DNA from: Promicromonospora sp. AC04
GTDB lineage: Bacteria > Actinomycetota > Actinomycetes > Actinomycetales > Cellulomonadaceae
Assembly: GCF_003058225.1 (NCBI RefSeq)
Contig: NZ_QBUG01000007.1
Span: 225,498 to 289,497 of the forward strand
Length of the DNA: 64,000 nt
Direction: 5' to 3'
Part shown: positions 1-64,000 of the stretch, one piece after another
Layout of the letters: each line of letters opens with the position of its first letter
Position numbering within the stretch: the first letter of the stretch is position 1
Notes under the pieces: generated by a model
Databases searched by the model: none
Told to the model about the DNA's origin: nothing
The model's input: only the letters and a program-made list of their open reading frames with translations
Translations under genes and position numbers: made by a program

Positions 1-1
1 C

Positions 2-1423
2 CCCAACCATCCTGACGTCCAGACCGTAAAACGGGCGACCGGCTACATGTGGAAGCTGCTCAAGAAGTCCCGTAAGGCCGCGGTCCGCGAGGAGATCCAG
101 GCGCACGACCGGAGCGTCATCGAGCGGACGGCGACCGGTTCGGCGGCGCGGATCGACGACGAGACCGCCGGCATCCCGCTGGTCTCGACCGCGCCGGGGG
201 CGTTCGCCGGGGAGCTGCGCACCGCCCGCGCCTGCTACATCTGCAAGTCGGACTACACGCTGGTCGACTCGTTCTACCACGGGCTGTGCCCGGACTGCGC
301 CGCGAAGAGCCACGTGCGGCGCGACCAGCGCACGGACCTGACCGGCCGCCGCGCCCTGCTCACCGGGGGCCGCGCGAAGATCGGCATGTACATCGCGTTG
401 CGCCTGCTGCGCGACGGCGCTCACCTCACCATCACCACCCGCTTCCCGAAGGACGCGGTGCGCCGCTTCTCGGCGATGCCCGACGCCCCCGACTGGCTGC
501 ACCGGCTCAAGATCGTCGGGATCGACCTGCGCGATCCCACCCAGGTGATCGCCCTGGCCGACGACGTCGCCGCGGCGGGCCCGCTCGACATCCTGGTCAA
601 CAACGCCTGCCAAACGGTCCGCCGGTCCCCGGGGGCCTACTCGCAGCTCGTCGAGGGCGAGTCGGCGCCGGACGCCCCGCTGCCCTACGGGCTGGAACCG
701 CCGGAGATGGTCACCTTCGATCATGTCTCCGAGGCGCACCCTGCCGCGATCGCGGGGGCGCTGACCGCCTTGTCGGTCGCCCACCGTGAGGGGCAGTCGC
801 AGGACGACGCCGTCGCGATGCACACCGCTGCGTCCCTGACGGCGCTGGCACTCCGGGCGGGCTCGGCCTCCCTGGACGCCCACCTGGCCGGCACGGCCGT
901 CGATGCCGGCGGGCTGCTCCCCGACCTGCAGACGACCAACTCGTGGACCCAGGTCGTGGACGAGGTCGACCCGCTGGAGCTCCTGGAGGTCCAGCTCTGC
1001 AACGCGATCGCGCCGTTCCTGCTCATCTCCCGGCTGCGGCCCGCGATGCGGGCCGCGACGGCCACGTCGCGACGCGGGTACGTCGTCAACGTCTCGGCGA
1101 TGGAGGGGCAGTTCTCCCGCCGGTACAAGGGCGCGGGGCACCCGCACACCAACATGGCCAAGGCCGCCCTCAACATGTTGACCCGGACCTCGGCCGGGGA
1201 GATGTTCGAGAAGGACCGCGTCCTGATGACCGCGGTGGACACCGGGTGGATCACGGACGAGCGCCCGCACCAGGAGAAGCTGCGGATCGCCGCCGAGGGC
1301 TGGCACGCGCCCCTCGACCTGGTGGACGGCGCCGCCCGCGTCTACGACCCGATCGTCCAGGGCGAGGCCGGGACCGACCTGTACGGCTGCTTCCTCAAGG
1401 ACTACGAGCCGTCGCCCTGGTAG
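2..1423 (+). CDS. SDR-family oxidoreductase with N-terminal CxxC pairs, 5' end outside window
   Basis: This is a long, atypical short-chain dehydrogenase/reductase. The frame is open back to base 2 and reads as coding (HPDVQTVKRATGYMWK), so the ATG at 47 is probably internal and the true start lies left of the window. Numbering from that ATG, a pair of CxxC motifs (CYIC and CPDC, about residues 63-84) suggests a small zinc-ribbon-like segment. The Rossmann part follows: GGRAKIG as the dinucleotide loop near 107, NNA near 190, a roughly 110-residue insertion, then VNVSAMEG carrying the candidate catalytic Ser. Where YxxxK is expected the sequence reads TNMAK, so the Tyr is not at its usual place. 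Substrate is unknown. No operon partner is visible on the right. Confidence 0.75.
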   Translation, partial: PNHPDVQTVKRATGYMWKLLKKSRKAAVREEIQAHDRSVIERTATGSAARIDDETAGIPLVSTAPGAFAGELRTARACYICKSDYTLVDSFYHGLCPDCAAKSHVRRDQRTDLTGRRALLTGGRAKIGMYIALRLLRDGAHLTITTRFPKDAVRRFSAMPDAPDWLHRLKIVGIDLRDPTQVIALADDVAAAGPLDILVNNACQTVRRSPGAYSQLVEGESAPDAPLPYGLEPPEMVTFDHVSEAHPAAIAGALTALSVAHREGQSQDDAVAMHTAASLTALALRAGSASLDAHLAGTAVDAGGLLPDLQTTNSWTQVVDEVDPLELLEVQLCNAIAPFLLISRLRPAMRAATATSRRGYVVNVSAMEGQFSRRYKGAGHPHTNMAKAALNMLTRTSAGEMFEKDRVLMTAVDTGWITDERPHQEKLRIAAEGWHAPLDLVDGAARVYDPIVQGEAGTDLYGCFLKDYEPSPW

Positions 1424-1466
1424 AGCTGGGTGATCGCGGAGAGTCCGCCTTGGGACCGCGTCGAGG

Positions 1467-2006
1467 TCATCCGGGGAAGATCCGAAGCCACGAGTCTCGG
1501 GGTGCCTCGATCCAGGACCGTAAGCGGTTGTCTTTCATTTCACTTACCGTCCCGATGTTCCCAGGAACATCGATTCGCCTGAAATTGTCAAACGCATCGA
1601 GGTAGGCACGTGCGACGGCAGGGTACAAATCGGCTGCCGCAACCGATGTGCGGCGAGCCTTTACCCCGTAATGATCGCCTTCGGGCCGTCCAACCGTCAG
1701 CAGCAGAAACCCCGGCCAGCCCCGAATGCATTCCAGACGTATTGGGATCGCCCGCTCCGAGAGACTTGTCTTGCCCACACGATTTTCGCGACAGTCGTCG
1801 AGCATGATGGTCAGCCCCGGCCACAGCATTCCCACATCGTCCCAATAATCGGGACCGAACATTTCGGTCCCGTCAATGGTCATGCTGATGAAACCTTCCA
1901 CATACCCATTCCCTTTCTGGGTGAAGGTGTCCAGATCCTGGACCGACTCGAATTTCGGTGACCCGTGGCGGTCATATAGGAATGTCTGAATAGCGATGTC
2001 ACTCAC
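1467..2006 (-). CDS. hypothetical protein, possible immunity partner of the Hint lipoprotein
   Basis: A soluble protein of 179 residues with no signal peptide or membrane segment and no recognised catalytic motif. It starts at a GTG (2006) placed a few bases after the stop of the upstream gene. The ribosome binding site GGGGGTGAG lies inside the last codons of that gene, so the two are co-transcribed and probably translationally coupled. A small acidic cytosolic protein directly downstream of a secreted Hint-domain protein is the usual layout of polymorphic toxin and immunity pairs. That is the only reason for suggesting an immunity role; I do not recognise the fold. Confidence 0.6.
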   Translation of the reverse strand: MSDIAIQTFLYDRHGSPKFESVQDLDTFTQKGNGYVEGFISMTIDGTEMFGPDYWDDVGMLWPGLTIMLDDCRENRVGKTSLSERAIPIRLECIRGWPGFLLLTVGRPEGDHYGVKARRTSVAAADLYPAVARAYLDAFDNFRRIDVPGNIGTVSEMKDNRLRSWIEAPRDSWLRIFPG

Positions 2007-2009
2007 GAT

Positions 2010-3548
2010 CTACTCACCCCCCACAGGGAAGAACGTCCGGATACCTCCTTGCTTCACGGCAAGGAGGTATGTCACGCCGTCGATCGTAGCCTCCACCTCG
2101 CCGCGCTGGTCCTCAGGGTCTGACCTTCGCGCGATGGCTGCCAACTCGTCAGTCCTCTGACGAACAAGGTCCACGAGAGTGTCTGAATGGACGAACGTGC
2201 CGATCACCCGTCGCGGACCGTTCACGCCGGACACCGGGTCCGTCGCGTGGACGTAGTCACCGGGTCGGACGTCCCGGATGGGCTTGTGCGTGCCGTCAGC
2301 CATCAGTACAGGGGTCGTTCCGGCGAAGGATGCGAAACACCCCAGCGGCACTGCGACCGGCAGCTTCTTTCCATTCGTCGCGATGAACGTGACGATCTTC
2401 TCGACGGCTCTGACGACCGCCGGGATCGCCTTGACGGCTTTGATGGCCTTTCCGACGGGAAGCAGGTTGATCAGCGTCATCATGCACGCGAGAATGTCCG
2501 CCTCGGTGAAGCACTTCTCCAGGTCGGTCAGGCCGATGAAGTCTTTCATGATCGGCCAGAGTTCCTGAATGATCAGCTGCTGGACATCTGCTTCGATGGC
2601 CACGGCCGATTCCGGCATGCTCGAATCGAGCGGGAGTAGCGGTTCCGGAACGGTGGATCCGCTGACCGTCCGCGTCAGGCAGACCTCCGACTCCTCCGCG
2701 TCCTGCTCCAATACATGCTCGAGGTAGACCTCAGTACTGACAATGCATGCACCAAGAGGGCCGTCCATGATCCCGCCCCAAATGACGACCGTTTGATTCT
2801 CGCTCACGCGTTCACTCAGGTAACTATCGAGTTCTGCCGAAAAACGCATGCGCGCCAGACTGTATTCCGACTCGAAATAGAGAACCTTGCCTTGAAGGAT
2901 CTCGTCCCCGATGGCCTTGTAGTCATCGACCCACTCGGGCGTGACAGAAACAAACTGCCGCGGTCCCTGGTATCCGACCCGGGGATCGTCCTTCTTCTCG
3001 TCCTGCCCCTCGTCAGCAGTCTGGAATCGGACAACTGAAGCGCTTTCAACCGACGCCGGTAACGTGTCATCGCTGCCCGAGCCCTCGGCCGCCGAGCCAG
3101 TGTCATTCCCGCCTGTCGCGTCAGCATCCGCAGAACCGGTACCGGTCAGCTCTCCACCCAAAGCCCGGTAGGTTCGCGCATAAGGGTCAAGCGTGTCTGT
3201 GGTGATCGCAGGGTCGCTCTTCGCGGCGGCGTAGTCGAGCACACCGTCGGCGTGCACGTGCGTATCGATCGCGTCCAGTTCGCCGATAATCGAGGCCGCT
3301 GTGAAGTCCTCCGGAACATGATCCGGATACTTCTGGCGTACTTGAGCAACCGCCTGCTCCAAGAACTGTTCGACGTCGGGCAGCTTCTCCAGCTCAGAGC
3401 TGGCGTCCACCACGGGTGTGTCCCCGCCGTCCGTCGGTATCGGAGCATCCGCTACCGGTGTGCAACCACTCGTGGCCACGGCGACCGCCGTGATCGCCAC
3501 CATCACGACCCCCCGAACCGACCAGGCGCGAGCATTGCGAGCAAGCAC
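2010..3548 (-). CDS. secreted lipoprotein with C-terminal Hint (intein-like) domain
   Basis: A predicted lipoprotein of 512 residues. The start is the GTG at 3548, preceded by GGGAGG at a 6-base spacing. An ATG further upstream (3875) is also open, but it would translate the 23-bp repeats and lacks a comparable site. Residues 1-28 form a signal peptide ending in ATSG before Cys29 (lipobox). A low-complexity acidic stretch follows, then an unassigned middle region. From about residue 395 the sequence SFAGTTPVLMADGTHKPI is the typical beginning of a Hint/intein-like self-processing domain as found in polymorphic toxins. The domain is short: it stops after about 110 residues without the usual HPFWV-type histidine block and without any toxin domain behind it. 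It may be decayed or a divergent short form. Confidence 0.65.
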   Translation of the reverse strand: MLARNARAWSVRGVVMVAITAVAVATSGCTPVADAPIPTDGGDTPVVDASSELEKLPDVEQFLEQAVAQVRQKYPDHVPEDFTAASIIGELDAIDTHVHADGVLDYAAAKSDPAITTDTLDPYARTYRALGGELTGTGSADADATGGNDTGSAAEGSGSDDTLPASVESASVVRFQTADEGQDEKKDDPRVGYQGPRQFVSVTPEWVDDYKAIGDEILQGKVLYFESEYSLARMRFSAELDSYLSERVSENQTVVIWGGIMDGPLGACIVSTEVYLEHVLEQDAEESEVCLTRTVSGSTVPEPLLPLDSSMPESAVAIEADVQQLIIQELWPIMKDFIGLTDLEKCFTEADILACMMTLINLLPVGKAIKAVKAIPAVVRAVEKIVTFIATNGKKLPVAVPLGCFASFAGTTPVLMADGTHKPIRDVRPGDYVHATDPVSGVNGPRRVIGTFVHSDTLVDLVRQRTDELAAIARRSDPEDQRGEVEATIDGVTYLLAVKQGGIRTFFPVGGE

Positions 3549-3698
3549 GTGCGACCTCCCCCATACGACGCAACCCCAGAAAAGGGCCTTACGCCGTTCC
3601 CCCTGTTCGGACAACCGCACGATACGGCAGGACCGGCAAGATCGGTCATGCTTGAGCGCTGATAGAACCAGGTACCCCCGCAGTCGTCGGGCCGACCC

Positions 3699-3766
3699 TG
3701 ACCTTGATTCAGCAGGCGTCCGGAGACCGTTATCGGACGGGTTATGGCTCTGCCAAACCTGCTGAA
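3699..3766. repeat. short repeat element, copy 1 (paired with 4832-4903)
   Basis: About 68 bases closely matching 4832-4903 in the same orientation. Shared blocks include CTGACCTTG.TTCAG.AGGCG and GTTATCGGACG.GTTATGG followed by CTCTGCC. This copy leads directly into the 23-bp tandem array on its right. The two copies flank the toxin-antitoxin genes. Confidence 0.75.
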
Positions 3767-3900
3767 TGGTCGTTTTGCCGCATGAGTCGTGGTCGTTCTG
3801 CCGCACGCCCAATGGTCCTTCTGCCGCACGCCCAATGGTCGTTCTGCCGCACGCCCAATGGTCGTTCTGCCGCACACCCTATGGTCGTTCTGCCAGGCAC
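3767..3900. repeat. 23-bp tandem repeat array, about 6 copies
   Basis: Copies start at 3767, 3790, 3813, 3836, 3859 and 3882, exactly 23 bases apart. The core is TGGTCGTTCTGCCGCACGCC, with single-base differences in some units; the first unit diverges most and the last is cut short. The array lies in the intergenic space between the Hint lipoprotein gene and the toxin gene. No unique spacers are present. Confidence 0.9.
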
Positions 3901-3969
3901 ATCTCATCAGGCGCACACATCAGGGTGCGCAGAAGGGCAGACTCCATCGCCCGGCCAGCAGGTCGACCG

Positions 3970-4314
3970 TCACAAGTCCACGACTCGTCGAAGGCCGGTG
4001 TCGACGGCGTCCATCAGGTTCTCGGGAAGCATGACGCCAGTGGGCTCGATGTCAGTACGATCCACGGTCATCGGCTGGGACACGTTGACGACCGAGTCCT
4101 TCGGCAGCCCGGACGCCAAGGCCGGCAGGAACACGTTGCCAGGATGCCGCGCAAGGGCGGTGTTGGAGGTGATCGGCAGGACGACGACGGTAGCAATGCG
4201 GGACTTGTTGTACTGATCGGATTGCACGACGACGGCAGGTCGCCGCTTGGCTGGAGCGCTGCCCCGGGGTTCTCCGAAATCGACCCAGCACACCTCTGCG
4301 CGCCGGATCACCAC
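3970..4314 (-). CDS. MazF/PemK-type toxin of a type II toxin-antitoxin system
   Basis: A 114-residue protein of PemK/MazF size and character. It begins VIRRAEVCWVDFGEPRGS and continues with KRRPAVVVQSDQYN, the conserved strand and loop of the MazF fold, then TVVVLPITSN and the SVVNVSQP segment. Members are ribosome-independent endoribonucleases that cut mRNA at short motifs and are held inactive by the cognate antitoxin. The GTG start overlaps the end of the antitoxin gene by 7 bases, the usual coupled antitoxin-first order. Regulation is presumably by autorepression through the antitoxin. The RNA target cannot be told from sequence. Confidence 0.88.
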   Translation of the reverse strand: MVIRRAEVCWVDFGEPRGSAPAKRRPAVVVQSDQYNKSRIATVVVLPITSNTALARHPGNVFLPALASGLPKDSVVNVSQPMTVDRTDIEPTGVMLPENLMDAVDTGLRRVVDL

Positions 4315-4556
4315 TCGTCCGAGGCCTCGACCAGGCGCGCGTTCGCAGCACGGCGAAACTCGACGGCGTCGTCACCGGGCTGCCCGATGGCGTCGATCGC
4401 GTCGTCGATCTGCGCGGTCAGGTCTGCACCGGTCAGCTCGTCGGCGTAGTGCTCAGCGGCACGCCGATAGAACTCCGACCGCGTCATCCCGTGCTTCTGA
4501 GCAATGTGGTCGAAGCGCTCCGCCGTGTGGTCCGGGAGGCTGATCGCTGTCTTCAT
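4308..4556 (-). CDS. ribbon-helix-helix antitoxin (MazE/CopG type)
   Basis: An 82-residue protein. The first 45 residues (MKTAISLPDHTAERFDHIAQ, then MTRSEFYRRAAEHY) form a ribbon-helix-helix DNA-binding domain, with a short beta strand followed by two helices. The C-terminal half is acidic (DDAIDAIGQPGDDAVEF) and would wrap the toxin. The gene precedes and overlaps the MazF-like toxin gene by 7 bases, so the antitoxin is made first and can repress the joint promoter. The upstream region holds a short-repeat array rather than another gene. Confidence 0.85.
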   Translation of the reverse strand: MKTAISLPDHTAERFDHIAQKHGMTRSEFYRRAAEHYADELTGADLTAQIDDAIDAIGQPGDDAVEFRRAANARLVEASDEW

Positions 4557-4705
4557 GAATCAACGGTATAACTTTTTCTACCGCACCACCAGGGGGCAGC
4601 ATCGAGCTAGCCGGCACGACGTACCGTTCGGAAGTCGCCCTGGAGATCGGCGGCAAACTCTGCATCTGCGAGTGATACGGAGAGGCACCGCGCCCGAGCA
4701 GCCCC

Positions 4706-4810
4706 GCTTCTCTGCAATCCAAACCCGCTGTTCTGCAGAAACCAAGTCGCTGTTCTGCAGAGCCCAAGTCGCTGTTCTGCACCATGGGACGCCGATTTTG
4801 CACGATTCGG
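4706..4810. repeat. 20-22 bp tandem repeat array related in style to the 3767 array
   Basis: Five degenerate copies start at 4706, 4727, 4749, 4771 and 4791. The best-conserved form is GCTGTTCTGCAGA.. followed by CCAAGTC. The core GTTCTGC is shared with the 23-bp array at 3767-3900. It lies upstream of the antitoxin gene and next to the second copy of the 70-bp element. Bases 4557-4705 between it and the antitoxin gene show nothing else. Confidence 0.75.
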
Positions 4811-4831
4811 ACGGCCGCCGCAGGGTCGACC

Positions 4832-4903
4832 ACTGACCTTGGTTCAGAAGGCGCCAGACGGCCGTTATCGGACGAGTTATGGCTCTGCCCGAGCCTACTG
4901 AAC
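4832..4903. repeat. short repeat element, copy 2 (paired with 3699-3766)
   Basis: Same orientation as copy 1 and clearly related: CTGACCTTGGTTCAGAAGGC, then GTTATCGGACGAGTTATGG and CTCTGCC. Here the tandem array lies on the left of the element, whereas copy 1 has its array on the right, so the arrays face inwards over the toxin-antitoxin genes. Confidence 0.75.
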
Positions 4904-4950
4904 CCGAGCCAGCCACGGCCCTAGGTGACCCACCTTGGCCTAGGAAGCAG

Positions 4951-4985
4951 AAAGGCCCCGCGGACTCGATGTCCGCAGGGCCTTT
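4951..4985 (-). terminator. Rho-independent terminator after pdxS
   Basis: A stem of about 15 bp: AAAGGCCCCGCGGAC pairs with GTCCGCAGGGCCTTT around a 5-base loop. It lies 12 bases past the pdxS stop on the minus strand. Confidence 0.85.
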
Positions 4986-4997
4986 CGACGGCCTAGC

Positions 4998-5912
4998 TCA
5001 CCAGCCGCGCTCGGCCAGCCGCACCGGTGCCGGCTCCTCCTCGACGTTGATGCCCACCATCGCCTCGCCCAGACCGCGCGAGACCTTGGCGACCACGTCG
5101 GCGTCGTCGAAGAACGTGGTGGCCTTGACGATGGCCTCGGCGCGAGCGGCCGGGTTGCCGGACTTGAAGATGCCCGAGCCGACGAAGACGCCCTCGGCGC
5201 CGAGCTGCATCATCATCGCGGCGTCCGCCGGGGTGGCGATGCCGCCCGCGGTGAACAGCACGACGGGCAGCTTGCCGGTGGTCGCGATCTCCTTGACCAG
5301 CTCGTACGGCGCCTGCAGCTCCTTGGCGGCGACGAACAGCTCGTCCTCCGGCAGGGACGTGAGGCGGCGGATCTGCTGGCGGATCTGGCGCATGTGCGTG
5401 GTCGCGTTCGAGACGTCGCCGGTGCCGGCCTCGCCCTTCGAGCGGATCATCGCGGCGCCCTCGGTGATGCGGCGCAGCGCCTCGCCCAGGTTCGTCGCAC
5501 CGCACACGAACGGCACGGTGAAGTTCCACTTCTCGATGTGGTTGGCGTAGTCCGCGGGGGTCAGCACCTCGGACTCGTCGATGTAGTCGACGCCGAGCGA
5601 CTGCAGCACCTGCGCCTCGACGAAGTGCCCGATGCGCGCCTTCGCCATCACGGGGATCGAGACGGCCTCGATGATGCCGTCGATCATGTCGGGGTCGCTC
5701 ATGCGCGACACGCCGCCCTGCGCACGGATGTCCGCGGGCACCCGCTCCAGGGCCATGACGGCCACCGCACCCGCGTCCTCGGCGATCTTCGCCTGGTCGG
5801 GCGTGACGACGTCCATGATGACGCCGCCCTTGAGCATCTCGGCCATGCCGCGCTTCACGCGCGCGGTGCCGACCGTACCCACGGTGTTCTCGCCGGTCAC
5901 GGATTCAGTCAC
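4998..5912 (-). CDS. pdxS: pyridoxal 5'-phosphate synthase lyase subunit PdxS
   Basis: A 304-residue protein of normal family length. PdxS condenses ribose 5-phosphate, glyceraldehyde 3-phosphate and ammonia to pyridoxal 5'-phosphate in the cytosol; ammonia comes from the glutaminase PdxT. Visible signatures are [19 protein letters not shown] (substrate Asp), [14 protein letters not shown] (Schiff-base Lys), the [15 protein letters not shown] helix with [14 protein letters not shown], the second lysine site, and the phosphate-binding [10 protein letters not shown] and GVFVGSGIF loops. The gene stands alone between a terminator and the pimA operon. No pdxT follows it, although the two genes are adjacent in many actinobacteria. 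Confidence 0.97.
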
Positions 5913-6071
5913 GGTTACCTCGCATAGTTCTCGCCGGTGGGATCGACGGGGTCGTTCCGGGCGCGGTCGGCGCCCTACCTAATCTTATCGCCCACCCAGA
6001 CCCGCCCGGCCCGCCCTGCCAGGCCCCGCCCGCCGCCCGCCACCCGCACAGCGGTCACCCACGCACAGCGG

Positions 6072-6659
6072 TCACCCACCGTTGGGCTCCAGGCCGTGCG
6101 GCAGGGCGTCGTCGAACTCCACCGTGCGCGGCATCGGGGCGCGACCGGCCAGGTAGAACAGCCGCACGTACCAGAGCCGGCGCACCCGCCGGGTCTGCGC
6201 CACGGCCTCGTTGTGGAAGCGGCGGGCCAGTGTCACCCGGTACCAGGCGGCCGCCAGGCCCGTCATCACCTCGGCCGACGGTCCGGCCCGCAGGTCCCGC
6301 ACGGTCTCCGGCGCGCCCAGCGTCTCCCGCAGCGTAGCCGTGAGCCCGGACTCGGCCCGCTCGCGGTCCGCGCCCAGCCCGTCCATCTTCAGCGCGGCGG
6401 CGGGCGACGTGACGGCCCCGGCGTCCGACGCCGTGTACGCGGCGTCGGCGACCAGCACAGCGCTCGCGGGATCCAGCGCGCCCGACGTCGCCAGCTCCAC
6501 CGCCGCCGAGGCGCGCCGCAGGAGCTGCGCGTCGAGCGCGATCCGCGAAGCGGCGACCTTGCGGTGCAGCCGGTCCAGGCGGGACGCGCCCTGCCAGGCG
6601 AACACGAGGCCGATCGCCACTGCCGCCAGCGCCACGAGGGCCATCTCGGACCAGGTCAT
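6072..6659 (-). CDS. LemA-like membrane-anchored protein of the pim operon
   Basis: A 195-residue protein with one N-terminal membrane segment (residues 5-22, MALVALAAVAIGLVFAWQ) and a helical remainder rich in Ala and Arg, with RLDRLHRKVAASRIALDAQL followed by RRASAAVELA. This resembles the helical core of LemA-like proteins, but the assignment is loose. The ATG at 6659 overlaps the pimA stop by 4 bases, so it is translated as the last gene of the thrS-to-pimA operon. A gene of this kind after pimA is common in actinobacteria. Function unknown. Confidence 0.7.
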   Translation of the reverse strand: MTWSEMALVALAAVAIGLVFAWQGASRLDRLHRKVAASRIALDAQLLRRASAAVELATSGALDPASAVLVADAAYTASDAGAVTSPAAALKMDGLGADRERAESGLTATLRETLGAPETVRDLRAGPSAEVMTGLAAAWYRVTLARRFHNEAVAQTRRVRRLWYVRLFYLAGRAPMPRTVEFDDALPHGLEPNGG

Positions 6660-7891
6660 CCGTCACCTCGTACCCGGCGCGGGAACAGCCCCATGATGCG
6701 CCCCACGACGTCGTCGGCGATCGCGTCGCCGGCGTCGAGCGTCATCTCGTACACGGCGAGCACCTGCTCGGTCACGCTCGACCAGTCGAACCGCTGGACC
6801 CACTCGGCGGCGTGGGTGCGGTAGGCATCCCTGCGTGCCGGGTCGGCGAGCAGGCTCAGCACGGTGGCGGCGAGGTCCGCGGGGTCGCCGTTGCGGAACA
6901 GGGCACCGGCGGCACCGTCGTCCAGGACCCGCTGGAAGGCGCCCAGGTCGCTGGCCACCACGACGGACCCGGCGCTCATCGCCTCCACGAGCACGATGCC
7001 GAAGCTCTCCCCGCCGGTCTGCGGTGCGACGTACAGGTCGGCGGACGCCAGCAGGGCCGCCTTGTCGGCGTCGGACACACCGCCCAGGAACTCGACGGAC
7101 GAGGCCAGCTCCCCCAGCGCCCCCCGGGTCTCGGCGACGATGCCGTTCCCGCGCCCGGCCACCAGGAACCGCGTGCCGGGCATGCGCTCCAGGATCGCGG
7201 GGATCGCCTGCACCAGGACGTTCAGGCCCTTGCGCGGCTCGTCGAGCCGGCCGAGGAACGCGACCGTCGGCGCCTCGGGTGTCCCGGTCCACTCGGGCCG
7301 CCGGGCGCTGCTCGCGAACACCTGCGTGTATACCCCGTTCGGGATCACCACTGCGTCGCCGCCGAGGTGGTCCACCAGGGTGCGGCGCGCGTCCTCGGAC
7401 ACGGCGATGCGCGCCGCGATCTTCTCCAGCGACTGCCGCACCAGCGGGTAGGCCACCTGCAGCGCCCGCGAGCGCACCTGCGAGGTGTGGAAGGTGGCGA
7501 CGACGGGCTCGGTGGCCTGCCACAGCGCGAGCATCGACAGGGACGGCACCATCGGTTCGTGCAGGTGGACGATGTCGTAGGGGTGGCCGTCGATGCCGCC
7601 CTCCAGCCAGCGGCGCACCCGGGTGGCGGTCAGCGGCCCGAAGGTGAGCCGCGCAACCGACCCGTTGTAGGGCACGGGCACTGCCCGGCCGGCGGCGGTG
7701 ACGACGTCGGGCAGCTCAGTGTCGTCGCTGGAGGGGGCGAGCACCGAGACCTCGTGCCCGGCGGCCTGCAGCGCCTGGGCGAGGTCGCGCACGTGGAACT
7801 GGACGCCCCCGGGTGCATCGAACGAGTAGGGGCAGACGAGGCCGACACGCAGCGTGCGGTGGCCGCGCCGCCGGGGCCGGGTGCTCCTCAC
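6656..7891 (-). CDS. pimA: phosphatidylinositol alpha-mannosyltransferase PimA-like (GT4)
   Basis: A 411-residue GT-B glycosyltransferase that adds the first mannose from GDP-mannose to phosphatidylinositol on the inner face of the membrane. The GTG start at 7891 overlaps the stop of the acyltransferase gene (GTGA). It gives a 16-residue leader before the family N-terminus VGLVCPYSFDAPGGVQFHV. Further signatures are HLHEPMVPS, the donor-site LGRLDEPRKGLN, LVAGRGNG and TGGESFGIVLVEAMSAG with the conserved Glu. Position after a PgsA-like synthase and a PatA-like acyltransferase supports the PimA assignment over a generic GT4. Confidence 0.92.
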   Translation of the reverse strand: MRSTRPRRRGHRTLRVGLVCPYSFDAPGGVQFHVRDLAQALQAAGHEVSVLAPSSDDTELPDVVTAAGRAVPVPYNGSVARLTFGPLTATRVRRWLEGGIDGHPYDIVHLHEPMVPSLSMLALWQATEPVVATFHTSQVRSRALQVAYPLVRQSLEKIAARIAVSEDARRTLVDHLGGDAVVIPNGVYTQVFASSARRPEWTGTPEAPTVAFLGRLDEPRKGLNVLVQAIPAILERMPGTRFLVAGRGNGIVAETRGALGELASSVEFLGGVSDADKAALLASADLYVAPQTGGESFGIVLVEAMSAGSVVVASDLGAFQRVLDDGAAGALFRNGDPADLAATVLSLLADPARRDAYRTHAAEWVQRFDWSSVTEQVLAVYEMTLDAGDAIADDVVGRIMGLFPRRVRGDG

Positions 7892-8841
7892 CCGTCCCGC
7901 CGCCCGCGGGCCCCGTTCTGCCGGGCGGGGCCCAGGTCCGCGACGAACACGCGCTGCAGCATGTGCCAGTCGTGGGTGTGCTCGACGATCGTCCGCGCCA
8001 GCTGGTCCACCCAGCCCTGCGTGAGGAGGCGCACCTGCTCGTCGCGCGGCAGCCCGGCGTCGGGCACGGGCAGGGGCGGGCAGAACCGGATGACGATCCC
8101 CCACGGCGTCCCGGCCGCCCGACGGCGGGCGCCGTGCAGCCGCTCGTAGGTGATCCCCACGCCGTGCACGGGGATGCCGGCGTCCAGGCCGAGCAGCGCG
8201 GGTCCGGCCGCGACCCGGGCGCGGTGCCCCGCGAGGTCGACCTCGACGCCGGTCGAGGTGAGGTCGCGGTCGCTGAGCAGCGGGATGAGCTTGTGGCCCT
8301 CCTTGGCCCCGCGGACCAGGGCGCCGAGCGTGTCGCCGTTGCCCAGGGCGAGGACGTCGATGCCGAGCGAGCCGCGGAACCGCAGGAACTCCTCGAACAG
8401 TTCCTCGGGCTTGAGCCGTTCGGCCACGGTGAGCACGCTCGCGAGGTACTGGGAGCCGTACGCGCCGGCCAGGTCCCAGTTGCCGAGGTGGCCCAGGGCG
8501 AGCGAGGCCGCGCCGCCGCCGTCGACCGCGGGCCGTACGTGCTGGTCGTAACCCTCCACGCGCACGCGCGCCCGCAGCCGCTCCGGGGTGAGGCCCTGGA
8601 GGGTGAACGCCTCGCGGAAGTAGCGCATGTAGCTGCGCATGCCGGCCCGGGACAGCCGCCGGACCGCCGCGGCGTCCAGGTCCGGCCGGACCCGCGCGTA
8701 GTTGTCCTCCATGCGGCGCACGCCCTTGGTGCGCCGCAGCCAGGTGATGTCGGCCACCGCGGTGAACAGGCCCCGGAGCACGGGCTCCGGGATCTTCGTG
8801 GCGTGCCGCCACGCGAACGTGTACGCGGCAGCAACGTTCAT
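7888..8841 (-). CDS. patA: phosphatidylinositol mannoside acyltransferase PatA-like
   Basis: A 317-residue member of the lysophospholipid acyltransferase superfamily related to LpxL/HtrB. In the mycobacterial pathway this enzyme palmitoylates PIM on the cytoplasmic face of the membrane. The catalytic block LGHLGNWDLAGAYG carries the HxxxxD motif, and HKLIPLLSDRDLTSTGVEV is the second conserved block. The N-terminus NVAAAYTFAWRHATKIPEP is typical of the family. The ATG at 8841 shares one base with the pgsA stop (TGATG), and the stop overlaps the pimA start, giving translational coupling on both sides. Confidence 0.9.
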   Translation of the reverse strand: MNVAAAYTFAWRHATKIPEPVLRGLFTAVADITWLRRTKGVRRMEDNYARVRPDLDAAAVRRLSRAGMRSYMRYFREAFTLQGLTPERLRARVRVEGYDQHVRPAVDGGGAASLALGHLGNWDLAGAYGSQYLASVLTVAERLKPEELFEEFLRFRGSLGIDVLALGNGDTLGALVRGAKEGHKLIPLLSDRDLTSTGVEVDLAGHRARVAAGPALLGLDAGIPVHGVGITYERLHGARRRAAGTPWGIVIRFCPPLPVPDAGLPRDEQVRLLTQGWVDQLARTIVEHTHDWHMLQRVFVADLGPARQNGARGRRDG

Positions 8842-9497
8842 CAGGCCTCCTGACCCGCCGGCGGGGCCTCGGGCTGGTCGAATCCCCGCCGCAGGAGCTG
8901 GGCCCGCACGGTGGCCATGCGCTGGAACACGGTCACCAGGCTCGCCAGGGCCAGCAGCGTGAGCACCACCTCCAGCACCACGACCGGCAGTCCGACCTGC
9001 ATGAACGTGAACGGGACGAGCGCGACCAGGAGCCGGTCGGCCCGTTCGGCGATGCCGACCTGCGCGGTCGCCCCGACGCTCTCGGCCCGGGCCCGCGCGT
9101 AGGGGACCACGCTGCCCAGCACCAGGCAGGCGAGCGCGACGGCGATGCCCCACAGGCCGTGGTGCTCGTCGGGGTGCAGCACGAACCAGAGGGTGATCCC
9201 GGCGAACACCGCGCCGTCGGCCACACGGTCCATCGTGGAGTCGAGGAACGCGCCCCACGGGCCGGAGCGCCCGGCCATGCGCGCCATCACCCCGTCGAGC
9301 GAGTCGAAGAGGACGAAGAAGCCGATCAGGAGCCCGCCCACGAGCGTGTGCCCCATGGGCACCAGCGTCAGGGCGAGCGTGGTGACCACTACCGTGCCGG
9401 CGATGGTCACGGCGTCGGGCGAGACCCGCAACGCGAGCAGCAGCCTGGCCAGGGGCGTGAACAGCCTGGTCATGAAGGAGCGCAGGCCCCGTAGCAT
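8841..9497 (-). CDS. pgsA: CDP-alcohol phosphatidyltransferase, phosphatidylinositol phosphate synthase
   Basis: A 218-residue integral membrane enzyme with about five to six hydrophobic segments. The CDP-OH-P motif is intact in DSLDGVMARMAGRSGPWGAF followed by LDSTMDRVAD, which supplies the metal-binding Asp residues. In this operon context the substrate is inositol phosphate, giving PIP, the precursor of PI and PIMs. The ATG at 9497 has GAGGAGA upstream and shares one base with the HIT gene stop. The symbol pgsA follows mycobacterial pgsA1 usage for this locus and does not mean PG-phosphate synthase. Confidence 0.9.
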   Translation of the reverse strand: MLRGLRSFMTRLFTPLARLLLALRVSPDAVTIAGTVVVTTLALTLVPMGHTLVGGLLIGFFVLFDSLDGVMARMAGRSGPWGAFLDSTMDRVADGAVFAGITLWFVLHPDEHHGLWGIAVALACLVLGSVVPYARARAESVGATAQVGIAERADRLLVALVPFTFMQVGLPVVVLEVVLTLLALASLVTVFQRMATVRAQLLRRGFDQPEAPPAGQEA

Positions 9498-10063
9498 CAG
9501 TTCTCCTCTCCGCCTCCCGCGGTCTCCCACGCCTCGGCGAGCCGACGGCGGGTGTCCGCCAGCAGCTCTGGCAACGCCTTGGTCTGGCCCACGACGGGCA
9601 GGAAGTTGGCGTCGCCCAGCCAGCGCGGCACGACGTGCTGGTGCAGGTGCGCCGCGATGCCCGCGCCTGCAACCTCGCCCTGGTTGATACCTAGATTGAA
9701 GCCTGCCGGGGCGTTGACGGCGCGCGACACGCGCATGGCCTGCTGAGTCATCTCCGCGAGCTCGACCGTTTCGGCGCCGTCGAGGTCCGTGTAGTCCGAC
9801 ACGTGGCGGTACGGGAGCACCATCATGTGCCCCGAGTTGTACGGGTACAGGTTCAGCACCACGTAGCACCGCTCGCCGCGGGCGACGACGAGGCCCTGCT
9901 CGTCGTCGCCCTGCGGGATGCGGCAGAACGGGCACTGCTGGGTGGTCCCGTCGACGGGCTTGTCCTGCCCGCCGATGTAGACCATGCGGTGCGGCGTCCA
10001 GAGCCGCTGCAGGCCGTCCTCGGGCGGGCCGAAGTCCGCGGCGTCCTGGACGGTGTGCTCCAT
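9497..10063 (-). CDS. HIT-domain nucleotide hydrolase or phosphorylase
   Basis: A 188-residue HIT protein. It has a CPFCRI zinc-type pair near residue 45, VVLNLYPYNSGHMMVLPYRH typical of the core, and the catalytic HLHQHVVPRW triad at about 140-149. The family hydrolyses or phosphorolyses dinucleoside polyphosphates such as Ap4A. The gene lies between thrS and pgsA, an arrangement conserved across many actinobacteria. It shares single bases with both neighbours (TGATG), so it is translated from the thrS mRNA. Confidence 0.92.
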   Translation of the reverse strand: MEHTVQDAADFGPPEDGLQRLWTPHRMVYIGGQDKPVDGTTQQCPFCRIPQGDDEQGLVVARGERCYVVLNLYPYNSGHMMVLPYRHVSDYTDLDGAETVELAEMTQQAMRVSRAVNAPAGFNLGINQGEVAGAGIAAHLHQHVVPRWLGDANFLPVVGQTKALPELLADTRRRLAEAWETAGGGEEN

Positions 10064-12102
10064 CAGGCCTGCTGCGCCCGCTCGGCCACTGCCGCCACGA
10101 TCCGCTCGACGGCGTCCGCGACCGGCACGCCGTTCTCCTGCGTGCCGTCGCGGAACCGGAACGACACGGCGCCCGCCTCGACGTCCTCCCCGCCCGCGAT
10201 GAGCACGAACGGGACCTTCTCCTTGGACGCGTTGCGGATCTTCTTGCCGAACCGGTCGTCCGAGAGGTCGATCTCGGCGCGGATGCCGCGGGCGCGCAGC
10301 TGGGCGACGACGTCCTTGAGGTAGTCGTCGAACGCGTCGGCGACGGGCACCGCGAGGACCTGGACGGGCGCGAGCCACGCCGGGAACTGACCCGCGTAGT
10401 GCTCGATGAGCACGCCCATGAACCGCTCGATGGAGCCGAACTTGGCGGAGTGGATCATCACCGGCTGCTGCCGGGTGCCGTCGGCGGCCGTGTACTCCAG
10501 GCCGAAGCCCTTGGGCTGGTTGAAGTCGTACTGCACCGTGCCCATCTGCCAGGTCCGGCCGATGGCGTCCTTGGCCTGCACGGAGATCTTCGGGCCGTAG
10601 AACGCCGCGCCGCCCGGGTCGGCCACCAGCTCCAGGCCGGTCTCGCGCCCGACCTCCTCGAGGATCTTCGTGGCGGCGGACCAGTCGTCCTCGGAGCCGA
10701 CGAACTTGTCGGGCTTGGAGTCGTCGCGCGTGGACAGCTCCAGGTAGAAGTCGTCCAGGCCGAAGTCGCGCAGCACGCTGAGCATGAAGTCCAGCAGGTG
10801 CTTGACCTCCGCCGGCGCCTGCTCGGGCGTCACGTAGGAGTGCGAGTCGTCCTGGGTCAGGCCGCGCACCCTCGTGAGGCCCTGCACGACGCCGGACTTC
10901 TCGTACCGGTACACCGACCCGAACTCGAACAGGCGCAGCGGCAGCTCGCGGTAGGAGCGCCCGCGCGAGGCGAAGATCAGGTTGTGCATCGGGCAGTTCA
11001 TTGCCTTGAGCCGGTACTTGGACCCCTCCAGGTCCATCTCCGGGAACATGGTGTCCGCGTAGTACGGCAGGTGGCCCGAGGTGTGGAACAGGCCGTCCTT
11101 GGTGATGTGCGGCGTACCGACGTAGGAGAAGCCCTCCTCGATGTGCCGCTGGCGGACGTAGTCCTCCATGACCCGCTTGATCACGCCACCCTTGGGGTGG
11201 AACAGCGGCAGGCCGGAGCCGACCTCGTCGTGGAAGCTGAACAGGTCCATCTCGGAGCCGATGCGGCGGTGGTCGCGGCGCTCGGCCTCGGCCAGCCGCT
11301 CCAGGTGCGCCTTGAGCTCGTCCTTGGAGGGCCACGCCGTGCCGTAGACGCGCTGCAGCATCGGGTTCTTCTCGCTGCCGCGCCAGTACGCGGCGGCGCT
11401 GCGCATCAGCTGCACGCCGTTGCCGATCAGGCGGGTGCTGGGCAGGTGCGGCCCGCGGCACAGGTCGCTCCAGACCACGGTCTCGCTCTCGCGGCCCGCG
11501 CCCCGGACGTTGTCGTAGATGGTCAGCTCGGCGCCGCCCACCTCGACGTTCTCGCCGTTCTCGTCAGCGCCGTCGTCGCTGGAACCGCCCTTGAGGCCGA
11601 TCAGCTCGAGCTTGTAGGGCTCGTTCGCCAGCTCGGCGCGCGCCTCGTCCTCGGTGACGACCCGACGGCGGAACGTCTGGCCCTCCTTGATGATGCGGGC
11701 CATGACCTTGTCGAGGGACTTGAGGTCCTCGGGCGTGAACGGCGTCTCGACGTCGAAGTCGTAGTAGAAGCCGTCCGTCACGGGCGGGCCGATGCCCAGC
11801 TTCGCGTCCGGGTTGACCTGCTGCACCGCCTGCGCCAGCACGTGCGCGGCGCTGTGCCGCAGCACGGCCAGGCCGTCCGGCTCGCCGACGGTCACGGGCT
11901 CGACCTTGTGCCCGGCCGGGATCTCCCGGTCGAGGTCCCACAGCTCGCCGTCCACCCGCACGACGACGACGTCGCGGCGCTCGCCGTACAGCTCGACGCC
12001 GGTGGTCGTGGCCGTGGTCGTCGTCGCCTCCGTGGAGTTCTGCGCCAGGGACTCGCCACCGGCGAGGTTGAGGGGGCTGGGCGGCGATGCGACGTCGGAC
12101 AC
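10063..12102 (-). CDS. thrS: threonyl-tRNA synthetase
   Basis: A 679-residue class II aminoacyl-tRNA synthetase that charges tRNA-Thr. Order of domains: a Thr-rich N-terminal extension of about 35 residues, TGS domain, editing SAD domain with [13 protein letters not shown] and [14 protein letters not shown], catalytic core with MNCPMHN (zinc Cys) and [16 protein letters not shown] (motif 2), motif 3 [14 protein letters not shown], and the anticodon-binding domain at the C-terminus. The start is a GTG at 12102 with AAGGAG upstream. An in-frame insertion [14 protein letters not shown] lies within the editing region. First gene of the six-gene overlapping operon. Confidence 0.97.
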
Positions 12103-12134
12103 AGGAGTGCTCCTTGGGGGCGGAAGTCAAAATG

Positions 12135-12174
12135 GATCGAGGGGCCCCGTCCGCGCGGACGGTGCCCCTCGATC
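12135..12174 (-). terminator. strong hairpin between a small gene and thrS, terminator or attenuator
   Basis: An 18-bp stem with one mismatch around a GCGC loop, reading GATCGAGGGGCACCGTCC on the minus strand, followed by ATTTTG. It ends 32 bases before the thrS start codon. It can terminate the upstream small gene, but its position means thrS transcripts starting upstream would carry it, so attenuation is possible. Confidence 0.65.
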
Positions 12175-12230
12175 GTACCGATTCACTGCCGGTCCTGTAC
12201 CCGCGGTCGCACCGCAGGAGGATCGTCGGC

Positions 12231-12416
12231 TCAGCTCTGGCCGAAGTCCTTGGCCTTGTCACCCAGTGCGTCGATCGCGCCGTCCGCCTGGTCGGGCGCG
12301 AGCTCCTTGAGCTTGTCGGTGGCAGCGTCGACGTTCTCGTCGGTGAGCTGCTCCTTCGCCTTCGCGATGTTGTCCGGGTCGGTCACGAACTCCTTGGCCT
12401 TGTCAAAAAGCCCCAT
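12231..12416 (-). CDS. MT0933/Rv0909-like small antitoxin-family protein
   Basis: A 61-residue hydrophilic helical protein, MGLFDKAKEFVTDPDNIAKA, then KEQLTDENVDAATDKLKELA and DGAIDALGDKAKDF. This pattern of K/A/D-rich amphipathic helices matches the small actinobacterial family annotated as Rv0909-like antitoxin. The ATG at 12416 has GAGGAG 7 bases upstream; a longer frame starting at 12443 lacks such a site. No toxin partner gene is adjacent, so the toxin-antitoxin role is doubtful here. Confidence 0.7.
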   Translation of the reverse strand: MGLFDKAKEFVTDPDNIAKAKEQLTDENVDAATDKLKELAPDQADGAIDALGDKAKDFGQS

Positions 12417-12593
12417 GTTCGACTCCTCTCGACTCAGGCACACGAGGTGCGCCCCCTGCTCGGCGACGGGGTTCCGCCACCAGGCGAGAACCTACGCGCA
12501 CCCCGCAGCGGCCGCACGGCAGAACCGGACCAAACCGGGTGATCCAGGTCACCGAATCCGGCGGACGCCGCCGGCGTCTCGTACCGTCAGCCC

Positions 12594-14369
12594 GTGGAGT
12601 ACCTGACCATCGCCGTCGCCGCGGCAGCCCTGATCATCGCCGTCACCGCGCTCGCGCCCCGCGCCGGCGTCGCCTCCCCCCTGGTCCTGGTGGTGCTCGG
12701 TGCCGGGGTGAGCCTGCTGCCGTGGGTGCCGGCGATCGAGGTGCCGCCCGAGCTGATCCTCGGCGGGGTGCTGCCGCCGCTGCTGTACTCCGCCGCCGTC
12801 GGCCTGCCGTCGATGGACTTCCGGCGCGACTTCACGGCCATCGGCGGCCTCTCCGTGACGCTCGTGGTGATCAGCTCCGTGCTGGTCGGGCTGCTCTTCC
12901 GGGTGCTGGTCCCCGGGATCGACCTGGCCACGGCCATCGCCCTGGGCGCGATCGTCAGCCCGACCGACGCCGTCGCGACCTCCATCGTGAAGCGGCTCGG
13001 GGCGTCCCCGCGCACCGTCACGATGCTCGAGGGCGAGTCCCTGCTCAACGACGCCTCCGCCCTCGTGCTGCTGCGGTCGGCGATCGCGGCGACGGCGGCG
13101 ACGGTCAGCCTGTGGGAGGTCGTGGGCGACTTCGCGTTCGCGGCGGGTGTGGCCGTCGCGATCGGCGTGCCCGTCGGCTGGCTGGGCCTGCGGGTGCGCA
13201 GGCGGGTGCAGCACTCCGCCCTGAGCACCGCCATGTCGTTCGTCGTCCCGTTCGCCGCGTACCTGCCGGCCGAGGAGCTGGGCGCGTCGGGGCTGGTCGC
13301 GGTGGTCGCGGCGGGCCTCGTGACCGGCAACGGGTCGGCGCGGCACCTGCGGCCCCAGGACCGGATAGCCGAACGGTCCAACTGGCACACCGTCGAGCTG
13401 CTGCTCGAGGGCGCGGTCTTCCTCGCGATGGGGATCCAGCTCTTCGACCTGATCGAGGACGCGGAGCAGGGCAGCGGCTCGGTCTGGCAGGCCGCCGTCC
13501 TCGCCGCGATAGCGAGCGCCGCGGTGCTCGCGGTGCGGACCGCGTTCGTGACGCCGCTGGTCGCCATCCAGGCCCGCCGGGCGCGGCGCGGCGAGGCCAT
13601 GCGGGAGACCCTCACGGGCATCCAGGACCGCCTCGACCAGCGGGTCGCCGCGGCCCCGCCCCCGGCCGCCGAGCCAGACGACGGCAAGCCCTCCGAGGGC
13701 AAGGGGTGGCGCTCGACCGCCGCCCGCCTGGAACGGATCCAGGGCACGCTGCGGCGCCGGACCGCCGACATCGACTACGACCTCGCCAAGCCGCTCGGCT
13801 GGCGCGAGGGCACCCTGCTGGTATGGGCGGGCATGCGCGGCGTGGTGACGCTCGCCGCCGCGCAGACCCTGCCCGCGGACACCCCGGACCGGTCGTTCCT
13901 GATCCTGGTGGCCTTCGGCGTCGCGTTCGGCACGCTCCTCGTCCAGGGCAGCACCCTGCCGTGGGTGACGCGGCGGCTCGGGCTGGTCGGGCAGGACACG
14001 AACGGCGACCTGCCCGCCCTGCGGCGCGAGACCGAGCAGGCGGCGCGCGCCTTCCTCGACGATCCCCGCCGCCCGGACGGCACGCCGTACGACGGCGGGG
14101 TGGTCGCCCGGGTGCGCAAGGACACGCTCCGGGAGCACGAGTCGCAGGACGAAGACGCGATCCTCACCAAGGAACGCTTCATCCAGTACCGGGAGCTGCG
14201 GCTGGCGACGATCGCGGCCCAGCGCGAGGAGCTGCTCGCCGCCCGCTCCGCCGGCACCTACGACTCCGCCCAGCTCGGCAACGCCCTGGACCTGCTGGAC
14301 GCCGAGCAGATCGCCGTCGAGATGCGCAAGGGCAAGATCCCGGTACGCGACGACGACCCGGAGCGATAG
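12594..14369 (+). CDS. Na+/H+ antiporter, CPA1 family
   Basis: A 591-residue membrane protein. The first 400 residues hold about 11-12 hydrophobic segments of the NhaP/CPA1 exchanger fold, with the ion-binding signatures GAIVSPTDAVA near 120-130 and TMLEGESLLNDASALV near 142-157. A cytosolic insertion of about 70 residues rich in Pro, Ala and charged residues follows, then the last membrane pair, ending around LVWAGMRGVVTLAAAQTLPAD and LLVQGSTLPWV. The C-terminal 110 residues are a charged cytoplasmic tail. It exports Na+ (or K+) against protons. The GTG start at 12594 is the first in frame after a promoter-like gap; no partner gene in operon except possibly the next. Confidence 0.93.
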   Translation: MEYLTIAVAAAALIIAVTALAPRAGVASPLVLVVLGAGVSLLPWVPAIEVPPELILGGVLPPLLYSAAVGLPSMDFRRDFTAIGGLSVTLVVISSVLVGLLFRVLVPGIDLATAIALGAIVSPTDAVATSIVKRLGASPRTVTMLEGESLLNDASALVLLRSAIAATAATVSLWEVVGDFAFAAGVAVAIGVPVGWLGLRVRRRVQHSALSTAMSFVVPFAAYLPAEELGASGLVAVVAAGLVTGNGSARHLRPQDRIAERSNWHTVELLLEGAVFLAMGIQLFDLIEDAEQGSGSVWQAAVLAAIASAAVLAVRTAFVTPLVAIQARRARRGEAMRETLTGIQDRLDQRVAAAPPPAAEPDDGKPSEGKGWRSTAARLERIQGTLRRRTADIDYDLAKPLGWREGTLLVWAGMRGVVTLAAAQTLPADTPDRSFLILVAFGVAFGTLLVQGSTLPWVTRRLGLVGQDTNGDLPALRRETEQAARAFLDDPRRPDGTPYDGGVVARVRKDTLREHESQDEDAILTKERFIQYRELRLATIAAQREELLAARSAGTYDSAQLGNALDLLDAEQIAVEMRKGKIPVRDDDPER

Positions 14370-14378
14370 CCTCCCGGC

Positions 14379-15077
14379 GTGACGGATTACGCACCGCTCC
14401 ACCTCGACTGGCCGGGCTGCCTCAACACGCGTGACCTGGGCGGACTCCCGCTCACGGGCGGCGGCACCGTCCGCGAGCGGGTCCTGGTCCGCTCCGACTC
14501 CCCGAACTTCCTGACCGACGACGGCGTCGCCGCCGCAACGGCCTACGGCCTGTCGCGGATCATCGACCTGCGCCGCCCGGACGAGACAGGTCCGTACCCG
14601 AGCCGGCTGGCGGGCCTCCCCGCGCACCTGCATCTGCCGGTGCAGGGACCCGGCGACCCCGAAGAGGGGCCCTGGGTCCACCTGTACACGGGGCTGCTCG
14701 ACCGGCGGCCCGAGCTGTTCGCACGCGCCGTCGCGGCCGTCGCGGACGCGCCCGAGGGCCCCGTGCTGGTGCACTGCGCCGCAGGGAAGGACCGCACCGG
14801 CCTGGTGGTGGCGCTCGCGCTCGTGCTCGTCGGGGCGGACGTCGACGCCGTCGCCGACGACTACGAGCTCACCAACGAGAGGCTCGCTCCCCGGTACGCC
14901 GGGCTGGCGGCCGAGCGCGAGATCCCCAGCGGGCGCGAGATCCCGCCCACGCGGCACGTCATCCTCGGGGCGCTGGAGCACCTGCGCACGCAGCACGGTT
15001 CGGTCGAGGCGTACCTCGCCCGTGGTGGGCTCACCCCGGGACACGTGCGGGCGCTGCGCGGGCGGCTGGTCGGCTAG
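14379..15077 (+). CDS. protein tyrosine/serine phosphatase, DSP/PtpB type
   Basis: A 232-residue phosphatase. The P-loop VLVHCAAGKDRTGLVVAL carries CX5R with the extra K-D typical of the atypical lipid/protein phosphatases related to PtpB. The N-terminal CLNTRDLGGLPLTGGGTVRE and IIDLRRPDET are further family blocks. The gene starts at a GTG 9 bases after the antiporter stop, so the two may be co-transcribed. It is cytosolic, with no signal peptide. The true substrate (phosphotyrosine, phosphoserine or phosphoinositide) cannot be told. Confidence 0.9.
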   Translation: MTDYAPLHLDWPGCLNTRDLGGLPLTGGGTVRERVLVRSDSPNFLTDDGVAAATAYGLSRIIDLRRPDETGPYPSRLAGLPAHLHLPVQGPGDPEEGPWVHLYTGLLDRRPELFARAVAAVADAPEGPVLVHCAAGKDRTGLVVALALVLVGADVDAVADDYELTNERLAPRYAGLAAEREIPSGREIPPTRHVILGALEHLRTQHGSVEAYLARGGLTPGHVRALRGRLVG

Positions 15078-15100
15078 GTCCGCCGTCGGGCGCCGCGTCG

Positions 15101-15346
15101 GTGCGGCGCCGAACCGCACGCTACGGGTCGATCCAGCCGAGCCCCGGCGCCGAACCGCAAGCCGCGAGTCGATCGGGCCGCGTACCGGCGTCGAACCGCA
15201 AGGCACAGGTCGACCCAGCCAAGCTCCCGCGCCGAACCGCAAGCCACGAGTCGATCGGGCCGCATACCGGCGTCGAACCGCAAGGCACAGGTCGATCCAG
15301 CCAAGCTCCCGCGCCGAATCGCAACTTGGAGTTCGATCCCTGGGTC
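15101..15346. repeat. 41-bp tandem repeat array, six copies, alternating two subtypes
   Basis: The core GCCGAACCGCAAG or GTCGAACCGCAAG recurs with CGAACC/CGAATC starting at 15110, 15151, 15192, 15233, 15274 and 15315, exactly 41 bases apart. Two subtypes alternate: GCGCCGAACCGCAAGCC then CGAGTCGATCGGGC, and GGCGTCGAACCGCAAGGC then CAGGTCGA.CCAGC. The true period of near-identity is therefore about 82 bases. The last copy diverges. An inverted copy of the core lies at 15388-15405. Confidence 0.92.
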
Positions 15347-15514
15347 GAGCCGAAGGGTGATCGGCAATCAGGCGCCGGACGGACGTGCGGCTTGCGGTTC
15401 GGCGGCGCGATCGACGACCGGCTTGCGACGGCGCGGCCCGGATCCGGACACACATTTCTGCCGCTAACCCGGCCTCTGGCACCGGGGCGCCAGGGTCCGC
15501 CGTCGGGAACGGCG

Positions 15515-15542
15515 AAGGCCCCGGACCGTGGTCCGGGGCCTT
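15515..15542. terminator. hairpin terminator at the left edge of the integrated element
   Basis: A perfect 12-bp stem, AAGGCCCCGGAC with GTCCGGGGCCTT around CGTG, then TT. It abuts the tRNA-Val 3' fragment, so before integration it was probably the terminator of the tRNA-Val gene on the minus strand. Confidence 0.8.
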
Positions 15543-15545
15543 TTC

Positions 15546-15568
15546 GGTGGGCGATACTGGGATCGAAC
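15546..15568. repeat. left attachment site, tRNA-Val 3' end fragment
   Basis: GGTGGGCGATACTGGGATCG plus AAC; 23 bases identical to 28791-28813. On the minus strand it is the T-arm and acceptor 3' half of tRNA-Val with no 5' half, so it is a recombination scar and not a tRNA gene. Confidence 0.9.
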
Positions 15569-15617
15569 TGTTCCAGTACCGGCTCTCACCTGCAACGACA
15601 GTGTCTCTGAGCCAAAC

Positions 15618-15636
15618 GTGGGACCGCAGTGGGACT
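15618..15636 (+). promoter_or_regulatory. putative integrase arm-type sites, left pair
   Basis: GTGGGACCGC at 15618 and GTGGGACT at 15629, 11 bases apart, 50 bases inside the left core. The same pair with the same spacing occurs at 28665-28685. Confidence 0.6.
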
Positions 15637-16032
15637 GGGGTCTTCGCAGGTCGGCGGGCCGTGCAGATCATGCTGTCACAGGCCGGGGACGTCGAAGCGG
15701 GTGCAACGACGTCCGGCAACGATCTTACGGTTCAGGCCCCAGGTTGGCGAAACGCGGAACACAGCATCTTCCTTCAGGTGCATGGCTGTCTATGGCGGCG
15801 GTGGGTTCTACGACTGCATGTCGACGTGGAACGACTCCATCGCGCGTCGAGCAGATCGCGCCGCCCTGCCCGCCTTGACGCTCCCGCGGCGCAGAAGGCT
15901 CGGGCGTTCCCTTCTGTGGTCCTCGATTGTGCGGCACGAATATGCAACCCCACTCGGTCTCGGTTTGCCGACGATGTCAGAGGCGGGTGCAATGCTTCTG
16001 CTGGACGAGGTTCCGACAACGAAGGGAACGAC
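15637..16032. other. left-end non-coding stretch of the element
   Basis: About 400 bases. A frame from 15385 stays open through it into the OLD-like gene, but its predicted residues are Arg/Ser-rich and repeat-derived and look non-coding. Nothing else recognised; the promoter of the next gene is presumably here. Confidence 0.5.
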
Positions 16033-17805
16033 GTGGGGCCACAGTACGAGCCGCTTCTGCCGGGGATCGCGTTTGGCGGCTACCGGTCTTTCGCGAAGAG
16101 CCAGAAATTCCTGTTCCCGACAAAGGTCACGGTTCTGGCGGGCGTGAACAACAGCGGCAAGTCGAACGTCCTGAGGTTCCTCCAGGATGTGCTCCCCACG
16201 CTCGGCGGTCGCCGAGAACGCCAGCGCATGCAGATGCAGGCCCCGACACTTTCCGACCTAGATCGTCCTCGGGGGTTTGAGGGTGCCGCGACTTTCGAGA
16301 TCGGCTTCCCGACCACCCTCAGTCCCGCCGGCACAGACTCTCCACAGGTGCTGGCGCGTGAGGCACATCGCCAACAAAGCCTTCCTGCGTACCAGAACGC
16401 CGTGATGAGGATGCTGTCTGACGACGGCCTGGTCTACTGGTCGCGATACGCGACTGGTGACGGTGCCACACCCTCGCCCTCGGCGGACTCCGTGGGGACG
16501 GCAATGGCGCTATGGCCCGACTACTCGGCGACGTTCAGGAATGTTCTCGACGTCCTCGGCGGTGGGACCGTGGAAGAACGTGATGTGATGACTCGGCTCC
16601 TGGAGTCGATCCCGATCCCACTTGTTCCCACGGTCGTCACCATCGCTGGGTCTCGGCGAGTCGAGGCCAAAGAAGGAGACCCCGACTGGAGCTCAGGCCA
16701 GGGAATCATTGGGGCGCTCGCCAAACTTCAGAACCCGACACACGGCGACTGGGAGCAGTCACAGTCGAGCTGGCAGGCGATCAACCGATTCGTACAGACC
16801 GTTCTTGGTGACACCGACGTGCGCCTTAACGTCCCGCACGACCTCTCGACGATCCAGGTGGCGACGGCTCAGCGCGTTCTCCCGCTCAGCAACCTCGGGA
16901 GCGGCGTCGAGCAAGTCGTCGTGCTTGCCGCGGCAGCGACCGTGGTTTCGAAGACGTTGGTCTGCGTCGAGGAGCCGGAGACCAACCTCCATCCATTGCT
17001 GCAGAAGAAGTTGCTGCGATACCTCACCGACGAGACGGACAACCAGTACGTCATCGCGACGCACTCCTCGCACTTCCTGGATGACTCTCGCGCCACGGCC
17101 TACAACGTCCGGCTGACGGTGGAGGGAACGCAAGCTCAGGTCGCCAGGCGGCAGCACGAACTGGTTCAGATCTGCAACGACCTCGGATATCGTCCATCCG
17201 ACCTGCAGCAAGCGAACTGCGTGATCTGGGTGGAGGGCCCGTCCGACCGCACGTACGTCCGCCGATGGCTCGAGTTGGTCGACCCGGTTCTCGCCGAGGG
17301 TATCGACTACAGCGTGATGTTCTACGGCGGCCGCCTCCTCTCGCATCTCAGCGTTAGCGAGGGGGCCCTGAACGACTTCATCAGCCTTCGGCGCCTGAAC
17401 CAGGTCGGCGCGGTCCTAATCGACTCGGACAGGACCGGGCCGAGGAAGCGCATCAACGCAACGAAGCAACGAATCTGCTTGGAGTTCAGTGAGGGCGAAC
17501 CCGCGCCCGGTCTCGCCTGGGTCACCGACGGGTACACGGTCGAGAACTACATCCCTGCCGATGTACTCACGAAGGCGGTCGGCCAGATCCATCCGACGAC
17601 CGCCTTCGAATCCGGTGACAAGTGGACGAACCCGTTTCCCAAGCGCGAGAAGGGTGCACAATTCGACAAGATCGCGATCGCGCAGGCGGTGGCCGAGCTC
17701 TTGGAACCGCGGCACCTCGACGTCCGCGACCTTCGTAAGCAGGTCACGGCCCTGCGTGACTTCATCCGCACGGCGAACGGCCACTCGATCGCGCCAGCGC
17801 AATGA
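16033..17805 (+). CDS. OLD-family ATPase with TOPRIM nuclease domain
   Basis: A 590-residue protein starting at a GTG (16033) with GAAGGG 6 bases upstream. The N-terminal ABC-type ATPase has Walker A GVNNSGKSN (37-45), a signature-like NLGSGVEQVV (about 287-296) and Walker B CVEEPETNLHP (about 311-321), followed by a switch-region ATHSSHFLDD. The C-terminal TOPRIM domain shows VIWVEGPSDRTYV (about 398-410) with the catalytic Glu and VLIDSDR (about 461-467) with the DxD, then DGYTVENYIP typical of OLD proteins. Length and order match P2 Old and GajA-like nucleases that act against phages. No UvrD-like GajB partner is adjacent; the next gene is a GHKL/STAS-like protein. Likely stand-alone OLD or part of a different two-gene unit. 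Confidence 0.88.
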   Translation: MGPQYEPLLPGIAFGGYRSFAKSQKFLFPTKVTVLAGVNNSGKSNVLRFLQDVLPTLGGRRERQRMQMQAPTLSDLDRPRGFEGAATFEIGFPTTLSPAGTDSPQVLAREAHRQQSLPAYQNAVMRMLSDDGLVYWSRYATGDGATPSPSADSVGTAMALWPDYSATFRNVLDVLGGGTVEERDVMTRLLESIPIPLVPTVVTIAGSRRVEAKEGDPDWSSGQGIIGALAKLQNPTHGDWEQSQSSWQAINRFVQTVLGDTDVRLNVPHDLSTIQVATAQRVLPLSNLGSGVEQVVVLAAAATVVSKTLVCVEEPETNLHPLLQKKLLRYLTDETDNQYVIATHSSHFLDDSRATAYNVRLTVEGTQAQVARRQHELVQICNDLGYRPSDLQQANCVIWVEGPSDRTYVRRWLELVDPVLAEGIDYSVMFYGGRLLSHLSVSEGALNDFISLRRLNQVGAVLIDSDRTGPRKRINATKQRICLEFSEGEPAPGLAWVTDGYTVENYIPADVLTKAVGQIHPTTAFESGDKWTNPFPKREKGAQFDKIAIAQAVAELLEPRHLDVRDLRKQVTALRDFIRTANGHSIAPAQ

Positions 17806-18132
17806 GCAAGGTTTGTGGCCACGTGTAGGAACTTCTCGAAGATCCACGGTTGCCCGGCGGAGCCTGCCACCACCCGTTCCTGCTCGTGCTGATGGTGGCG
17901 ACTCTCTTCGGACTGCTCCGGTAGCAAGACAATGGGGCCCAGTTCGCAGGAGCCGGTACGAGCGTCATCCGCTCGATGCACGCTCGGATCCACTCGCTGA
18001 AGCGTCATACAACATGGGTGGTCCACAGAGCTACCGCGGGTGAACTTGGCTCGCACCTGGGTGAACTCGCGTCCCGCTGCCACCGAGCGCGTAGGCAGAA
18101 CCACCTTTGTCAGGTAACTTCCGGACAAGGCT
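17806..18132. other. gap between the OLD-like gene and the GHKL gene
   Basis: 327 bases with no convincing open frame in either direction. Not a tight operon spacing, so the GHKL gene may have its own promoter here. Confidence 0.5.
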
Positions 18133-19395
18133 ATGCTGTCCCCGGACGGTCGATCCCTTAGGTTGAATGTGACAGATCCTACGAACACTCACGCCCACAT
18201 TAAGATTGACTATCTCAACTCGACTACCGCAACCAACACCCTGATTCGTACCTGGCGAACGCTTCGGGACGGCGCCCACGTCGTGGTCGACTTGAGCACA
18301 ACGGAACGCATTTACCCGAACGGCACCGTCCCACTGGCTGCAACGATCGCATACTTGAACAGCGTCCGGCCAGGATCAGTAGTCGTGGACGTCGGTGAGC
18401 AATCGAAATTGCATCACATTCAGTCACCACTTACGGTCCAGGGATTCGATCGCAGCCTGGGACATACCCGAACCAACTCGGTGTGGGTCTATCGATCTGA
18501 AGTCGAGGCTCAACAACTCGCGAACGATTTGATTGAATTCTTGGCCGATAACGTTCCTTGCGAAGAAGGTGTCATCGACACGTTGAATTGGTGCCTCTAT
18601 GAGGTAATGGACAACGTATTTCAACACAGCCAGGCCGAATCCGGATTCGTGATGATGCAACTCCACCGGACTCAGCGCCTGTGCGTCATCGGCGTTGCCG
18701 ACACTGGAATCGGAATCCAGAAATCCCTGGTAACCTCCGCGTCAATCCCCCGGCCAGAATTGAAGGACGCTGGACTTGCGATTGCAAAGGCACTCGAGCA
18801 GGGTGTGACGAGCAAGGTGCGGCTCAACCAGGGCAACGGACTCTTCGGTCTCCGGCGGGCAGTCGAGCTCAACGGTGGGTCCCTATCCGTTCGTTCCGGA
18901 CGGGGCACGTGGCAGTTGCAGAAAGGCGCTGTTGAGCACTCACACACCCCCTCAACTCCCGTGCCCGAAGCCGAGAATCACCAGGCGACGCTCGTTGACT
19001 GGCGGCTTGAATGTGCCAAGAGGGTACGAATCGACGAGGCGCTCGGCGGATCGTACGCGCCGATTAATGAATTTCTTGAATCCATCGAGGATCCAGAAGG
19101 CGCATATAGAGTTCCCGTGGTGGACATCGAGCGCGCTCTCGGATCTCGCAAACTGGGAGCCGAGATCCGCACACGTCTTGAGAACTATCTCCGGGCGGGC
19201 GCGCGCTATATCGTCCTCGATTTCAAAGGCGTCGGAGTCATTTCTTCCAGCTTCGCGGATGAAGTGCTAGCCAAGCTCGCAGAGTCCATGGGTGAGTTGG
19301 AGTTCCGCCGTCGCATCTATGTTGACAGCGCCTCGATCACGAACCGAGGTCTTATCGATCGGGCTATTGCACTGCGGTTGGGCCAATCTCCGTAA
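18133..19395 (+). CDS. GHKL ATPase flanked by STAS-like domains (C-terminal DUF4325 type)
   Basis: A 420-residue cytosolic protein. Residues 25-105 resemble a STAS-like fold. Residues 145-262 form a histidine-kinase-type ATPase: N box WCLYEVMDNVFQHS (153-166), G1 VADTGIGI (188-195), and G2 QGNGLFGL (233-240). There is no H box or dimerisation domain of a true kinase. Residues 325-415 (VVDIERALGSRKL, then YIVLDFKGVGVISSSFADEV) match the DUF4325 STAS-like family, usually encoded as a separate gene beside such ATPases. This resembles anti-sigma or partner-switching architecture fused in one chain. Start uncertain: the ATG at 18133 lacks a good ribosome site, and a GTG near 18169 is possible. Role with the upstream OLD nuclease is inference. 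Confidence 0.8.
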   Translation: MLSPDGRSLRLNVTDPTNTHAHIKIDYLNSTTATNTLIRTWRTLRDGAHVVVDLSTTERIYPNGTVPLAATIAYLNSVRPGSVVVDVGEQSKLHHIQSPLTVQGFDRSLGHTRTNSVWVYRSEVEAQQLANDLIEFLADNVPCEEGVIDTLNWCLYEVMDNVFQHSQAESGFVMMQLHRTQRLCVIGVADTGIGIQKSLVTSASIPRPELKDAGLAIAKALEQGVTSKVRLNQGNGLFGLRRAVELNGGSLSVRSGRGTWQLQKGAVEHSHTPSTPVPEAENHQATLVDWRLECAKRVRIDEALGGSYAPINEFLESIEDPEGAYRVPVVDIERALGSRKLGAEIRTRLENYLRAGARYIVLDFKGVGVISSSFADEVLAKLAESMGELEFRRRIYVDSASITNRGLIDRAIALRLGQSP

Positions 19396-19759
19396 CAGGC
19401 CGCGGCACCCGCTCCATCGCACGCACCGTGTCGCTCACCGAAGCTCCGGGCGCGCCAGCGTCGGGATGGTGGAATCCCGCAGGGCATCGGCCCCGCAAGC
19501 TCGCCGTCGGGATGGGACTGCTGCACTTGGGCTGAGGCACCCCCACCAGCCCCAGCCCTGCAGCACGTCGTCCGTGCTGTCAAGATTTCTGGGGCCGTCC
19601 CTGTGCCGATCACGCACGCAATGGGTGAATCTACATCTTCACCCGCCGTCTCTGCGGAGGGGCACCCATGCAGCAAATAGCATCAAACATGCGCCGAACG
19701 GCCGAGCGGTCCGAGGCGGATGGGCTGCGCGGATACATCCGTGAACACAGGAGGTTCAG
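19396..19759. other. gap upstream of the lipoprotein gene
   Basis: 364 bases. Short frames are present but none has a ribosome site or protein-like composition. The last bases carry the GGAGG of the next gene. Nothing else recognised. Confidence 0.5.
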
Positions 19760-20302
19760 GTGCGCATACGAACGCTCATCGCCAGAACTACCCTCATCGT
19801 TATGGCACTTAGCGGGTGCTCCGGCGGTGGGGAGCCAGCCAGCCCAGTTGTGACCAGTTCGGCGAAAACAGCTACCTCTCCTGCACAGCCCGAGACGGCA
19901 ACGCCGGAGCAGTTGGCATCGATCATCGCCGGCAACGAGACCGACTGGCGCGAGACGATCGACGGCGCGGGCGAGTGCAGGATGCTCTGGGTCGTTCCGT
20001 CGGATGACGCAGCGGTTCAGGCAAATGCCTTCTCGTGCTATCTGCGAGAGCAGACAATCGTCCTTTCCACCGGCAATGCGGCACGGGACCTACGTGAGCT
20101 GGCACCGCCGAACGACATGCGGAGCACCTACGACGAGACGCTGAGCGCGCTCGACGAGATCAGCAGCGTGGATCTCACTGGAGTGTGCGGGGAGGACTCG
20201 GTCCCTGCGGATTCCGACGAGTGCATCCAGACGCTCGGCACACTGTTCGCGGCCTACAACGGCTTCGAGAGCGTGCTCGACCAGTGGAAGCCCTACATTT
20301 AG
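19760..20302 (+). CDS. small secreted lipoprotein of unknown function
   Basis: A 180-residue lipoprotein starting at a GTG with GGAGG 5 bases upstream. The signal peptide MRIRTLIARTTLIVMALSGC ends in the lipobox LSGC with Cys20. A Ser/Thr/Pro/Ala linker of about 30 residues follows, then a globular acidic domain with four further Cys (ECRM, SCYL, VCGE, ECIQ) that could form two disulfides outside the cell. No family recognised. It is a host-surface type gene inside the mobile element; superinfection exclusion is one possibility, without direct evidence. Confidence 0.8.
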   Translation: MRIRTLIARTTLIVMALSGCSGGGEPASPVVTSSAKTATSPAQPETATPEQLASIIAGNETDWRETIDGAGECRMLWVVPSDDAAVQANAFSCYLREQTIVLSTGNAARDLRELAPPNDMRSTYDETLSALDEISSVDLTGVCGEDSVPADSDECIQTLGTLFAAYNGFESVLDQWKPYI

Positions 20303-20487
20303 GGCTCTTGGAGTCCGGGCCAGGCATACCCCGCTCGGACACTCGGGATCAGGACTTCTATACCCAGGAAAAGATCGACGGCCCCAGTTCCAGGGCCTCA
20401 ACCAGCAGACAGAACTGTCCGCGGGCTTGATCGAGCGCCGCGAGCGCTCCACTATGCGACTCGGTGCGTCACGATACGCTCAATCGG

Positions 20488-22584
20488 TCAGAACTTGGGC
20501 TTCTCAGCCGTGTCGACCCAAATGTATCGGGGCAATCTGGAAATCGGGATGGTATTACCTCGCCCGTGTTGTGCCAACATCGATTGCTCTGCGCGTTGGC
20601 ATCCCAACCGCCCAACAGCTAGAGACACGGCCTCCAGCGCTGCGCCCAGATTGTCGGCGTTGCCGATGCCCGCAACTACCAGAGGATGTTGATTGGGCGC
20701 GCGGCGCACGTCGGAGAGCAGTCGTTCTACAGTCGGTGCCGCTACGGGCTTGTCGATCGGCTGGCGGGACCGCACATGGACGCCGACCGGGTTGACACGG
20801 TCAGCAATCGCACTGAGTGCGAGCCCTTCATCCTCCTCCACTTCACGGACGTTCTGAGCTGCGTGTGTGCGTGCTGGCCCCTCATTGGCGTGCATCATGT
20901 CACCGCGCGCGTTCGCGAGATCTCGCCGCTTGGATTCTAGACTGCTGCGCAGGCTGGCTATCTCGGGAATAGTCAATAGGTCGTTGACCATCGCGAGGAT
21001 ATCTGCCAGCTCCCAGGCTTCCTCGTAGGCGCGGGCTCCGAATGCGAGGTGCTCGACAAATATAGGTTTCAGCACCTCAAGCGCCTCTGCTGACGGGGTG
21101 TTCCTCCCGGCGAAGCCGCGAGCCGCCAGGAGTTGGTGTCCCAACGTCGCGCCGTCAGGTGTCTCGCGTTCTGAGCTTGCGCGAAGCAACTGCAGGGAGA
21201 GTTCGAAGCGCCTTGCAGCCACCGAGGCAACGAGTGCGGCCTGGAACAAGAGCGTTCCGCACAATCGAGGGAGCTTCAACAGCTGGTCGCTGCCACCATC
21301 GCTCCGGTCGAGGGAAAGGCGGCGCAGGTCGTCGAACCACCAATGATCGGTCGAATCGTCGCCCCAGTATGCGGCCGAAGCCACAAGAGCGGCGGGGACA
21401 AGTGCCGCTTCGGTGAGTCGGTCGACGATTTGGCCGAGAGGTACGGACTCCAACTCGTTGATCGGCCGGGAAAGGTCCGGGTTCTCCTGCAGGCGCGTCA
21501 GCTCAGTTCGGAGTCGGTCGTGCGTACTGATGGCAACCTGTCGTTTGCCGAGATCGCGCTTCGTGGCGGCCACTGCCTCGGTCACGCTCAGGGGATGGCG
21601 AGCTTGTCGGTCTGCGATCGCGTCGACCGCGTCTGCGAGTCGACCGACTGTCTCGTCCGCGGGGCCCCTCACCTGTACAAACCGTCGCCGGTTCGCCAGG
21701 TCGGTTGCCTTCTGCTTGAGCTCAGCGAGGTCGAACCAGTACGACGGATAGCGCTCCAGGAGATCAGCGTCAAGAACGGCTCGCAGGGCAACGTCGTACT
21801 CGGCCGACCAGCCGACGGCCAACAGGGCGTAGTCGTTGAGAACGTTCTTGAGGAACGCCCGCAGTCCGTCGTCGTAAACAGCAAGCTCAGTGGTCGTGTT
21901 TCGCATCGCGGTCGGGGTCAAGTAGTCACCGTGCAGGTGGACGACAACGGCCCGCAGGGTGTGCAGTGGCGCCAGGCCGGACAGGTCCTCGACGGAGCGA
22001 GCGACGACGGGCTCAATCCCTTCGTCACGGAGTGCCTTCTCCATCAAGTGATCGAAGTTCAGCGTCAGGAACACTCGCAACTGGTTCGACTTTGCAAGGC
22101 GGGCTAGCGCCTTGTGGGCCCCGCTCGGCTGCGGTGCCTCGTGGTCCGCGTTCAACGTCTCTGGCTCGAAAAACTCCCGCAGCAACGCCTGTCGAGCGTG
22201 CTGTGTCGGCGCGAGCGTCTCCAGGAGGGATTCATAGGTTGCCTCGACGCCGTGTTGATTCTGGTACCACTCGTGAGGCTCGGAGATCTCATCCATGACC
22301 CCTTCAGCCCGCGCCACTCTACGAATGAGTTCTTCCTGCACGCCCCACGCAGACGGCACCTTGGCCGAAATCGAGACGCCCGCACCGAGAAGCACAGCAT
22401 GGGAGCCGGGCGTTGCGTCCAAAATGCTTGCCAGCGTCAGCACTGGGTCGAACGAACTGCCCAAGGGTCGCTGCAACTGGTTCTCGACCGGCTCTGTCTG
22501 CACTGCGGATGCTCCGTTCATCATGGGCCCATCGATAGCATGTCGCTCTCCCGACCGTCCGATAAAGGTCGGGTGAACTTGCAT
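20488..22584 (-). CDS. SIR2-domain protein, probable NAD-degrading defence effector
   Basis: A protein of about 698 residues. SIR2 motifs, numbered from the chosen start: VLLGAGVSISAKVPSAWG (about 64-81) as the NAD loop, FLTLNFDHLMEKAL (TxNxD type), VVVHLHGDY with the catalytic-type His, and LLAVGWSAEYDVALRAVL. The C-terminal 400 residues are mainly helical, with no nuclease or protease motif, and could be a sensor. Stand-alone SIR2 proteins with large C-terminal domains deplete NAD on phage infection in several known systems. Start uncertain: the ATG at 22584 has GAGG at a suitable distance, while 22689 and 22524 are alternatives. Transcribed against the left cargo genes. Confidence 0.85.
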   Translation of the reverse strand: MQVHPTFIGRSGERHAIDGPMMNGASAVQTEPVENQLQRPLGSSFDPVLTLASILDATPGSHAVLLGAGVSISAKVPSAWGVQEELIRRVARAEGVMDEISEPHEWYQNQHGVEATYESLLETLAPTQHARQALLREFFEPETLNADHEAPQPSGAHKALARLAKSNQLRVFLTLNFDHLMEKALRDEGIEPVVARSVEDLSGLAPLHTLRAVVVHLHGDYLTPTAMRNTTTELAVYDDGLRAFLKNVLNDYALLAVGWSAEYDVALRAVLDADLLERYPSYWFDLAELKQKATDLANRRRFVQVRGPADETVGRLADAVDAIADRQARHPLSVTEAVAATKRDLGKRQVAISTHDRLRTELTRLQENPDLSRPINELESVPLGQIVDRLTEAALVPAALVASAAYWGDDSTDHWWFDDLRRLSLDRSDGGSDQLLKLPRLCGTLLFQAALVASVAARRFELSLQLLRASSERETPDGATLGHQLLAARGFAGRNTPSAEALEVLKPIFVEHLAFGARAYEEAWELADILAMVNDLLTIPEIASLRSSLESKRRDLANARGDMMHANEGPARTHAAQNVREVEEDEGLALSAIADRVNPVGVHVRSRQPIDKPVAAPTVERLLSDVRRAPNQHPLVVAGIGNADNLGAALEAVSLAVGRLGCQRAEQSMLAQHGRGNTIPISRLPRYIWVDTAEKPKF

Positions 22585-22903
22585 GCCGCACCTCAGCATC
22601 CACCGTTCGCGTTGGGCGTCATCGTGTCCCCGTGTCCCCCACCCTCCGGTCAGGGCCGGACGGTCACTCAGACTTGAATCGCCGTCCACTCACAGCTTGT
22701 GCATTAGGTGTGTCGCCCTTACCAGAGCGGTCCGCGGGACCCGCTGCCCATCCGCTCGACTGCACCACGCAACCGTGTCAGTCGCGTCGCCGCGTCGTCA
22801 GTCACGTGCTGTGCGTCGCGCGGTGGTGCGTCGGCGCACGGGTGCTGGCTGGCTCGGTCCTGCCGGTGCCGGGGCGACGCGAGGCTGGGTCCCCCCAACC
22901 AGC

Positions 22904-22945
22904 CCAAGGGGCCACCATCCCTCGGGAGGGATGGTGGCCCCTTGG
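22904..22945. terminator. strong bidirectional terminator downstream of the HAD gene
   Basis: A perfect 19-bp stem, CCAAGGGGCCACCATCCCT with its complement around a CGGG loop, with TTT on the plus side. It lies about 80 bases past the HAD stop and closes the minus-strand xre-flavoprotein-HAD unit. The remaining bases of 22585-23027 show nothing else apart from the expected SIR2 promoter. Confidence 0.9.
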
Positions 22946-23027
22946 TTTCTACCCGCCGGAGCGGGCTTGCGGCTGGGCGGGTATGCGGGGTCTGGGGCTG
23001 CCCAGCCGCAAGATCGTTGGCGAGCAG

Positions 23028-24236
23028 CTACAGGCCGCTCAGGGGCAGTTCGAAACCGGCGGGGCCCCCGCCGGTGACGCTGCGCCACTGCGCACGGCGT
23101 CGGCCCTCGATCCCACGGGGATACGGCAGTTCGGCCTCCAGCGCGGCGGTTTCGATCGCGCGCATGGTGGTCCCGACTCCGGACGCGATCGGCCCGTGCC
23201 CAACCCACTGACCGTCCTGGACCGTCCCGGCTTCACACCGGGCGAGGTACGGGCCGGTCCCGTGCCAGACCCGGAGGACCACCGGACCGGGCGCGGTCCG
23301 CTCAGCGGTCGCAAGCTGCGCGGCCAGCGGCGACAGTTCATCGCCCACAACCGGGACCAGGGAAGTCAGAACAGGTATGGCCCCGGCCTGTTCGATCGTG
23401 CCGGTGGTCTGATCCGCGGTGCTGCGCACAATCGCAGGGGCCTGTCCCATCGCCACCGACCGTTCCGCCCAGGCCAGCATGTCCAGATCGTTCACGCCGT
23501 CGCCGACCGCCACCGTCCGCTCAGCGAGCACCTTCAGGTGAACACGCACTGCTTCGAGAGCGACGGCCTTGTTCACGCCCGGTGCGGTGACGTCGAGCCA
23601 GTTCGCCCCCTGCGGTGTGACCGTGGCACCGGTAGCGCGAAGCGTGTCTGTGTACCGACGGATCCCGGGTGCAGTGAACGCGATACGGGTCGACGGCTGG
23701 ACCATCAGGCTGTCCATCGGCACGATCTTCTGCTGCCCGTTCAGCTCGCTCGGCTCGAACCCGCCGCTGGTACGCCACCCCCGCCCGACATCTTCGACCG
23801 CCGCCCGCACGCCTGGAGCCACATCCAGGGCGCGACGGATCACCGATGCGGGATCGAAGGTCCGGGCCTCGACGACGTCGTATCCCGAAGGTGCAGCCGG
23901 GTCCAGGCGAACCGTCACGGCACCGTTCGAACACACGGCCCACTCGGTCGTGAGGCCCAGCCGCGTCGCGATCGGCAGCAGCCCCGCCAGAGATCTGCCC
24001 GAGGCCAGCACGATCTTGTGCCCGGCAGCGCGGGCCAGATCCAGAGCCTCGACCGTCCCGGATGGGATCCGACCGCCGCTGTCCACCAGCGTGCCGTCGA
24101 TGTCGAGCGCGACCAGCGTTCGTGCGTGGTCGGTTATCGCCTGGGCTGATCGGTCCGACGTGTCGGACCGTAGCGACACGTCACGACTCGCGGCCCGAGC
24201 TTCAATGTCCTGCTTGGCGAATGGCGGCATGGACAC
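23028..24236 (-). CDS. HAD-superfamily hydrolase with unknown C-terminal extension
   Basis: A 402-residue protein. After a 40-residue leader the HAD core begins with LVALDIDGTLVDSGGRIP (DxDGT nucleophile), then KIVLASGRSLAG (motif 2), GVNKAVALEAV with Lys (motif 3) and VAVGDGVNDLDMLAWAE (GDxxND metal site). This is the Cof-type phosphatase class acting on sugar or nucleotide phosphates. About 120 residues follow the HAD domain (from PVLTSLVPVV onward) with no recognised fold. The gene lies 70 bases after the flavoprotein gene and is probably in the same transcript. A GTG at 24236 or ATG two codons later could start it. Its substrate is unknown. Confidence 0.85.
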   Translation of the reverse strand: MSMPPFAKQDIEARAASRDVSLRSDTSDRSAQAITDHARTLVALDIDGTLVDSGGRIPSGTVEALDLARAAGHKIVLASGRSLAGLLPIATRLGLTTEWAVCSNGAVTVRLDPAAPSGYDVVEARTFDPASVIRRALDVAPGVRAAVEDVGRGWRTSGGFEPSELNGQQKIVPMDSLMVQPSTRIAFTAPGIRRYTDTLRATGATVTPQGANWLDVTAPGVNKAVALEAVRVHLKVLAERTVAVGDGVNDLDMLAWAERSVAMGQAPAIVRSTADQTTGTIEQAGAIPVLTSLVPVVGDELSPLAAQLATAERTAPGPVVLRVWHGTGPYLARCEAGTVQDGQWVGHGPIASGVGTTMRAIETAALEAELPYPRGIEGRRRAQWRSVTGGGPAGFELPLSGL

Positions 24237-24274
24237 AGACTCGCCGGGTCACCAGCGGACGCCAACGGCACCAC

Positions 24275-24290
24275 ACACCACGTGTGGTGT
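24275..24290. promoter_or_regulatory. palindromic operator-like site upstream of the HAD gene
   Basis: ACACCAC-GT-GTGGTGT, perfect 7-bp arms. ACACCAC and GTGGTGT recur in the inverted repeat at 26220-26251 upstream of the xre gene, suggesting one regulator acts at both. Confidence 0.5.
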
Positions 24291-24306
24291 CACAGGATGT
24301 CACTGA

Positions 24307-24846
24307 TCACGATCCCCGCTTCGCCGCGACGGAATCCAGCAGAGGCTCCCAGGGGAAGACATCCAGCGGAGCGTCCCCGCCCCCCGGGGCATGAGGTTCG
24401 AGCGGCCCGTTGACCACGTCGATGCCAGCCTCCTGGAGAGCATCGAGGCTGCGCCGGTAGACGGGGTTAGCGGCGAAGTTGGTGTTGACGTAGGGCGCGA
24501 CGGCGATGGGGATGGCCCGGCCGGTCTGCTCGGCCAGGCGCGTAAGCACGTACGTGTCCGCGATGCCTGCGGCCCACTTGTTGATCGTGTTGTAGGTCGC
24601 CGGAGCGACGATGACGGCGTCAGGGTCAGGCAGCGAGTACCCGACCGTGGTGTGGAAGTCGATCCGCACCGGACGTCCAAGCGTCTCCTCGATCGCGCGG
24701 ATCGCCTCCGGGTACACCGCGACCGCTTGCTGCGTCGCCAGGCAGTACACATCCCAACCTCGATCCATCGCGGCGGGCAGCAGTGCCGTGGCGACACGCG
24801 ATGTGGGACCGGCGGCGGTCACCACCACGAACAGCACGCCGGTCAT
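24307..24846 (-). CDS. flavoprotein of the PPC decarboxylase (EpiD/Dfp) family
   Basis: A 179-residue protein of the homo-oligomeric flavin-containing Cys decarboxylase fold. LFVVVTAAGPTSRVATALL is the N-terminal flavin-binding strand and loop. VIVAPATYNTINKWAAGIAD matches the PASANT-type motif and helix. VAPYVNTNFAANPVYRRSLD carries the N-x-x-M-like region, here without the usual Met. In coenzyme A synthesis this family decarboxylates phosphopantothenoylcysteine; EpiD-type relatives modify peptides. As a mobile-element gene coupled to an XRE/TPR regulator its role is unknown. The ATG overlaps the regulator stop by 4 bases. Confidence 0.85.
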   Translation of the reverse strand: MTGVLFVVVTAAGPTSRVATALLPAAMDRGWDVYCLATQQAVAVYPEAIRAIEETLGRPVRIDFHTTVGYSLPDPDAVIVAPATYNTINKWAAGIADTYVLTRLAEQTGRAIPIAVAPYVNTNFAANPVYRRSLDALQEAGIDVVNGPLEPHAPGGGDAPLDVFPWEPLLDSVAAKRGS

Positions 24847-26048
24847 GCGGCGATCCCCGCCTCGTCCGCCAGAGCGCGCAGACGCTCGTCACGTCCGCAC
24901 TCGCGGGTGGACAAGAGTCGGCGCACGAGATCGGCGGGCTCCGGGCGGCCTCGCACTTCCTGAGGTGCCGCGGAGTCGGCCTCCAGCAGACGACCCAGGG
25001 CGGCCGACGGGCGACCGGTGGACAGCAGTGCCTCAGCGAGGTCCAGGAAGTAGGCCGCTCGTCGTTCTGTGGGCATGGCGGTCACCGCATGCGGCGAGAC
25101 TGTGCGCCCGACGGCGAGAGCGTCAGCTGGTTCCCGCAACCGGACCAGCGCGGCGACCCGGTGGAAGGCGACGTTCGTCGGTCCGAACTGAGTCTCGTGC
25201 CGTTCGTTCTCGCTCACGCCCCGCGCCAGGCTGGCGGCGGCCACGTGCAGTTCCCGTGCTGTGTCGGCGTCGCCCAGGTTCGCCGCGGTGATCTGTGCCG
25301 CGAGCATAAGCATGCCTCGTAGAGGCAACGCCTCGTCCTCGACGGAGGTCAGCGGGGCCAGCCGATCGGCCATGGCAACAGCGGTAGCGATCGAACGCCG
25401 GCTCTGTCCGCAGTGCGACAACGCCCGCGCTACGGATCGGGTCGCACGGGCGAGTGCGACGTCGTCGTCCGATCGTTCCCCGACTGCCATCGCGCGGTCC
25501 GCTGCCAGCCACGCCAGCTCGTTCCGGCGGTACTTGAGCAGCATCGAGCAGGCGAGTCGATATGCCCGCACCTGAGCACGAGCGACGGCCACGGAGTCAG
25601 GTCCGTCAGTGGGTAGTTGCTGGACCGCCACGAGCAGGCCGGGTAGGTAGCGCCCCACCGTGACGAACTCCGATTCCAGCCACGCGGCTCCAAGGCGGTT
25701 CAACAGCGGCGTGACCTCGTCGAGAGACCGATGCCGGTCGGGCTCGGTCACCGAGTACCAGGCCAGCGCGTCGTGAACTCCCGCGATCTCGGCCACATCG
25801 ACCCGCAGCTCTGCCGAGCGGGACGCGCCCCCGTCGATCAGCAGCCTCGGTTCGATGCTCAGCGCGGTCGCGAGACGCTCGATCACGTCCAGGTTGTGCA
25901 AGGGCCGCTCGCCGGCCTCCACCTTCTCCAGCCAGCTCACCGACCGATCAGTCAGCGATGCCAGCTGCGGGCGCGACAACATCCGGCGCTGGCGCCAATA
26001 CCTGACCCGAGCACCAATCGGTTCCACATCGCGCTGTGCCACGCCCAC
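24843..26048 (-). CDS. XRE-family regulator with TPR-like C-terminal domain
   Basis: A 401-residue protein. Residues 10-72 form a Cro/C1-type helix-turn-helix (GARVRYWRQRRMLSRPQLAS and LTDRSVSWLEKVEAGERPLH). The remaining 320 residues are Ala/Leu/Arg-rich helical hairpins resembling tetratricopeptide repeats, as in actinomycete regulators that sense small molecules or peptides. The GTG start at 26048 faces a 700-base leader with several dyads and probably controls this operon and the excisionase side. The next gene overlaps by ATGA. Confidence 0.88.
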   Translation of the reverse strand: MGVAQRDVEPIGARVRYWRQRRMLSRPQLASLTDRSVSWLEKVEAGERPLHNLDVIERLATALSIEPRLLIDGGASRSAELRVDVAEIAGVHDALAWYSVTEPDRHRSLDEVTPLLNRLGAAWLESEFVTVGRYLPGLLVAVQQLPTDGPDSVAVARAQVRAYRLACSMLLKYRRNELAWLAADRAMAVGERSDDDVALARATRSVARALSHCGQSRRSIATAVAMADRLAPLTSVEDEALPLRGMLMLAAQITAANLGDADTARELHVAAASLARGVSENERHETQFGPTNVAFHRVAALVRLREPADALAVGRTVSPHAVTAMPTERRAAYFLDLAEALLSTGRPSAALGRLLEADSAAPQEVRGRPEPADLVRRLLSTRECGRDERLRALADEAGIAA

Positions 26049-26108
26049 ACGCTATCTGCCAGCACCCACCCACGACCACGGACAAGAGTCGCCTGGACGT
26101 GCGAGGGC

Positions 26109-26160
26109 TTCCGTTCTGGCGGGGCCGCACACCAGGGTGCGCGGCCCCGCCAGAACGGAA
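26109..26160. promoter_or_regulatory. perfect 20-bp inverted repeat in the xre leader
   Basis: TTCCGTTCTGGCGGGGCCGC (26109-26128) and its exact complement (26141-26160) flank 12 bases. It lies 60-110 bases upstream of the xre start. It could be a terminator on either strand or a large operator. Confidence 0.75.
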
Positions 26161-26219
26161 ATCAGCACCGGGTCCACTCGCGAGTTGGTGTGCGGATCTT
26201 GACCTGCGGAGACGCCCCC

Positions 26220-26251
26220 GCACACCACCGGTGTGCGGCCCGGTGGTGTGC
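26220..26251. promoter_or_regulatory. 12-bp inverted repeat in the xre leader
   Basis: GCACACCACCGG and its exact complement CCGGTGGTGTGC separated by 8 bases. It contains the ACACCAC/GTGGTGT words also found at 24275-24290. Confidence 0.65.
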
Positions 26252-26412
26252 GCAAAGCGTGCGCTCGATCGTCATCATCGACATATGAACGCATGCCCCC
26301 GCAGCCCCGGCCGAGCCACGGACGCCGGCACGCGACCGTCCCGTCAGGTTGGTGACGGCGATGGACGGAGTGGCATAGGAGGCGTGCCGTCCGGGGGCTT
26401 GAGTATGCGCGA

Positions 26413-26491
26413 GTTGGGGGACATGCGATTTCCCTGCTCAACCCTATGTCCCCCACCTCATCGGGACTCGAAACGGCCCGTTGGGGGACAT
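26413..26491. promoter_or_regulatory. three copies of a TGGGGGACAT motif
   Basis: GTTGGGGGACAT at 26413-26424 and 26480-26491 on the plus strand, and GTGGGGGACAT inverted at 26446-26456. Iteron-like spacing of about 33 bases suggests a protein-binding cluster. Confidence 0.6.
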
Positions 26492-26580
26492 CGAGTGGTA
26501 CGTCGCGGAGTACATGCCCGATGCAGAGTGGTGCGCATGGAGCCGACAAGCACTCGTGCATGCGGCACGACCCGGACACG

Positions 26581-26609
26581 CGTGGTGGTGGCAAATTGCC
26601 ACCACCACG
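26581..26609. promoter_or_regulatory. dyad operator-like site 1 upstream of the excisionase gene
   Basis: Perfect 14-bp arms CGTGGTGGTGGCAA and complement around a single central A, followed by TGACCTGC. The centre CAAATTG and the trailing bases match site 2, 99 bases to the right. Confidence 0.7.
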
Positions 26610-26680
26610 TGACCTGCGCGTCCTCGCAGACGACAACCTTCCCACTGGTGAGCACGGCCGAGAGGACAAACGGGACGATT

Positions 26681-26707
26681 ATGGTTCGGCCAAATTGGCA
26701 CGACCAT
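26681..26707. promoter_or_regulatory. dyad operator-like site 2 upstream of the excisionase gene
   Basis: ATGGT-N3-GCCAA-A-TTGGC-N3-ACCAT, symmetric over 27 bases, followed by ACGACCTGC. Related to site 1. It ends 42 bases before the excisionase ATG. Confidence 0.7.
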
Positions 26708-26749
26708 ACGACCTGCACAAACGCTCCGGCGCCAGCCAGGTGAACCGCT

Positions 26750-26998
26750 ATGGACACGTCACCTCGGTGCAACATCCAAGCCGCTGGCCGCCTGGGCGGT
26801 GGCCGTCGTCTCGTGCCGCTCTCGGTGGCGGCGGAGACGTTCTGCGTGTCCGTCAAGACGATCCGGCGGCGGATCGCGGACGGCACCGTGACCGGTTATC
26901 GGATCGGGCGCTTGATCCGTGTCGACCTCGACGAGATGCATGAGTCCTTTGCCGTGCCGGTCCCCAACGCCAGGGGCCGTGCCGCAGGGCGGAACTAG
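26750..26998 (+). CDS. excisionase-like helix-turn-helix protein
   Basis: An 82-residue protein. The core LVPLSVAAETFCVSVKTIRR followed by RIADGTVTGYRIGRLIRVDL is the winged-helix helix-turn-helix of the excisionase/MerR-like family (SinI/Xis type) that directs recombinase-mediated excision. The ATG is preceded by AGGTGA 8 bases away. It lies 430 bases from the integrase gene on the opposite strand, with the usual xis role in bending attachment DNA inferred from family and place. Confidence 0.85.
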   Translation: MDTSPRCNIQAAGRLGGGRRLVPLSVAAETFCVSVKTIRRRIADGTVTGYRIGRLIRVDLDEMHESFAVPVPNARGRAAGRN

Positions 26999-27042
26999 CG
27001 TGTCGCGTCGACCGATATATTGGAGCGTCTAGAGTCGCCGTT

Positions 27043-27351
27043 GTGAGCGCGAAGCTGACCCACGGGGCATCAGGCGCGCTGCGGCGTTTCGCCGGTTGGG
27101 TTGCTCGCGGGTCGGTTGGGCATCCGCTCCTCGATGGGATCGACTATTGGGACGACCTGCGCGACTCCCCGAGCCAGATGGAGACCCTGTTCGCGATCTT
27201 CGCCAACGTCCTAGAACTCGACGACGAAGGCGAGCCGGTGAACGAGAAGTACGCCGAGCGGCGAGCAGCGGTATGGCTCTACCAGTACTGCACTGGGAGC
27301 CTGCCGCCGGGCGAGCCTGAGCTTGAGAGTTGGGAAGTCGCGCTCTACTGA
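27043..27351 (+). CDS. hypothetical protein of the integrative element
   Basis: A 102-residue acidic soluble protein, starting at a GTG with no strong ribosome site. Protein-like composition (LDGIDYWDDLRDSPSQMETL, then FAIFANVLELDDEGEPVNEK) and a position between xis and int support a real gene. It ends just before a bidirectional terminator. No family recognised. Confidence 0.6.
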   Translation: MSAKLTHGASGALRRFAGWVARGSVGHPLLDGIDYWDDLRDSPSQMETLFAIFANVLELDDEGEPVNEKYAERRAAVWLYQYCTGSLPPGEPELESWEVALY

Positions 27352-27371
27352 CTGTGCGGCACAGCGGGATC

Positions 27372-27401
27372 GGGCGGCGGTCCACTGTGGGACCGCCGCC
27401 C
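27372..27401. terminator. bidirectional terminator between the hypothetical gene and int
   Basis: A perfect 12-bp stem, GGGCGGCGGTCC and complement around 6 bases. It lies between two convergent genes and includes one GTGGGAC word. Confidence 0.8.
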
Positions 27402-27425
27402 AGCTCCGTCAGACGTTGTTGCAGT

Positions 27426-28622
27426 TCATGCCGCACTTCCGCGTGCCGGGCGTGGGACCGCACGCTTCTCGCCGTCAGACCCGGAGCTGGTGCCGCCCGG
27501 CGCGGGCAGCACCACGAGCCCGTCCAACGCCCCGGCGATGCGCGCGTCGGCGCCCTGGACCACCGTCTGGTACCGCATCGCGGCGTTCGGCGTCGTGTGG
27601 CCCAACCGGGCCATGAGTTCAGCGATGGTCGCACCGGTACCAGCAGCGAGCGTGGCCGCCGTCGTGCGCAGGTCGTGCAACCGCAGATCCGGCCGGCCGA
27701 TCGCCTTGCGCGCCTTGTTCCACGCCTCCCAGAACGTCGACTGCGAGATCGGCGTCCCCACCGTCGAGGGGAACACGAGCCCGTCGGGGCCGGGCTGCGC
27801 GCCGTCGTCGAGCTGTTCCTGGAGGGCGGAGGCCACCGCAGGCGGCAGAGCCACCACACGGCGCGCAGCGGCGGTCTTCACGTCGCGCACCACCTTGCCC
27901 CGCCCGCGAAGATTCTGGACCTGGCTGTGCACGCTCACCGTCCCGTGGGCCACGTCCACGTCCCGACGCCGCAGGTTCCGCAGTTCGCCGGACCGCAGCC
28001 CACTCCAGGCCGCGACCAGCACCATCGCCCGGTACCGCTGAGGCAGGTGCTCCAGCAGGGCAGCGACCTCCGCCGGCGACGCCACAGCCTTCGCCGATAC
28101 GCGCGGCGCGTTCGACGCACCGCGCACAGTGCACGGGCTGCGGTCCAGCAGACCATCCCGCACAGCGGCATTGAAGATCAACGACAGGAACCCATACACG
28201 CGGGCTGCCATCGTCGGGCCCGTGGAGCCGCGAACGTCGGTCAGCCACGCCATGACCTCCATCGAGGTCACCGACCGCAGCCCGGCCGCACCGATTGGCT
28301 TGTCCGTGATGAAGCGTTCCCGGTAGCGGTCGTACTCCTCCCGGCTGCGCGGCGACAGGTGCCGCAGGGCGAGGTTCTGCTCCGCGTACTTGTCCACCGT
28401 GATCGACACGGCAGCGGTTCGCCATCCCGGGGGCGTCCACTCACCGCGAGCGATCAGACCCTCTTCCCGGGACAACCACGCCTCGGCGTCGACCTTCGCG
28501 CTGAACGTCAGCGAGTGCTTCACTGTGTCCGGCCCGACGTACCGGGCACGGAACCCCGTCGTCTTGCCGGTCCGAGCGTTCTTGCGACGCTCGACCATCC
28601 CGAAACCGCGCTTCTCTGTCAT
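27426..28622 (-). CDS. int: tyrosine recombinase (phage-type integrase)
   Basis: A 398-residue integrase that recombines the element with the tRNA-Val attachment site. Start ATG 28622 with GGGAGG 7 bases upstream; a longer open frame runs through the tRNA genes and is not used. Domains: AP2-like arm-binding segment at the N-terminus (GFRARYVGPDTVKHSLTF), SAM-like core-binding domain (about 70-165), and the catalytic domain with WSGLRSGELRNLR (Arg I), HDLRTTAATLAAGTG (HxxR box II), LGHTTPNAAMRYQ (LGH and the catalytic Tyr). All catalytic residues visible, so probably active. Downstream of, and on the same strand as, tRNA-Val. Confidence 0.95.
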   Translation of the reverse strand: MTEKRGFGMVERRKNARTGKTTGFRARYVGPDTVKHSLTFSAKVDAEAWLSREEGLIARGEWTPPGWRTAAVSITVDKYAEQNLALRHLSPRSREEYDRYRERFITDKPIGAAGLRSVTSMEVMAWLTDVRGSTGPTMAARVYGFLSLIFNAAVRDGLLDRSPCTVRGASNAPRVSAKAVASPAEVAALLEHLPQRYRAMVLVAAWSGLRSGELRNLRRRDVDVAHGTVSVHSQVQNLRGRGKVVRDVKTAAARRVVALPPAVASALQEQLDDGAQPGPDGLVFPSTVGTPISQSTFWEAWNKARKAIGRPDLRLHDLRTTAATLAAGTGATIAELMARLGHTTPNAAMRYQTVVQGADARIAGALDGLVVLPAPGGTSSGSDGEKRAVPRPARGSAA

Positions 28623-28664
28623 GGCACTACCTCCCACAGTCAGGTGTTCTGCGAACACCGGCCT

Positions 28665-28685
28665 GTGGGACCGCTGTGGGACCGC
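28665..28685 (+). promoter_or_regulatory. putative integrase arm-type sites, right pair
   Basis: GTGGGACCGC at 28665-28674 and again at 28676-28685, 11 bases apart, about 105 bases inside the right core. They also lie just upstream of int, so integrase could repress its own gene. Confidence 0.65.
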
Positions 28686-28744
28686 AGGAGTCCCAAACGG
28701 GCTCCTCATGTCCACACCAGTCCACCAGCACCAGACATGCAAGA

Positions 28745-28780
28745 GGCCCTCTGGCCTGCGTTTCCGCTGGCCAGAGGGCC
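28745..28780 (-). terminator. terminator carried by the element downstream of tRNA-Val
   Basis: GGCCCTCTGGCC pairs with GGCCAGAGGGCC around TGCGTTTCCGCT; on the minus strand the inner part can form GCG-GAAA-CGC. It replaces the original tRNA terminator at 15515-15542. Confidence 0.85.
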
Positions 28781-28790
28781 TTGTCTTGCT

Positions 28791-28813
28791 GGTGGGCGAT
28801 ACTGGGATCGAAC
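28791..28813. repeat. right attachment site inside tRNA-Val(GAC)
   Basis: 23 bases identical to 15546-15568, covering the 3' CC(A) start, discriminator, acceptor 3' strand and T-arm of tRNA-Val on the minus strand. Confidence 0.9.
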
Positions 28814-28864
28814 CAGTGACCTCTTCCGTGTCAGGGAAGCGCGCTACCGCTGCGCCAATCGCCC
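28793..28864 (-). tRNA. tRNA-Val(GAC)
   Basis: A 72-base cloverleaf from 5' GGGCGATTGGCGCAGCGG to ATCGCCCA 3'. Acceptor GGGCGAT pairs with ATCGCCC. The anticodon loop CTGACAC sits between CTTCC and GGAAG, giving GAC. GGTTCGATCC T-loop present. CC of the CCA end is encoded. Integration target of the element. Confidence 0.97.
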
Positions 28865-28865
28865 G

Positions 28866-28936
28866 AGGTGGGTACGGGATTCGAACCCGTGTGTACGGCT
28901 TTGCAGGCCGCTGCCTCGCCTCTCGGCCAACCCACC
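28866..28936 (-). tRNA. tRNA-Cys(GCA)
   Basis: A 71-base cloverleaf starting GGTGGGTTGGCCGAG. The anticodon loop CTGCAAA gives GCA, and the T-loop is GGTTCGAATCC. It follows tRNA-Val with almost no spacer. Confidence 0.97.
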
Positions 28937-28960
28937 GTGCTCCCCACCAAAGCGGGTTCG

Positions 28961-29032
28961 AGCGGATGACGGGACTTGAACCCGCGACCCTCACCTTGGC
29001 AAGGTGATGCTCTACCACTGAGCTACATCCGC
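28961..29032 (-). tRNA. tRNA-Gly(GCC)
   Basis: A 72-base cloverleaf starting GCGGATGTAGCTCAGTGG. The anticodon loop TTGCCAA gives GCC, and the T-loop is GGTTCAAGTCC. First gene of the Gly-Cys-Val transcript on the minus strand. Confidence 0.97.
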
Positions 29033-29213
29033 GTTGCAACCATCGTGAACCCCTTCGGGCCCCCGTGGTGACGCTCCGGAAGAGTAGTTCACAAACGGCG
29101 TGCCGGTCCAATCGAAATGGCCGTGCCACCTGCGACGCGCCCCGCGGCCCTGCGCAGAACCCCCGCAAGCCCCGAGCACCCCCCGAGTGGGCCCCGAATG
29201 GGCCCCGAGCAGA

Positions 29214-29257
29214 GCGCGGGCGGTGCCGCCGGAAACGTCTGGCGACACCGCCCGCGC
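29214..29257 (-). terminator. terminator after the S1 protease gene
   Basis: GCGCGGGCGGTGCCGCC pairs, with one mismatch, with GGCGACACCGCCCGCGC around 10 bases. It lies 45 bases past the protease stop. Bases 29033-29213 hold a short run of CCCCGA repeats. Confidence 0.8.
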
Positions 29258-29301
29258 AGGTCAGAGGCGGGTCTCCGCCAGCGGACGGAGACGGTGCCCC
29301 G

Positions 29302-30183
29302 TCAGTAGATGGACACGCCGTACGCGCTGAGCGCCTCGGTGACGGGCTGGAAGAACGTGGTGCCGCCGGAGGAGCAGTTGCCGCTGCCGCCGGAGGTGAT
29401 GCCGAGGGCGATCGACCCGCTGTAGAGCGCGCCGCCGGAGTCGCCCGGCTCGGCGCAGACGTTGGTCTGGATCATGCCGCGCACGGTGCCGCTGCCCTGG
29501 TAGCGGACAGTGACGTTGAGCGCCGTGACGGTGCCGGAGTGCACGCCGGTGGTCGAGCCGTCCCGGGTCACGCTCTGGCCCACGTAGGCGTTGCCGGCGG
29601 TGTAGCCGCCGGGGTGGCTCAGCGAGGTGTTGTCGTACCGGACGAGCGCGTAGTCGTTGCCCGGGAAGCTGGAGCCCACAGTGGGGCCGATCAGGGTGGA
29701 CTGCGCCGAGTTGGTGTACCAGGTGGGGGCGACGTCGCCGCAGTGCCCAGCAGTGATGAAGTAGTACGTGCCACCGCTTTGGACGTTAAAGCCGAGCGAG
29801 CAGCGGTACCCCGAGCCGTAGATGGCATCGCCGGACCCCAGCAGCGGCTTGAAGACGCCAGCGGCGCGCTTGATGGTGAGGTCGTCCGCGTCGGCGCCGG
29901 CCGCCTTGCGGACCTTGTTCAGCTCGGCCGCGGTGACGGTGGAGTCCGCGGTGACGACCACCTTGCCGGTGGCGGAGTCCGTGTACCAGGCGACGCCTTC
30001 GACGTCCGACTTGCCGACGGCGGCGTGCACCGCGGCGAGCTCGGCGACGGTCGGCTTGTCGGGGGCGGCCGACGCCGTCGGCCCGGCCAGTACGGACGTC
30101 GCGAGCCCGAGTCCCGCCACGAGTGCGATCAGACGGGTCCGCTTGGCGGAGATGGGGCGGAGCGTGGTGCGAATGAACCTCAT
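29302..30183 (-). CDS. secreted S1-family serine protease, streptogrisin-like
   Basis: A 293-residue preproprotease with ATG at 30183 and GGAGG 5 bases upstream. Residues 1-40 are a signal peptide ending near ASA. A propeptide of about 65 residues follows ([20 protein letters not shown], typical of alpha-lytic-type pro regions). The mature chymotrypsin-fold domain starts near [15 protein letters not shown]. The catalytic triad is visible: [14 protein letters not shown] and [12 protein letters not shown]. It has Cys pairs for disulfides. A paralogue lies at 34859-35746. Confidence 0.95.
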
Positions 30184-30455
30184 TGCATCCTCCAGGAGTG
30201 AGGGGCCTGCTGGCGGCAGGCCCTGCTCGGCAAGGACGGGTCGCCGTCGCCTGCCGTCTCGCTGGCGGAGAGTATTGCCCTTCCCCAATTCACCCCACAA
30301 GACCTCGAATCAGAAGTAACCGTCTGGAAACGAAGTCGGCGCGGTTCAAGTCGTTTCACCCAGCACCGTTCGCACACCAACGGGTGAAAGCACCTTCGAT
30401 ATGCCTACTTTCATCCCATATTCATCATCGAGCCAGCCGGGTTATGTTCTGCGGT

Positions 30456-30854
30456 ATGAGTGCGACCGACATCATCCCCGCCCACCTCATCCACCTCCTC
30501 GAGGAGCCGAACTACGCGTTCCTCGGCACGATCCGCCCGGACGACACGGTCCAGGTGAACCCGATGTGGTTCGACTTCGACGGCGAGACGCTGCGCTTCA
30601 CGCACACCACGTACCGCGCCAAGTACCGCAACCTGCAGCACAACCCGTCGATGAGCCTCGCGATCCTCAACGGCGACAACGCCTTCAACTACATCGAGGT
30701 CCGCGGGAAGCTGATCGAGGTGGTCCCGGACCCGACCGGCGAGTTCTACGTCCACCTGGGCAAGCGGTACGGCAACCCCGACCAGCAGGCACCGAAGGAC
30801 AGCGCCGATCGCGTGATCCTGGTGATGAGCATCGAGCACTACACGACGCAGTAG
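30456..30854 (+). CDS. pyridoxamine 5'-phosphate oxidase-family (PPOX) flavin/F420 protein
   Basis: A 132-residue split beta-barrel protein of the PPOX class. NYAFLGTIRPDDTVQVNPMW and RFTHTTYRAKYRNLQHNPSM are the conserved barrel blocks. These match the small F420- or FMN-dependent oxidoreductases abundant in actinobacteria. Cofactor cannot be fixed from sequence. The ATG at 30456 is chosen as the family start; another ATG lies four codons upstream. A decayed copy of the same gene lies at 35868-36103. Confidence 0.9.
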   Translation: MSATDIIPAHLIHLLEEPNYAFLGTIRPDDTVQVNPMWFDFDGETLRFTHTTYRAKYRNLQHNPSMSLAILNGDNAFNYIEVRGKLIEVVPDPTGEFYVHLGKRYGNPDQQAPKDSADRVILVMSIEHYTTQ

Positions 30855-30973
30855 CCTCCACCGGCTCTCGGCCCGGGCGGGCCACACGACGACGGCCCCG
30901 CCCGGCCGATGAGTTTCCGCATCGCGTCCGGTCCCCATTGGCACGGCAGAACCCCGAACCCGAGGAGAGACCG

Positions 30974-31540
30974 ATGGCAAACCTGATGGTGGACTTCATC
31001 ATCTCGCTCGACGGCTACGCGGCGGCGGACGGCTGGCCCGGCTTCTGGGGCTTGGAAGGGCCCGAGTACCTGGCCTTCCTCGGCGAGGACGGCGAGAACC
31101 AGCACACCACGCTCATGGGCGCGACGACGTACCGCGTCATGTCCGGGTTCGCCGCGGACACATCCGATGACCCCATGGCCGCCATGCCCAAGGTGGTGTT
31201 CTCCTCCACCCTGAGGGCCCCGCTCTCGTGGGCCAACACCGAGCTGGTCGACGGCGACGCCGTCGAGTTCGTCCGGGACCTCAAGCAGAGCTCCCCGCGC
31301 CCCCTGCGCACCATCGGCAGCCTCAGCCTCTGCCGGTCGCTGCTGCGCGCCGGCCTGGTGGACCGGTTCCGGGTGGTCGTCTTCCCGGTCATCACAGGCG
31401 CCACCGGGAGGGAACGCATCTTCGACGAGTATCCGGACGTCGCCCTCGACCTGGTCGAGAGCCGCACGTTCGACGGCCGCCTCCAGCTGCTCGAGTACCT
31501 CCCCACGGTGCTCGACGGGCCGCCCGGAGCCGTCGGCTGA
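30974..31540 (+). CDS. dihydrofolate reductase-like protein (RibD C-terminal family)
   Basis: A 188-residue protein of the RibD_C/YyaP family. LMVDFIISLDGYAAADGWPG is the N-terminal strand-loop, TTLMGATTYRVM the GxxT-Y block, KVVFSSTL and GSLSLCRSLLRAGLVDRFRV the later NADPH-site strands. ATG at 30974 with GAGGAGAGACC just upstream. Actual substrate unknown; these are rarely true DHFRs. Two more members occur at 54031 and 60332. Confidence 0.9.
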   Translation: MANLMVDFIISLDGYAAADGWPGFWGLEGPEYLAFLGEDGENQHTTLMGATTYRVMSGFAADTSDDPMAAMPKVVFSSTLRAPLSWANTELVDGDAVEFVRDLKQSSPRPLRTIGSLSLCRSLLRAGLVDRFRVVVFPVITGATGRERIFDEYPDVALDLVESRTFDGRLQLLEYLPTVLDGPPGAVG

Positions 31541-31599
31541 GCGCCGGAACGGCGAAGAACCCCGGTGCGCGGCTACGAACCACGAGCGGAAGGAACCCC

Positions 31600-32439
31600 A
31601 TGCTGACGCAGGTCGCGGAGGGTGTGCTGATCCACCAGAGCCCGCTGCTCCAGAACAACACTGTTGTCGTGCAAGGCCGGGCCGGTGTGCTGCTCATCGA
31701 CGCCGGGATACAAGGCTCCGAGATGGCCTGCCTCGCGAACGACCTTCGCGAGCTGGGCCGGCCCGTCGTGGCAGGCTTCTCGACGCATCCTGACTGGGAT
31801 CACGTGCTCTGGCACGCCGAGCTCGGCGAGGCGCCTCGTTACGGCACGGCCCGCTGCGCGGCCATCATGCGAGACCTGCGGTCGAACGCGGGCTGGAAGG
31901 CCCGCGTCGCGGAGATGTTGCCGCCCGAGATCGCCGACGAGGTACCGCTGGACCTGTTCGGCCTCATCACCGGCCTACCCGCCGGAACCACGCGGATTCC
32001 CTGGGACGGCCCGGACGTCCGGATCATCGAGCATCCGGCGCACTCCCCGGGCCATGCGGCGCTGTTCGTCGAGGAAAGCTGCGTTCTCGCCGCCGGCGAC
32101 ATGCTGTCCGACGTCTTCGTCCCGATGCTCGACGACTTCGGCGGCACCAACGACCCGGTCGAGGAGTACCTCGTCGGGCTACGGCTGCTCGAGAGCGTGG
32201 CGGACGACGTCGACGTGCTCGTACCCGGTCACGGCTCCGCCGCTGACGGAGCCGACCGGGTACGCGCACGGATCGAGCTGGACCGCGCGTACGTGCACGC
32301 TCTGCGTGACGGACGCGCGCCCGACGACCCGCGGATCGGCCCGTCGGCCAAGCCCGGCTGGGAGTGGGTCAGCGACATTCACGACGGGCAGGCCCAGAGC
32401 CTCGCCCGAAGGAGAGAGCGCGACGGGACGCCGGGCTAG
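31600..32439 (+). CDS. MBL-fold metallo-hydrolase
   Basis: A 279-residue metallo-beta-lactamase-fold protein. The first metal motif reads THPDWDHVLWH where HxHxDH is expected, so the second His is replaced by Asp. HPAHSPGHAALFVEES and VLAAGDMLSD are the later metal and bridging-Asp blocks, and VPGHGS the last His. ATG at 31600 preceded by GAAGGAA. Probably hydrolyses an ester or thioester; the target is unknown. The variant motif may change metal content. Confidence 0.88.
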   Translation: MLTQVAEGVLIHQSPLLQNNTVVVQGRAGVLLIDAGIQGSEMACLANDLRELGRPVVAGFSTHPDWDHVLWHAELGEAPRYGTARCAAIMRDLRSNAGWKARVAEMLPPEIADEVPLDLFGLITGLPAGTTRIPWDGPDVRIIEHPAHSPGHAALFVEESCVLAAGDMLSDVFVPMLDDFGGTNDPVEEYLVGLRLLESVADDVDVLVPGHGSAADGADRVRARIELDRAYVHALRDGRAPDDPRIGPSAKPGWEWVSDIHDGQAQSLARRRERDGTPG

Positions 32440-32441
32440 CA

Positions 32442-33791
32442 CTACAGCCGGAGGTCGCCTCCCGTCGCGACCGGCGCGAGCTTCAGCTCGTGCAGGCGCG
32501 ACCCGTCGGTACTGATGTTCGCGGTGGCGGTCGCGATCGCACCGATCACGCAGATCACCGCGCAGTACACGACCACGGGCCAGATCTGTCCGCCGACCAC
32601 CGCGACCAGCGCGGTGCAGATGAAGGGCGCGAGGCCGCCGCCGAGGGTGTTGGAGATCTGGTACCCGATGTTCACACCCGTGGTGCGGGCCTCCGGGTCG
32701 AACATCTCGGCGAGCATGGTCTGCAGCGTCGCCTGCATCGCCACGCCGGGGATCACGAAGCCGAGGATCATGCCGGCCCAGATCAGGACCAGGTTGCTCG
32801 TGTCGAACAGCAGGAACGTCGGCCAGACCAGCACCGCGAAGCCGATGCAGCCCGCGATGTACACCTTCCGGCGGCCGATCCGGTCGGACAGCGCGCCGTA
32901 CGCGGGGGCCACGAAGACCTGCAGGATGCCGACGATCATGGTCCCGGCGAAACCCTGCCAGGCGGGGATGTCGTTCTGGTTGACCATGTAGGCGATGCCG
33001 AACGTGAGGACGACGTACCCGGCGATGCTCTGCGGAAGGCCGATGAGGATGCCCATGATCGCGTTCTTCGGGTGCCGGAACACTTCCTTGATCGGGTTGC
33101 TCTTCACACCGGCGTCCGCCTGAGCCTGCTTGGTCTCCTTGAACTCCTCCGACTCCTCGAGCTTGCTGCGCAGCACGATCGCGATGATGGCGAGGACGAG
33201 GCCGAGCACGAACGGGATGCGCCAGCCCCCGGTCATGAACCAGGACTCCGGGCCGAGGCCCAGGCCGGCCATCAGACCGGCGGACGCGACGTTCGCGATG
33301 CCCGCGCCGCTGATGAGGAACGCGCCGTACATACCGCGCTTGCCGACCGGGGCGTGCTCGACGACCATCGTCGCCGCGCCGCCCATCTCACCGCCGACGA
33401 AGAAGCCCTGGCACATGCGGAAGAAGATCAGCAGCAGCGGGGCGGCGATGCCGATCGACGCCTCCGGCGGGATCAGGCCGATGCCTGCGGTGGCGATGCC
33501 CATGCCGACGACCGTGATCATCAGCGTCGTCTTACGACCGACGCGGTCGCCGATGTGCCCGAACACCAGGCCGCCGACCGGCCGGAGGAAGAAGCCGACC
33601 GCGAAAGTCGCGAACGACGACAGCTGCGCGACGATCGGGTCCTCGCCGGTGAAGAACACCGCCGGGAAGATCGCGGCCGACGCCAGGCCGTACAGGTAGT
33701 AGTCGTAGTACTCCATGAGCGTGCCGATCGCACCACCGGCGATAGTGCGCTTCTGCGTGCCGCTCAGCGGCGCTGTAGCCGTCTCAGCCAC
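32442..33791 (-). CDS. MFS transporter, metabolite:H+ symporter (MHS) family
   Basis: A 449-residue protein with 12 hydrophobic segments. Family signatures are GTLMEYYDYYLYGLASAAIF in helix 1, VGGLVFGHIGDRVGRKTTL in the 2-3 loop, RMCQGFFVGGEMGGA, and ALSDRIGRRKVYIAG in the second half. MHS members take up citrate, alpha-ketoglutarate, proline/betaine or shikimate with protons. The neighbouring YheO-like regulator at 33990 is on the same strand upstream and is the likely controller. Convergent with the MBL gene, whose stop is 2 bases away. Confidence 0.93.
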   Translation of the reverse strand: MAETATAPLSGTQKRTIAGGAIGTLMEYYDYYLYGLASAAIFPAVFFTGEDPIVAQLSSFATFAVGFFLRPVGGLVFGHIGDRVGRKTTLMITVVGMGIATAGIGLIPPEASIGIAAPLLLIFFRMCQGFFVGGEMGGAATMVVEHAPVGKRGMYGAFLISGAGIANVASAGLMAGLGLGPESWFMTGGWRIPFVLGLVLAIIAIVLRSKLEESEEFKETKQAQADAGVKSNPIKEVFRHPKNAIMGILIGLPQSIAGYVVLTFGIAYMVNQNDIPAWQGFAGTMIVGILQVFVAPAYGALSDRIGRRKVYIAGCIGFAVLVWPTFLLFDTSNLVLIWAGMILGFVIPGVAMQATLQTMLAEMFDPEARTTGVNIGYQISNTLGGGLAPFICTALVAVVGGQIWPVVVYCAVICVIGAIATATANISTDGSRLHELKLAPVATGGDLRL

Positions 33792-33895
33792 GAGGACCTC
33801 CGGGTAGTCAGATCAGCGGTCCGGCATCTGACCGGGTCCGGCCACGCTGCCGTCCCCGCTCCGGACCCTGAGTAGTCTGGCCACCTCCTGAACAC

Positions 33896-33916
33896 AACGT
33901 CTACGGCCCAGACGTT
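33896..33916. promoter_or_regulatory. dyad upstream of the MHS transporter gene
   Basis: AACGTC-N9-GACGTT, perfect 6-bp arms, about 105 bases upstream of the transporter start and 75 bases past the regulator stop. A candidate binding site for the YheO-like regulator. Confidence 0.4.
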
Positions 33917-33989
33917 TCGTTCAGGTAAAACCTGGTGTTCCGGCGCGTCGACGAAGGACGGCGCAGGGCGGGTCGTGGTGCGAGCTGGG

Positions 33990-34709
33990 TCAGCCCCGGT
34001 CCGACCGCAGCTGGTCCAGGTAGGCGTAGGCGGTGACCTTCGAGATCCCCAGGCGCTTCGCCACCGTCTCGACCGAGCGCTTGACGTGAAAGGCGCCAAG
34101 ACCATCGAGGGTGCGCAGCACGGCGATCCGGTCGGACTTGTCCATCACCGCCACCGGACGGCCCACCGCCGAGACGGCGTCGGCGATCATGGTGTCGAGC
34201 AGGCTCGCGATGTCGTGCGTGTGGAGCTCGCGGTCGCGCTTCTCCGGCACCGCCGACGGCAGCAGCGCGCCGAGGATGTTCTGCGCCGTCTGTAGCTGCG
34301 TCAGGTCGATGTTGATGCACAGCGCGGCGATGATCCGCCCCGACGCGTCGCGGTAGTAGACCGATGAGCAGTGCAGCTCACGCCCGTCCGCCGTGCGACC
34401 CGCATAGCCGAACTCGTTGTGCTCCGCGTCCTCGTCGCGCACTGCCTCGAGGCCGAGATTCGTGGACGGCCCGCCGACCTTCCGTCCGGTGACGTGCCCG
34501 TTGATGATCGCGTAGATCGTGTGGTTCAGGTCGCGCTGGCTGAGGTCGTGCAGCACAACCTCGCAGTGGTCGCCGACCGCGGACGCGACGGCGCGCATGA
34601 CGGGCTCCAGCACCAGGTGGGCGGCCTCGATGCTCTCGAAGCGGCCGCTCGTCACCACGGCGCCGACCCCGTCGGCCACACTCTCACCGTCATCCCTGCG
34701 CACAGTCAT
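33990..34709 (-). CDS. YheO/DauR-like transcriptional regulator with PAS-like and HTH domains
   Basis: A 239-residue regulator. Residues 20-135 form the YheO-like PAS-type sensor (VASAVGDHCEVVLHDLSQRD, then LHCSSVYYRDASGRIIAALC). The C-terminal HTH_22 domain is RSVETVAKRLGISKVTAYAY. Relatives such as DauR control D-amino-acid catabolism genes. Here it precedes an MHS transporter, so an amino- or organic-acid signal is plausible. Start taken at the ATG 34709 (MTVRRDD); the frame extends ten codons further upstream. Confidence 0.88.
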   Translation of the reverse strand: MTVRRDDGESVADGVGAVVTSGRFESIEAAHLVLEPVMRAVASAVGDHCEVVLHDLSQRDLNHTIYAIINGHVTGRKVGGPSTNLGLEAVRDEDAEHNEFGYAGRTADGRELHCSSVYYRDASGRIIAALCINIDLTQLQTAQNILGALLPSAVPEKRDRELHTHDIASLLDTMIADAVSAVGRPVAVMDKSDRIAVLRTLDGLGAFHVKRSVETVAKRLGISKVTAYAYLDQLRSDRG

Positions 34710-34798
34710 CTCGCTGGCGATCCTACGCGGCGCACGCACTCGTCAGTCGTCGACGCCCAGCTCGTGTCGTCCGGGCAGCGCGGCGCGGGCGGCGCGAC

Positions 34799-34837
34799 GA
34801 GGGCGGCGCCGCGGTAATCATCCGCGGCACCGCCCTC
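34799..34837 (-). terminator. terminator after the second S1 protease
   Basis: GAGGGCGGCGCCGCGG pairs, with one mismatch, with CCGCGGCACCGCCCTC around 7 bases. Located 22 bases past the protease stop. Confidence 0.8.
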
Positions 34838-34858
34838 GCAGCTCGGAGGTGGGGCCTG

Positions 34859-35746
34859 TCAGTAGATGCGAAGCCCGTGGGCCTTGAGCACGATCCCGAC
34901 AGGCTGGTAGAAGGTGATGCCCCTTCCGGGGCAGTCGCCGACTCCGCCGGACGTGATCCCGAAGGCCTTGGAGCCTCGGTAGAGCGGGCCGCCGGAGTCG
35001 CCGGACTCACCGCAGATGTCGGTCTGGATCAACCCCCGCACCGTGTACCCGCCCACGTACCGGACAGTGACGCTGACCGCTGTGATCCGGCCGGAGTGCG
35101 AACCGGTCGTGGACCCGTCCCGGGTGACCGCCTGCCCGACGCGGGGCTTCGCCCAGCTGTAGCCGCCAGGCCGGCTCAACCACCGGCGGTCGTACTTCAC
35201 GAGCGCGTAGTCCCTGGTCGGGTACGCGGCGACGACGGTCCGCCCGATCAGCTTGCCGGTCGACGATCTCGCATGCCAGTAGGGCACCAGCTTGCCGCAG
35301 TGCCCAGCGGTGAGGAGGTAGTAGTTCGAGCCTTTGCGGACGTTGAAGCCCATGGTGCAGCGCACACCTCGCCCGTAGATGGCAGCACCTGGGTACACGG
35401 CTCGTAGGGGTCCGAAGACTCCGCTCACCCGTTTGATCGTCAGTGCGTCCTGCTCGACGCCGGCGGCCCTGCGGACCATGTACTGCTCGCCGACGGAGAC
35501 CGTGGAGTCGGCGGTCACGACCACCTCGTTGTTGGCCTCGTCGGTGTACCAGGCGACGCCCTCGACGTCGGTCTCCTCGACGGCGTCGGCCACCTCGGCC
35601 AGCTCGGCGTCGGTCGGCTCGTCGGACTCCGTCGCGTCAGCGGGTCCGGCCGTGACCGGCGCCATGAGACCGATCAGCGCGGCAAGAACGGTCAGGCAAA
35701 CCACCCTCGCAGCGGTGCGGCAAGATGCGGTGTGACGTAGCTTCAT
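34859..35746 (-). CDS. secreted S1-family serine protease, paralogue of 29302-30183
   Basis: A 295-residue preproprotease. Signal peptide about 1-38 (LTVLAALIGLMAPVTAGPAD), propeptide with [20 protein letters not shown], and mature domain from AAIYGRGVRCTMGFNV. Triad: TAGHC, TRDYALVKYD and ESGDSGGPLYRG. It shares domain order, many blocks and the C-terminal ending YGVSIY/HGLRIY with the first protease. Its surface is richer in Arg and Lys, suggesting a different substrate preference. Terminator downstream is also similar in type. Confidence 0.95.
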   Translation of the reverse strand: MKLRHTASCRTAARVVCLTVLAALIGLMAPVTAGPADATESDEPTDAELAEVADAVEETDVEGVAWYTDEANNEVVVTADSTVSVGEQYMVRRAAGVEQDALTIKRVSGVFGPLRAVYPGAAIYGRGVRCTMGFNVRKGSNYYLLTAGHCGKLVPYWHARSSTGKLIGRTVVAAYPTRDYALVKYDRRWLSRPGGYSWAKPRVGQAVTRDGSTTGSHSGRITAVSVTVRYVGGYTVRGLIQTDICGESGDSGGPLYRGSKAFGITSGGVGDCPGRGITFYQPVGIVLKAHGLRIY

Positions 35747-35867
35747 AGCGACCTCTCAGGCTAGAGGCCAGGTAGCGGCGAGTTCTGCCCACCGGGGCGG
35801 ATGCCGCCCTGGCCACGTGTCGCGCTGTCCACGACGGGCCATGTTCAGGGGTGTGGGTGCGACCCAT

Positions 35868-36103
35868 CACGCGTTGCGCCAGGTGCCGCGATCTGCAGCA
35901 CGACCCGACGATGAGCCTCACGATCCTCAACAGCGAGATTGAAGTAACTCGAGGTCCGCGGGAAGCCGGCCGAGGTGATCCCCGATCTCACCGGCGAGCT
36001 CTACGTGATCTGGGCATGCGGTACGCCAACTCCGACCGGCAAGTGCCGGCGGACGGCGCAGACCGCGTCATCCTGGTGATGAGCATCAAGCACTTCACGG
36101 TCG
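35868..36103 (+). pseudogene. decayed, 5'-truncated copy of the PPOX gene
   Basis: DNA matching 30456-30854 in order and strand: CTGCAGCACGACCCGACGAT continues with GAGCCTCACGATCCTCAAC, later GAGGTCCGCGGGAAG, CACCGGCGAGCTCTACGTG and CGTCATCCTGGTGATGAGCA. The 5' half is missing, the segment encoding NAFNY is lost or replaced, and the frame shifts so that the intact reading spreads over two frames. Non-functional. Bases 35747-35867 and 36104-36279 hold nothing recognised. Confidence 0.85.
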
Positions 36104-36279
36104 GCTGCGCGCAATCACCAAGATACTTGGTATCACTTCCCGCCAAATTTAACCCGGTCCGCACGCGTGCGCGACAGCAGCGCTCACCGCACCAGGCAGG
36201 ATCGGCTCCGATGCCGACGGGCCTGCCCCAGAAATAGTTGGCATCGCCCTCGCTCTCCTACCAGGATTCGAGGGTGGAG

Positions 36280-37140
36280 ATGACCGACGTCACGCGTGCG
36301 ATCGCGGCCGCGACGTCGGTCGCCGCATCGCTCGACCTGCCGGCCGACGACGCGATCGTCCTGCACAACTCGAACAAGCTGGCGCTGCGGGTGACGCCCT
36401 GCAACGTCCTTGCCCGGGTCGCCCCTGTGGGAGAAGAGGTCGCAGAGTTCGAGGTCGAGCTTTCTCAGCGGCTCACCGAGGTCGGATCCCCGGTAGGTCT
36501 GCTGGAGCCTCGGGTGGACCCGCGTGTGTACACGCGCGATGGCTTCGCAATCACGCTGTGGACCTACTACGAGCCTGCGACACCGCACACCTCACCGGCC
36601 GACTTCGCCAGGGCGCTGGAGCGGCTGCACGCCGGCATGCGAGAGGTCGATGTGCCGAGCCCGAGGTTCACGGACCGGATCACGGAGGCGCAAGCAGTTG
36701 TCGCCGACCCGGATCGCTCGCCGAAGCTCGCCGACACGGACCGCGTGCTCCTCGGCGACCGGCTGGCGAGCCTGCGACGAGCGATCGAGGACCGCGGCGC
36801 CGTGGAGCAGCTGCTCCACGGTGAGCCGCATCCAGGCAATCTGCTCAGCACGAAGAACGGCCCGTTGTTCATCGACCTCGAGACGTGCTGCAGTGGACCC
36901 GTCGAGTTCGATCTGGCCCACGCTCCCGAGGCGGTCAGCAAGCACTACCCAGGCGTTGACGAAGGGTTGCTGGACGAGTGCCGGGGGCTCGTGATCGCGA
37001 TGGTCGCCGCGTGGCGCTGGGAGCTTGGCGACCAGTTCCCGAACGGGAGGCGATTCGGAGCGGAGTTCCTGCGCTTGCTGCGCGCGGGGCCTCCTTGGCC
37101 GACGCTCGACACGGTGACCAGGCGACTGGACGGTCTGTAG
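36280..37140 (+). CDS. aminoglycoside phosphotransferase-family kinase-like protein
   Basis: A 286-residue protein with the APH/choline kinase fold. The catalytic loop is LLHGEPHPGNLL (HGExHxxN; usual HGD replaced by HGE), and the metal site is LFIDLETC in place of the DFD/DWE-type block. ATG at 36280 follows GAGGGTGGAG; a GTG two codons earlier is possible. The family phosphorylates small hydroxylated molecules and includes antibiotic resistance enzymes, but the altered catalytic loop makes the substrate and even activity uncertain. Confidence 0.85.
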   Translation: MTDVTRAIAAATSVAASLDLPADDAIVLHNSNKLALRVTPCNVLARVAPVGEEVAEFEVELSQRLTEVGSPVGLLEPRVDPRVYTRDGFAITLWTYYEPATPHTSPADFARALERLHAGMREVDVPSPRFTDRITEAQAVVADPDRSPKLADTDRVLLGDRLASLRRAIEDRGAVEQLLHGEPHPGNLLSTKNGPLFIDLETCCSGPVEFDLAHAPEAVSKHYPGVDEGLLDECRGLVIAMVAAWRWELGDQFPNGRRFGAEFLRLLRAGPPWPTLDTVTRRLDGL

Positions 37141-37178
37141 AAATCCAGCGCCACACACGCAAGAGATGCAGTGTTGCA

Positions 37179-37754
37179 TCAATCGATAGCAGCCTTCGGG
37201 ATCCATGACGTGACATGAGGTCGGTCTTCGAGCTCCGCTCGCCCAGTGGACCACAGGAGCACTTGGACCGGGTCACCTTCCGGAGCGTCGGGGAACAGTC
37301 GGGCCAGCACCGCAGCACAGAGCGACTCAGGGGGAAGCCAGCTGATCCCGAGACCCTGCGTGATGTCATACGTGTGCACGAGGATCTCGTTGACTCCCAG
37401 CGCTGCAAAGCCTCCTGGGTCGGTCGCCCCCCAGTGCCATGCGCGAGCGTCGGGTCCGGCAGCGGCCAGCGCACTGCTCAGTAGCCTTCCGGAGGCGATG
37501 ACCACCTGGAGCACGTCACGCGGCGGCGCGTCGGCGTGGATGACGAGATCGAACGGCAGGTAGGCACTCCCCGGCTTCGCCGCCACCTGTCCCGCATAGG
37601 CGAGAAGGTCATGGGCGACATGGGCCGCTGTCGTCCAGCAGCTCCAGTCCAGCGACCCAGCCGGACCCTGCCAGTCTCGCGACTCGTACGGCGTGAGTAC
37701 CCGCACCATCTCGGCCACGGCCTGTTCGACGTCTCGGCTGTCCATCGAGCGCAT
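37179..37754 (-). CDS. DinB-like maleylpyruvate isomerase N-terminal family protein (TIGR03083-like)
   Basis: A 191-residue protein of the actinobacterial DinB/MDMPI family. LDWSCWTTAAHVAHDLLAYA carries the first metal His, and VNEILVHTYDITQGLG the later HxxD-type site. These four-helix metalloproteins often act in mycothiol-dependent reactions. Start at ATG 37754 chosen over a longer frame (37868) that reads through a dispersed repeat; GGAAGG lies upstream. Specific function unknown. Confidence 0.82.
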   Translation of the reverse strand: MRSMDSRDVEQAVAEMVRVLTPYESRDWQGPAGSLDWSCWTTAAHVAHDLLAYAGQVAAKPGSAYLPFDLVIHADAPPRDVLQVVIASGRLLSSALAAAGPDARAWHWGATDPGGFAALGVNEILVHTYDITQGLGISWLPPESLCAAVLARLFPDAPEGDPVQVLLWSTGRAELEDRPHVTSWIPKAAID

Positions 37755-37801
37755 GGGAAGGAGCCTTCCAGGTTCGCCCTCGTCCGCGAAACCCAAGTTC
37801 C

Positions 37802-37928
37802 GGCGCCGAACCGCAACCTGAAGATGGACTCTCGGGTGGCGAGTCGATGGGAACGCGTCAATGAGCACCCTCCTGGACGTGCAGCTTGCGGATCAGCGCC
37901 CTGGAGGAGATCAACTTGCGGTTCGGCG
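37802..37928. repeat. dispersed GCCGAACCGCAA repeats, one forward and two inverted
   Basis: GGCGCCGAACCGCAACCTG at 37802-37820, inverted CAGCTTGCGGATCAGCGCC at 37882-37900 and CAACTTGCGGTTCGGCG at 37912-37928. Same core as the 41-bp array at 15101 and the hairpin at 44489. Confidence 0.75.
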
Positions 37929-38028
37929 GGCGTGGTGGCCGGCCCACCCGGTGGTGGGGGGCAGCCACGGAGCACAAAAGACCCCCCGACCCTGCGTTTC
38001 CGCTGGTCAGAGGGTCATGCCTTGCTGG

Positions 38029-38100
38029 TGGGCGATACTGGGATCGAACCAGTGACCTCTTCCGTGTCAGGGAAGCGCGCTACCGCTGCGCCAATCGCCC
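38029..38100 (-). tRNA. tRNA-Val(GAC), second copy
   Basis: Identical in its 72 bases to 28793-28864 including the anticodon loop CTGACAC. It contains the same 23-base attachment core (38027-38049) but no element is inserted. A GCG-GAAA-CGC type terminator lies downstream at about 37986-38017. Confidence 0.97.
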
Positions 38101-38111
38101 TTCGTGCTGCG

Positions 38112-38182
38112 AGGTGGGTACGGGATTCGAACCCGTGTATACGGCTTTGCAGGCCGCTGCCTCGCCACTCGGCCAACCCACC
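38112..38182 (-). tRNA. tRNA-Cys(GCA), second copy
   Basis: Nearly identical to 28866-28936; anticodon GCA. Differences from copy 1 lie in the T-stem region (GTATAC for GTGTAC) and the D/variable part (CCACTC for CCTCTC). Confidence 0.96.
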
Positions 38183-38231
38183 GTGCTCGGGTGCTCTCTT
38201 AGCCGAAAAGAATCACGAGAGCGACGTTCCG

Positions 38232-38303
38232 AGCGGATGACGGGACTTGAACCCGCGACCCTCACCTTGGCAAGGTGATGCTCTACCACTGAGCTACATC
38301 CGC
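38232..38303 (-). tRNA. tRNA-Gly(GCC), second copy
   Basis: Identical in its 72 bases to 28961-29032; anticodon GCC. The first gene of the second Gly-Cys-Val transcript, with pabB divergent on the other side. Confidence 0.97.
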
Positions 38304-38409
38304 AAAGCCGGGCATCCTGGGGTTCTCCCCCGGTGTTCCGGCGCGTTCTGAACATTAATCGAACGGGGGGCTAACCGTCCAATCGCACGCGCCGCCGTAC
38401 GGTTGTCCC

Positions 38410-39624
38410 GTGTCACCCAGCCCGGTACATCAGCCCGCAAACCGCACGATCCCACCGGTTCCGTCCCGCCCCGGTGCTCCCGTCGGTCCGCCCGACGTGA
38501 CCGGAGACACCGGCTGGGCAAGCTTCGCCGGACGCGTCGCGACCGACGCGGTCGAGTGCATCGACGTCCTGGCCGAGCCCGAGCGGCTCGCCACGGGCAC
38601 GTGGTTCGTCGTCGCCGACTTCGAAGCCGGCTCCGGGACGGGCCCCGGAACCGGCCCACGGGGCCAGGCACGCGCCTGGCGCTTCGCCCAGGTGCACGAC
38701 GCCGGAGCATCGCCCGCCACCACCTGGCACGGACCCTCGAGCGACGCATGGACCTCCTCCATGGACCAGGCCGCGTACGAGGCCGCGGTAGAGCGGGTAC
38801 GCGCCCACGTGCGCGACGGCGACGTCTACCAGGCCAACATCTGCCGCGTGCTGTCGGCACCTCTCGCCGGTCCCGCCGGCGCCGTCGGGCCTGGTGCCCC
38901 CGCCGAGCCCGATGCCCGGGCGCTCGCAGCAAAGCTCGCCGCGGGCAATCCCGCGCCGCATGCGGCGGCCGTCCACGTCCCCGCCACGACGGGGCTGGAC
39001 CCCGTATGGGTGGTGAGCGCGTCCCCCGAGCTGTACCTGTCCGTGGGGCCGGGCGCGGCCGGGCCGGTGGTGGAGTCGGGCCCGATCAAGGGCACCGCCC
39101 GCACGCCCGACGGGCTCACCGAGAAGGACCGCGCCGAGAACGTGATGATCACCGACCTGGTGCGCAACGACCTGCAGACCGTCTGCCGCCCGGGCACCGT
39201 AGAGGTCACGTCGCTGCTGGCGGTCGAGGAGCACCCCGGCCTGGTGCACCTGGTCTCGCGCGTGCGCGGCGCCCTGTCCGACGACGTCGTCCGCTCCGGC
39301 GAGCTGTGGCGCCGGCTGCTGGCCGGCACGTTCCCGCCGGGTTCGGTCTCGGGCGCCCCGAAGTCGAGCGCGCTGCGGATCATCCGCGAGCTGGAGCCCG
39401 TACCGCGCGGCCCGTACTGCGGGGCCGTCGGCTGGGTGGCCGACGGCGAGGCCTCCCTCGCCGTCGGCATCCGCACGTTCTGGTGGGCCGACGACGGGAC
39501 CGGCGGCGTGCTGCGGTTCGGCACGGGCGCCGGCATCACCTGGGGCTCCGACCCGACGGCGGAGTGGCACGAGACCGAGCTCAAGGCGGAGCGGCTGGTC
39601 TCGCTGGCGTCGGAGCCCCGGTGA
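38410..39624 (+). CDS. pabB: aminodeoxychorismate synthase component I
   Basis: A 404-residue chorismate-utilising enzyme that aminates chorismate to aminodeoxychorismate for folate synthesis. Core motifs: RVRAHVRDGDVYQANICRVL, VVSASPELYLSV, VVESGPIKGTARTP, ENVMITDLVRNDLQTVC, FPPGSVSGAPKSSALRIIRE and PYCGAVGWVADGEASLAV. The PIKGT block (Lys in place of the anthranilate synthase Ala) supports PabB. The GTG start at 38410 gives a Pro-rich leader. pabC, commonly adjacent, lies 15 kb away at 54635. No pabA amidotransferase is in the window. Confidence 0.9.
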   Translation: MSPSPVHQPANRTIPPVPSRPGAPVGPPDVTGDTGWASFAGRVATDAVECIDVLAEPERLATGTWFVVADFEAGSGTGPGTGPRGQARAWRFAQVHDAGASPATTWHGPSSDAWTSSMDQAAYEAAVERVRAHVRDGDVYQANICRVLSAPLAGPAGAVGPGAPAEPDARALAAKLAAGNPAPHAAAVHVPATTGLDPVWVVSASPELYLSVGPGAAGPVVESGPIKGTARTPDGLTEKDRAENVMITDLVRNDLQTVCRPGTVEVTSLLAVEEHPGLVHLVSRVRGALSDDVVRSGELWRRLLAGTFPPGSVSGAPKSSALRIIRELEPVPRGPYCGAVGWVADGEASLAVGIRTFWWADDGTGGVLRFGTGAGITWGSDPTAEWHETELKAERLVSLASEPR

Positions 39625-39674
39625 CCGCTGACCAGTACACCAGCGTCCCGAACCCGAGCTTGTCGTACCCGCCC

Positions 39675-39703
39675 CTGGAGCCGGCCGGGCAGGCCGGCTC
39701 CAG
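39675..39703. terminator. bidirectional terminator between pabB and the lyase gene
   Basis: CTGGAGCCGGCC and exact complement around GGGCA, between two convergent genes. Confidence 0.85.
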
Positions 39704-39721
39704 CGTGTGGTCGTGCGCGCC

Positions 39722-42700
39722 TCAGCAGCCCCCGAGGTCCCGCCATGGGCTCCGCCGGCCGTCGTCACCCGGCTCCTGGTCGCGGCTCCACCACTTGGCC
39801 TCCCAGCGGTGCCCGTCGTGGGCCACGGTGTCCCCGTCCGCGTAGACCCAGGTGGGGGTCCAGGCGCGGACCGGGCCGGCGTCGCACGCTACCCGGGGCC
39901 CGAGCTCGGCCCATGCGCCCCGCGCCGACTCGCCGGGGACGTCGCCCCGCGTCCACCACAGCGCGACGAAGACCCGCCCGTCGTAGCGCACCCGGTCGCC
40001 GGTGTCGTAGGTCGCCGTCGCGCTCCAGCGGTCCAGGGGGACGAGGCCGGTGAGCGCGACGTCGATGGCGTCCGCGGCGGCGTCGACGTCCTGCTGGGTG
40101 GCGGCCGCGTCGTCGAGGACGGCGGCGCCCTCCTCCAGGGCGTCGGCCAGCGGCGCAAAGGACGTCTCGGTCCACAGGTCGGAGTCCGTCTGCGCACCCC
40201 GCTCGGCCAGCAGCTCCAGGAGGGTGCGGTCCACGGTGCGCTCGAAGAGCTGGAGCTCTGCGACGTTGGCGTTGCCGCTCGGCGTGTAGAACCGCAGGTA
40301 CCGGTAGGCCGTGTCCGAGGTGACGGCTACGGTGTGCCAGGCCACGGACGTCACCCCCGAGACGGTCGCCAGGGTGTCCCACGCCGACCCGTCGTTCGAG
40401 CCCTGGACGAGGGCACCGTTGACGCGGGTGTAGTTGGTCCCGCCGGACCGCGGGAGGAGCCGGACGCCGCCGAGCGTCGTGGCCCCGCCCAGGCCGAGGT
40501 CGGCCCGCACCCAGCCGGCGCTGGTCGTGGTGTCCGGCGAGGTGGCCGGGTCGCCGTCGAACGCCTGCCACCCGTTGCCCGCGGCGTCGAGCTTTCCGTC
40601 CCAGGAGACCGAGGACGCGACGACCTGCGAGCGCCCGACCTCGATCCTCGGGTAGAGGGTGGCTTGTGGCACGAGCAGGTCGGCCGCGGCGACCAGGTCG
40701 CCGAGCAGCGCGATGCGGTCGGCGTCGGGGGCGGTCATGGCGGCGCGGATCTCGGCGACGCGCTCCAGGTACAGGTAGGAGCTCGCCCGGGTGGACCCCT
40801 CGGTGGAGACCACCTTGCCGTCGATGTACGCGTCCGTGTACTCCAGGTCGCCGTAGAGCTCGACCTCGGCGGCGTTGCCGCTCCACGCGGTGTCGTTGAT
40901 GATCCGCAGGTAGCGGTAGTGCGTCTCGCTCGCGGCACCCTCAGGCACGACGTCGACCCACGTGCCCGGAGCGGCGCCGGTCACCCGGCTGGTGAGGTTG
41001 GTCCATGCCTGCCCGTCCTGCGATCCCTGGACGTAGGTGCCGTTGAGCCGGGCGAACTGGCTGGACCGCGGGAGCATGAGGAGCTCCTCCGGCCGGACGC
41101 TCGCGCCCTCCCCCAGGTCGATCACGTAGTACGAACCCGTCGAGGTGTTGAGGTCGCCGTAGGTGGCGGGGTCGCCGTCGAAGAGGAGGTAGCCCACCTC
41201 GTCGGCGCCCAGTCCGGTGCCGGGCCACTGCTTGTCGGACGCGGTCACCGTCGCCAGCGCCGCGACGTCCACCTGCCGGTCGCGGTCGCCGGCCACGAAC
41301 AGCTTCGAGCCGTCCGTGGTCCCGTAGTGGGTCGGGCCGGCGGGGCCTGCGGCGCCGGTGCAGTCGACGGCCACGGTGACGGATCCGGTGTCGACGCCGG
41401 CCAGCTCGGCCGACGCGGACCAGGTCACGCCGTCCTCGCTGCTGGCCGCGACCCGCACGCCCTGGATCGTGACGTCGACGGCGCGCATCGGCTGCCTGGT
41501 CACGACCGTCGCGGTCGCGGTGTCGCCGACGGCGATCTTGCCTGCCACCGCGGAGTCGGCGCTCAGCGAGACCGACTCGACCTGGTTGCCGGCCTCGTGC
41601 CGGTCGCCGAAGACGTGGAACTCGCTCAGCTCGAACAGGTTCCGCACGATCCCGTACAGCACGTCGGGCTGGGGGTCCATGAGCTGCACCTTGAGATAGC
41701 GGAACCGCTCTTCCTGGAGGTCGGGTGCCACGTCCAGGGTGTTGTAGTCCTGCGTGTAGGCGGCGCCCCCTGGAGTCAGCCGGGTCCAGGTCTGCCCGTC
41801 GTCGGACCCGAAGACCGCGGAGGTCGCGAGCCGGTCGGCGAAGATGTTGCTCTGGAACCCGAACTTCGTCGCCGAGACCCGGTAGTCCGGCCCGAAGTCG
41901 AAGGTGTGCGACAGGTTCACGGCCTGGCCATACGAGGTGCCGGTCTGGTTGTCGCCGTCGACCAGCTTGGCGGCGTTCGTCCCCGCGGTCGAGGTCACCA
42001 CGCGCGCCGGGTAGTCCAGGCTCCCGTCCGCCACCCGTGGCGAGACGAGGCGCAGGGCGGCGGTCCGGGCGACGACGTCCTGCAGGGCGGCGAGGTACTC
42101 CGCTTCCGGGCCGTCCGCGAGCGCGGTGGCGTCGTCGACGGCCGCGGTGTACTCGGCCAGCGAGGCGGACTCGTACGTCTCGTCCGCGTCGTGACCCGCC
42201 GTCGCCAGGTCGAGGGCGCCGGCGCGATCGGCCGCCACCTCGATGCGCACCGGCAGTGCCGCGACGGTCGTGCCGTCGGAGGCGACGACCACCACGTCGG
42301 CGGTGCCCGCGGCGGCGGGGTGCCAGGTCAGGGTGCCGGTGGCCGCGTCGATCGCGGCGCCGTCGGGCAGGCCCGTCGCGGAGTAGGTGACGGTGCCGGC
42401 GCCGCCCGTGTCCGTGGCGGTGACTGGCACACTCAGGTCGGAGCCGGCGTAGCCGACGACAAGTCGCCTCCCCGTGCCGCCGTCGAACACCGGAGGTGTC
42501 AGGTGGTCGGCCGCCGCGGTGTCGACGTGGTCGATGTCCACCGTCGCGCCCGAGCCCTTGACCTCGATGAAGAGGATGTCGGCCAGGGACCGCGGCACGG
42601 TGACGTAGCGCCACTGGCCACCGGTGTCCGGCAGGACGACCGTCTCGTCCAGCCCGGAGGTCAGGTGCATGCGCGCCTCACCGGTGGTGCGGATGCGGAA

Positions 42701-44290
42701 CCCGGCCAGCGTGCGCGACGTCGACCCGCTCAGGTAGGCGATCTTCGACCCCTGGGAGGTCGCGGCCAGCCGGACGTACCCGGTTTCGCCGTCGCGCGCC
42801 GTCTCGGCCTGGCCGGCCAGGTGCGTGTAGCGGTCCTCGACCTCGAGGGTGGTGCCGCTGGCCGGGAGCGCGGGCACGCTCTCGCCGGCCGCCTCGGCCG
42901 GGACGTACAGCCAGAAGTCGCCGCCGCCGTCCACGTTGTCCCAGGGATTGTTGAGGGTGCCGCCGTAGTACCAGAGCGGTCCCGGGCGCTTGGCGTAGGC
43001 CTCGGCGTAGTAGGGCGCGATCTGCGCGACGTCCTCGCCGCGGGCGTACGTGTAGTAGTAGTACGGCTCCCAGAAGCTCGCCGTGTTGTACCGGCCGCGG
43101 TAGGCGTTCGAGATGTGGTTGTACGTGTCCCGGATCGTGCCGTCCGGCGAGATCGCGTATGCGACCGGGGTCCAGTCCGTGTCGTAGCCCTGCATGAACC
43201 GCCAGAAGTAGTCGGCCGCCGCGAGGATCCGGTCGTTCAGGTACTCGTACGGGCCGACGGCGTCCGGGGCGTCCGAGACGGTGCCCGCCACCGGGTCCAC
43301 CGTGGTGCCCTGCGCCAGCAGCATGCGCGAGAGCATTACCGCGTTGGTGAGGTCGCCGCCGCCGTGCGCCTGGTCGCGGCCCATCTCCACGTGCTGGACG
43401 TGCGGGTCGTCGATCTGCTCGCCGGTGGCGTCGTTGCGGTCGACCCAGCGGAACAGCCGCGAGATCGAGCCGTTGAAGCCCTGGTCCTTCGCCGTCGAGT
43501 TCACGGTGAACCACTCGACCTTCTCGTTGTACAGCGCGCGGTCGTCCATGAAGATGGCGCCGGCCATCGAGCCCAGCAGCGGGTAGTTGTGCTGGTTCAT
43601 GAAGTGGTCCGGGGAGCTCTGGAAGGTCTCGATGGACGGCATGACCAGGTTGGCGGTGAACGCCTGGGTGTCGGCGTCCGTCCAGGGGTGCTGCTCGTCC
43701 GCGCACGAGCTGTAGCGCAGGATCTCCGCCGCCGTGACCATCCGGTTCAGCGGGATGCCCGTGTGGATGTGCGAGTCCGTGAAGTACTGGTACTTCGCGG
43801 GGTCCATCTGCTCCCAGATGCGGATGATGTCCAGCGCGTTCTTGCGGTAGACCTCCTGGCCCGTCAGCACGTACAGGATCGCCTGCGTGTACGCCTTGAG
43901 CCCGTCGGCGATGAACCGGGAGTTGAAGCCCTGGCTGTTGAACGCGTCCGAGGCGGGCTTGGTCGGGTCGGTGGCCGAGCGGTTCGACGACGTGACGGTG
44001 GTCGCGGCCGCGCTCGACCGCTGCATCCCTTCGAGGTAGCCGGTCCACGGCTGGGCGCCGGCCGCGATCTGGTCGCGGGCGTTCTCCAGGACCGGTGCGG
44101 TGAGGCCGACGCCGGGGTGGGTGAACCCCGCGTCGCTGACCGTGCTGGTCAGCTGGACCTCGCAGGCCGCTGCCTCGGCGGCGGTGGCCGTGGCGATCGC
44201 GGGCGCGGGGACCAGCCCCGCGACGACTACGGCCGCCGTGCTGATCAGTGCGGCGGCTCTGGTGCGCAGCCCGGACATACCTTGCCTCAT
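39722..44290 (-). CDS. secreted multimodular alginate-lyase-family enzyme with F5/8-type and CBM5/12 modules
   Basis: A 1522-residue secreted protein. Start ATG 44290 with GGAGGGGAA upstream; the frame extends to 44353 without such a site. Order: signal peptide (1-40); alpha/alpha-barrel lyase domain of the alginate-lyase superfamily (about 55-430) with HFMNQHNYPLLGSMAGAIFM and QHVEMGRDQAHGGGDL holding the likely Asn/His/Tyr catalytic set; carbohydrate-binding-type sandwich; Ig-like putative-binding domain (about 640-720); F5/8-type C discoidin-like modules (around 800-930, 1050-1165, 1235-1370); short helical FIVAR-like linkers; and two CBM5/12 chitin-type modules (about 1419-1465 and 1475-1522, each with an AKWW/ALWW core). 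The target is a glycan outside the cell; actual sugar unknown. Two overlapping LacI-type sites lie upstream. Confidence 0.85.
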   Translation of the reverse strand: MRQGMSGLRTRAAALISTAAVVVAGLVPAPAIATATAAEAAACEVQLTSTVSDAGFTHPGVGLTAPVLENARDQIAAGAQPWTGYLEGMQRSSAAATTVTSSNRSATDPTKPASDAFNSQGFNSRFIADGLKAYTQAILYVLTGQEVYRKNALDIIRIWEQMDPAKYQYFTDSHIHTGIPLNRMVTAAEILRYSSCADEQHPWTDADTQAFTANLVMPSIETFQSSPDHFMNQHNYPLLGSMAGAIFMDDRALYNEKVEWFTVNSTAKDQGFNGSISRLFRWVDRNDATGEQIDDPHVQHVEMGRDQAHGGGDLTNAVMLSRMLLAQGTTVDPVAGTVSDAPDAVGPYEYLNDRILAAADYFWRFMQGYDTDWTPVAYAISPDGTIRDTYNHISNAYRGRYNTASFWEPYYYYTYARGEDVAQIAPYYAEAYAKRPGPLWYYGGTLNNPWDNVDGGGDFWLYVPAEAAGESVPALPASGTTLEVEDRYTHLAGQAETARDGETGYVRLAATSQGSKIAYLSGSTSRTLAGFRIRTTGEARMHLTSGLDETVVLPDTGGQWRYVTVPRSLADILFIEVKGSGATVDIDHVDTAAADHLTPPVFDGGTGRRLVVGYAGSDLSVPVTATDTGGAGTVTYSATGLPDGAAIDAATGTLTWHPAAAGTADVVVVASDGTTVAALPVRIEVAADRAGALDLATAGHDADETYESASLAEYTAAVDDATALADGPEAEYLAALQDVVARTAALRLVSPRVADGSLDYPARVVTSTAGTNAAKLVDGDNQTGTSYGQAVNLSHTFDFGPDYRVSATKFGFQSNIFADRLATSAVFGSDDGQTWTRLTPGGAAYTQDYNTLDVAPDLQEERFRYLKVQLMDPQPDVLYGIVRNLFELSEFHVFGDRHEAGNQVESVSLSADSAVAGKIAVGDTATATVVTRQPMRAVDVTIQGVRVAASSEDGVTWSASAELAGVDTGSVTVAVDCTGAAGPAGPTHYGTTDGSKLFVAGDRDRQVDVAALATVTASDKQWPGTGLGADEVGYLLFDGDPATYGDLNTSTGSYYVIDLGEGASVRPEELLMLPRSSQFARLNGTYVQGSQDGQAWTNLTSRVTGAAPGTWVDVVPEGAASETHYRYLRIINDTAWSGNAAEVELYGDLEYTDAYIDGKVVSTEGSTRASSYLYLERVAEIRAAMTAPDADRIALLGDLVAAADLLVPQATLYPRIEVGRSQVVASSVSWDGKLDAAGNGWQAFDGDPATSPDTTTSAGWVRADLGLGGATTLGGVRLLPRSGGTNYTRVNGALVQGSNDGSAWDTLATVSGVTSVAWHTVAVTSDTAYRYLRFYTPSGNANVAELQLFERTVDRTLLELLAERGAQTDSDLWTETSFAPLADALEEGAAVLDDAAATQQDVDAAADAIDVALTGLVPLDRWSATATYDTGDRVRYDGRVFVALWWTRGDVPGESARGAWAELGPRVACDAGPVRAWTPTWVYADGDTVAHDGHRWEAKWWSRDQEPGDDGRRSPWRDLGGC

Positions 44291-44364
44291 CGCGTTCCCC
44301 TCCACGGCCGCGGCGTCGCGGCCGTACGCGGCCTCTGACCGCGGGTTCGTCACTTCATCGTGAG

Positions 44365-44398
44365 CGGGATATCGTTATCCCGGGAATACGTTATCCCG
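44365..44398. promoter_or_regulatory. two overlapping LacI-family operators upstream of the lyase gene
   Basis: CGGGATATCGTTATCCCG (44365-44382) and CGGGAATACGTTATCCCG (44381-44398) share two bases. Both match the 18-base word seen at 49422, 53869 and 53961. They lie 75-108 bases upstream of the lyase ATG. Confidence 0.8.
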
Positions 44399-44488
44399 AC
44401 GTACCGGACAGCACAAGGGGTCTCGCGCTCCCGGGTCCCATCGGTGCCGAACAGCAGGTTAACGATGAGTCTCCACACCGAACCCCGG

Positions 44489-44550
44489 CGCCGAACCGAA
44501 ACGACACGCCGAATAGCTGATCGGCACGGGCGTGTCATTTCGGTTCGGCG
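44489..44550. terminator. 22-bp-stem hairpin built from the dispersed CCGAACCG repeat
   Basis: CGCCGAACCGAAACGACACG plus CC pairs, with one mismatch, with 44529-44550 around 18 bases. It lies 43 bases past the GH43 stop and before the lyase promoter, so it probably separates the two transcripts. Additional repeat core at 44566-44580. Confidence 0.7.
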
Positions 44551-44592
44551 CACCGGAGCGTGAGCAAGTTGCGGTTCGGCACCGAGCGTGGG

Positions 44593-46266
44593 CTAGCCGA
44601 TCGCGGGCCACTCCTGGCCTGGGGAGACCCGCAGGGCCCAGCCGGAGAAGTCGGCGGTGAAGGCGCCGTCGACGAGGTCTACGGCGCTGATCCCCACGAA
44701 GGCGCCGGTGAACCGCAGGCGCCCACCGAAGTCGTCGGACAGCTCGCTGAAGTCCACGTCCGGCCCGACCTGGGCCCACTGCCCCTCGCCGCTCACTGAC
44801 GACAGCCGGGCCGTGGCGCCGTCGATCTGTGCCCGCAGGCGGACCGGCCCGTCGGCGAGGTCCGCGGTCGCCAGCACCCGGGCGCCGTCGGGATGCCCGT
44901 GCTCCAGGACGAGCACACGACGCCCCGACCCGCGCCACTGCTGGCCCGCCTGGGGCTGCCCGGCGGGCTCGGCCCAGGTGACGTGGAGCCGGTAGTACGA
45001 GGCGGTGTCGTACCAGAGCACGAGGCCCGCGGACTCGGTGTGCGTCGTCGGGCGCGCCTCGACGGTCACCTCGATCTCGGCCCGGTGCTCGGTGAGCCGC
45101 TGCGCCAGTAGCGACTGCTGCCACAGCGACTCCGGACCCATCCGCCCGCGCAGGCGGACCCAGCCCGGCCGAGCGGTCGTGTCGATCCAGTCTCCCGCCG
45201 GCTCGCGCAGGGTCGACCAGGGCCACGCCGGCGCCACGTCGAGCCCGGCCGGGCAGTCCCCCAGGACGGCCGGCGGCGGAGCCGCGACGTCGGGCACCGT
45301 CACGAAGGTCTGGGGGTGCCAGCCGCCCTGCGCGAGCCGCGGCCAGCCGTCCACCCAGACGATCTCCTGGACCGCGGTCTCCCGGCCCAGGGGGTTGCGG
45401 GGCCCGTCGGGCGTGGGCACCGGCCGGGACGCCAGGTGGGTCAGGTACCACTCGCCCGACGGCGCCTGGACCAGCTCGCCGTGGCCGGCCTTCTGCAGCG
45501 GGACCGCCGGGTCGTCCCGCGACGTGAGCAGCGGGACGTCGTCCACCTCGTAGGGCCCCGTCAGCGAGCGGGAGCGGGCGACCAGCACCCCGTGCTCCAC
45601 CCCCGTGCCGCCCTGGGCGAGCAGGAGGTAGAACCAGCCGTCCTTGACCGTGATCTTGGGTCCCTCGACGAGCTCGTCGCGCTGGAGCAGCAGGTGGGTG
45701 GGGCCGACGGCGCGCACCCGGCCGACGTCCGGCAGGCCGCCGTCCCGGGAGCCGCCCTCGGGCCCGCCCGCCGGCGGCACCTCGAGCTCGGTGAGCACTA
45801 TGCCGTCGAACCGCCGTCCGCCGACCCGCGAGTCGTTCTGCAGGTTGAGCAGGTAGTGCCGCCCCTCGTGGTGCAGCAGCGACGGGTCGAAGCCGTGGCC
45901 CGGCACCCGGGCCGGCTCCGACCAGGGCCCCGAGACGTCCGGCGCCGTGGCCACGTACGTCTCCAGGTCGAAGTACCGGCGACCGAGCGAGCGGACTATC
46001 GAGTACACGACCCAGAACAGCCCGTCCGAGTGGCTCAGCGCCGGCGCCCAGATCCCGGCCGAGTCGGGCACCCCGAGCAGCGACCGGCCGGGGACGGCGC
46101 TGTCGACCGCGCCGGCCTGCTCCCAGTCGGCGAGGTTCCGGGACCGGAACAGCGGGATCGTGGGGAACCACTCGAACGAGCTGGTGGCGAGGTAGTACCA
46201 CTCCCCCACCCGGATCACCGAGGGGTCGGGCGCGAATCCGCGCACGACGGGGTTCACAACACGCAC
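44593..46266 (-). CDS. GH43 beta-xylosidase/arabinofuranosidase-like enzyme
   Basis: A 557-residue cytosolic enzyme without signal peptide. The five-bladed propeller starts NPVVRGFAPDPSVIRVGEWY with the catalytic base Asp14; SAGIWAPAL and HGFDPSLLHHEGRHYLLN (pKa-modulating Asp) follow, with LVEGPKI providing the acid Glu. From about residue 350 a C-terminal beta-sandwich (ESAGLVLWYDTASYYRLHV) as in GH43 subfamilies 10-12. Such enzymes remove xylose or arabinose from oligosaccharides. GTG start 46266 lies 9 bases after the GH36 stop, with GGAGGA. Third gene of the glycosidase operon. Confidence 0.9.
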   Translation of the reverse strand: MRVVNPVVRGFAPDPSVIRVGEWYYLATSSFEWFPTIPLFRSRNLADWEQAGAVDSAVPGRSLLGVPDSAGIWAPALSHSDGLFWVVYSIVRSLGRRYFDLETYVATAPDVSGPWSEPARVPGHGFDPSLLHHEGRHYLLNLQNDSRVGGRRFDGIVLTELEVPPAGGPEGGSRDGGLPDVGRVRAVGPTHLLLQRDELVEGPKITVKDGWFYLLLAQGGTGVEHGVLVARSRSLTGPYEVDDVPLLTSRDDPAVPLQKAGHGELVQAPSGEWYLTHLASRPVPTPDGPRNPLGRETAVQEIVWVDGWPRLAQGGWHPQTFVTVPDVAAPPPAVLGDCPAGLDVAPAWPWSTLREPAGDWIDTTARPGWVRLRGRMGPESLWQQSLLAQRLTEHRAEIEVTVEARPTTHTESAGLVLWYDTASYYRLHVTWAEPAGQPQAGQQWRGSGRRVLVLEHGHPDGARVLATADLADGPVRLRAQIDGATARLSSVSGEGQWAQVGPDVDFSELSDDFGGRLRFTGAFVGISAVDLVDGAFTADFSGWALRVSPGQEWPAIG

Positions 46267-46275
46267 AGGTCCTCC

Positions 46276-48453
46276 TCAGCGTGGGGCGACGGAGACGCGC
46301 AGGAGGCGCGCCGTCATCGGGGCGGGGAGCTTGATCTCGAGCGAGCGGCCGTCGTCGGCCAGGGCGATCGAGTCGTCGTGCCAGGCCGGGTAGAGCACCT
46401 CGGCCTCGCCGACGGCGCGCAGCCCCGGCAGCGGCAGCCGGACGACGTCGGCGCCGCCGGGCTCGATGCCGCGACGGCTTACCGCGAGGTAGAGGTCGGA
46501 GCCGTCGCGCGCGCCCAGGACGACCCAGGGATCGCGCCAGCCGGGCAGGCCGAGCGGCCAGACCGGCACCGATCGGGCGATCGCGGGCCGCAGGGCCCGG
46601 TACACCGCGAGCGCCTCCCGGACGACCGCACGCTGCCCGGTGTCGAGCGTGTCGATCCGGCCCGCGAGGTGGATGCGCGCCAGCATGGCTGTGACGAGGG
46701 AGAACGCCAGCTCCTCCTGGCTCATCGACCCCTCGACCGAGGCCCAGACGCCCGCCTGCTCCGGGGTGATGGCGAGCGGCGCCGCCGCGGCCACCGGTGG
46801 GACGAGCCGGAAGTCCTGCTGGTCCGTGAGCGACTGGACCGGGAACACGGACCCGCTCGCCGCGTCCGTGCGCGACCCGCCCGCGGCGCAGCCCTCGACC
46901 ACGAGGCCGGGGTGCCGGCCCATCACGTCCGTCACCCAGGCGAGGAATGCGCGGCCGTGCCCGAGGAGCCCGGCTCCGAACGGCTCACCCGAGCCGCCGT
47001 CGGTCCCGGGGCCGATGTCGACGTTGTAGTCGAGCTTGAGGTACTCGAGCCCGAACTGGCCGACGAGGCGGTCCACCACCTCGTCGAGGTGGGCGCGGGC
47101 CGCCGGGTGGCGCAGGTCGAGCTGGTAGCGGCCCCATTCGGCGACCCGCCGGCCGTCGCGCTGGAAGAAGGCTTCGGCGGGCAGCTCGTTCGCGACCGGG
47201 CTGCGGACCCCGACGACCTCGGGCTCGAGCCAGAGCCCCGGCTTCATGCCGAGCTCGCGGATGCGGCCGATGACGGCGTCGAGCCCGCCGTCGGGGAACC
47301 GGTTGGTGGACGGCTCCCAGGCGCCGACGGAGTCCCACCAGCCGCCGGACTCGTCGTCGTACCAGCCGGCGTCGATCACGTAGTACTCGGCGCCGAGGTC
47401 CGCGGCCGCCTCGATCAGCGGCAGCTCGCGTTCGGTGGTCGGGTCGGACATGAGCGCGTTGAGGAAGTCGTTGTAGACCACGGGGAGCCCGGTGTGGTCC
47501 GGGTGCGGGCGCCGGGTACGACGGCGGTGGGTGGTCAGCGCCGCCCCGACCGAACCGAGGGCCGTGCTGGTGTCGTCCGAGCCCGGCACCACCGCGAGCG
47601 AGACCGGGACCGTGGCGAAGGTGTCGCCCGGCGCAAGCGTCGCGGCCCACTGGTGCTCGTGCGACGTCGGGCCGAGGACGGCGAGGTAGACGTCCCCGTA
47701 CCGGTCCCCCAGCTCCGCGTGCCACGCGGAGCTCGACTCGATCTGCCAGGCCAGCATGCGGCCGGTCCGCGAGTCCTCGACGATGCCGAGCGGGAGGTGC
47801 TCCGACGTCGACCACGCACCGGTCGAGGTGAGGCTCACGCGGTTCTTCGACCCGACCTGGTTGAACCGGGTCATGCCCACGTCGTAGAGGCCCCGCTCCG
47901 CCAGGGTCGAGCGCCGCCAGCGGAACTCGCCGCTCCAGGGGTTCGCCGCCTCCCATACGGCGAGCTCGTCCTCCCACCGCGCGCCGTGGCCCAGGCCGGA
48001 CACGACCCCGGTCGTGGCGTAGTCCACCGTTACCGCGCGGTCGGTGGTCAGCTCTGCCCAGGACCGCAGCACGGGGGTCCCGTCCGCCAGCTCGAGGTGG
48101 ACCACCGCGCGCAGCCCCGAGTCGCCGTCGGCCAGGCGCAGCCGCAGACGGCGGACCGGGCCGGCCTGCTCCTCCTCCAGGTCGACGAGCCGCATCCGCT
48201 GCGCGGCCGCGCCGTCGACGTGCCGCTTGCCCGAGGTGCCGACCCGGCCGTCGCCGGCGAGCGCGACCTCGAGGACGGGCAGCGCGGACCGGCGCAGGCC
48301 GAGCTGGTCCGGCCCGTCCTCGGCGGTGTGCCACAGCGCCACGAGGCGCGGGGGCGTGCGCGGGCCGTGGGCGATCAGGAGCCGCAGGACGTCGTTGCCC
48401 CACTCGACGCTGCTCTCGGAGTCGTCCGCCAGGCCCGGGAGGGTGACGCTCAT
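46276..48453 (-). CDS. alpha-galactosidase, GH36
   Basis: A 725-residue cytosolic enzyme of normal GH36 length. An N-terminal beta-supersandwich (about 1-310) is followed by the TIM barrel with YYVIDAGWYDDESGGWW, KPGLWLEPEVVG, GLEYLKLDYNVDIGPG holding the nucleophile Asp (about residue 473), and VVEGCAAGGSRTDAASGSVF with the acid/base Asp (about 524). A C-terminal beta domain ends the protein. It releases galactose from alpha-galactosides taken up by the cell. The ATG at 48453 overlaps the preceding GH43-like gene by ATGA. Confidence 0.93.
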   Translation of the reverse strand: MSVTLPGLADDSESSVEWGNDVLRLLIAHGPRTPPRLVALWHTAEDGPDQLGLRRSALPVLEVALAGDGRVGTSGKRHVDGAAAQRMRLVDLEEEQAGPVRRLRLRLADGDSGLRAVVHLELADGTPVLRSWAELTTDRAVTVDYATTGVVSGLGHGARWEDELAVWEAANPWSGEFRWRRSTLAERGLYDVGMTRFNQVGSKNRVSLTSTGAWSTSEHLPLGIVEDSRTGRMLAWQIESSSAWHAELGDRYGDVYLAVLGPTSHEHQWAATLAPGDTFATVPVSLAVVPGSDDTSTALGSVGAALTTHRRRTRRPHPDHTGLPVVYNDFLNALMSDPTTERELPLIEAAADLGAEYYVIDAGWYDDESGGWWDSVGAWEPSTNRFPDGGLDAVIGRIRELGMKPGLWLEPEVVGVRSPVANELPAEAFFQRDGRRVAEWGRYQLDLRHPAARAHLDEVVDRLVGQFGLEYLKLDYNVDIGPGTDGGSGEPFGAGLLGHGRAFLAWVTDVMGRHPGLVVEGCAAGGSRTDAASGSVFPVQSLTDQQDFRLVPPVAAAAPLAITPEQAGVWASVEGSMSQEELAFSLVTAMLARIHLAGRIDTLDTGQRAVVREALAVYRALRPAIARSVPVWPLGLPGWRDPWVVLGARDGSDLYLAVSRRGIEPGGADVVRLPLPGLRAVGEAEVLYPAWHDDSIALADDGRSLEIKLPAPMTARLLRVSVAPR

Positions 48454-49406
48454 GCGGTCACCCCGGTGACGCCGTCGACCGTCCAGGTGTCCCGCCACTC
48501 CAGCTGCGCCGCGCCGTCGGCGATCCGCACCGGGAGCCAGACCGGCACGGAATGGAACAGGTCGTCCCTGTCCCACCGGTCGCCGACGTAGACGTGGCTC
48601 GTGGTCTGCGTGCCCTGCACGGTCACGATCGTCGAGATCTGCGAGTCGTACGTGGCCGACCCCGGCGGCGCGATGTCCGCCCAGTCGCTCCACGGCCCGG
48701 CGAGCGACGCAGCGGTCGCCACCTTGTTGTCGTTCGTGGACCAGCCCGTCAGGTCCGACCCGAACAGGTAGTAGAGGCCGTCCACCTTCACCAGCGCCGG
48801 CGACTCGTACCCGTGCGGGCCCGCCGGATGATCGCTGGGCGGCGTGAGCGTGGTCGAGACGATCTCCTCGACCGCCAGGTAGTCGGCGGACAGCCGGTAG
48901 ACGTGCAGGCCGTGCTCGCGGTCCTCCGACAGCAGGTACCCGGTGCCGTCGTCGTCCGCGAAGACGCCGATGTCCCGGCTGATGTTGCCCAGGGGGCGCT
49001 CGCTGCGCAGGTACGTGTACGGGCCCTCGGGCCGGTCGGCCACGGCCCAGCCCACGCGGGCGTAGGCGTAGTCCGCTGACTCGATGTGCAGGAACATCAC
49101 GTACGTCCCGGCCGGGTTGCGCAGCACCTTGGGCCGCTCGACCACCCGCCCGGGGGCGAGGTCGGGGACGTCCGGCGAGACCGGGAGGGCATGCCCGTGC
49201 GCGGTCCAGGTCGCCAGGTCGGGTGACGAGTAGCAGGCCACTCCCCCGAAGAGCCCAGCGGCGGTCTTGTCCTCGCCCCAGGCGTAGAACCGGTCGCCGA
49301 ACTTCTGGATGCCGACGCCGTGGAGCTGGGCGACGGCGCCCTGGTCGTCGACGAAGAGCCGTCCTGGCGCGATGACGCCACGCGGGGCCCGCGGATGGGT
49401 GGACAC
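48450..49406 (-). CDS. GH43-like five-bladed propeller glycosidase
   Basis: A 318-residue cytosolic protein, GTG start 49406 with AGGAGG 4 bases upstream. GAVAQLHGVGIQKFGDRFYA followed by WGED, then RVVERPKVLRNPAGTYVMFL and GPHGYESPALVKVDGLYYLF, fit propeller blades of clan GH-F enzymes similar to the GH43 galactan-active and related subfamilies. The putative general acid is the Glu in VVERPKV or YESPAL. Substrate not certain; galactan or arabinogalactan side chains would agree with the GH36 partner. First gene of the operon, 39 bases from the divergent lacI gene. Confidence 0.82.
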   Translation of the reverse strand: MSTHPRAPRGVIAPGRLFVDDQGAVAQLHGVGIQKFGDRFYAWGEDKTAAGLFGGVACYSSPDLATWTAHGHALPVSPDVPDLAPGRVVERPKVLRNPAGTYVMFLHIESADYAYARVGWAVADRPEGPYTYLRSERPLGNISRDIGVFADDDGTGYLLSEDREHGLHVYRLSADYLAVEEIVSTTLTPPSDHPAGPHGYESPALVKVDGLYYLFGSDLTGWSTNDNKVATAASLAGPWSDWADIAPPGSATYDSQISTIVTVQGTQTTSHVYVGDRWDRDDLFHSVPVWLPVRIADGAAQLEWRDTWTVDGVTGVTA

Positions 49407-49421
49407 ACTGCCTCCTAAATC

Positions 49422-49439
49422 GGGGAAAACGTTATCAAC
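49422..49439. promoter_or_regulatory. LacI-family operator between GH43 and lacI
   Basis: GGGGAAAACGTTATCAAC, a degenerate copy of CGGGANAACGTTATCCCG. It occupies most of the 39-base gap between the two divergent start codons. Confidence 0.75.
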
Positions 49440-49445
49440 TGCCGT

Positions 49446-50477
49446 ATGCTCGTCCTCATGGCCAGTCCGAAGCCGTACCGAGCCCCCGTCCTCGCCGATG
49501 TCGCCAGGGCGGCGGAGGTTTCCGTGCCCACCGTCTCCCGGGTCCTCAACGGCTCGAAGTACGTGGCGCCGGAGCTGGCGCAGCGCGTGAACGAGGCGGT
49601 GCAGACGCTCGGGTACCGCCCCAACGGCGCCGCCCGCTCGATGCGCTCCGGCCGGCGCACCCTCGTGTCGGTGCTGGCCGGGGCCACCGCCAACTACGGC
49701 TACGCGCGCACGCTCCAGGGCGTCGAGACCGCCGCCCGCCGCGCGGGCATGTCGGTGACGATCACTGTCGTCGAGTCCGGCGACGACGAGCACGTCCGGG
49801 CCGCCATCGACCTCACGCTCGCGCAGCCGACGGCGGGCGTGATCGTCCTCGAGTTCGACCGCGCGGGCATCAACGCCGTCAAGGCGCTGCCCGAAGGGCT
49901 GCCCGTCGTCGTCGCCGGCGGCGGCTCGCGGCGCACCGGCCAGGTCCCGGCGGCCCTGATCGACGAGCGCGCGGCGGGCCGCCAGGCGACGGAGTACCTG
50001 CTCAACCTCGGCCACCGGACGGTCCACCACATCGCCGGCCCCACCGAGGGCAAGCACTCGGGCCGTACCGACGGCTGGCGCGCGGCCCTCGCCGCGGCCG
50101 GCGCCCCGGTCCCGCAGGTCATGCGGGCGGACTGGGACGCGAGCGCCGGCTACCGCTGGGGCGAGCGGATCGCCGGCATGAGCGACGTCACCGCGGTCTT
50201 CTGTGCCAACGACGAGATAGCTCTCGGCCTCATGCGCGCCCTGTCCGACCGCGGCATCGACGTCCCCGCGGACATCTCCGTGGTCGGCTTCGACGACCAG
50301 CCGCTCGTCGCACTGTGGCGCCCGTCCCTGACCACCGTGGACCAGGACTTCGAGGACCTCGGCGCCCGCGCCTTCGAGCTCCTGTCCCAGGTGATCGGCG
50401 GCGAGGCGGACGCGGCGTCGTCGGTCAAGGCGCCGCAGCTGGTCGTGCGGGAGTCGACCGCACCGCCGAAGGGCTGA
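49446..50477 (+). CDS. LacI-family transcriptional regulator of the glycan locus
   Basis: A 343-residue repressor. Residues 15-62 are the DNA-binding domain (VLADVARAAEVSVPTVSRVL and NGSKYVAPELAQRVNEAV). The rest is the periplasmic-binding-protein-like sensor, with VAGGGSRRTGQVPAALID, HHIAGPTEGKHSGRTDGWRA and VVGFDDQPLVALWRPSLTTV. It would release its operators on binding a sugar from the glycan. ATG 49446 or 49458 starts it; neither has an obvious ribosome site, suggesting a leaderless or very short leader mRNA. The operator 7 bases upstream indicates autoregulation. Confidence 0.93.
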   Translation: MLVLMASPKPYRAPVLADVARAAEVSVPTVSRVLNGSKYVAPELAQRVNEAVQTLGYRPNGAARSMRSGRRTLVSVLAGATANYGYARTLQGVETAARRAGMSVTITVVESGDDEHVRAAIDLTLAQPTAGVIVLEFDRAGINAVKALPEGLPVVVAGGGSRRTGQVPAALIDERAAGRQATEYLLNLGHRTVHHIAGPTEGKHSGRTDGWRAALAAAGAPVPQVMRADWDASAGYRWGERIAGMSDVTAVFCANDEIALGLMRALSDRGIDVPADISVVGFDDQPLVALWRPSLTTVDQDFEDLGARAFELLSQVIGGEADAASSVKAPQLVVRESTAPPKG

Positions 50478-50485
50478 TCCGGCCA

Positions 50486-51427
50486 CTACTTGAGGCTCCC
50501 GAGCGTCACGCCCGAGCGCCAGTAGCGCTGCATCGCGATCATGAGGATCACCATCGGGATGGTCGAGACGAGCGAGCCCGTCAGGACCAGGCTGGTGAGG
50601 TCCACCGTGCTGTCGGTGCCGCGCTGCAGCCAGGAGTACATGCCGAGCATCACCGGCCACTTCTCGACGCCCTTGAGGAAGACCAGCGGCCACATGAACG
50701 TGTTCCACGACGCCACGAAGTGCAGCAGGAAGATCGTCGCGCCCGCCGTGGACAGCAGCCGCAGGCCCATCGAGAAGAAGATCCGGTACTCCCCCGCGCC
50801 GTCGATGCGGGCGGCCTCCATGAGCTCCGACGGCACCGCTCCCTCGGCGTAGACCTTCGCCAGGTAGACGGAGAACGACCCGAACATGCCGGGCAGGATC
50901 ATCGCCCAGATCGTGTCGTACAGGCCGAGGCGCACGAAGAGGATGAAGGACGGCACGATCATCAGCGAGCCCGGGATCAGGAACGAGGCGATGATCAGGC
51001 CCATCGTCAGGCCCTTCCCGCGGTAGCGGTACTTGGCGAGGCCGTAGCCGGCGGCGAGGGACACCAGGGTCAGGCCGAGCGAGCCGACCCCGGAGTACAC
51101 GACGGTGTTCCACAGCCAGCGGCTGAAGATCCCGTCCTGGTAGGTGAACAGGGTGCTCAGGTTCTCCCACAGGTTGAGCTCGCCGAACCAGAGCCCGCTG
51201 GTGGTGTACAGCTCCCGCTGGTTCTTGGTCGCGGCCACCACCAGCCACCACAGCGGCCCGACGGCGTACAGCGTCAGCGCGACGAGCACGCCCAGGACCA
51301 CCCAGCGGGAGGAGCCGCGGGCTTCCGCCACGGAGGACCCGTCGTCGATCCGTCGACGGCGGCGGCGTACCGGCTTGCGCGCGGCCTCCTCGACCGCGGC
51401 GTCGGGCACGAGTGTCGTGTCGCTCAT
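50486..51427 (-). CDS. carbohydrate ABC transporter permease, MalG/AraQ type
   Basis: A 313-residue inner-membrane permease with six hydrophobic segments after a basic N-terminus rich in Arg. The EAA loop is ELMEAARIDGAGEYRIFFSM, which contacts the ATPase. It is the second permease of the importer. The ATG overlaps the previous permease stop by 4 bases. The lacI gene ends 8 bases away on the other strand. No ATPase gene is present in the cluster, as is usual where a shared MsiK-type ATPase serves many sugar importers. Confidence 0.93.
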   Translation of the reverse strand: MSDTTLVPDAAVEEAARKPVRRRRRRIDDGSSVAEARGSSRWVVLGVLVALTLYAVGPLWWLVVAATKNQRELYTTSGLWFGELNLWENLSTLFTYQDGIFSRWLWNTVVYSGVGSLGLTLVSLAAGYGLAKYRYRGKGLTMGLIIASFLIPGSLMIVPSFILFVRLGLYDTIWAMILPGMFGSFSVYLAKVYAEGAVPSELMEAARIDGAGEYRIFFSMGLRLLSTAGATIFLLHFVASWNTFMWPLVFLKGVEKWPVMLGMYSWLQRGTDSTVDLTSLVLTGSLVSTIPMVILMIAMQRYWRSGVTLGSLK

Positions 51428-52458
51428 GACTCTTCCCTGTTCGTGAAGCGGTAGATGATCGCGGACGCGACGCCGACGACGAGGGCGAGGATGACCGACA
51501 GGGCGGTGGCGTAGTTCAGGTTGCCCACCTTGAACGCCTGGTCGTAGATCATCATCGCCGGGGTGAAGTCCCGCGTGATGGTCTCAGGGGTGACCGCCCG
51601 GAACAGCAGGGGCTGGTCGAACAGCTGCAGCGTGCCGATGATCGACAGCAGCGAGGTCAGCACCAGCGAACCGCGCACGAACGGGACCTTGATGGACCAC
51701 GCGATCCGCAGCTCGGACGCGCCGTCGAGCCGCGCCGCCTCGAAGACCTCGTGGGGCACGGACTGGAGCGCCCCGTAAAGGATCAGCATCGTGAAACCGA
51801 CCGCACCCCAGACCGCGAGGTTGCCCATCGACACCCAGACCATCGAGCTCGAGAAGAAGTTCACGTCGAGCCCGAACATCTCGAAGAACGGGGTCAGCGG
51901 CCCGACCGTCGGGCTGTACTGGTAGATCCAGACCATCGTCGCCACGATGCCGGGCACCATGTAGGGCAGCAGCAGCGCGATCCGGAACCGCGCGGCGGTG
52001 CGGCGGCGTGCGGCGTCGAGCAGGAGCGCGAGGGCCAGGCTCAGCACCTGGGTCAGCGGGACCACGACCAGCGCGTACAGGAACACCCTGAGCATCCCGG
52101 CCCAGAAGGGGCCGTCGACGAGGCCTGCCGCGAAGTTGTCCAGCCCGGCGAACGAGACGGTCTGGCCGCCGAAGCCCAGGCCGCCCGTGGACTTCGTGGT
52201 GTAGACGCTCTCGCGCAGTGCCATCCCGACCGGCACGAGCACGAACAGTGCGAAGCCGGCCAGGAACGGGAACGTGAACGAGGCACCCTTGACGCTCTGG
52301 GCGGTGCGCCAGTTCCAGCGCGGGATGCGCCCGCGAGGGGTATGACCGCGTGGAGTATGACCGCGAGGGGAGGCGCCGCCTCCGGGACGGCGGTCGTGCG
52401 GCGAGCCAGGGACCGGCTCGCGCAGACCGGCATGGTTGTCGTGTGTGTTGACGGACAT
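51424..52458 (-). CDS. carbohydrate ABC transporter permease, MalF/UgpA type
   Basis: A 344-residue permease. ATG 52458 with GGGGAGGACG upstream. The N-terminal cytosolic tail contains short Pro-Arg-Gly repeats (SPRGHTPRGHTPRGRIPRW). Six membrane segments follow, with the EAA loop EVFEAARLDGASELRIAWSI. It pairs with the downstream permease and the upstream binding protein to import an oligosaccharide. Confidence 0.93.
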   Translation of the reverse strand: MSVNTHDNHAGLREPVPGSPHDRRPGGGASPRGHTPRGHTPRGRIPRWNWRTAQSVKGASFTFPFLAGFALFVLVPVGMALRESVYTTKSTGGLGFGGQTVSFAGLDNFAAGLVDGPFWAGMLRVFLYALVVVPLTQVLSLALALLLDAARRRTAARFRIALLLPYMVPGIVATMVWIYQYSPTVGPLTPFFEMFGLDVNFFSSSMVWVSMGNLAVWGAVGFTMLILYGALQSVPHEVFEAARLDGASELRIAWSIKVPFVRGSLVLTSLLSIIGTLQLFDQPLLFRAVTPETITRDFTPAMMIYDQAFKVGNLNYATALSVILALVVGVASAIIYRFTNREES

Positions 52459-52486
52459 CGGCGTCCTCCCCTCGTGGATCAGCGGT

Positions 52487-53818
52487 TCACTCGGCGACTG
52501 TGTAGGAGATGCCCTTGCTCTCCAGGTCCGCGGCGACAAACTCCTGCACCGCCGTCAGAGCTTCCTCGAGGGTGATCTCGCCGGCGACGGCCTTGCCCCA
52601 CTGGTCCTGCAGCTCCGGGAACCAGGCGTCGTAGTCCGGGCCGAGCTCGAACTTGCCGATCACGCGCTCCTGGGCGGCGACGATCTCCTCGCCCGCGGCC
52701 TTGTCGTCGACGAAGAAGTCCTTGGGGACCACCTCTTCGACGTAGGCGGACGGGTCCGGGATCTGGACGGGGAACCCGACCGCGCCGGTCTCCTCGTTGC
52801 GCCCGGCCTCGATGGCCTCGGGCGTGGTGAGCCAGTCGGAGAAGGCCACCGCCGCCTCAGGGTTCTCGCAACCCTCCGGCACGAACGAGGGGAGCGTGCG
52901 TCCCGGGGTCACGGGCTCCGCCGCGTCCGAGAACTGCGGGATCGGGTAAGCCGCCCAGTCGCCCGACGAGTCGGGGAAGCCGGTCTGGTACCCGGTGAGC
53001 GACCACCACTGCGTGGTCGTGGACGCCATCTTGCCCGAGTCGAAGTACTTGTACAGGGCCGGCTTGTCCATGTAGGTCTGGTTCGAGACCAGGTCCTCGT
53101 CGATGAGCTGCTGGAACACGTCGGCCGCCGCGAGCGTGCCCTCGTCGGTGAAGTTGACGACCCACTGGTCGCCGTCGATCGCGAACCACTCGGCGCCCGC
53201 CTGCTGGGCCAGGTTCATCAGGCCGCTCGGGTCCTCGCCGGCCAGGTTGGTCACGTCGACGTCGTGCTTCTTGAGCTCGCGGCCAACGTCGACGAACTCG
53301 TCCCAGGTCGTGGGGACCTCGACGTCGTACTTGTCGAAGGTCTTCTGATTCACGATGTAGAACTGGCCGTCGGACCCGCTCGGCAGGCCGTAGTACTTGC
53401 CGTCGACCTGGGCGGCGGCGAGGGCGCCGGCGTTGTACAGGTCCGCCGAGGGCTCCACCTGCTCGGTGATGTCCTGGGCCCAGCCGTTGACGACCATCGT
53501 CGTCAGCGGCGCGAACCCCTGCACCAGGCACGGCACTCCCGAGCCGGCCTCCATGGCGTTCTGGAAGTTCGTCTGCGTGGCGGTGTTGCTGGCCTGCAGC
53601 ACGTACTTCACCGTGACGTCGTCCTGTGCCTCGTTGAAAGCCTCGGCGACCTGCTCGCCGGTCTCGGCGTTCCAGCCCCAGACCTCGATGGTCACCGGGC
53701 CGGTGGCCTCGGCGTCGGTCGAGCCACCTGGGGCGGCACCGGCCGAGCAGGCGCTCAGGCCGGCCAGTGCCGTGACGGCGAGCCCGGCGGTCGCCCAGTG
53801 GGCGCGTGATCTGATCAT
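52487..53818 (-). CDS. extracellular solute-binding lipoprotein, family 1
   Basis: A 443-residue sugar-binding lipoprotein. Signal peptide with lipobox LSAC (Cys24), then VTIEVWGWNAETGEQVAEAF typical of family 1 binding proteins, NTATQTNFQNAMEAGSGVPC, and late Trp/Asp-rich ligand sites such as TTTQWWSLTGYQTGF and PDYDAWFPELQDQWGKAVAG. It captures the oligosaccharide outside the membrane and delivers it to the two permeases. First gene of the importer operon; a LacI-type site lies 51 bases upstream and a second at 53961. Confidence 0.93.
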   Translation of the reverse strand: MIRSRAHWATAGLAVTALAGLSACSAGAAPGGSTDAEATGPVTIEVWGWNAETGEQVAEAFNEAQDDVTVKYVLQASNTATQTNFQNAMEAGSGVPCLVQGFAPLTTMVVNGWAQDITEQVEPSADLYNAGALAAAQVDGKYYGLPSGSDGQFYIVNQKTFDKYDVEVPTTWDEFVDVGRELKKHDVDVTNLAGEDPSGLMNLAQQAGAEWFAIDGDQWVVNFTDEGTLAAADVFQQLIDEDLVSNQTYMDKPALYKYFDSGKMASTTTQWWSLTGYQTGFPDSSGDWAAYPIPQFSDAAEPVTPGRTLPSFVPEGCENPEAAVAFSDWLTTPEAIEAGRNEETGAVGFPVQIPDPSAYVEEVVPKDFFVDDKAAGEEIVAAQERVIGKFELGPDYDAWFPELQDQWGKAVAGEITLEEALTAVQEFVAADLESKGISYTVAE

Positions 53819-53868
53819 GACTCTCCTCTTTGAGATGTACTCAACTCTGAGCCGCGCCGTTGTCGGCG

Positions 53869-53886
53869 CGGGAAAACGTTCTCAGG
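53869..53886. promoter_or_regulatory. LacI-family operator upstream of the binding-protein gene
   Basis: CGGGAAAACGTTCTCAGG, centred on AACGTT as in the other sites; right half degenerate. Confidence 0.75.
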
Positions 53887-53960
53887 TTAGCCATCCCTGC
53901 CTCGGTGTCAAGCGACCGTCTCACTGAGCGGGCGGAATGACTCGGCGCATTCGGGGAGCA

Positions 53961-53978
53961 CGGGACAACGTTATCCCG
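53961..53978. promoter_or_regulatory. LacI-family operator, best-matching copy
   Basis: CGGGACAACGTTATCCCG, nearly a perfect palindrome, 143 bases upstream of the binding-protein start and 53 bases before the DHFR-like gene. The 92-base centre distance from 53869 would allow looping. Confidence 0.8.
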
Positions 53979-54030
53979 TGAGTGGGCCGCCTACCGATGA
54001 GTTCTCGGGGCCGCCACCGTCGGAGCAGGC

Positions 54031-54621
54031 ATGGGAATCGTGAAAGCAGACATGGCAGTCTCGCTCGACGGCTACTCCGCCGGGCACGACCAGACGCTCG
54101 AGCACCCGTTCGGGCCGCTGGCGGGCGAACGCCTGCACACCTGGATGTTCGAGTACGGGGACGCGCACAAGGCCGAGGTGGACGCCATCGTCGGCGCCGG
54201 CGCGTACATCATGGGGCGCAACATGTTCTCCCCCGGCCGCGGGCCGTGGGACCTGGACTGGAAGGGCTGGTGGGGCGACAACCCGCCGTACCACGGGCCC
54301 GTCTTCGTGCTCACCCACCACGCGCGAGACCCGATCCCGATGGAGGGCGGCACCACGTTCCACTTCGTCACGGACGGCATCGAGAGCGCCCTGAAGCAGG
54401 CGCGGGAGGCCGCCGGGGACGGCGACATCTCCATCGCCGGCGGGGCCACGACGCTCAACGAGTACCTCGCCGCCGGGCACGTCGACGAGCTGCGGCTGCA
54501 CGTCGTGCCGTTCACGCTCGGCTCGGGCACCCGCGTGTTCGACGGCGTGCCGCCCATCGAGTTCGCCTCCACCTCCGTGCGGCACACGCCGGAGGTCACG
54601 CACGTGACCCTGCGCCGGTGA
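54031..54621 (+). CDS. dihydrofolate reductase-like protein (RibD C-terminal family)
   Basis: A 196-residue RibD_C/YyaP family member. VKADMAVSLDGYSAGHDQTL is the N-terminal block, AYIMGRNMFSPGRGPWDLDW the central one, and ISIAGGATTLNEYLAAGHVD the NADPH-site glycine turn. It lies between the sugar importer promoter and pabC and ends 13 bases before pabC, so the two could share a transcript. Its role in folate metabolism is not implied by that alone. Confidence 0.9.
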   Translation: MGIVKADMAVSLDGYSAGHDQTLEHPFGPLAGERLHTWMFEYGDAHKAEVDAIVGAGAYIMGRNMFSPGRGPWDLDWKGWWGDNPPYHGPVFVLTHHARDPIPMEGGTTFHFVTDGIESALKQAREAAGDGDISIAGGATTLNEYLAAGHVDELRLHVVPFTLGSGTRVFDGVPPIEFASTSVRHTPEVTHVTLRR

Positions 54622-54634
54622 CAGACTGGGCGCC

Positions 54635-55483
54635 ATGACGGTCATCTGGACAGAGGGGCGCATGGTCGCGCCCGGCGAGGCCGCGCTCAGCGCGGTGGAC
54701 CACGGCATCACTGTCGGCGACGGCGTCTTCGAGACGTGCGCCGTCCTGAACGGGCATGCGTTCGCCCTGACGCGCCACCTCGCGCGGCTCGAGCGTTCGG
54801 CGTCCGGCATGGGCATGGCGGCCCCGGACCTGCGGAAGGTGCGCGACGGCGTGGACGCCGTCCTCGCCGCCACGCCCGACGCCGGGCGTCTGCGGATCAC
54901 GGTGACCGACGGCGTCGGGCCGCTCGCCTCCGGGCGCTCGGACGGGCCGCAGACGGTGATCGTCGCGGCCACCGAAGCCGTCATCGTGCCCACCGGGCGC
55001 GCCGCCCGCTCCCCCTGGACACGCAACGAGAACAGCGCGGTCGCCGGGCTGAAGACGACGTCCTACGCCGAGAACGTGGTGTCCCTCGCGGACGCGATCA
55101 GGAAGGGCGCCGACGAGTCCGTGTTCGCGAACACGCAGGGCGACCTGTGCGAGGGCACCGGCTCGAACGTGTTCCTCGAGATCGACGGGGAGCTCGTCAC
55201 TCCGCCGCTCAGCTCCGGCTGCCTCGCCGGGATCACGCGCGAGCTGCTGCTCGAGTGGGGTGCCGAGGAGGGGCTGCCCGTGCGCGAGGCCAAGGACGGC
55301 GAGCTGCCGTTCTCGGTGCTCGACCGGGTGGCCTCGGGTGAGGCCCGGATGCTGCTGACCGGGTCGGTGCGGAACGTGCAGCCGACGGTGTGGCTCGACG
55401 GCGTCGACCTGGAGATCGGCGAGCTGTCCAGTGCCGCGCGCGACGTGTTCGAGCGGTTCATGCGCGAGCGGCTGGATCCCTGA
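54635..55483 (+). CDS. pabC: aminodeoxychorismate lyase (class IV aminotransferase)
   Basis: A 282-residue PLP enzyme that converts aminodeoxychorismate to p-aminobenzoate and pyruvate. ALSAVDHGITVGDGVFETCA is the N-terminal signature, LKTTSYAENVVSLADAIRKG carries the Schiff-base Lys, and DLCEGTGSNVFLEIDGELVT with PPLSSGCLAGITRELLLEWG complete the fold-type IV set. A branched-chain or D-amino-acid aminotransferase is an alternative, but pabB at 38410 and the absence of any other pabC favour this call. Confidence 0.87.
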   Translation: MTVIWTEGRMVAPGEAALSAVDHGITVGDGVFETCAVLNGHAFALTRHLARLERSASGMGMAAPDLRKVRDGVDAVLAATPDAGRLRITVTDGVGPLASGRSDGPQTVIVAATEAVIVPTGRAARSPWTRNENSAVAGLKTTSYAENVVSLADAIRKGADESVFANTQGDLCEGTGSNVFLEIDGELVTPPLSSGCLAGITRELLLEWGAEEGLPVREAKDGELPFSVLDRVASGEARMLLTGSVRNVQPTVWLDGVDLEIGELSSAARDVFERFMRERLDP

Positions 55484-55576
55484 CCCGGCTCCTGCCCGAC
55501 CCGGCGATTCGGATTTCGCATCCGCGCTCGAACCAGGCTAATATCGTCCACGCACGTCCTACGGGGCAGGCAGCAC

Positions 55577-55648
55577 GGGCGATTGGCGCAGGGGTAGCGC
55601 GCTTCGTTCACACCGAAGAGGTCACTGGTTCGATCCCAGTATCGCCCA
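55577..55648 (+). tRNA. tRNA-Val(CAC)
   Basis: A 72-base cloverleaf from GGGCGATTGGCGCAGGGG to ATCGCCCA. The anticodon loop TTCACAC between CTTCG and CGAAG gives CAC. Its T-arm and acceptor end are the same 23 bases as the element attachment core, now on the plus strand (55628-55650). Confidence 0.97.
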
Positions 55649-55656
55649 CCGTGCAG

Positions 55657-55698
55657 AAGGGTCCTCCGACCAGCGGAAACGCTGAGCGGGGGGCCTTT
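55657..55698 (+). terminator. terminator after tRNA-Val(CAC)
   Basis: AAGGGTCCTCCGACCAGCGG through GGGGGGCCTTT, an imperfect stem with the internal GCG-GAAA-CGC turn also seen at 28745 and 37986. Confidence 0.7.
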
Positions 55699-55789
55699 CA
55701 CACGTTCAGCCATCGACCCGGGTCACCCCCGGAGCTGACCACAGCAGCTCCTACCAGGATTCGGGTCCGTCTGGCAGGAACCGCTGTGG

Positions 55790-56656
55790 TCAACCTCGCC
55801 GTTGAGCGCCGAGGCGCTGGTTCTGGGAGCTGGTGGTCCGGCGACTGGTTCGGTAGCGGCCCGGGGTCGTCCCGATGATGTTCGTGAACGCCGCGATGAA
55901 GCTGCTGGGGTTGGCCCATCCGCAGGCGTAAGCGGTCTTGGTGGTGTCGTGGCCCTCGGCGAGGAGCACGAGCGCGCGGTAGATGCGTAGCTGCGTGCGC
56001 CACTCGTAGAAGGTCATGCCGAGCTCGTCGTGGAACAGCCGGCTGAGGGTGCGGCTGCTGGCGCCGATCGTCTTCCCGAGCTCGGCCAGCGTGACGTTGT
56101 CCGCCGGGTCCTCGTGCAGCATCCGGGCAATGGCTTGCAGCCGGTCGTCCCGTGGCTCTGGAAGCTGAAGCGGCTGTTCGTCTGCTTCGCGGAGCTCATC
56201 GACGAGGACGCGAAGGAGACGAGAACGCGCGGAGCGGCTGTAGCCAGGCGCGGCGTCGTCGTAGTTACGAGGGCCGGTCAGCGCGAGCAGGACCTCACGG
56301 GCGAGGTCGGAGGCCAGGAACACGGCCGGGTGGTCCGGCACGAGCCGGGCGAGGGACGGCGCGAGAAAGACGATCCGCATATCGGTGTCGCCGTGGGCGC
56401 GGTGGTAGTGCGTGAACTCGGCGGGGGTCCAGGCGACCCGGTTGGCGGGGACGATCGACGTGCCGCCATCGGTATGAACGGTCAGGACGCCGCCGGCCGC
56501 GTACACCAGGTGCCCCTGTGCGTGCGACTGGACCGCACTCGTCCCGCCGGACGGCCAGAGGTGGCGCCCGCCGGACGGCCACACATGCGACGTCACACCG
56601 GCGGCTCGGCGAGGTTGGCGGCGAACAGGCATCAGTTGGCATTCTATCGGTAGCAA
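55790..56656 (-). CDS. AraC-family transcriptional regulator
   Basis: A 288-residue regulator. A cupin-like sensor occupies about 30-140 (HAQGHLVYAAGGVLTVHTDG, VAWTPAEFTHYHRAHGDTD). The C-terminal double helix-turn-helix is VTLAELGKTIGASSRTLSRL and TKTAYACGWANPSSFIAAFT. A short internal repeat, WPSGGRHLWPSGGTS, is near the N-terminus. Start at the TTG 56656, with GGAGG 6 bases upstream; an ATG eight codons later has no such site. Divergent from the alpha/beta hydrolase gene and probably its regulator. Confidence 0.9.
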   Translation of the reverse strand: MLPIECQLMPVRRQPRRAAGVTSHVWPSGGRHLWPSGGTSAVQSHAQGHLVYAAGGVLTVHTDGGTSIVPANRVAWTPAEFTHYHRAHGDTDMRIVFLAPSLARLVPDHPAVFLASDLAREVLLALTGPRNYDDAAPGYSRSARSRLLRVLVDELREADEQPLQLPEPRDDRLQAIARMLHEDPADNVTLAELGKTIGASSRTLSRLFHDELGMTFYEWRTQLRIYRALVLLAEGHDTTKTAYACGWANPSSFIAAFTNIIGTTPGRYRTSRRTTSSQNQRLGAQRRG

Positions 56657-56719
56657 GCCATGCCTCCATCTGGCGAGACTGCCTCTATACGGAGTTCATC
56701 TCGGAGATGGAGAAAGACC

Positions 56720-57403
56720 ATGACGACATTCATCCTTGTGCCCGGCGCCTGGAAGGGCTCCTGGTCGTTCGAAGCGGTGGTCCCGTTGCTGGAGCGTGCC
56801 GGTCACACCGTTCACGCCCTGACCCTGACCGGTCTGCGGGCGGACGACGACGCCGCGACGGTTGCGACCGCCAACCTCGACACGCACGCCGACGACGTAT
56901 TGCGGCTGCTCGATCGCGCTCGCATCACCAGCGCGACGCTGGTCGGCCACAGCTACGCCGGGATGGTGATCGCCGCCGCCGCCGACCGTGCTGATGGACG
57001 GATCTCGCGTCTGGTGCATCTCGACGCCTACGTACCGCGCGATGGCGAGTCGTGCTGGTCGTCGACGAACGAGCACTTTCGGGGAGTGTTCGCCGCCGGC
57101 GCTGCGGCCACCGGCTACGCCGTCCGACCGCCGGACGGCGGCGATCCCCGCCGTCGCTCCCATCCCCTCGCCTCGTTCCTGCAGACGATCCGGCTCACAG
57201 GCGTGTTCGCCCAGGTGCCCCGACGGGAGTTCGTCTACTGCTCGGGATGGGAAGACCGGACGCCGTTCGCCGAGCTCCGCACCCGGCTCCAAGCCGATCC
57301 TGAGTGGCGGGTCCACGACCTCCCGACCGGCCACGACGCCATGCACGAGGCCCCGGAAGCGGTCGCTGCACTACTGCTCGGAGCGAGCGCCGGCCTCGAC
57401 TGA
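56720..57403 (+). CDS. alpha/beta hydrolase
   Basis: A 227-residue cytosolic hydrolase of the RsbQ/esterase type. TTFILVPGAWKGSWSFEAVV supplies the oxyanion-hole strand, ATLVGHSYAGMVIAAAADRA the nucleophile elbow with Ser in GHSYAG, and DLPTGHDAMHEAPEAVAALL the catalytic His. ATG 56720 with GGAGAAAG upstream; the frame extends 20 codons further without support. Target ester unknown. Divergent AraC regulator 63 bases upstream. Confidence 0.9.
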   Translation: MTTFILVPGAWKGSWSFEAVVPLLERAGHTVHALTLTGLRADDDAATVATANLDTHADDVLRLLDRARITSATLVGHSYAGMVIAAAADRADGRISRLVHLDAYVPRDGESCWSSTNEHFRGVFAAGAAATGYAVRPPDGGDPRRRSHPLASFLQTIRLTGVFAQVPRREFVYCSGWEDRTPFAELRTRLQADPEWRVHDLPTGHDAMHEAPEAVAALLLGASAGLD

Positions 57404-57542
57404 CCGGATCCCCCACCGGCTCACAGTTCGCGCCCGACTAGTGACATTGGCAGGGTTCCTCACTAATATCCGATCTGCTCGGTTCTGCTGACAGTCCAGT
57501 AAGTACAGCGACGTACTCCACGGCTCACGAGGAGATCTCCCC

Positions 57543-59195
57543 ATGTCACGTACCCGAAGGCCCAGGCTCCGCAGGCTGCTGAACGTCATCGCAGCGTTCG
57601 GCGTACTCGCCATCACCGCGACCGCGCTCGTCGTCGCGCAACCCTCGACCGCGACCGCGGTCCCCGCCACCATCCCCCTGACCATCACCAACGACTCCGG
57701 CCGCGGTGACCAGGTCTTCATCTACGTCCTCGGTGATCCGGGCACGGGCCAGCTGGGCTGGTCCGACGCGGCCGGGACGTTCCACGCCTGGCCCACCGTG
57801 GGCGGGACCCCGGTGGACGCACCCGACGCCTCGATCGCCGGCCCGACGGACGGCCAGTCGAAGACCATCCAGCTGCCCAAGATGTCGGGCCGGGTGTACT
57901 TCTCCTACGGCACCAAGCTCTCGTTCAAGGTCGTCAACGACGGCCGGCTCGTCCAGCCGGCAGTGCAGAACCCGAGCGACCCGAACCGCAACAAGCTGTT
58001 CAGCTGGACCGAGTTCACGCTCAACGACGCGGGCCTGTGGATCAACAGCACCCAGGTCGACTTCCTCTCCGCCCCCTACCAGACGGGGCTGCGGAAGGCG
58101 GACGGCTCGGTGATCAGCACCGGGATGCTCAAGCCCGACGGCTACACCAACGTCGTCAACGCCCTGGCCGGGACGCCCGGCTGGAGCAACCTGGCCCAGC
58201 GCGCACCCGACGGCTCGCTGCTGCGGGTCCTGTCCCCCGGGCACGCGATCGGGACCGGGCAGCTGGACGCGAACGTGCTGTCCGGCTACGTCGACCGGGT
58301 GTGGGCCAAGTACACGAACGAGAACCTCACCGTCGCGCCGTACTCCTACGACCCGGCCGCACGGTTCACGGGCCGCGTGCAGAACGGCGTCATGCGGTTC
58401 ACCAACGCGTCCGGCGCCTACGTCACCGAGTTCCGCAAGCCGTCGAGCGACTCGATCTTCGGGTGCTACAACGACCTGGCGGCGCCGAACAACGACATCG
58501 GCGCCATCGCCCGCACGCTGTGCGCCGGCTTCAACCGCTCGACCCTGCTGACCACCACCACCCAGCCGGGCACGAGCACCTCCGGGTTCTACCAGGACTC
58601 GGTGACCAACTACTACGCCAAGTACATCCACGAGCAGATGGCGAACGGCAAGGCCTACGCCTTCGCATTCGACGACGTCGTCGCGCAGGAGTCGCTGGTG
58701 CACGACGGCAACCCGTCCGCCGCCTACATCCAGCTCGACCCGTTCCAGGGCGCCGCGACACCCATCGCCGGGGGCGATGGCGGCGGGGGCGACGGCGGAT
58801 CCCCGCTCCCGGCCGGCACGGGCGCGGTCTACGCGTCAAACGGCATGTGCGTCGACATCCCCTGGGCCGACTCGGTCAACGGCAACCCGCTCCAGATCGT
58901 GAACTGCAGCGGCAACGGCGCCCAGACCTGGACCCGGTCCGGGTCGACGCTCAGCGCGCTCGGCAGGTGCATGGACGTGTCGGGCGGCAGCACCGCCGAC
59001 GGCGGGGTCGTGCAGCTCTGGGAGTGCAACGGCACGGGCGCACAGAACTGGACGTACCAGTCGGGCAACCAGGCCCTCGTGAACCCGCAGTCGGGCAAGT
59101 GCCTGACGGCGGTCGGGGGCGCACCCCTGCACGACGGCCAGCGGCTCGAGATCCGCACCTGCTCGGGCGGCGCGGAGCAGCGCTGGACCTTCTGA
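57543..59195 (+). CDS. secreted GH64 endo-beta-1,3-glucanase with ricin-type CBM13 domain
   Basis: A 550-residue secreted enzyme. ATG has GAGGAG upstream; signal peptide about 1-40 with RRxRRL basic start. The GH64 domain (about 43-415) has the acidic pair Glu157 in SWTEFT and Asp173 in QVDFLS, with the 16-residue spacing known for laminaripentaose-producing enzymes (E154/D170). A Gly-rich linker (GGDGGGGDGGSPLP) leads to a beta-trefoil lectin domain with repeating QxW units (AQTWTR, AQNWTY, EQRWTF). It would cut beta-1,3-glucan such as laminarin or fungal cell wall. Confidence 0.95.
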   Translation: MSRTRRPRLRRLLNVIAAFGVLAITATALVVAQPSTATAVPATIPLTITNDSGRGDQVFIYVLGDPGTGQLGWSDAAGTFHAWPTVGGTPVDAPDASIAGPTDGQSKTIQLPKMSGRVYFSYGTKLSFKVVNDGRLVQPAVQNPSDPNRNKLFSWTEFTLNDAGLWINSTQVDFLSAPYQTGLRKADGSVISTGMLKPDGYTNVVNALAGTPGWSNLAQRAPDGSLLRVLSPGHAIGTGQLDANVLSGYVDRVWAKYTNENLTVAPYSYDPAARFTGRVQNGVMRFTNASGAYVTEFRKPSSDSIFGCYNDLAAPNNDIGAIARTLCAGFNRSTLLTTTTQPGTSTSGFYQDSVTNYYAKYIHEQMANGKAYAFAFDDVVAQESLVHDGNPSAAYIQLDPFQGAATPIAGGDGGGGDGGSPLPAGTGAVYASNGMCVDIPWADSVNGNPLQIVNCSGNGAQTWTRSGSTLSALGRCMDVSGGSTADGGVVQLWECNGTGAQNWTYQSGNQALVNPQSGKCLTAVGGAPLHDGQRLEIRTCSGGAEQRWTF

Positions 59196-59212
59196 TCCCA
59201 CGCAGGACCGCG

Positions 59213-59251
59213 AGCGACTCCCGACCGGCATCTCCGCTGGTCGGGGGTCGT
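59213..59251 (+). terminator. terminator after the GH64 gene
   Basis: GCGACTCCCCGACC pairs imperfectly with GGTCGGGGGTCGT around a 12-base loop, followed by TTGT. Confidence 0.75.
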
Positions 59252-59316
59252 TTGTCTGGTCCGAGCACGACGAGCGCCTCGGTCGCTGTCGGTGTCGGTC
59301 AGTAGTCTCCGATGCC

Positions 59317-60306
59317 GTGACCGAATCGACACCGCCGCCATGGGTTGACGACCTCTTCCCGTTCCCCACCCCGCCAGCGCTCCGCACGCTGATCGACGTC
59401 GCCTGGCAGGCCGCGTACGACTTCTACCGGGAGAACGAAAGCTTCGACCACACGCTGCTGGAGAGCCACTACGACTTCATGTTCGACCTGGAGGCGACGC
59501 CCCGCCCGCTCGCCGGCTGGGACGCCTACCCGGAGGTCGACGACCAGGATCGGCGGCTGCGGGTACCGCACTTCGCCACGCCGGAGTTCGTGCCGTTCGG
59601 CTCCCTCGGCGACGGCGGCTCCGTCGGCTGGCTGGTCCCCGCGCCCGAGCTCGGGCGGCTGGATCATCCGGTCGTCCTGGCCAGCGGTCACGACCACGGC
59701 GTGACACAGATCGGACCGGATACCCGCGCCGGCCTGGAGTTCATGCTGTCGCGGGCCCTACGACGGTGGCGCGAGGACCCGGACCCGGAGCCCCCGGCGT
59801 GGCGTGACCGAGACGTGTGGCTAGCCCAAAACCAGTGGCGCATCGACTCGCGTGCCAAGGACCGGGGGCTTGTCGACCGGCTGGCCGCCGAGCTCGGCGT
59901 GCACCCTGACCCGGAGCTGACCTCTCCGGGGTCACGGTGGAGCGGTACGGCCGTCCAGCAGGACTCCGAGTTCGACATCGTCCTCGACGTGCCGGAGGGG
60001 TGGCGGCACGAGCCGGGCGCGGACGGCGTCGGCGTGCTCGCCCCCGCGGACGCGTACAACGATCGTGAGCCGGTGGTCTACTTCAGCTCGTGGGAGTCGT
60101 CGCTCGAACCGGCGCTGGCCACCGCTGAACACCTGCTCGATACCGGGTACCCGGCGTCTGCGCTGCTCGGGCTCAAGGACGTCTTCGTCAACGCGGAGAC
60201 CAGCTGCTTCGCCGACCTCAAGCCGTTGTGGGCGCGCGCGTACCGGGACCTCGGCCGGCCCGGCCACGCCGAGCGCCTCGACCTGATGACACCCATGTAC
60301 GGGTGA
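59317..60306 (+). CDS. hypothetical protein
   Basis: A 329-residue soluble acidic protein starting at a GTG. The first 180 residues (YPEVDDQDRRLRVPHFATPE, then FVPFGSLGDGGSVGWLVPAP) vaguely resemble SMI1/KNR4 (SUKH) proteins, where a G-D-G-S turn precedes a hydrophobic strand, but I cannot confirm this. The C-terminal third (EGWRHEPGADGVGVLAPADA, later GYPASALLGLKDVFVNAETS) looks like a small helical repeat. Trp-rich, no signal peptide, no neighbours in operon. Confidence 0.7.
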   Translation: MTESTPPPWVDDLFPFPTPPALRTLIDVAWQAAYDFYRENESFDHTLLESHYDFMFDLEATPRPLAGWDAYPEVDDQDRRLRVPHFATPEFVPFGSLGDGGSVGWLVPAPELGRLDHPVVLASGHDHGVTQIGPDTRAGLEFMLSRALRRWREDPDPEPPAWRDRDVWLAQNQWRIDSRAKDRGLVDRLAAELGVHPDPELTSPGSRWSGTAVQQDSEFDIVLDVPEGWRHEPGADGVGVLAPADAYNDREPVVYFSSWESSLEPALATAEHLLDTGYPASALLGLKDVFVNAETSCFADLKPLWARAYRDLGRPGHAERLDLMTPMYG

Positions 60307-60331
60307 CCCCCGCCCCGCACCCTCCGTCGGC

Positions 60332-60913
60332 TCAGCGCCGGACGGGGTACCTGAGGTGCAGGGCGCGGCGTCCCTGGACCACTTCCGGGTCCTCCAGGAG
60401 CTGGTGGGCGCCCAGGTTCGCGAAGTACGGGATCCCCTCGCCGAGCAGCACCGGCACGAGGCTGACGCACACCTCGTCCACCAGCCCGAGCTTCAGCGCC
60501 TGCTGGGCAACGTTCGCGCTCGCGATGGTGACGTCCGTGCCGTCCGCGATCTCCCTGGCCCGCGCGACCGCCGTGCTGACGTCGCCGACGAACGTCGTCC
60601 GCGGCCACCGCTCCGCGTCCGTGGGCGGTTGATGGGTGACCACGACGACGGGAGCGCCCACCGGGTGGTTGTCGCCCCACCCGTCCGTGATGTCGAACAG
60701 GCGCCGACCCGAGATGAGCGCGCCGACGTTCGTCGTCAGGTCGCGCAGCACGCCCGCGCTGGCCTCGTCGACATTGAGCGAGATGTCCTTGTTGGCACTC
60801 GGCACTGCCACGTCCCCGGCGGCATACCAGTCGAAAAGATCCTCGATGCCGTCGTCCGGGTCGGCGATGAACCCGTCCAGCGACATCGTCATGTGCGTGA
60901 AGACCCTGCTCAT
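60332..60913 (-). CDS. dihydrofolate reductase-like protein (RibD C-terminal family)
   Basis: A 193-residue RibD_C/YyaP member. ATG 60913 with GGAGGGAGAGGG upstream; a longer frame to 61045 is unlikely. RVFTHMTMSLDGFIADPDDG, GALISGRRLFDITDGWGDNH, PVVVVTHQPP and VTIASANVAQQALKLGLVDE are the family blocks. Third member in the window. Convergent with the hypothetical gene at 59317. Confidence 0.9.
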   Translation of the reverse strand: MSRVFTHMTMSLDGFIADPDDGIEDLFDWYAAGDVAVPSANKDISLNVDEASAGVLRDLTTNVGALISGRRLFDITDGWGDNHPVGAPVVVVTHQPPTDAERWPRTTFVGDVSTAVARAREIADGTDVTIASANVAQQALKLGLVDEVCVSLVPVLLGEGIPYFANLGAHQLLEDPEVVQGRRALHLRYPVRR

Positions 60914-61016
60914 AACCCTCTCCCTCCGGTTTCCATGCCTGTCCGACTCCGGGAGAGCCCAGTACTCATCGGTGCGCGGCTCATCACGCCGAGAGACTCC
61001 GCACGTCCGGCCGGAC

Positions 61017-61057
61017 GATGGTGGGCCCGCAGCCGATCCGGCCACGGGCCCACCATC
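61017..61057 (-). terminator. terminator after the subtilase gene
   Basis: GATGGTGGGCCC and exact complement GGGCCCACCATC around 17 bases, 7 bases past the stop. Confidence 0.8.
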
Positions 61058-61064
61058 GGGTCGA

Positions 61065-64000
61065 TCAGTCGACGGCGTACGCCCGGAGGACCGTCTTGCT
61101 CACCGACGCGCCGGCCGCGTCCCACGCCTCGACCCTCAGCGAGACGTGCTCGGCGCCGGCAGGCGCCTTGACCGTCGCGTCGTACACGCCGTCACCGGCC
61201 CTCGCGACCTTTGCCTTGTGCCAGGTGGCGCCGTCGTCGGCCGACCACCACAGGCGGAGGCCCTCGACCGTCGAGGTGTCGTACGCGCCCTCCTGGTAGC
61301 CCGTCTCGACCCGCACGCGGGTCGTCCCCGGTGCGGAGCCCGACGGGTCGAGCCCGCGAACGTCCCACGTGGTGTCGAGCAGCGGCGGGACGGCGTCGTC
61401 GCCGACGTCGGACCGCGTGTGGAACGTCCACTCACTGGTGACGCTGGTGGCGAGCCGGTAGGCGGGTTCGCCGGGCGTGCTCTCGTAGAGCATCCGGTAG
61501 TCCGCGCCGCCCTCCGGAACAGTGGGGAACGAGAAGGGCTCCGGTACGTCCTCGATCAGCTCGCCGTCCTGCCAGACGCGCAGCCGCTCGCCGACGTCCG
61601 AACCCCACAGCACGCCCCCGTCGTCGTCGATCCGGCTCGTCGGGGTGAGCCAGAGGGCGCCGCCCGACTGCATGACCGGCGTGATCGTCGAGATGCCCGG
61701 GGCCAGCGCGCCCGCAGCCAGCCCCTGCTCGGCGCGGCCCGGCTCGCTCCAGACGTGCCTCTCGGCCTCGGTGAGCACCACGCCCACGCCGTCCTCCTGG
61801 ATCTCGGACCCGAGATACCACCTGCCCGGCAACGCCGTCACGTACTCGGTGCGCCGCGTGCCGACGGGGACCGGTTCGATGGCACCGCCGGCGATGATGG
61901 TGCCCGGCTCCCAGTACAGGCGCCGCGCGAGGTGGGTGTCGCCGACCGACGCGCCGTAGGAGGTCTCGACCGCGACCGTCGTACGACGGTCGCCCCGCAG
62001 CGCGGGCACCTCGACGCCCTCGCTGTGGTGGGCGAGGTCGTAGCGGTAGGGCGCCACCTCGTCCCCCGTGGTCGGCGCCAGCAGCGTCGCCTGGACGATC
62101 GTGTCGTAGTCGCCGTGGGTCGCGGCCGGCACCGGGGTCAGACCGAGGTCCGTCTCCGGCCCGTACATCACGTTCACCCCCGCGGAGGCGAGCTCCGCCG
62201 AGTCCTCGGTCTCCACCGAGAGGCCCAGGGACGCCAGCTCCGCCGGACGGTGCGTCGAGGTGGTGATCTCCTGCGCCGTCGTCCCGTCCAGGAGCACCTC
62301 AGCGGAGGCGGTGGCGTCGACCTCGCCACTGGACAGCAACAGGGCGTCGGTGGCGACGCCGTCCTCGCCGAGAGTCTCGATGAACGCCACGGGGCTGTAC
62401 ATGCCGGGGATGACACGCGCCGTGGCGACGCCGTCATTGAAGAAGAGGTTCGTGCCGAAGACCCCGCCGTTCTCGGTGTCCAGCTTGATCGCGGCGCCCC
62501 AGGTGTCCGCGGTGACGGGTTCCCCGTCCCGGTCGACGGCGCGCACCGTCAGGTTCACGTACTCGCGCTCCTTCGCCCAGCCGACGGGCGTGCGCACGGT
62601 GTCGCCGTCCGCCGCCGTCGCGACGACGTTCCCGCCGATGGCGCCGATCGCGCCCGGGCCGTCGTCCACGGTCACGTCGACCGATGCGGTACCGCCCGCC
62701 GGCACGACGACCGAGTCCGCCGACAGGGTGATCGCGGAGGCCACCGAGGTGCCCTCCGAGTCGGTGACGTCGCTCGCCAGGGCGAGCGTGACGTCGTCGG
62801 ACCCCGCGTTCGTGTACGTCAGGGTGCGGGTGACCGATCCGCCGTCGTGCGGCCACGTGAAGGTTCCGAACGATACCGACGGCGTAGCGGTGACCTGCTG
62901 CGCGATGGCGCCAGGGATGGTGATCCGCCCTGCGCCCTCGGACCAGACGTCCGCGCCGGTCGGCTCGGCCGATCCCATCAGCGCGGCCTTGAGGGCCGTC
63001 GCGTCGAGGTCGGGCCGGGCCTGCTTGAGCACCGCGGCAGCGCCGGCCACGTGCGGGGTGGCCATGGAGGTGCCGCTCAGCGCCACGTGCAGGTCGTCGA
63101 CGACGTCGCCCGCCGTCGTGCCCGCGGCGCGCGCGGCCACGATCCCGTCGCCCGGCGCGACGACGTCCGGCTTGAGCAGTCCCGGTTCGACACCGCCGCG
63201 GCTGGAGTAGAACGTGACGTCGTCGGCGTCGTCGACGGCGCCCACCGTGAGTGCCTTCGCCGCGATACCGGGCGAGCCCACGGTGCCGTACCCGAGCTCG
63301 CCGCTGTTGCCCGCGGCCACGACGAACAGCGTCCCGTAGTGCTCGGTCAGCTCGTCCACCGCGACGGCGTCCGGGGACGGGACGTCGAAGTACAGGCTGC
63401 CCAGCGACAGGTTCACGACGTCGGCGCCCTCCGCGGCCGCCCACTCCATGCCCTCGATGACACCGGACAGCTCGCCGTAGCCGTCGTCGTCGAGCACCTT
63501 GCCGACCAGCAGGTCGGCGTCGGGGGCCACGCCCTGGTTCACGCCGTCGGACGCCTCGCCCGACCCGGCCAGGATCGAGGCGACGTGCGTGCCGTGGCCG
63601 TCGCCGTCGATCACGTTGCCCTTGCCGGTGAAGTCCCGCTCGCCCACCACTACCTCGTCGAGGTCGGGGTGCGTCGCGTCGATGCCCGAATCCAGCACGG
63701 CGACCGTGACGCCCTCGCCCGTAAACCCGGACTCCCATGCCGCGGGCGCTCCGATCTGGGGCATCGAGTCGGCATCTGAGGCCCGGACCGGCTGGTCCAG
63801 CCAGACGTACCCGACGCTGTCGGGGTCGGCGGCGCGCTTGGTCGGGGCGTCCGTCTCGGCCGGCGCCTCCGCCGGCACGAGGGCGTCGAGCAGCTTCGCC
63901 GCCCGGCCCTTGGGCAGGACGTCGGCCACCGCGCCCACCGACTCCAGGTTCCGGTCGGGCGTGGTGCCCGACGCCGCCCAGTTCTGCTCGGTCGGCGCCG
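61065..64000 (-). CDS. secreted S8 subtilisin-family protease, 5' end outside window
   Basis: A large subtilase running off the right edge. The frame has no stop up to the last base and reads as coding there (APTEQNWAASGTTPDRNLES), so the GTG at 63938 is internal and the signal peptide and part of the propeptide are missing. Triad: TVAVLDSGIDATHPDLDE (Asp), DGDGHGTHVASILAGSG (His), and ALSGTSMATPHVAGAAAVLK (Ser), with VVAAGNSGELGYG (oxyanion Asn). After the catalytic domain (from about VSFGTFTWPHDGGSVTRTLT) come Ig- or Fn3-like sandwich domains of about 550 residues. Typical of actinobacterial extracellular peptidases with long C-terminal extensions. Confidence 0.93.
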   Translation of the reverse strand, partial: APTEQNWAASGTTPDRNLESVGAVADVLPKGRAAKLLDALVPAEAPAETDAPTKRAADPDSVGYVWLDQPVRASDADSMPQIGAPAAWESGFTGEGVTVAVLDSGIDATHPDLDEVVVGERDFTGKGNVIDGDGHGTHVASILAGSGEASDGVNQGVAPDADLLVGKVLDDDGYGELSGVIEGMEWAAAEGADVVNLSLGSLYFDVPSPDAVAVDELTEHYGTLFVVAAGNSGELGYGTVGSPGIAAKALTVGAVDDADDVTFYSSRGGVEPGLLKPDVVAPGDGIVAARAAGTTAGDVVDDLHVALSGTSMATPHVAGAAAVLKQARPDLDATALKAALMGSAEPTGADVWSEGAGRITIPGAIAQQVTATPSVSFGTFTWPHDGGSVTRTLTYTNAGSDDVTLALASDVTDSEGTSVASAITLSADSVVVPAGGTASVDVTVDDGPGAIGAIGGNVVATAADGDTVRTPVGWAKEREYVNLTVRAVDRDGEPVTADTWGAAIKLDTENGGVFGTNLFFNDGVATARVIPGMYSPVAFIETLGEDGVATDALLLSSGEVDATASAEVLLDGTTAQEITTSTHRPAELASLGLSVETEDSAELASAGVNVMYGPETDLGLTPVPAATHGDYDTIVQATLLAPTTGDEVAPYRYDLAHHSEGVEVPALRGDRRTTVAVETSYGASVGDTHLARRLYWEPGTIIAGGAIEPVPVGTRRTEYVTALPGRWYLGSEIQEDGVGVVLTEAERHVWSEPGRAEQGLAAGALAPGISTITPVMQSGGALWLTPTSRIDDDGGVLWGSDVGERLRVWQDGELIEDVPEPFSFPTVPEGGADYRMLYESTPGEPAYRLATSVTSEWTFHTRSDVGDDAVPPLLDTTWDVRGLDPSGSAPGTTRVRVETGYQEGAYDTSTVEGLRLWWSADDGATWHKAKVARAGDGVYDATVKAPAGAEHVSLRVEAWDAAGASVSKTVLRAYAVD

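Follow-up and report, generated by a model that had tools for sequence, protein, structure and literature searches.

The segment between positions 15546 and 28813 of the 64 000-nucleotide stretch of Promicromonospora sp. AC04 DNA analysed here (the window) is probably a relaxase-less integrative and mobilizable element (IME), carrying only an origin of transfer (oriT) that mimics the oriT of a larger conjugative element. An apparent copy of the transfer site of larger self-transmissible elements of the genus has been kept, so that these could probably carry the element along. It has its own integrase, a direct-repeat insertion, an empty site elsewhere and a stretch related in sequence and position to a conjugative-element oriT, itself presumed. 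Pfam and tblastn detected in it no gene for a relaxase, a coupling protein or a T4SS. How defence islands are transferred is often not apparent; a likely means in this case is a short launch site shared with conjugative elements of the genus.

In the proposed cycle, Int and Xis would excise the element as a circle when a conjugative element is active, the helper relaxase would nick the motif and one strand would leave by way of the T4SS of the helper. Once in a recipient cell, the element would be inserted by Int at a tRNA-Val gene. Interchangeable, probably anti-phage cargo would fill the freed space and may pay for its carriage.

Table 1. Features of the element and its immediate borders (window coordinates)
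Feature	Position	Strand	Remarks
tRNA-operon terminator hairpin, chromosomal	15515..15542		inverted repeat; moved away from tRNA-Val by the insertion; type adjoins tRNA-Val in 5 empty-site relatives
attL core	15546..15568		duplicates 23 bp of the tRNA-Val 3′ end
Paired GTGGGAC repeats, inside attL	15618..15637		similar pair at 28665-28685 inside attR
OLD-like protein	16033..17805	+	AAA_21/AAA_15 ATPase with TOPRIM-like motifs; AAA_21 E 1e-17; start codon assumed
GHKL ATPase + STAS-like (DUF4325) protein	18133..19395	+	Pfam; PADLOC DrmA model, partial match 1e-18
Small ORF	19760..20302	+	lipoprotein-like N-terminus (by eye); ORF, GC3 pattern
SIR2 protein, PDC-S65 family	20488..22524	-	SIR2_2 1.5e-12; PDC-S65 1.2e-122
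Relaxase start codon, apparent relic	22620..22622	-	73 bp from oriT motif; stop codon in frame after nine codons
Candidate oriT	22685..22775	+	exact motif GCTTGTGCATTAGGTGTGT; conserved GCGGTCCGCGGGACCCGC stretch beside it
HAD (Cof-type) hydrolase	23028..24236	-	Pfam; recurs on elements of the genus
Flavoprotein	24307..24846	-	Pfam
HTH_31 regulator	24843..26048	-	Pfam
Conserved non-coding array	26415..26707	+	three TGGGGGAC[A/G]T boxes, two palindromes; beside xis
HTH_17 excisionase-like protein	26750..26998	+	Pfam E 0.004, below curated cut-off
DUF7677 protein	27043..27351	+	E 2.1e-43
Tyrosine integrase, 398 aa	27426..28622	-	Phage_integrase E 1.3e-22
Terminator-like hairpin at element right end	28745..28780		replaces the displaced tRNA-operon hairpin
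attR core	28791..28813		inside intact tRNA-Val(GAC) gene 28790-28864

Borders and insertion site

The original prediction had set the limits of this 13.3-kb element by a 23-bp direct repeat of a tRNA-Val 3′ end, and both copies of the 23-mer, GGTGGGCGATACTGGGATCGAAC, are exact (15546-15568 and 28791-28813), with no match to it in 100 dinucleotide shuffles. Two further tRNA-Val genes have the same sequence as their 3′ ends, at 38027-38049 and, on the reverse strand, 55628-55650. Sequence comparison shows the segment to be a tyrosine-integrase element inserted at the 3′ end of the tRNA-Val(GAC) gene, with a 23-bp crossover repeat, the tRNA gene left whole and a terminator-like hairpin of its own. 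The GC content is 0.650 inside the element and 0.704 in the remaining window. The GTGGGAC repeat pairs inside the two ends we take to be possible integrase arm sites.

The integrase and excisionase-like genes predicted for the right end were recovered, the latter as a small HTH_17 ORF that is a candidate only. Both ORFs are open, and counterparts of the HTH_17 ORF adjoin int in sibling elements. The integrase adjoins a tRNA-Val gene in five of the six family genomes having it at E ≤ 1e-90. A sibling in another species (L082, in genome G009) occupies a tRNA-Val(CAC) site and has the same 23-bp repeats; its int is 88.6% and its HTH_17 protein 77% identical to those of the window, and its DNA is 86% identical at the left end and 85% at the right.

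The empty tRNA-Val site, proposed as a check, was found clean in five of the 12 genomes of the genus that were compared (G009, G010, G001, G005 and G011, the last with one mismatch in the 23-mer), where a terminator of the window's left-flank type directly adjoins the tRNA-Val gene without an insert. Four others (G006, G003, G002 and G012) have a different sequence at the site. In these four, and in G007 and G008, the tRNA-adjoining terminator is of the element's right-end type and may represent either a scar or, alternatively, a native form of older date. The G008 site holds 27 kb, including a related element; in G007 the contig ends at the site, and in G004 the left flank is broken. The same genes at the same place lacking the 15546-15568 repeat, which would have spoken against the original prediction, were not seen among site sequences from 11 of the 12 congeners (G004 left out, G007 split by contigs).

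A Val-Cys-Gly tRNA cluster occurs twice in the window, at 28790-29032 and 38026-38303, a duplication that the first reading overlooked and that is native in the genus. The interval from 28.8 to 38.0 kb was ruled out as a second element between the duplicated clusters, as both clusters and much of the intervening sequence match relatives.

The candidate oriT and a possible helper

The motif GCTTGTGCATTAGGTGTGT lies 69-75 bp upstream of the start codon in all five TrwC/MOBF relaxase genes of one clade (the members whose start codon lies within the sequence compared) and upstream of none of four relaxases from a clade about 35% identical. One of the five is in the same genome as the window. The stretch just ahead of a MOBF relaxase is where an oriT usually lies, and the motif upstream of these genes is presumed to be one. 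The sequence GCTTGTGCANNAGGTGTGT occurs exactly at nine distinct places in the 233 sequences compared (1.95 Mb with overlaps): in the window, in L082, L123 and L222, and upstream of the five single-clade relaxases. L209 and L218 were part of the alignment that yielded the motif, while L223, L226 and L232 were added later and are independent. At all eight places outside the window the motif is 41-75 bp upstream of a gene, either the relaxase (five places) or a 157-aa ORF, zinc-finger-like by eye (L082, L123 and L222). In the window, similarity to the conjugative element stops a few bases into the relaxase gene, and SIR2 cargo lies beyond. Against the mobilisation reading, the exact motif is confined to the elements of the window and L082 among the four tRNA-Val elements seen at both ends, and is absent from L115 and from the right-hand element of L049. 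An element in G012 (L164), which can be aligned only over the downstream part, likewise lacks the motif.

The element had been predicted to have no conjugation, replication or phage structural genes, and a Pfam scan of ten ORFs (two of them antisense alternatives) plus the integrase ORF, a set outside which ORF 19760-20302 fell, indeed recognised no domain of a relaxase or T4SS and none for replication or phage structure. The relaxase and T4SS genes that define an ICE are not found in it. Actinomycete ICEs (AICEs, of the pSAM2/SLP1 type) have an actinomycete host, a tyrosine integrase and a tRNA site, all of which the element shares, but its Pfam-scanned ORFs include no replication initiator or FtsK-like TraB domain.

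The same genome has, on contig C15, a conjugative element recognised by its genes for a TrwC relaxase, a TraG/TraD coupling protein, a T2SSE ATPase and a Prim-Pol (its AAA_10, TrbL and ParB_N matches are below curated cut-offs). A tblastn search with the C15 relaxase of the genus gave no match in the window, and 13 C15 ORFs, the relaxase and the 157-aa ORF compared with the element gave a best E of 3.8e-4 over 26 residues. These results agree with the earlier suggestion of a defence-carrying passenger that relies on something else for its transfer, the candidate helper being a MOBF (TrwC-type) conjugative element of the genus, such as the one on C15. What is new is that the passenger appears not to be without transfer signals: it carries a candidate oriT motif at 22695-22713.

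The apparent relic start codon adjoining the motif, together with an array shorter than those of relatives (see below), could also be the mark of a conjugative element that decayed in place, its transfer genes lost, its cargo left and the oriT-like stretch an unused fossil. We consider this unlikely, since the 23-bp repeats are both exact, the int and HTH_17 ORFs are open, and the motif is identical to that of the G009 conjugative element at all 19 positions. The motif is also present in the relaxase-less L082, at another site in another species, which suggests spread after relaxase loss.

The position of the motif upstream of a gene at the eight outside places would also suit a regulatory site of the relaxase operon, used by other genes too and not an oriT. 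This we find harder still to accept: the motif is kept in the window though no recognised gene begins at that distance, it is confined to one relaxase clade among those compared, and it occupies the position usual for an oriT. The alternative raised originally, a phage satellite that would rely on a helper phage for packaging, gained no support and is very improbable; the size, integrase, tRNA site and defence-like cargo do resemble those of satellites, but Pfam found no phage structural or packaging domain and none of the viral contigs matched the motif exactly. Among plasmids there was no convincing match to the motif (best E 0.2).

A relaxase-less IME would have precedents in Firmicutes and Proteobacteria (2017 review, PMC5704250, section 3.2), among them the MGIVflInd1 family, which mimics the SXT oriT and for which mobilisation was shown (PMC5704250). 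Like the element studied here, MGIs of this type encode a tyrosine integrase of their own but no protein for conjugation, have an oriT akin to one found on a conjugative element, and occupy a site at a gene 3′ end; they also have a directionality factor, for which the HTH_17 ORF is the candidate here. They are found in Gammaproteobacteria and depend on SXT, whose relaxase is of the MobH type, whereas the candidate helper here is a TrwC/MOBF element in an actinomycete; the SIR2/OLD/GHKL cargo also sets the present element apart, and its mobilisation is deduced from sequence. As far as the consulted parts of PMC11389934 go, iOriT hitchers are likewise integrated, have an oriT only and take MOB and MPF from another element, and these parts describe no actinobacterial MOBF case and no palindrome array. 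If our reading is true, oriT mimicry would extend to a MOBF element in an actinomycete, and the motif, with a candidate helper named, could be used to look for other such hitchhikers.

The palindrome array

The conserved non-coding array beside the excisionase candidate is putatively a second conserved signal besides the oriT motif, and is likewise new. Its unit, GGTNNNG..CAA-N-TTG..CNNNACC, recurs at intervals of about 100 bp and in most cases has GACCTG after it, and the array is common to 13 elements with integrases down to 36% identical. One palindrome of the window is perfect (26584-26606) and the other imperfect (26681-26707). The arrays of other elements have more units, and one palindrome unit found in relatives is missing here; with a unit short and the second palindrome imperfect, some decay is therefore possible.

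A role as integrase arm site is improbable, because the arrays of L157 and L164 are 91% identical, their integrases only 36%. Protein coding (ORF 26036-26743) was rejected, substitutions being even over the frame positions (209, 217 and 221) and one-base gaps common. RNA covariation was unsupported, with columns nearly invariant and standard pairs not above the shuffle maximum, and Rfam gave no match above gathering score on 26000-26800.

A similar hairpin lies within a ParB_N-like gene of conjugative elements, with differing stem sequences but the pairing kept and, in two cases, the array's TGACCTGCG flank. In ParB_N-like loci from a protein search (30 loci of 32 rows, some of them fragments and three scanned over the whole locus), the GGT...ACC palindrome was present with 9 or more of 11 pairs in at least 15 of 30, and with 10 or more in 12 of 30 among the two best palindromes listed per locus. 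Codon shuffling gave any palindrome of 10 or more pairs in 0-6 of 40 per gene. These palindromes, at first taken for a coding coincidence, are no longer regarded as one. Tentatively, the element might borrow a relaxase via the copied oriT and a ParB-like factor via the array, a two-signal mobilisation that we regard as conceivable rather than likely. Should the ParB_N-like protein bind the arrays, hitchhiking elements would draw not only on the nickase of the helper but also on its control of partition, replication or transfer. A palindrome also lies within a ParB-methylase gene of viral contig L148, and may be there by chance.

Cargo genes

Judged only by the families of its proteins, the cargo (SIR2, OLD-like AAA and GHKL-STAS) is probably anti-phage. 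The predicted SIR2 gene was confirmed. Residues 79-569 of its product match PDC-S65 profile positions 15-519 of 592, and this coverage over most of the profile, with the SIR2 motifs GAGVS, LNFDH and HLHGD, places it in PDC-S65, presumably a candidate defence family in PADLOC. The ORF is open up to 22689, and the start was placed, probably, near 22524 because homologues align from about residue 60.

The other predicted defence gene, for an OLD/TOPRIM nuclease, stood in its AAA part, while the TOPRIM part comes from motif reading alone, with no Pfam TOPRIM match: besides Walker A/B, the protein has WVEGPSD and IDSDR, which we read as TOPRIM motifs. Its best PADLOC match is NsnB (1.7e-19), followed by AriA and GajA; among those listed, GajA matches have their best stretches in the ATPase part or little beyond. 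OLD class 1 proteins are stand-alone AAA ATPases with a TOPRIM nuclease, and in the window protein the AAA part is recognised by Pfam, a TOPRIM part by motif reading only. In class 2 (Gabija) the AAA-TOPRIM protein adjoins a UvrD-like helicase, whereas the window gene neighbours GHKL-STAS. These two neighbours were rejected as a conserved pair, each being present in 2 of 396 genomes of the order, namely that of the window and one other, which is not the same for the two genes; a search with the GHKL-STAS protein gave 246 proteins at E ≤ 0.001.

ORF 19760-20302, scanned with PADLOC only, had no match. As a weak test of defence enrichment, PADLOC matches at E ≤ 1e-5 were seen in 1 of 10 flanking chromosomal genes. 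The L082 sibling carries a SIR2 and an AAA protein different from those of the window, its SIR2 matching Dsr1 (PADLOC) over the N-terminal part (8e-42).

Insertion site and empty sites

The genome (G000, 6.85 Mb), which has the window on its contig C7, was set against 12 further genomes of the genus. The 23-bp direct repeat noted at both limits of the element proved to be exact and gave no match in 100 shuffles. On the right, the repeat forms the 3′ end of tRNA-Val(GAC), and two other tRNA-Val genes each contain a further exact copy. Empty tRNA-Val sites, which the original prediction had proposed to look for in relatives, were clean in 5 of the 12 congeneric genomes (G009, G010, G001, G005 and G011). 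In these, a hairpin of the left-flank type directly adjoins the 23 bp of an intact tRNA-Val gene (with one mismatch in the 23 bp in G011) and is preceded by the two upstream genes found in the window, so that these sites are empty. Other sequence lies between the flank and tRNA-Val in G006, G003, G002 and G012, and 27 kb in G008; G007, split by contig ends, and G004, whose left flank is broken, were left unjudged. In six relatives (G006, G003, G002, G012, G007 and G008), the hairpin at the tRNA is of the type of the element's right end, and may be either a scar or an older native form.

The Val-Cys-Gly tRNA cluster is present twice. In the window, as in 11 of 12 relatives, the second cluster adjoins a chorismate-binding gene (the contig runs out in G007), and the first cluster and the stretch between the two match sequence in relatives; judged by these comparisons, the duplication is native in the genus and the element is inserted at copy 1. 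Between the clusters, alpha-lytic-protease-like genes and RibD-like sequence are repeated.

Coordinates of features in the window and in other loci
Feature	Location	Remark
Tandem repeats	3765-3902	23-bp unit of AATGGTCGTTCTGCCGCACGCCC type
Tandem repeats	15104-15324	about five 41-bp units, just left of insertion site
Hairpin	15515-15542	left of left 23-bp repeat
Left 23-bp repeat	15546-15568	
Match to own genome	22617-22749	C15:54072-54206
HAD region	23028-24236	
Hairpin	28745-28780	element's right end
tRNA-Val(GAC)	28790-28864	
First tRNA cluster	28790-29032	
Right 23-bp repeat	28791-28813	
Second tRNA cluster	38026-38303	
Subtilase-like chromosomal gene	61065-63938	PADLOC matches: subtilase (9.8e-37), IetS
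Partial left-end copy	L082:11040-11152	81% identical, inside the G009 element
Two related elements	L049:5959-12585	G008; seem to abut at tRNA-Val, att core between; right one without integrase match
Related-integrase remnant	L083:16713-17037	G003; next to a 23-mer copy, ~16 kb from tRNA-Val(CAC)
Six similar palindromes	L167:5730-6140	Rhodococcus pyridinivorans plasmid pNAPH; intergenic; number counted by script

Cargo and related elements

Searches with Pfam and PADLOC assigned the cargo to an AAA_21/AAA_15 protein with OLD-type motifs, a GHKL ATPase with a STAS-like domain, and a SIR2 protein (PADLOC candidate family PDC-S65, 1.2e-122). Pfam further gave a HAD hydrolase, a flavoprotein, an HTH_31 regulator, DUF7677, the tyrosine integrase and, by a weak HTH_17 match, the excisionase-like gene. 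Motifs typical of SIR2, of the ATPase and of the GHKL domain were found in the cargo proteins. Given these family assignments, a defence role of the cargo is likely. Of ten flanking chromosomal genes, one had a PADLOC match at 1e-5 or better. Relatives of the SIR2 protein are sporadic, being found in 8/221 family genomes at E ≤ 1e-20, its own included. The HAD region has five long extra matches in the genome (C1, C2, C5 twice and C8) at 65-74% DNA identity, and an integrase homologue is also present in three (L123, L128, L130) of those loci that were examined.

Relatives of the integrase (E ≤ 1e-90) were found in 6/221 family genomes, its own included, and adjoin a tRNA-Val gene in five of the six, the exception being G209. 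The sibling element of G009 (L082) lies at tRNA-Val(CAC) with exact 23-bp repeats on both sides; its integrase, HTH_17 protein and HAD protein are 88.6, 77 and 77% identical to those of the window, and its ends 86 and 85% identical at the DNA level. It differs from the window element in having a NUDIX protein as partner of the regulator, and in its cargo, a 712-aa AAA_15 protein and a 1173-aa SIR2 protein whose N-terminal part matches Dsr1 models (8e-42). The second copy of part of its left end looks as if two elements had merged. In Paraoerskovia sediminicola (L115), tRNA-Val(CAC) is the site of an 8.7-kb element. Its 23-bp repeat differs from that of the window at one base, and it carries a Schlafen/AlbA protein as well as type IIG-like ORFs. 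The G008 element (L049) occupies the window's own site, with ends 85 and 89% similar and a PDC-M36A candidate; a search of this element for an integrase gave no match. In G197 the neighbours of the related integrase are an ArdC-like gene and a TraG/TraD coupling protein; this integrase family is thus also used by elements that carry conjugation genes. The G211 integrase locus is cut by a contig end.

Candidate launch site and helper

Comparison of the element with its own genome (blastn) gave a match to C15, a contig with a conjugative element. The match extends upstream from a few bases inside the start codon of a 1791-aa ORF (1769 aa if counted from its likely start) that contains a TrwC relaxase domain (1.1e-79). 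C15 also encodes a coupling protein, a T2SSE ATPase, Prim-Pol and M23, and has matches below the cut-off to AAA_10 (5e-5), TrbL (2.5e-4) and ParB_N (1.6e-4). When the window/C15 match was aligned with L082, L123 (an element on C1) and L218 (the conjugative element of G009), the motif GCTTGTGCANNAGGTGTGT emerged, with an adjoining conserved stretch, as a candidate oriT. In 233 sequences (1.95 Mb, some overlapping), 12 exact copies of the motif were counted, representing nine distinct places: in the window, L082, L123 and L222, and upstream of the relaxases of L209, L218, L232, L223 and L226, of which L223, L226 and L232 were not among the sequences defining it. Allowing up to three mismatches added six distinct places, versus four for the reversed pattern, and thus only exact matches were considered meaningful.

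The motif lies 69-75 bp before the start codon in 5/5 relaxases that are 70-100% identical to the C15 relaxase, while within 600 bp upstream of four relaxases of ∼35% identity (L128, L130, L224, L225) nothing nearer than five mismatches was found. Two more partial matches were outside this comparison: L090, a C-terminal piece belonging to the clade of the C15 relaxase, and L175 (29%, start out of view). In the window, an ATG of the relaxase strand lies 73 bp from the motif, in a similar context; a stop closes its frame after nine codons, and beyond this comes the SIR2 gene. No relaxase match was obtained in the sequence examined for the window, L082, L123 and L222. The motif is absent from the L115 and L049 elements, which counts against its generality, and plasmid and viral collections gave no convincing match.

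We consider it reasonably probable that the element is a relaxase-less, oriT-only integrative and mobilizable element, with a conjugative MOBF element as candidate helper. The proposed defence-carrying passenger, dependent on something else for its transfer, stands as a reading, now with a suggested mechanism and a testable helper. Relaxase-less IMEs are reported from Firmicutes and Proteobacteria in PMC5704250 (section 3.2), and PMC11389934 defines iOriT elements. Judged by titles and abstract openings, with subscription papers mostly outside the scope, no account of such a case was found in the literature.

Palindrome array

A conserved, non-coding array separates the HTH_31 gene from the excisionase-like gene. 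Its pattern GGTGGTGSCAAWTTGSCACCACC (at most one mismatch) was found in 13/221 family genomes, some matches being ParB-gene sites, and the reversed control gave no match in the 221. Thirteen arrays from nine genomes of the genus were compared (window, L082, L123, L153, L154, L155, L157, L158, L159, L162, L163, L164 and L165). Two palindromes stand 104-108 bp apart in 12 of them; the window array has the first only, with an imperfect second unit 97 bp further (8/11 pairs, by eye). Pairing in the palindrome columns is 0.98, 0.98 and 0.87, against a median of 0.25 for the rest of the alignment. GACC[TA]G follows within 12 bases after 36/41 palindromes (at least 9 pairs, script count), and at least one TGGGGGAC[A/G]T box is present in 11/13 arrays.

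An integrase ORF adjoins 11 arrays, and those of L159 and L163 are next to integrase pieces. The elements adjoin different tRNA genes (Val, Gly and, in one case, next to Pro), and how similar two arrays are does not follow the similarity of their integrases. A HAD gene is in the same analysed locus for 9/13 arrays and ∼9 kb off in two more (L229, L230). The array is not confined to relaxase-less elements, since the elements of two arrays, L159 (L226) and L162 (L223), themselves carry the relaxase.

A hairpin of the array form is also contained in the ParB_N-like gene of conjugative elements, with the flank TGACCTGCG in C15 and G012:C4, and a search by protein located the ParB-type hairpin at 15 or more of 30 loci. 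That the ParB-like protein would bind the array is a guess that fits. In the GGT...ACC hairpin of the ParB_N-like genes of conjugative elements (L156:5144, L215:9489, L186 and others) the pairing is kept and the sequence differs, in some cases with the encoded residues. By eye, GACCWG comes after three of the six pNAPH palindromes. Five genomes from two families (L168, L169, L170, L176 and L177) share one set of three palindromes with identical flanks, and in L168 a large serine recombinase ORF adjoins them.
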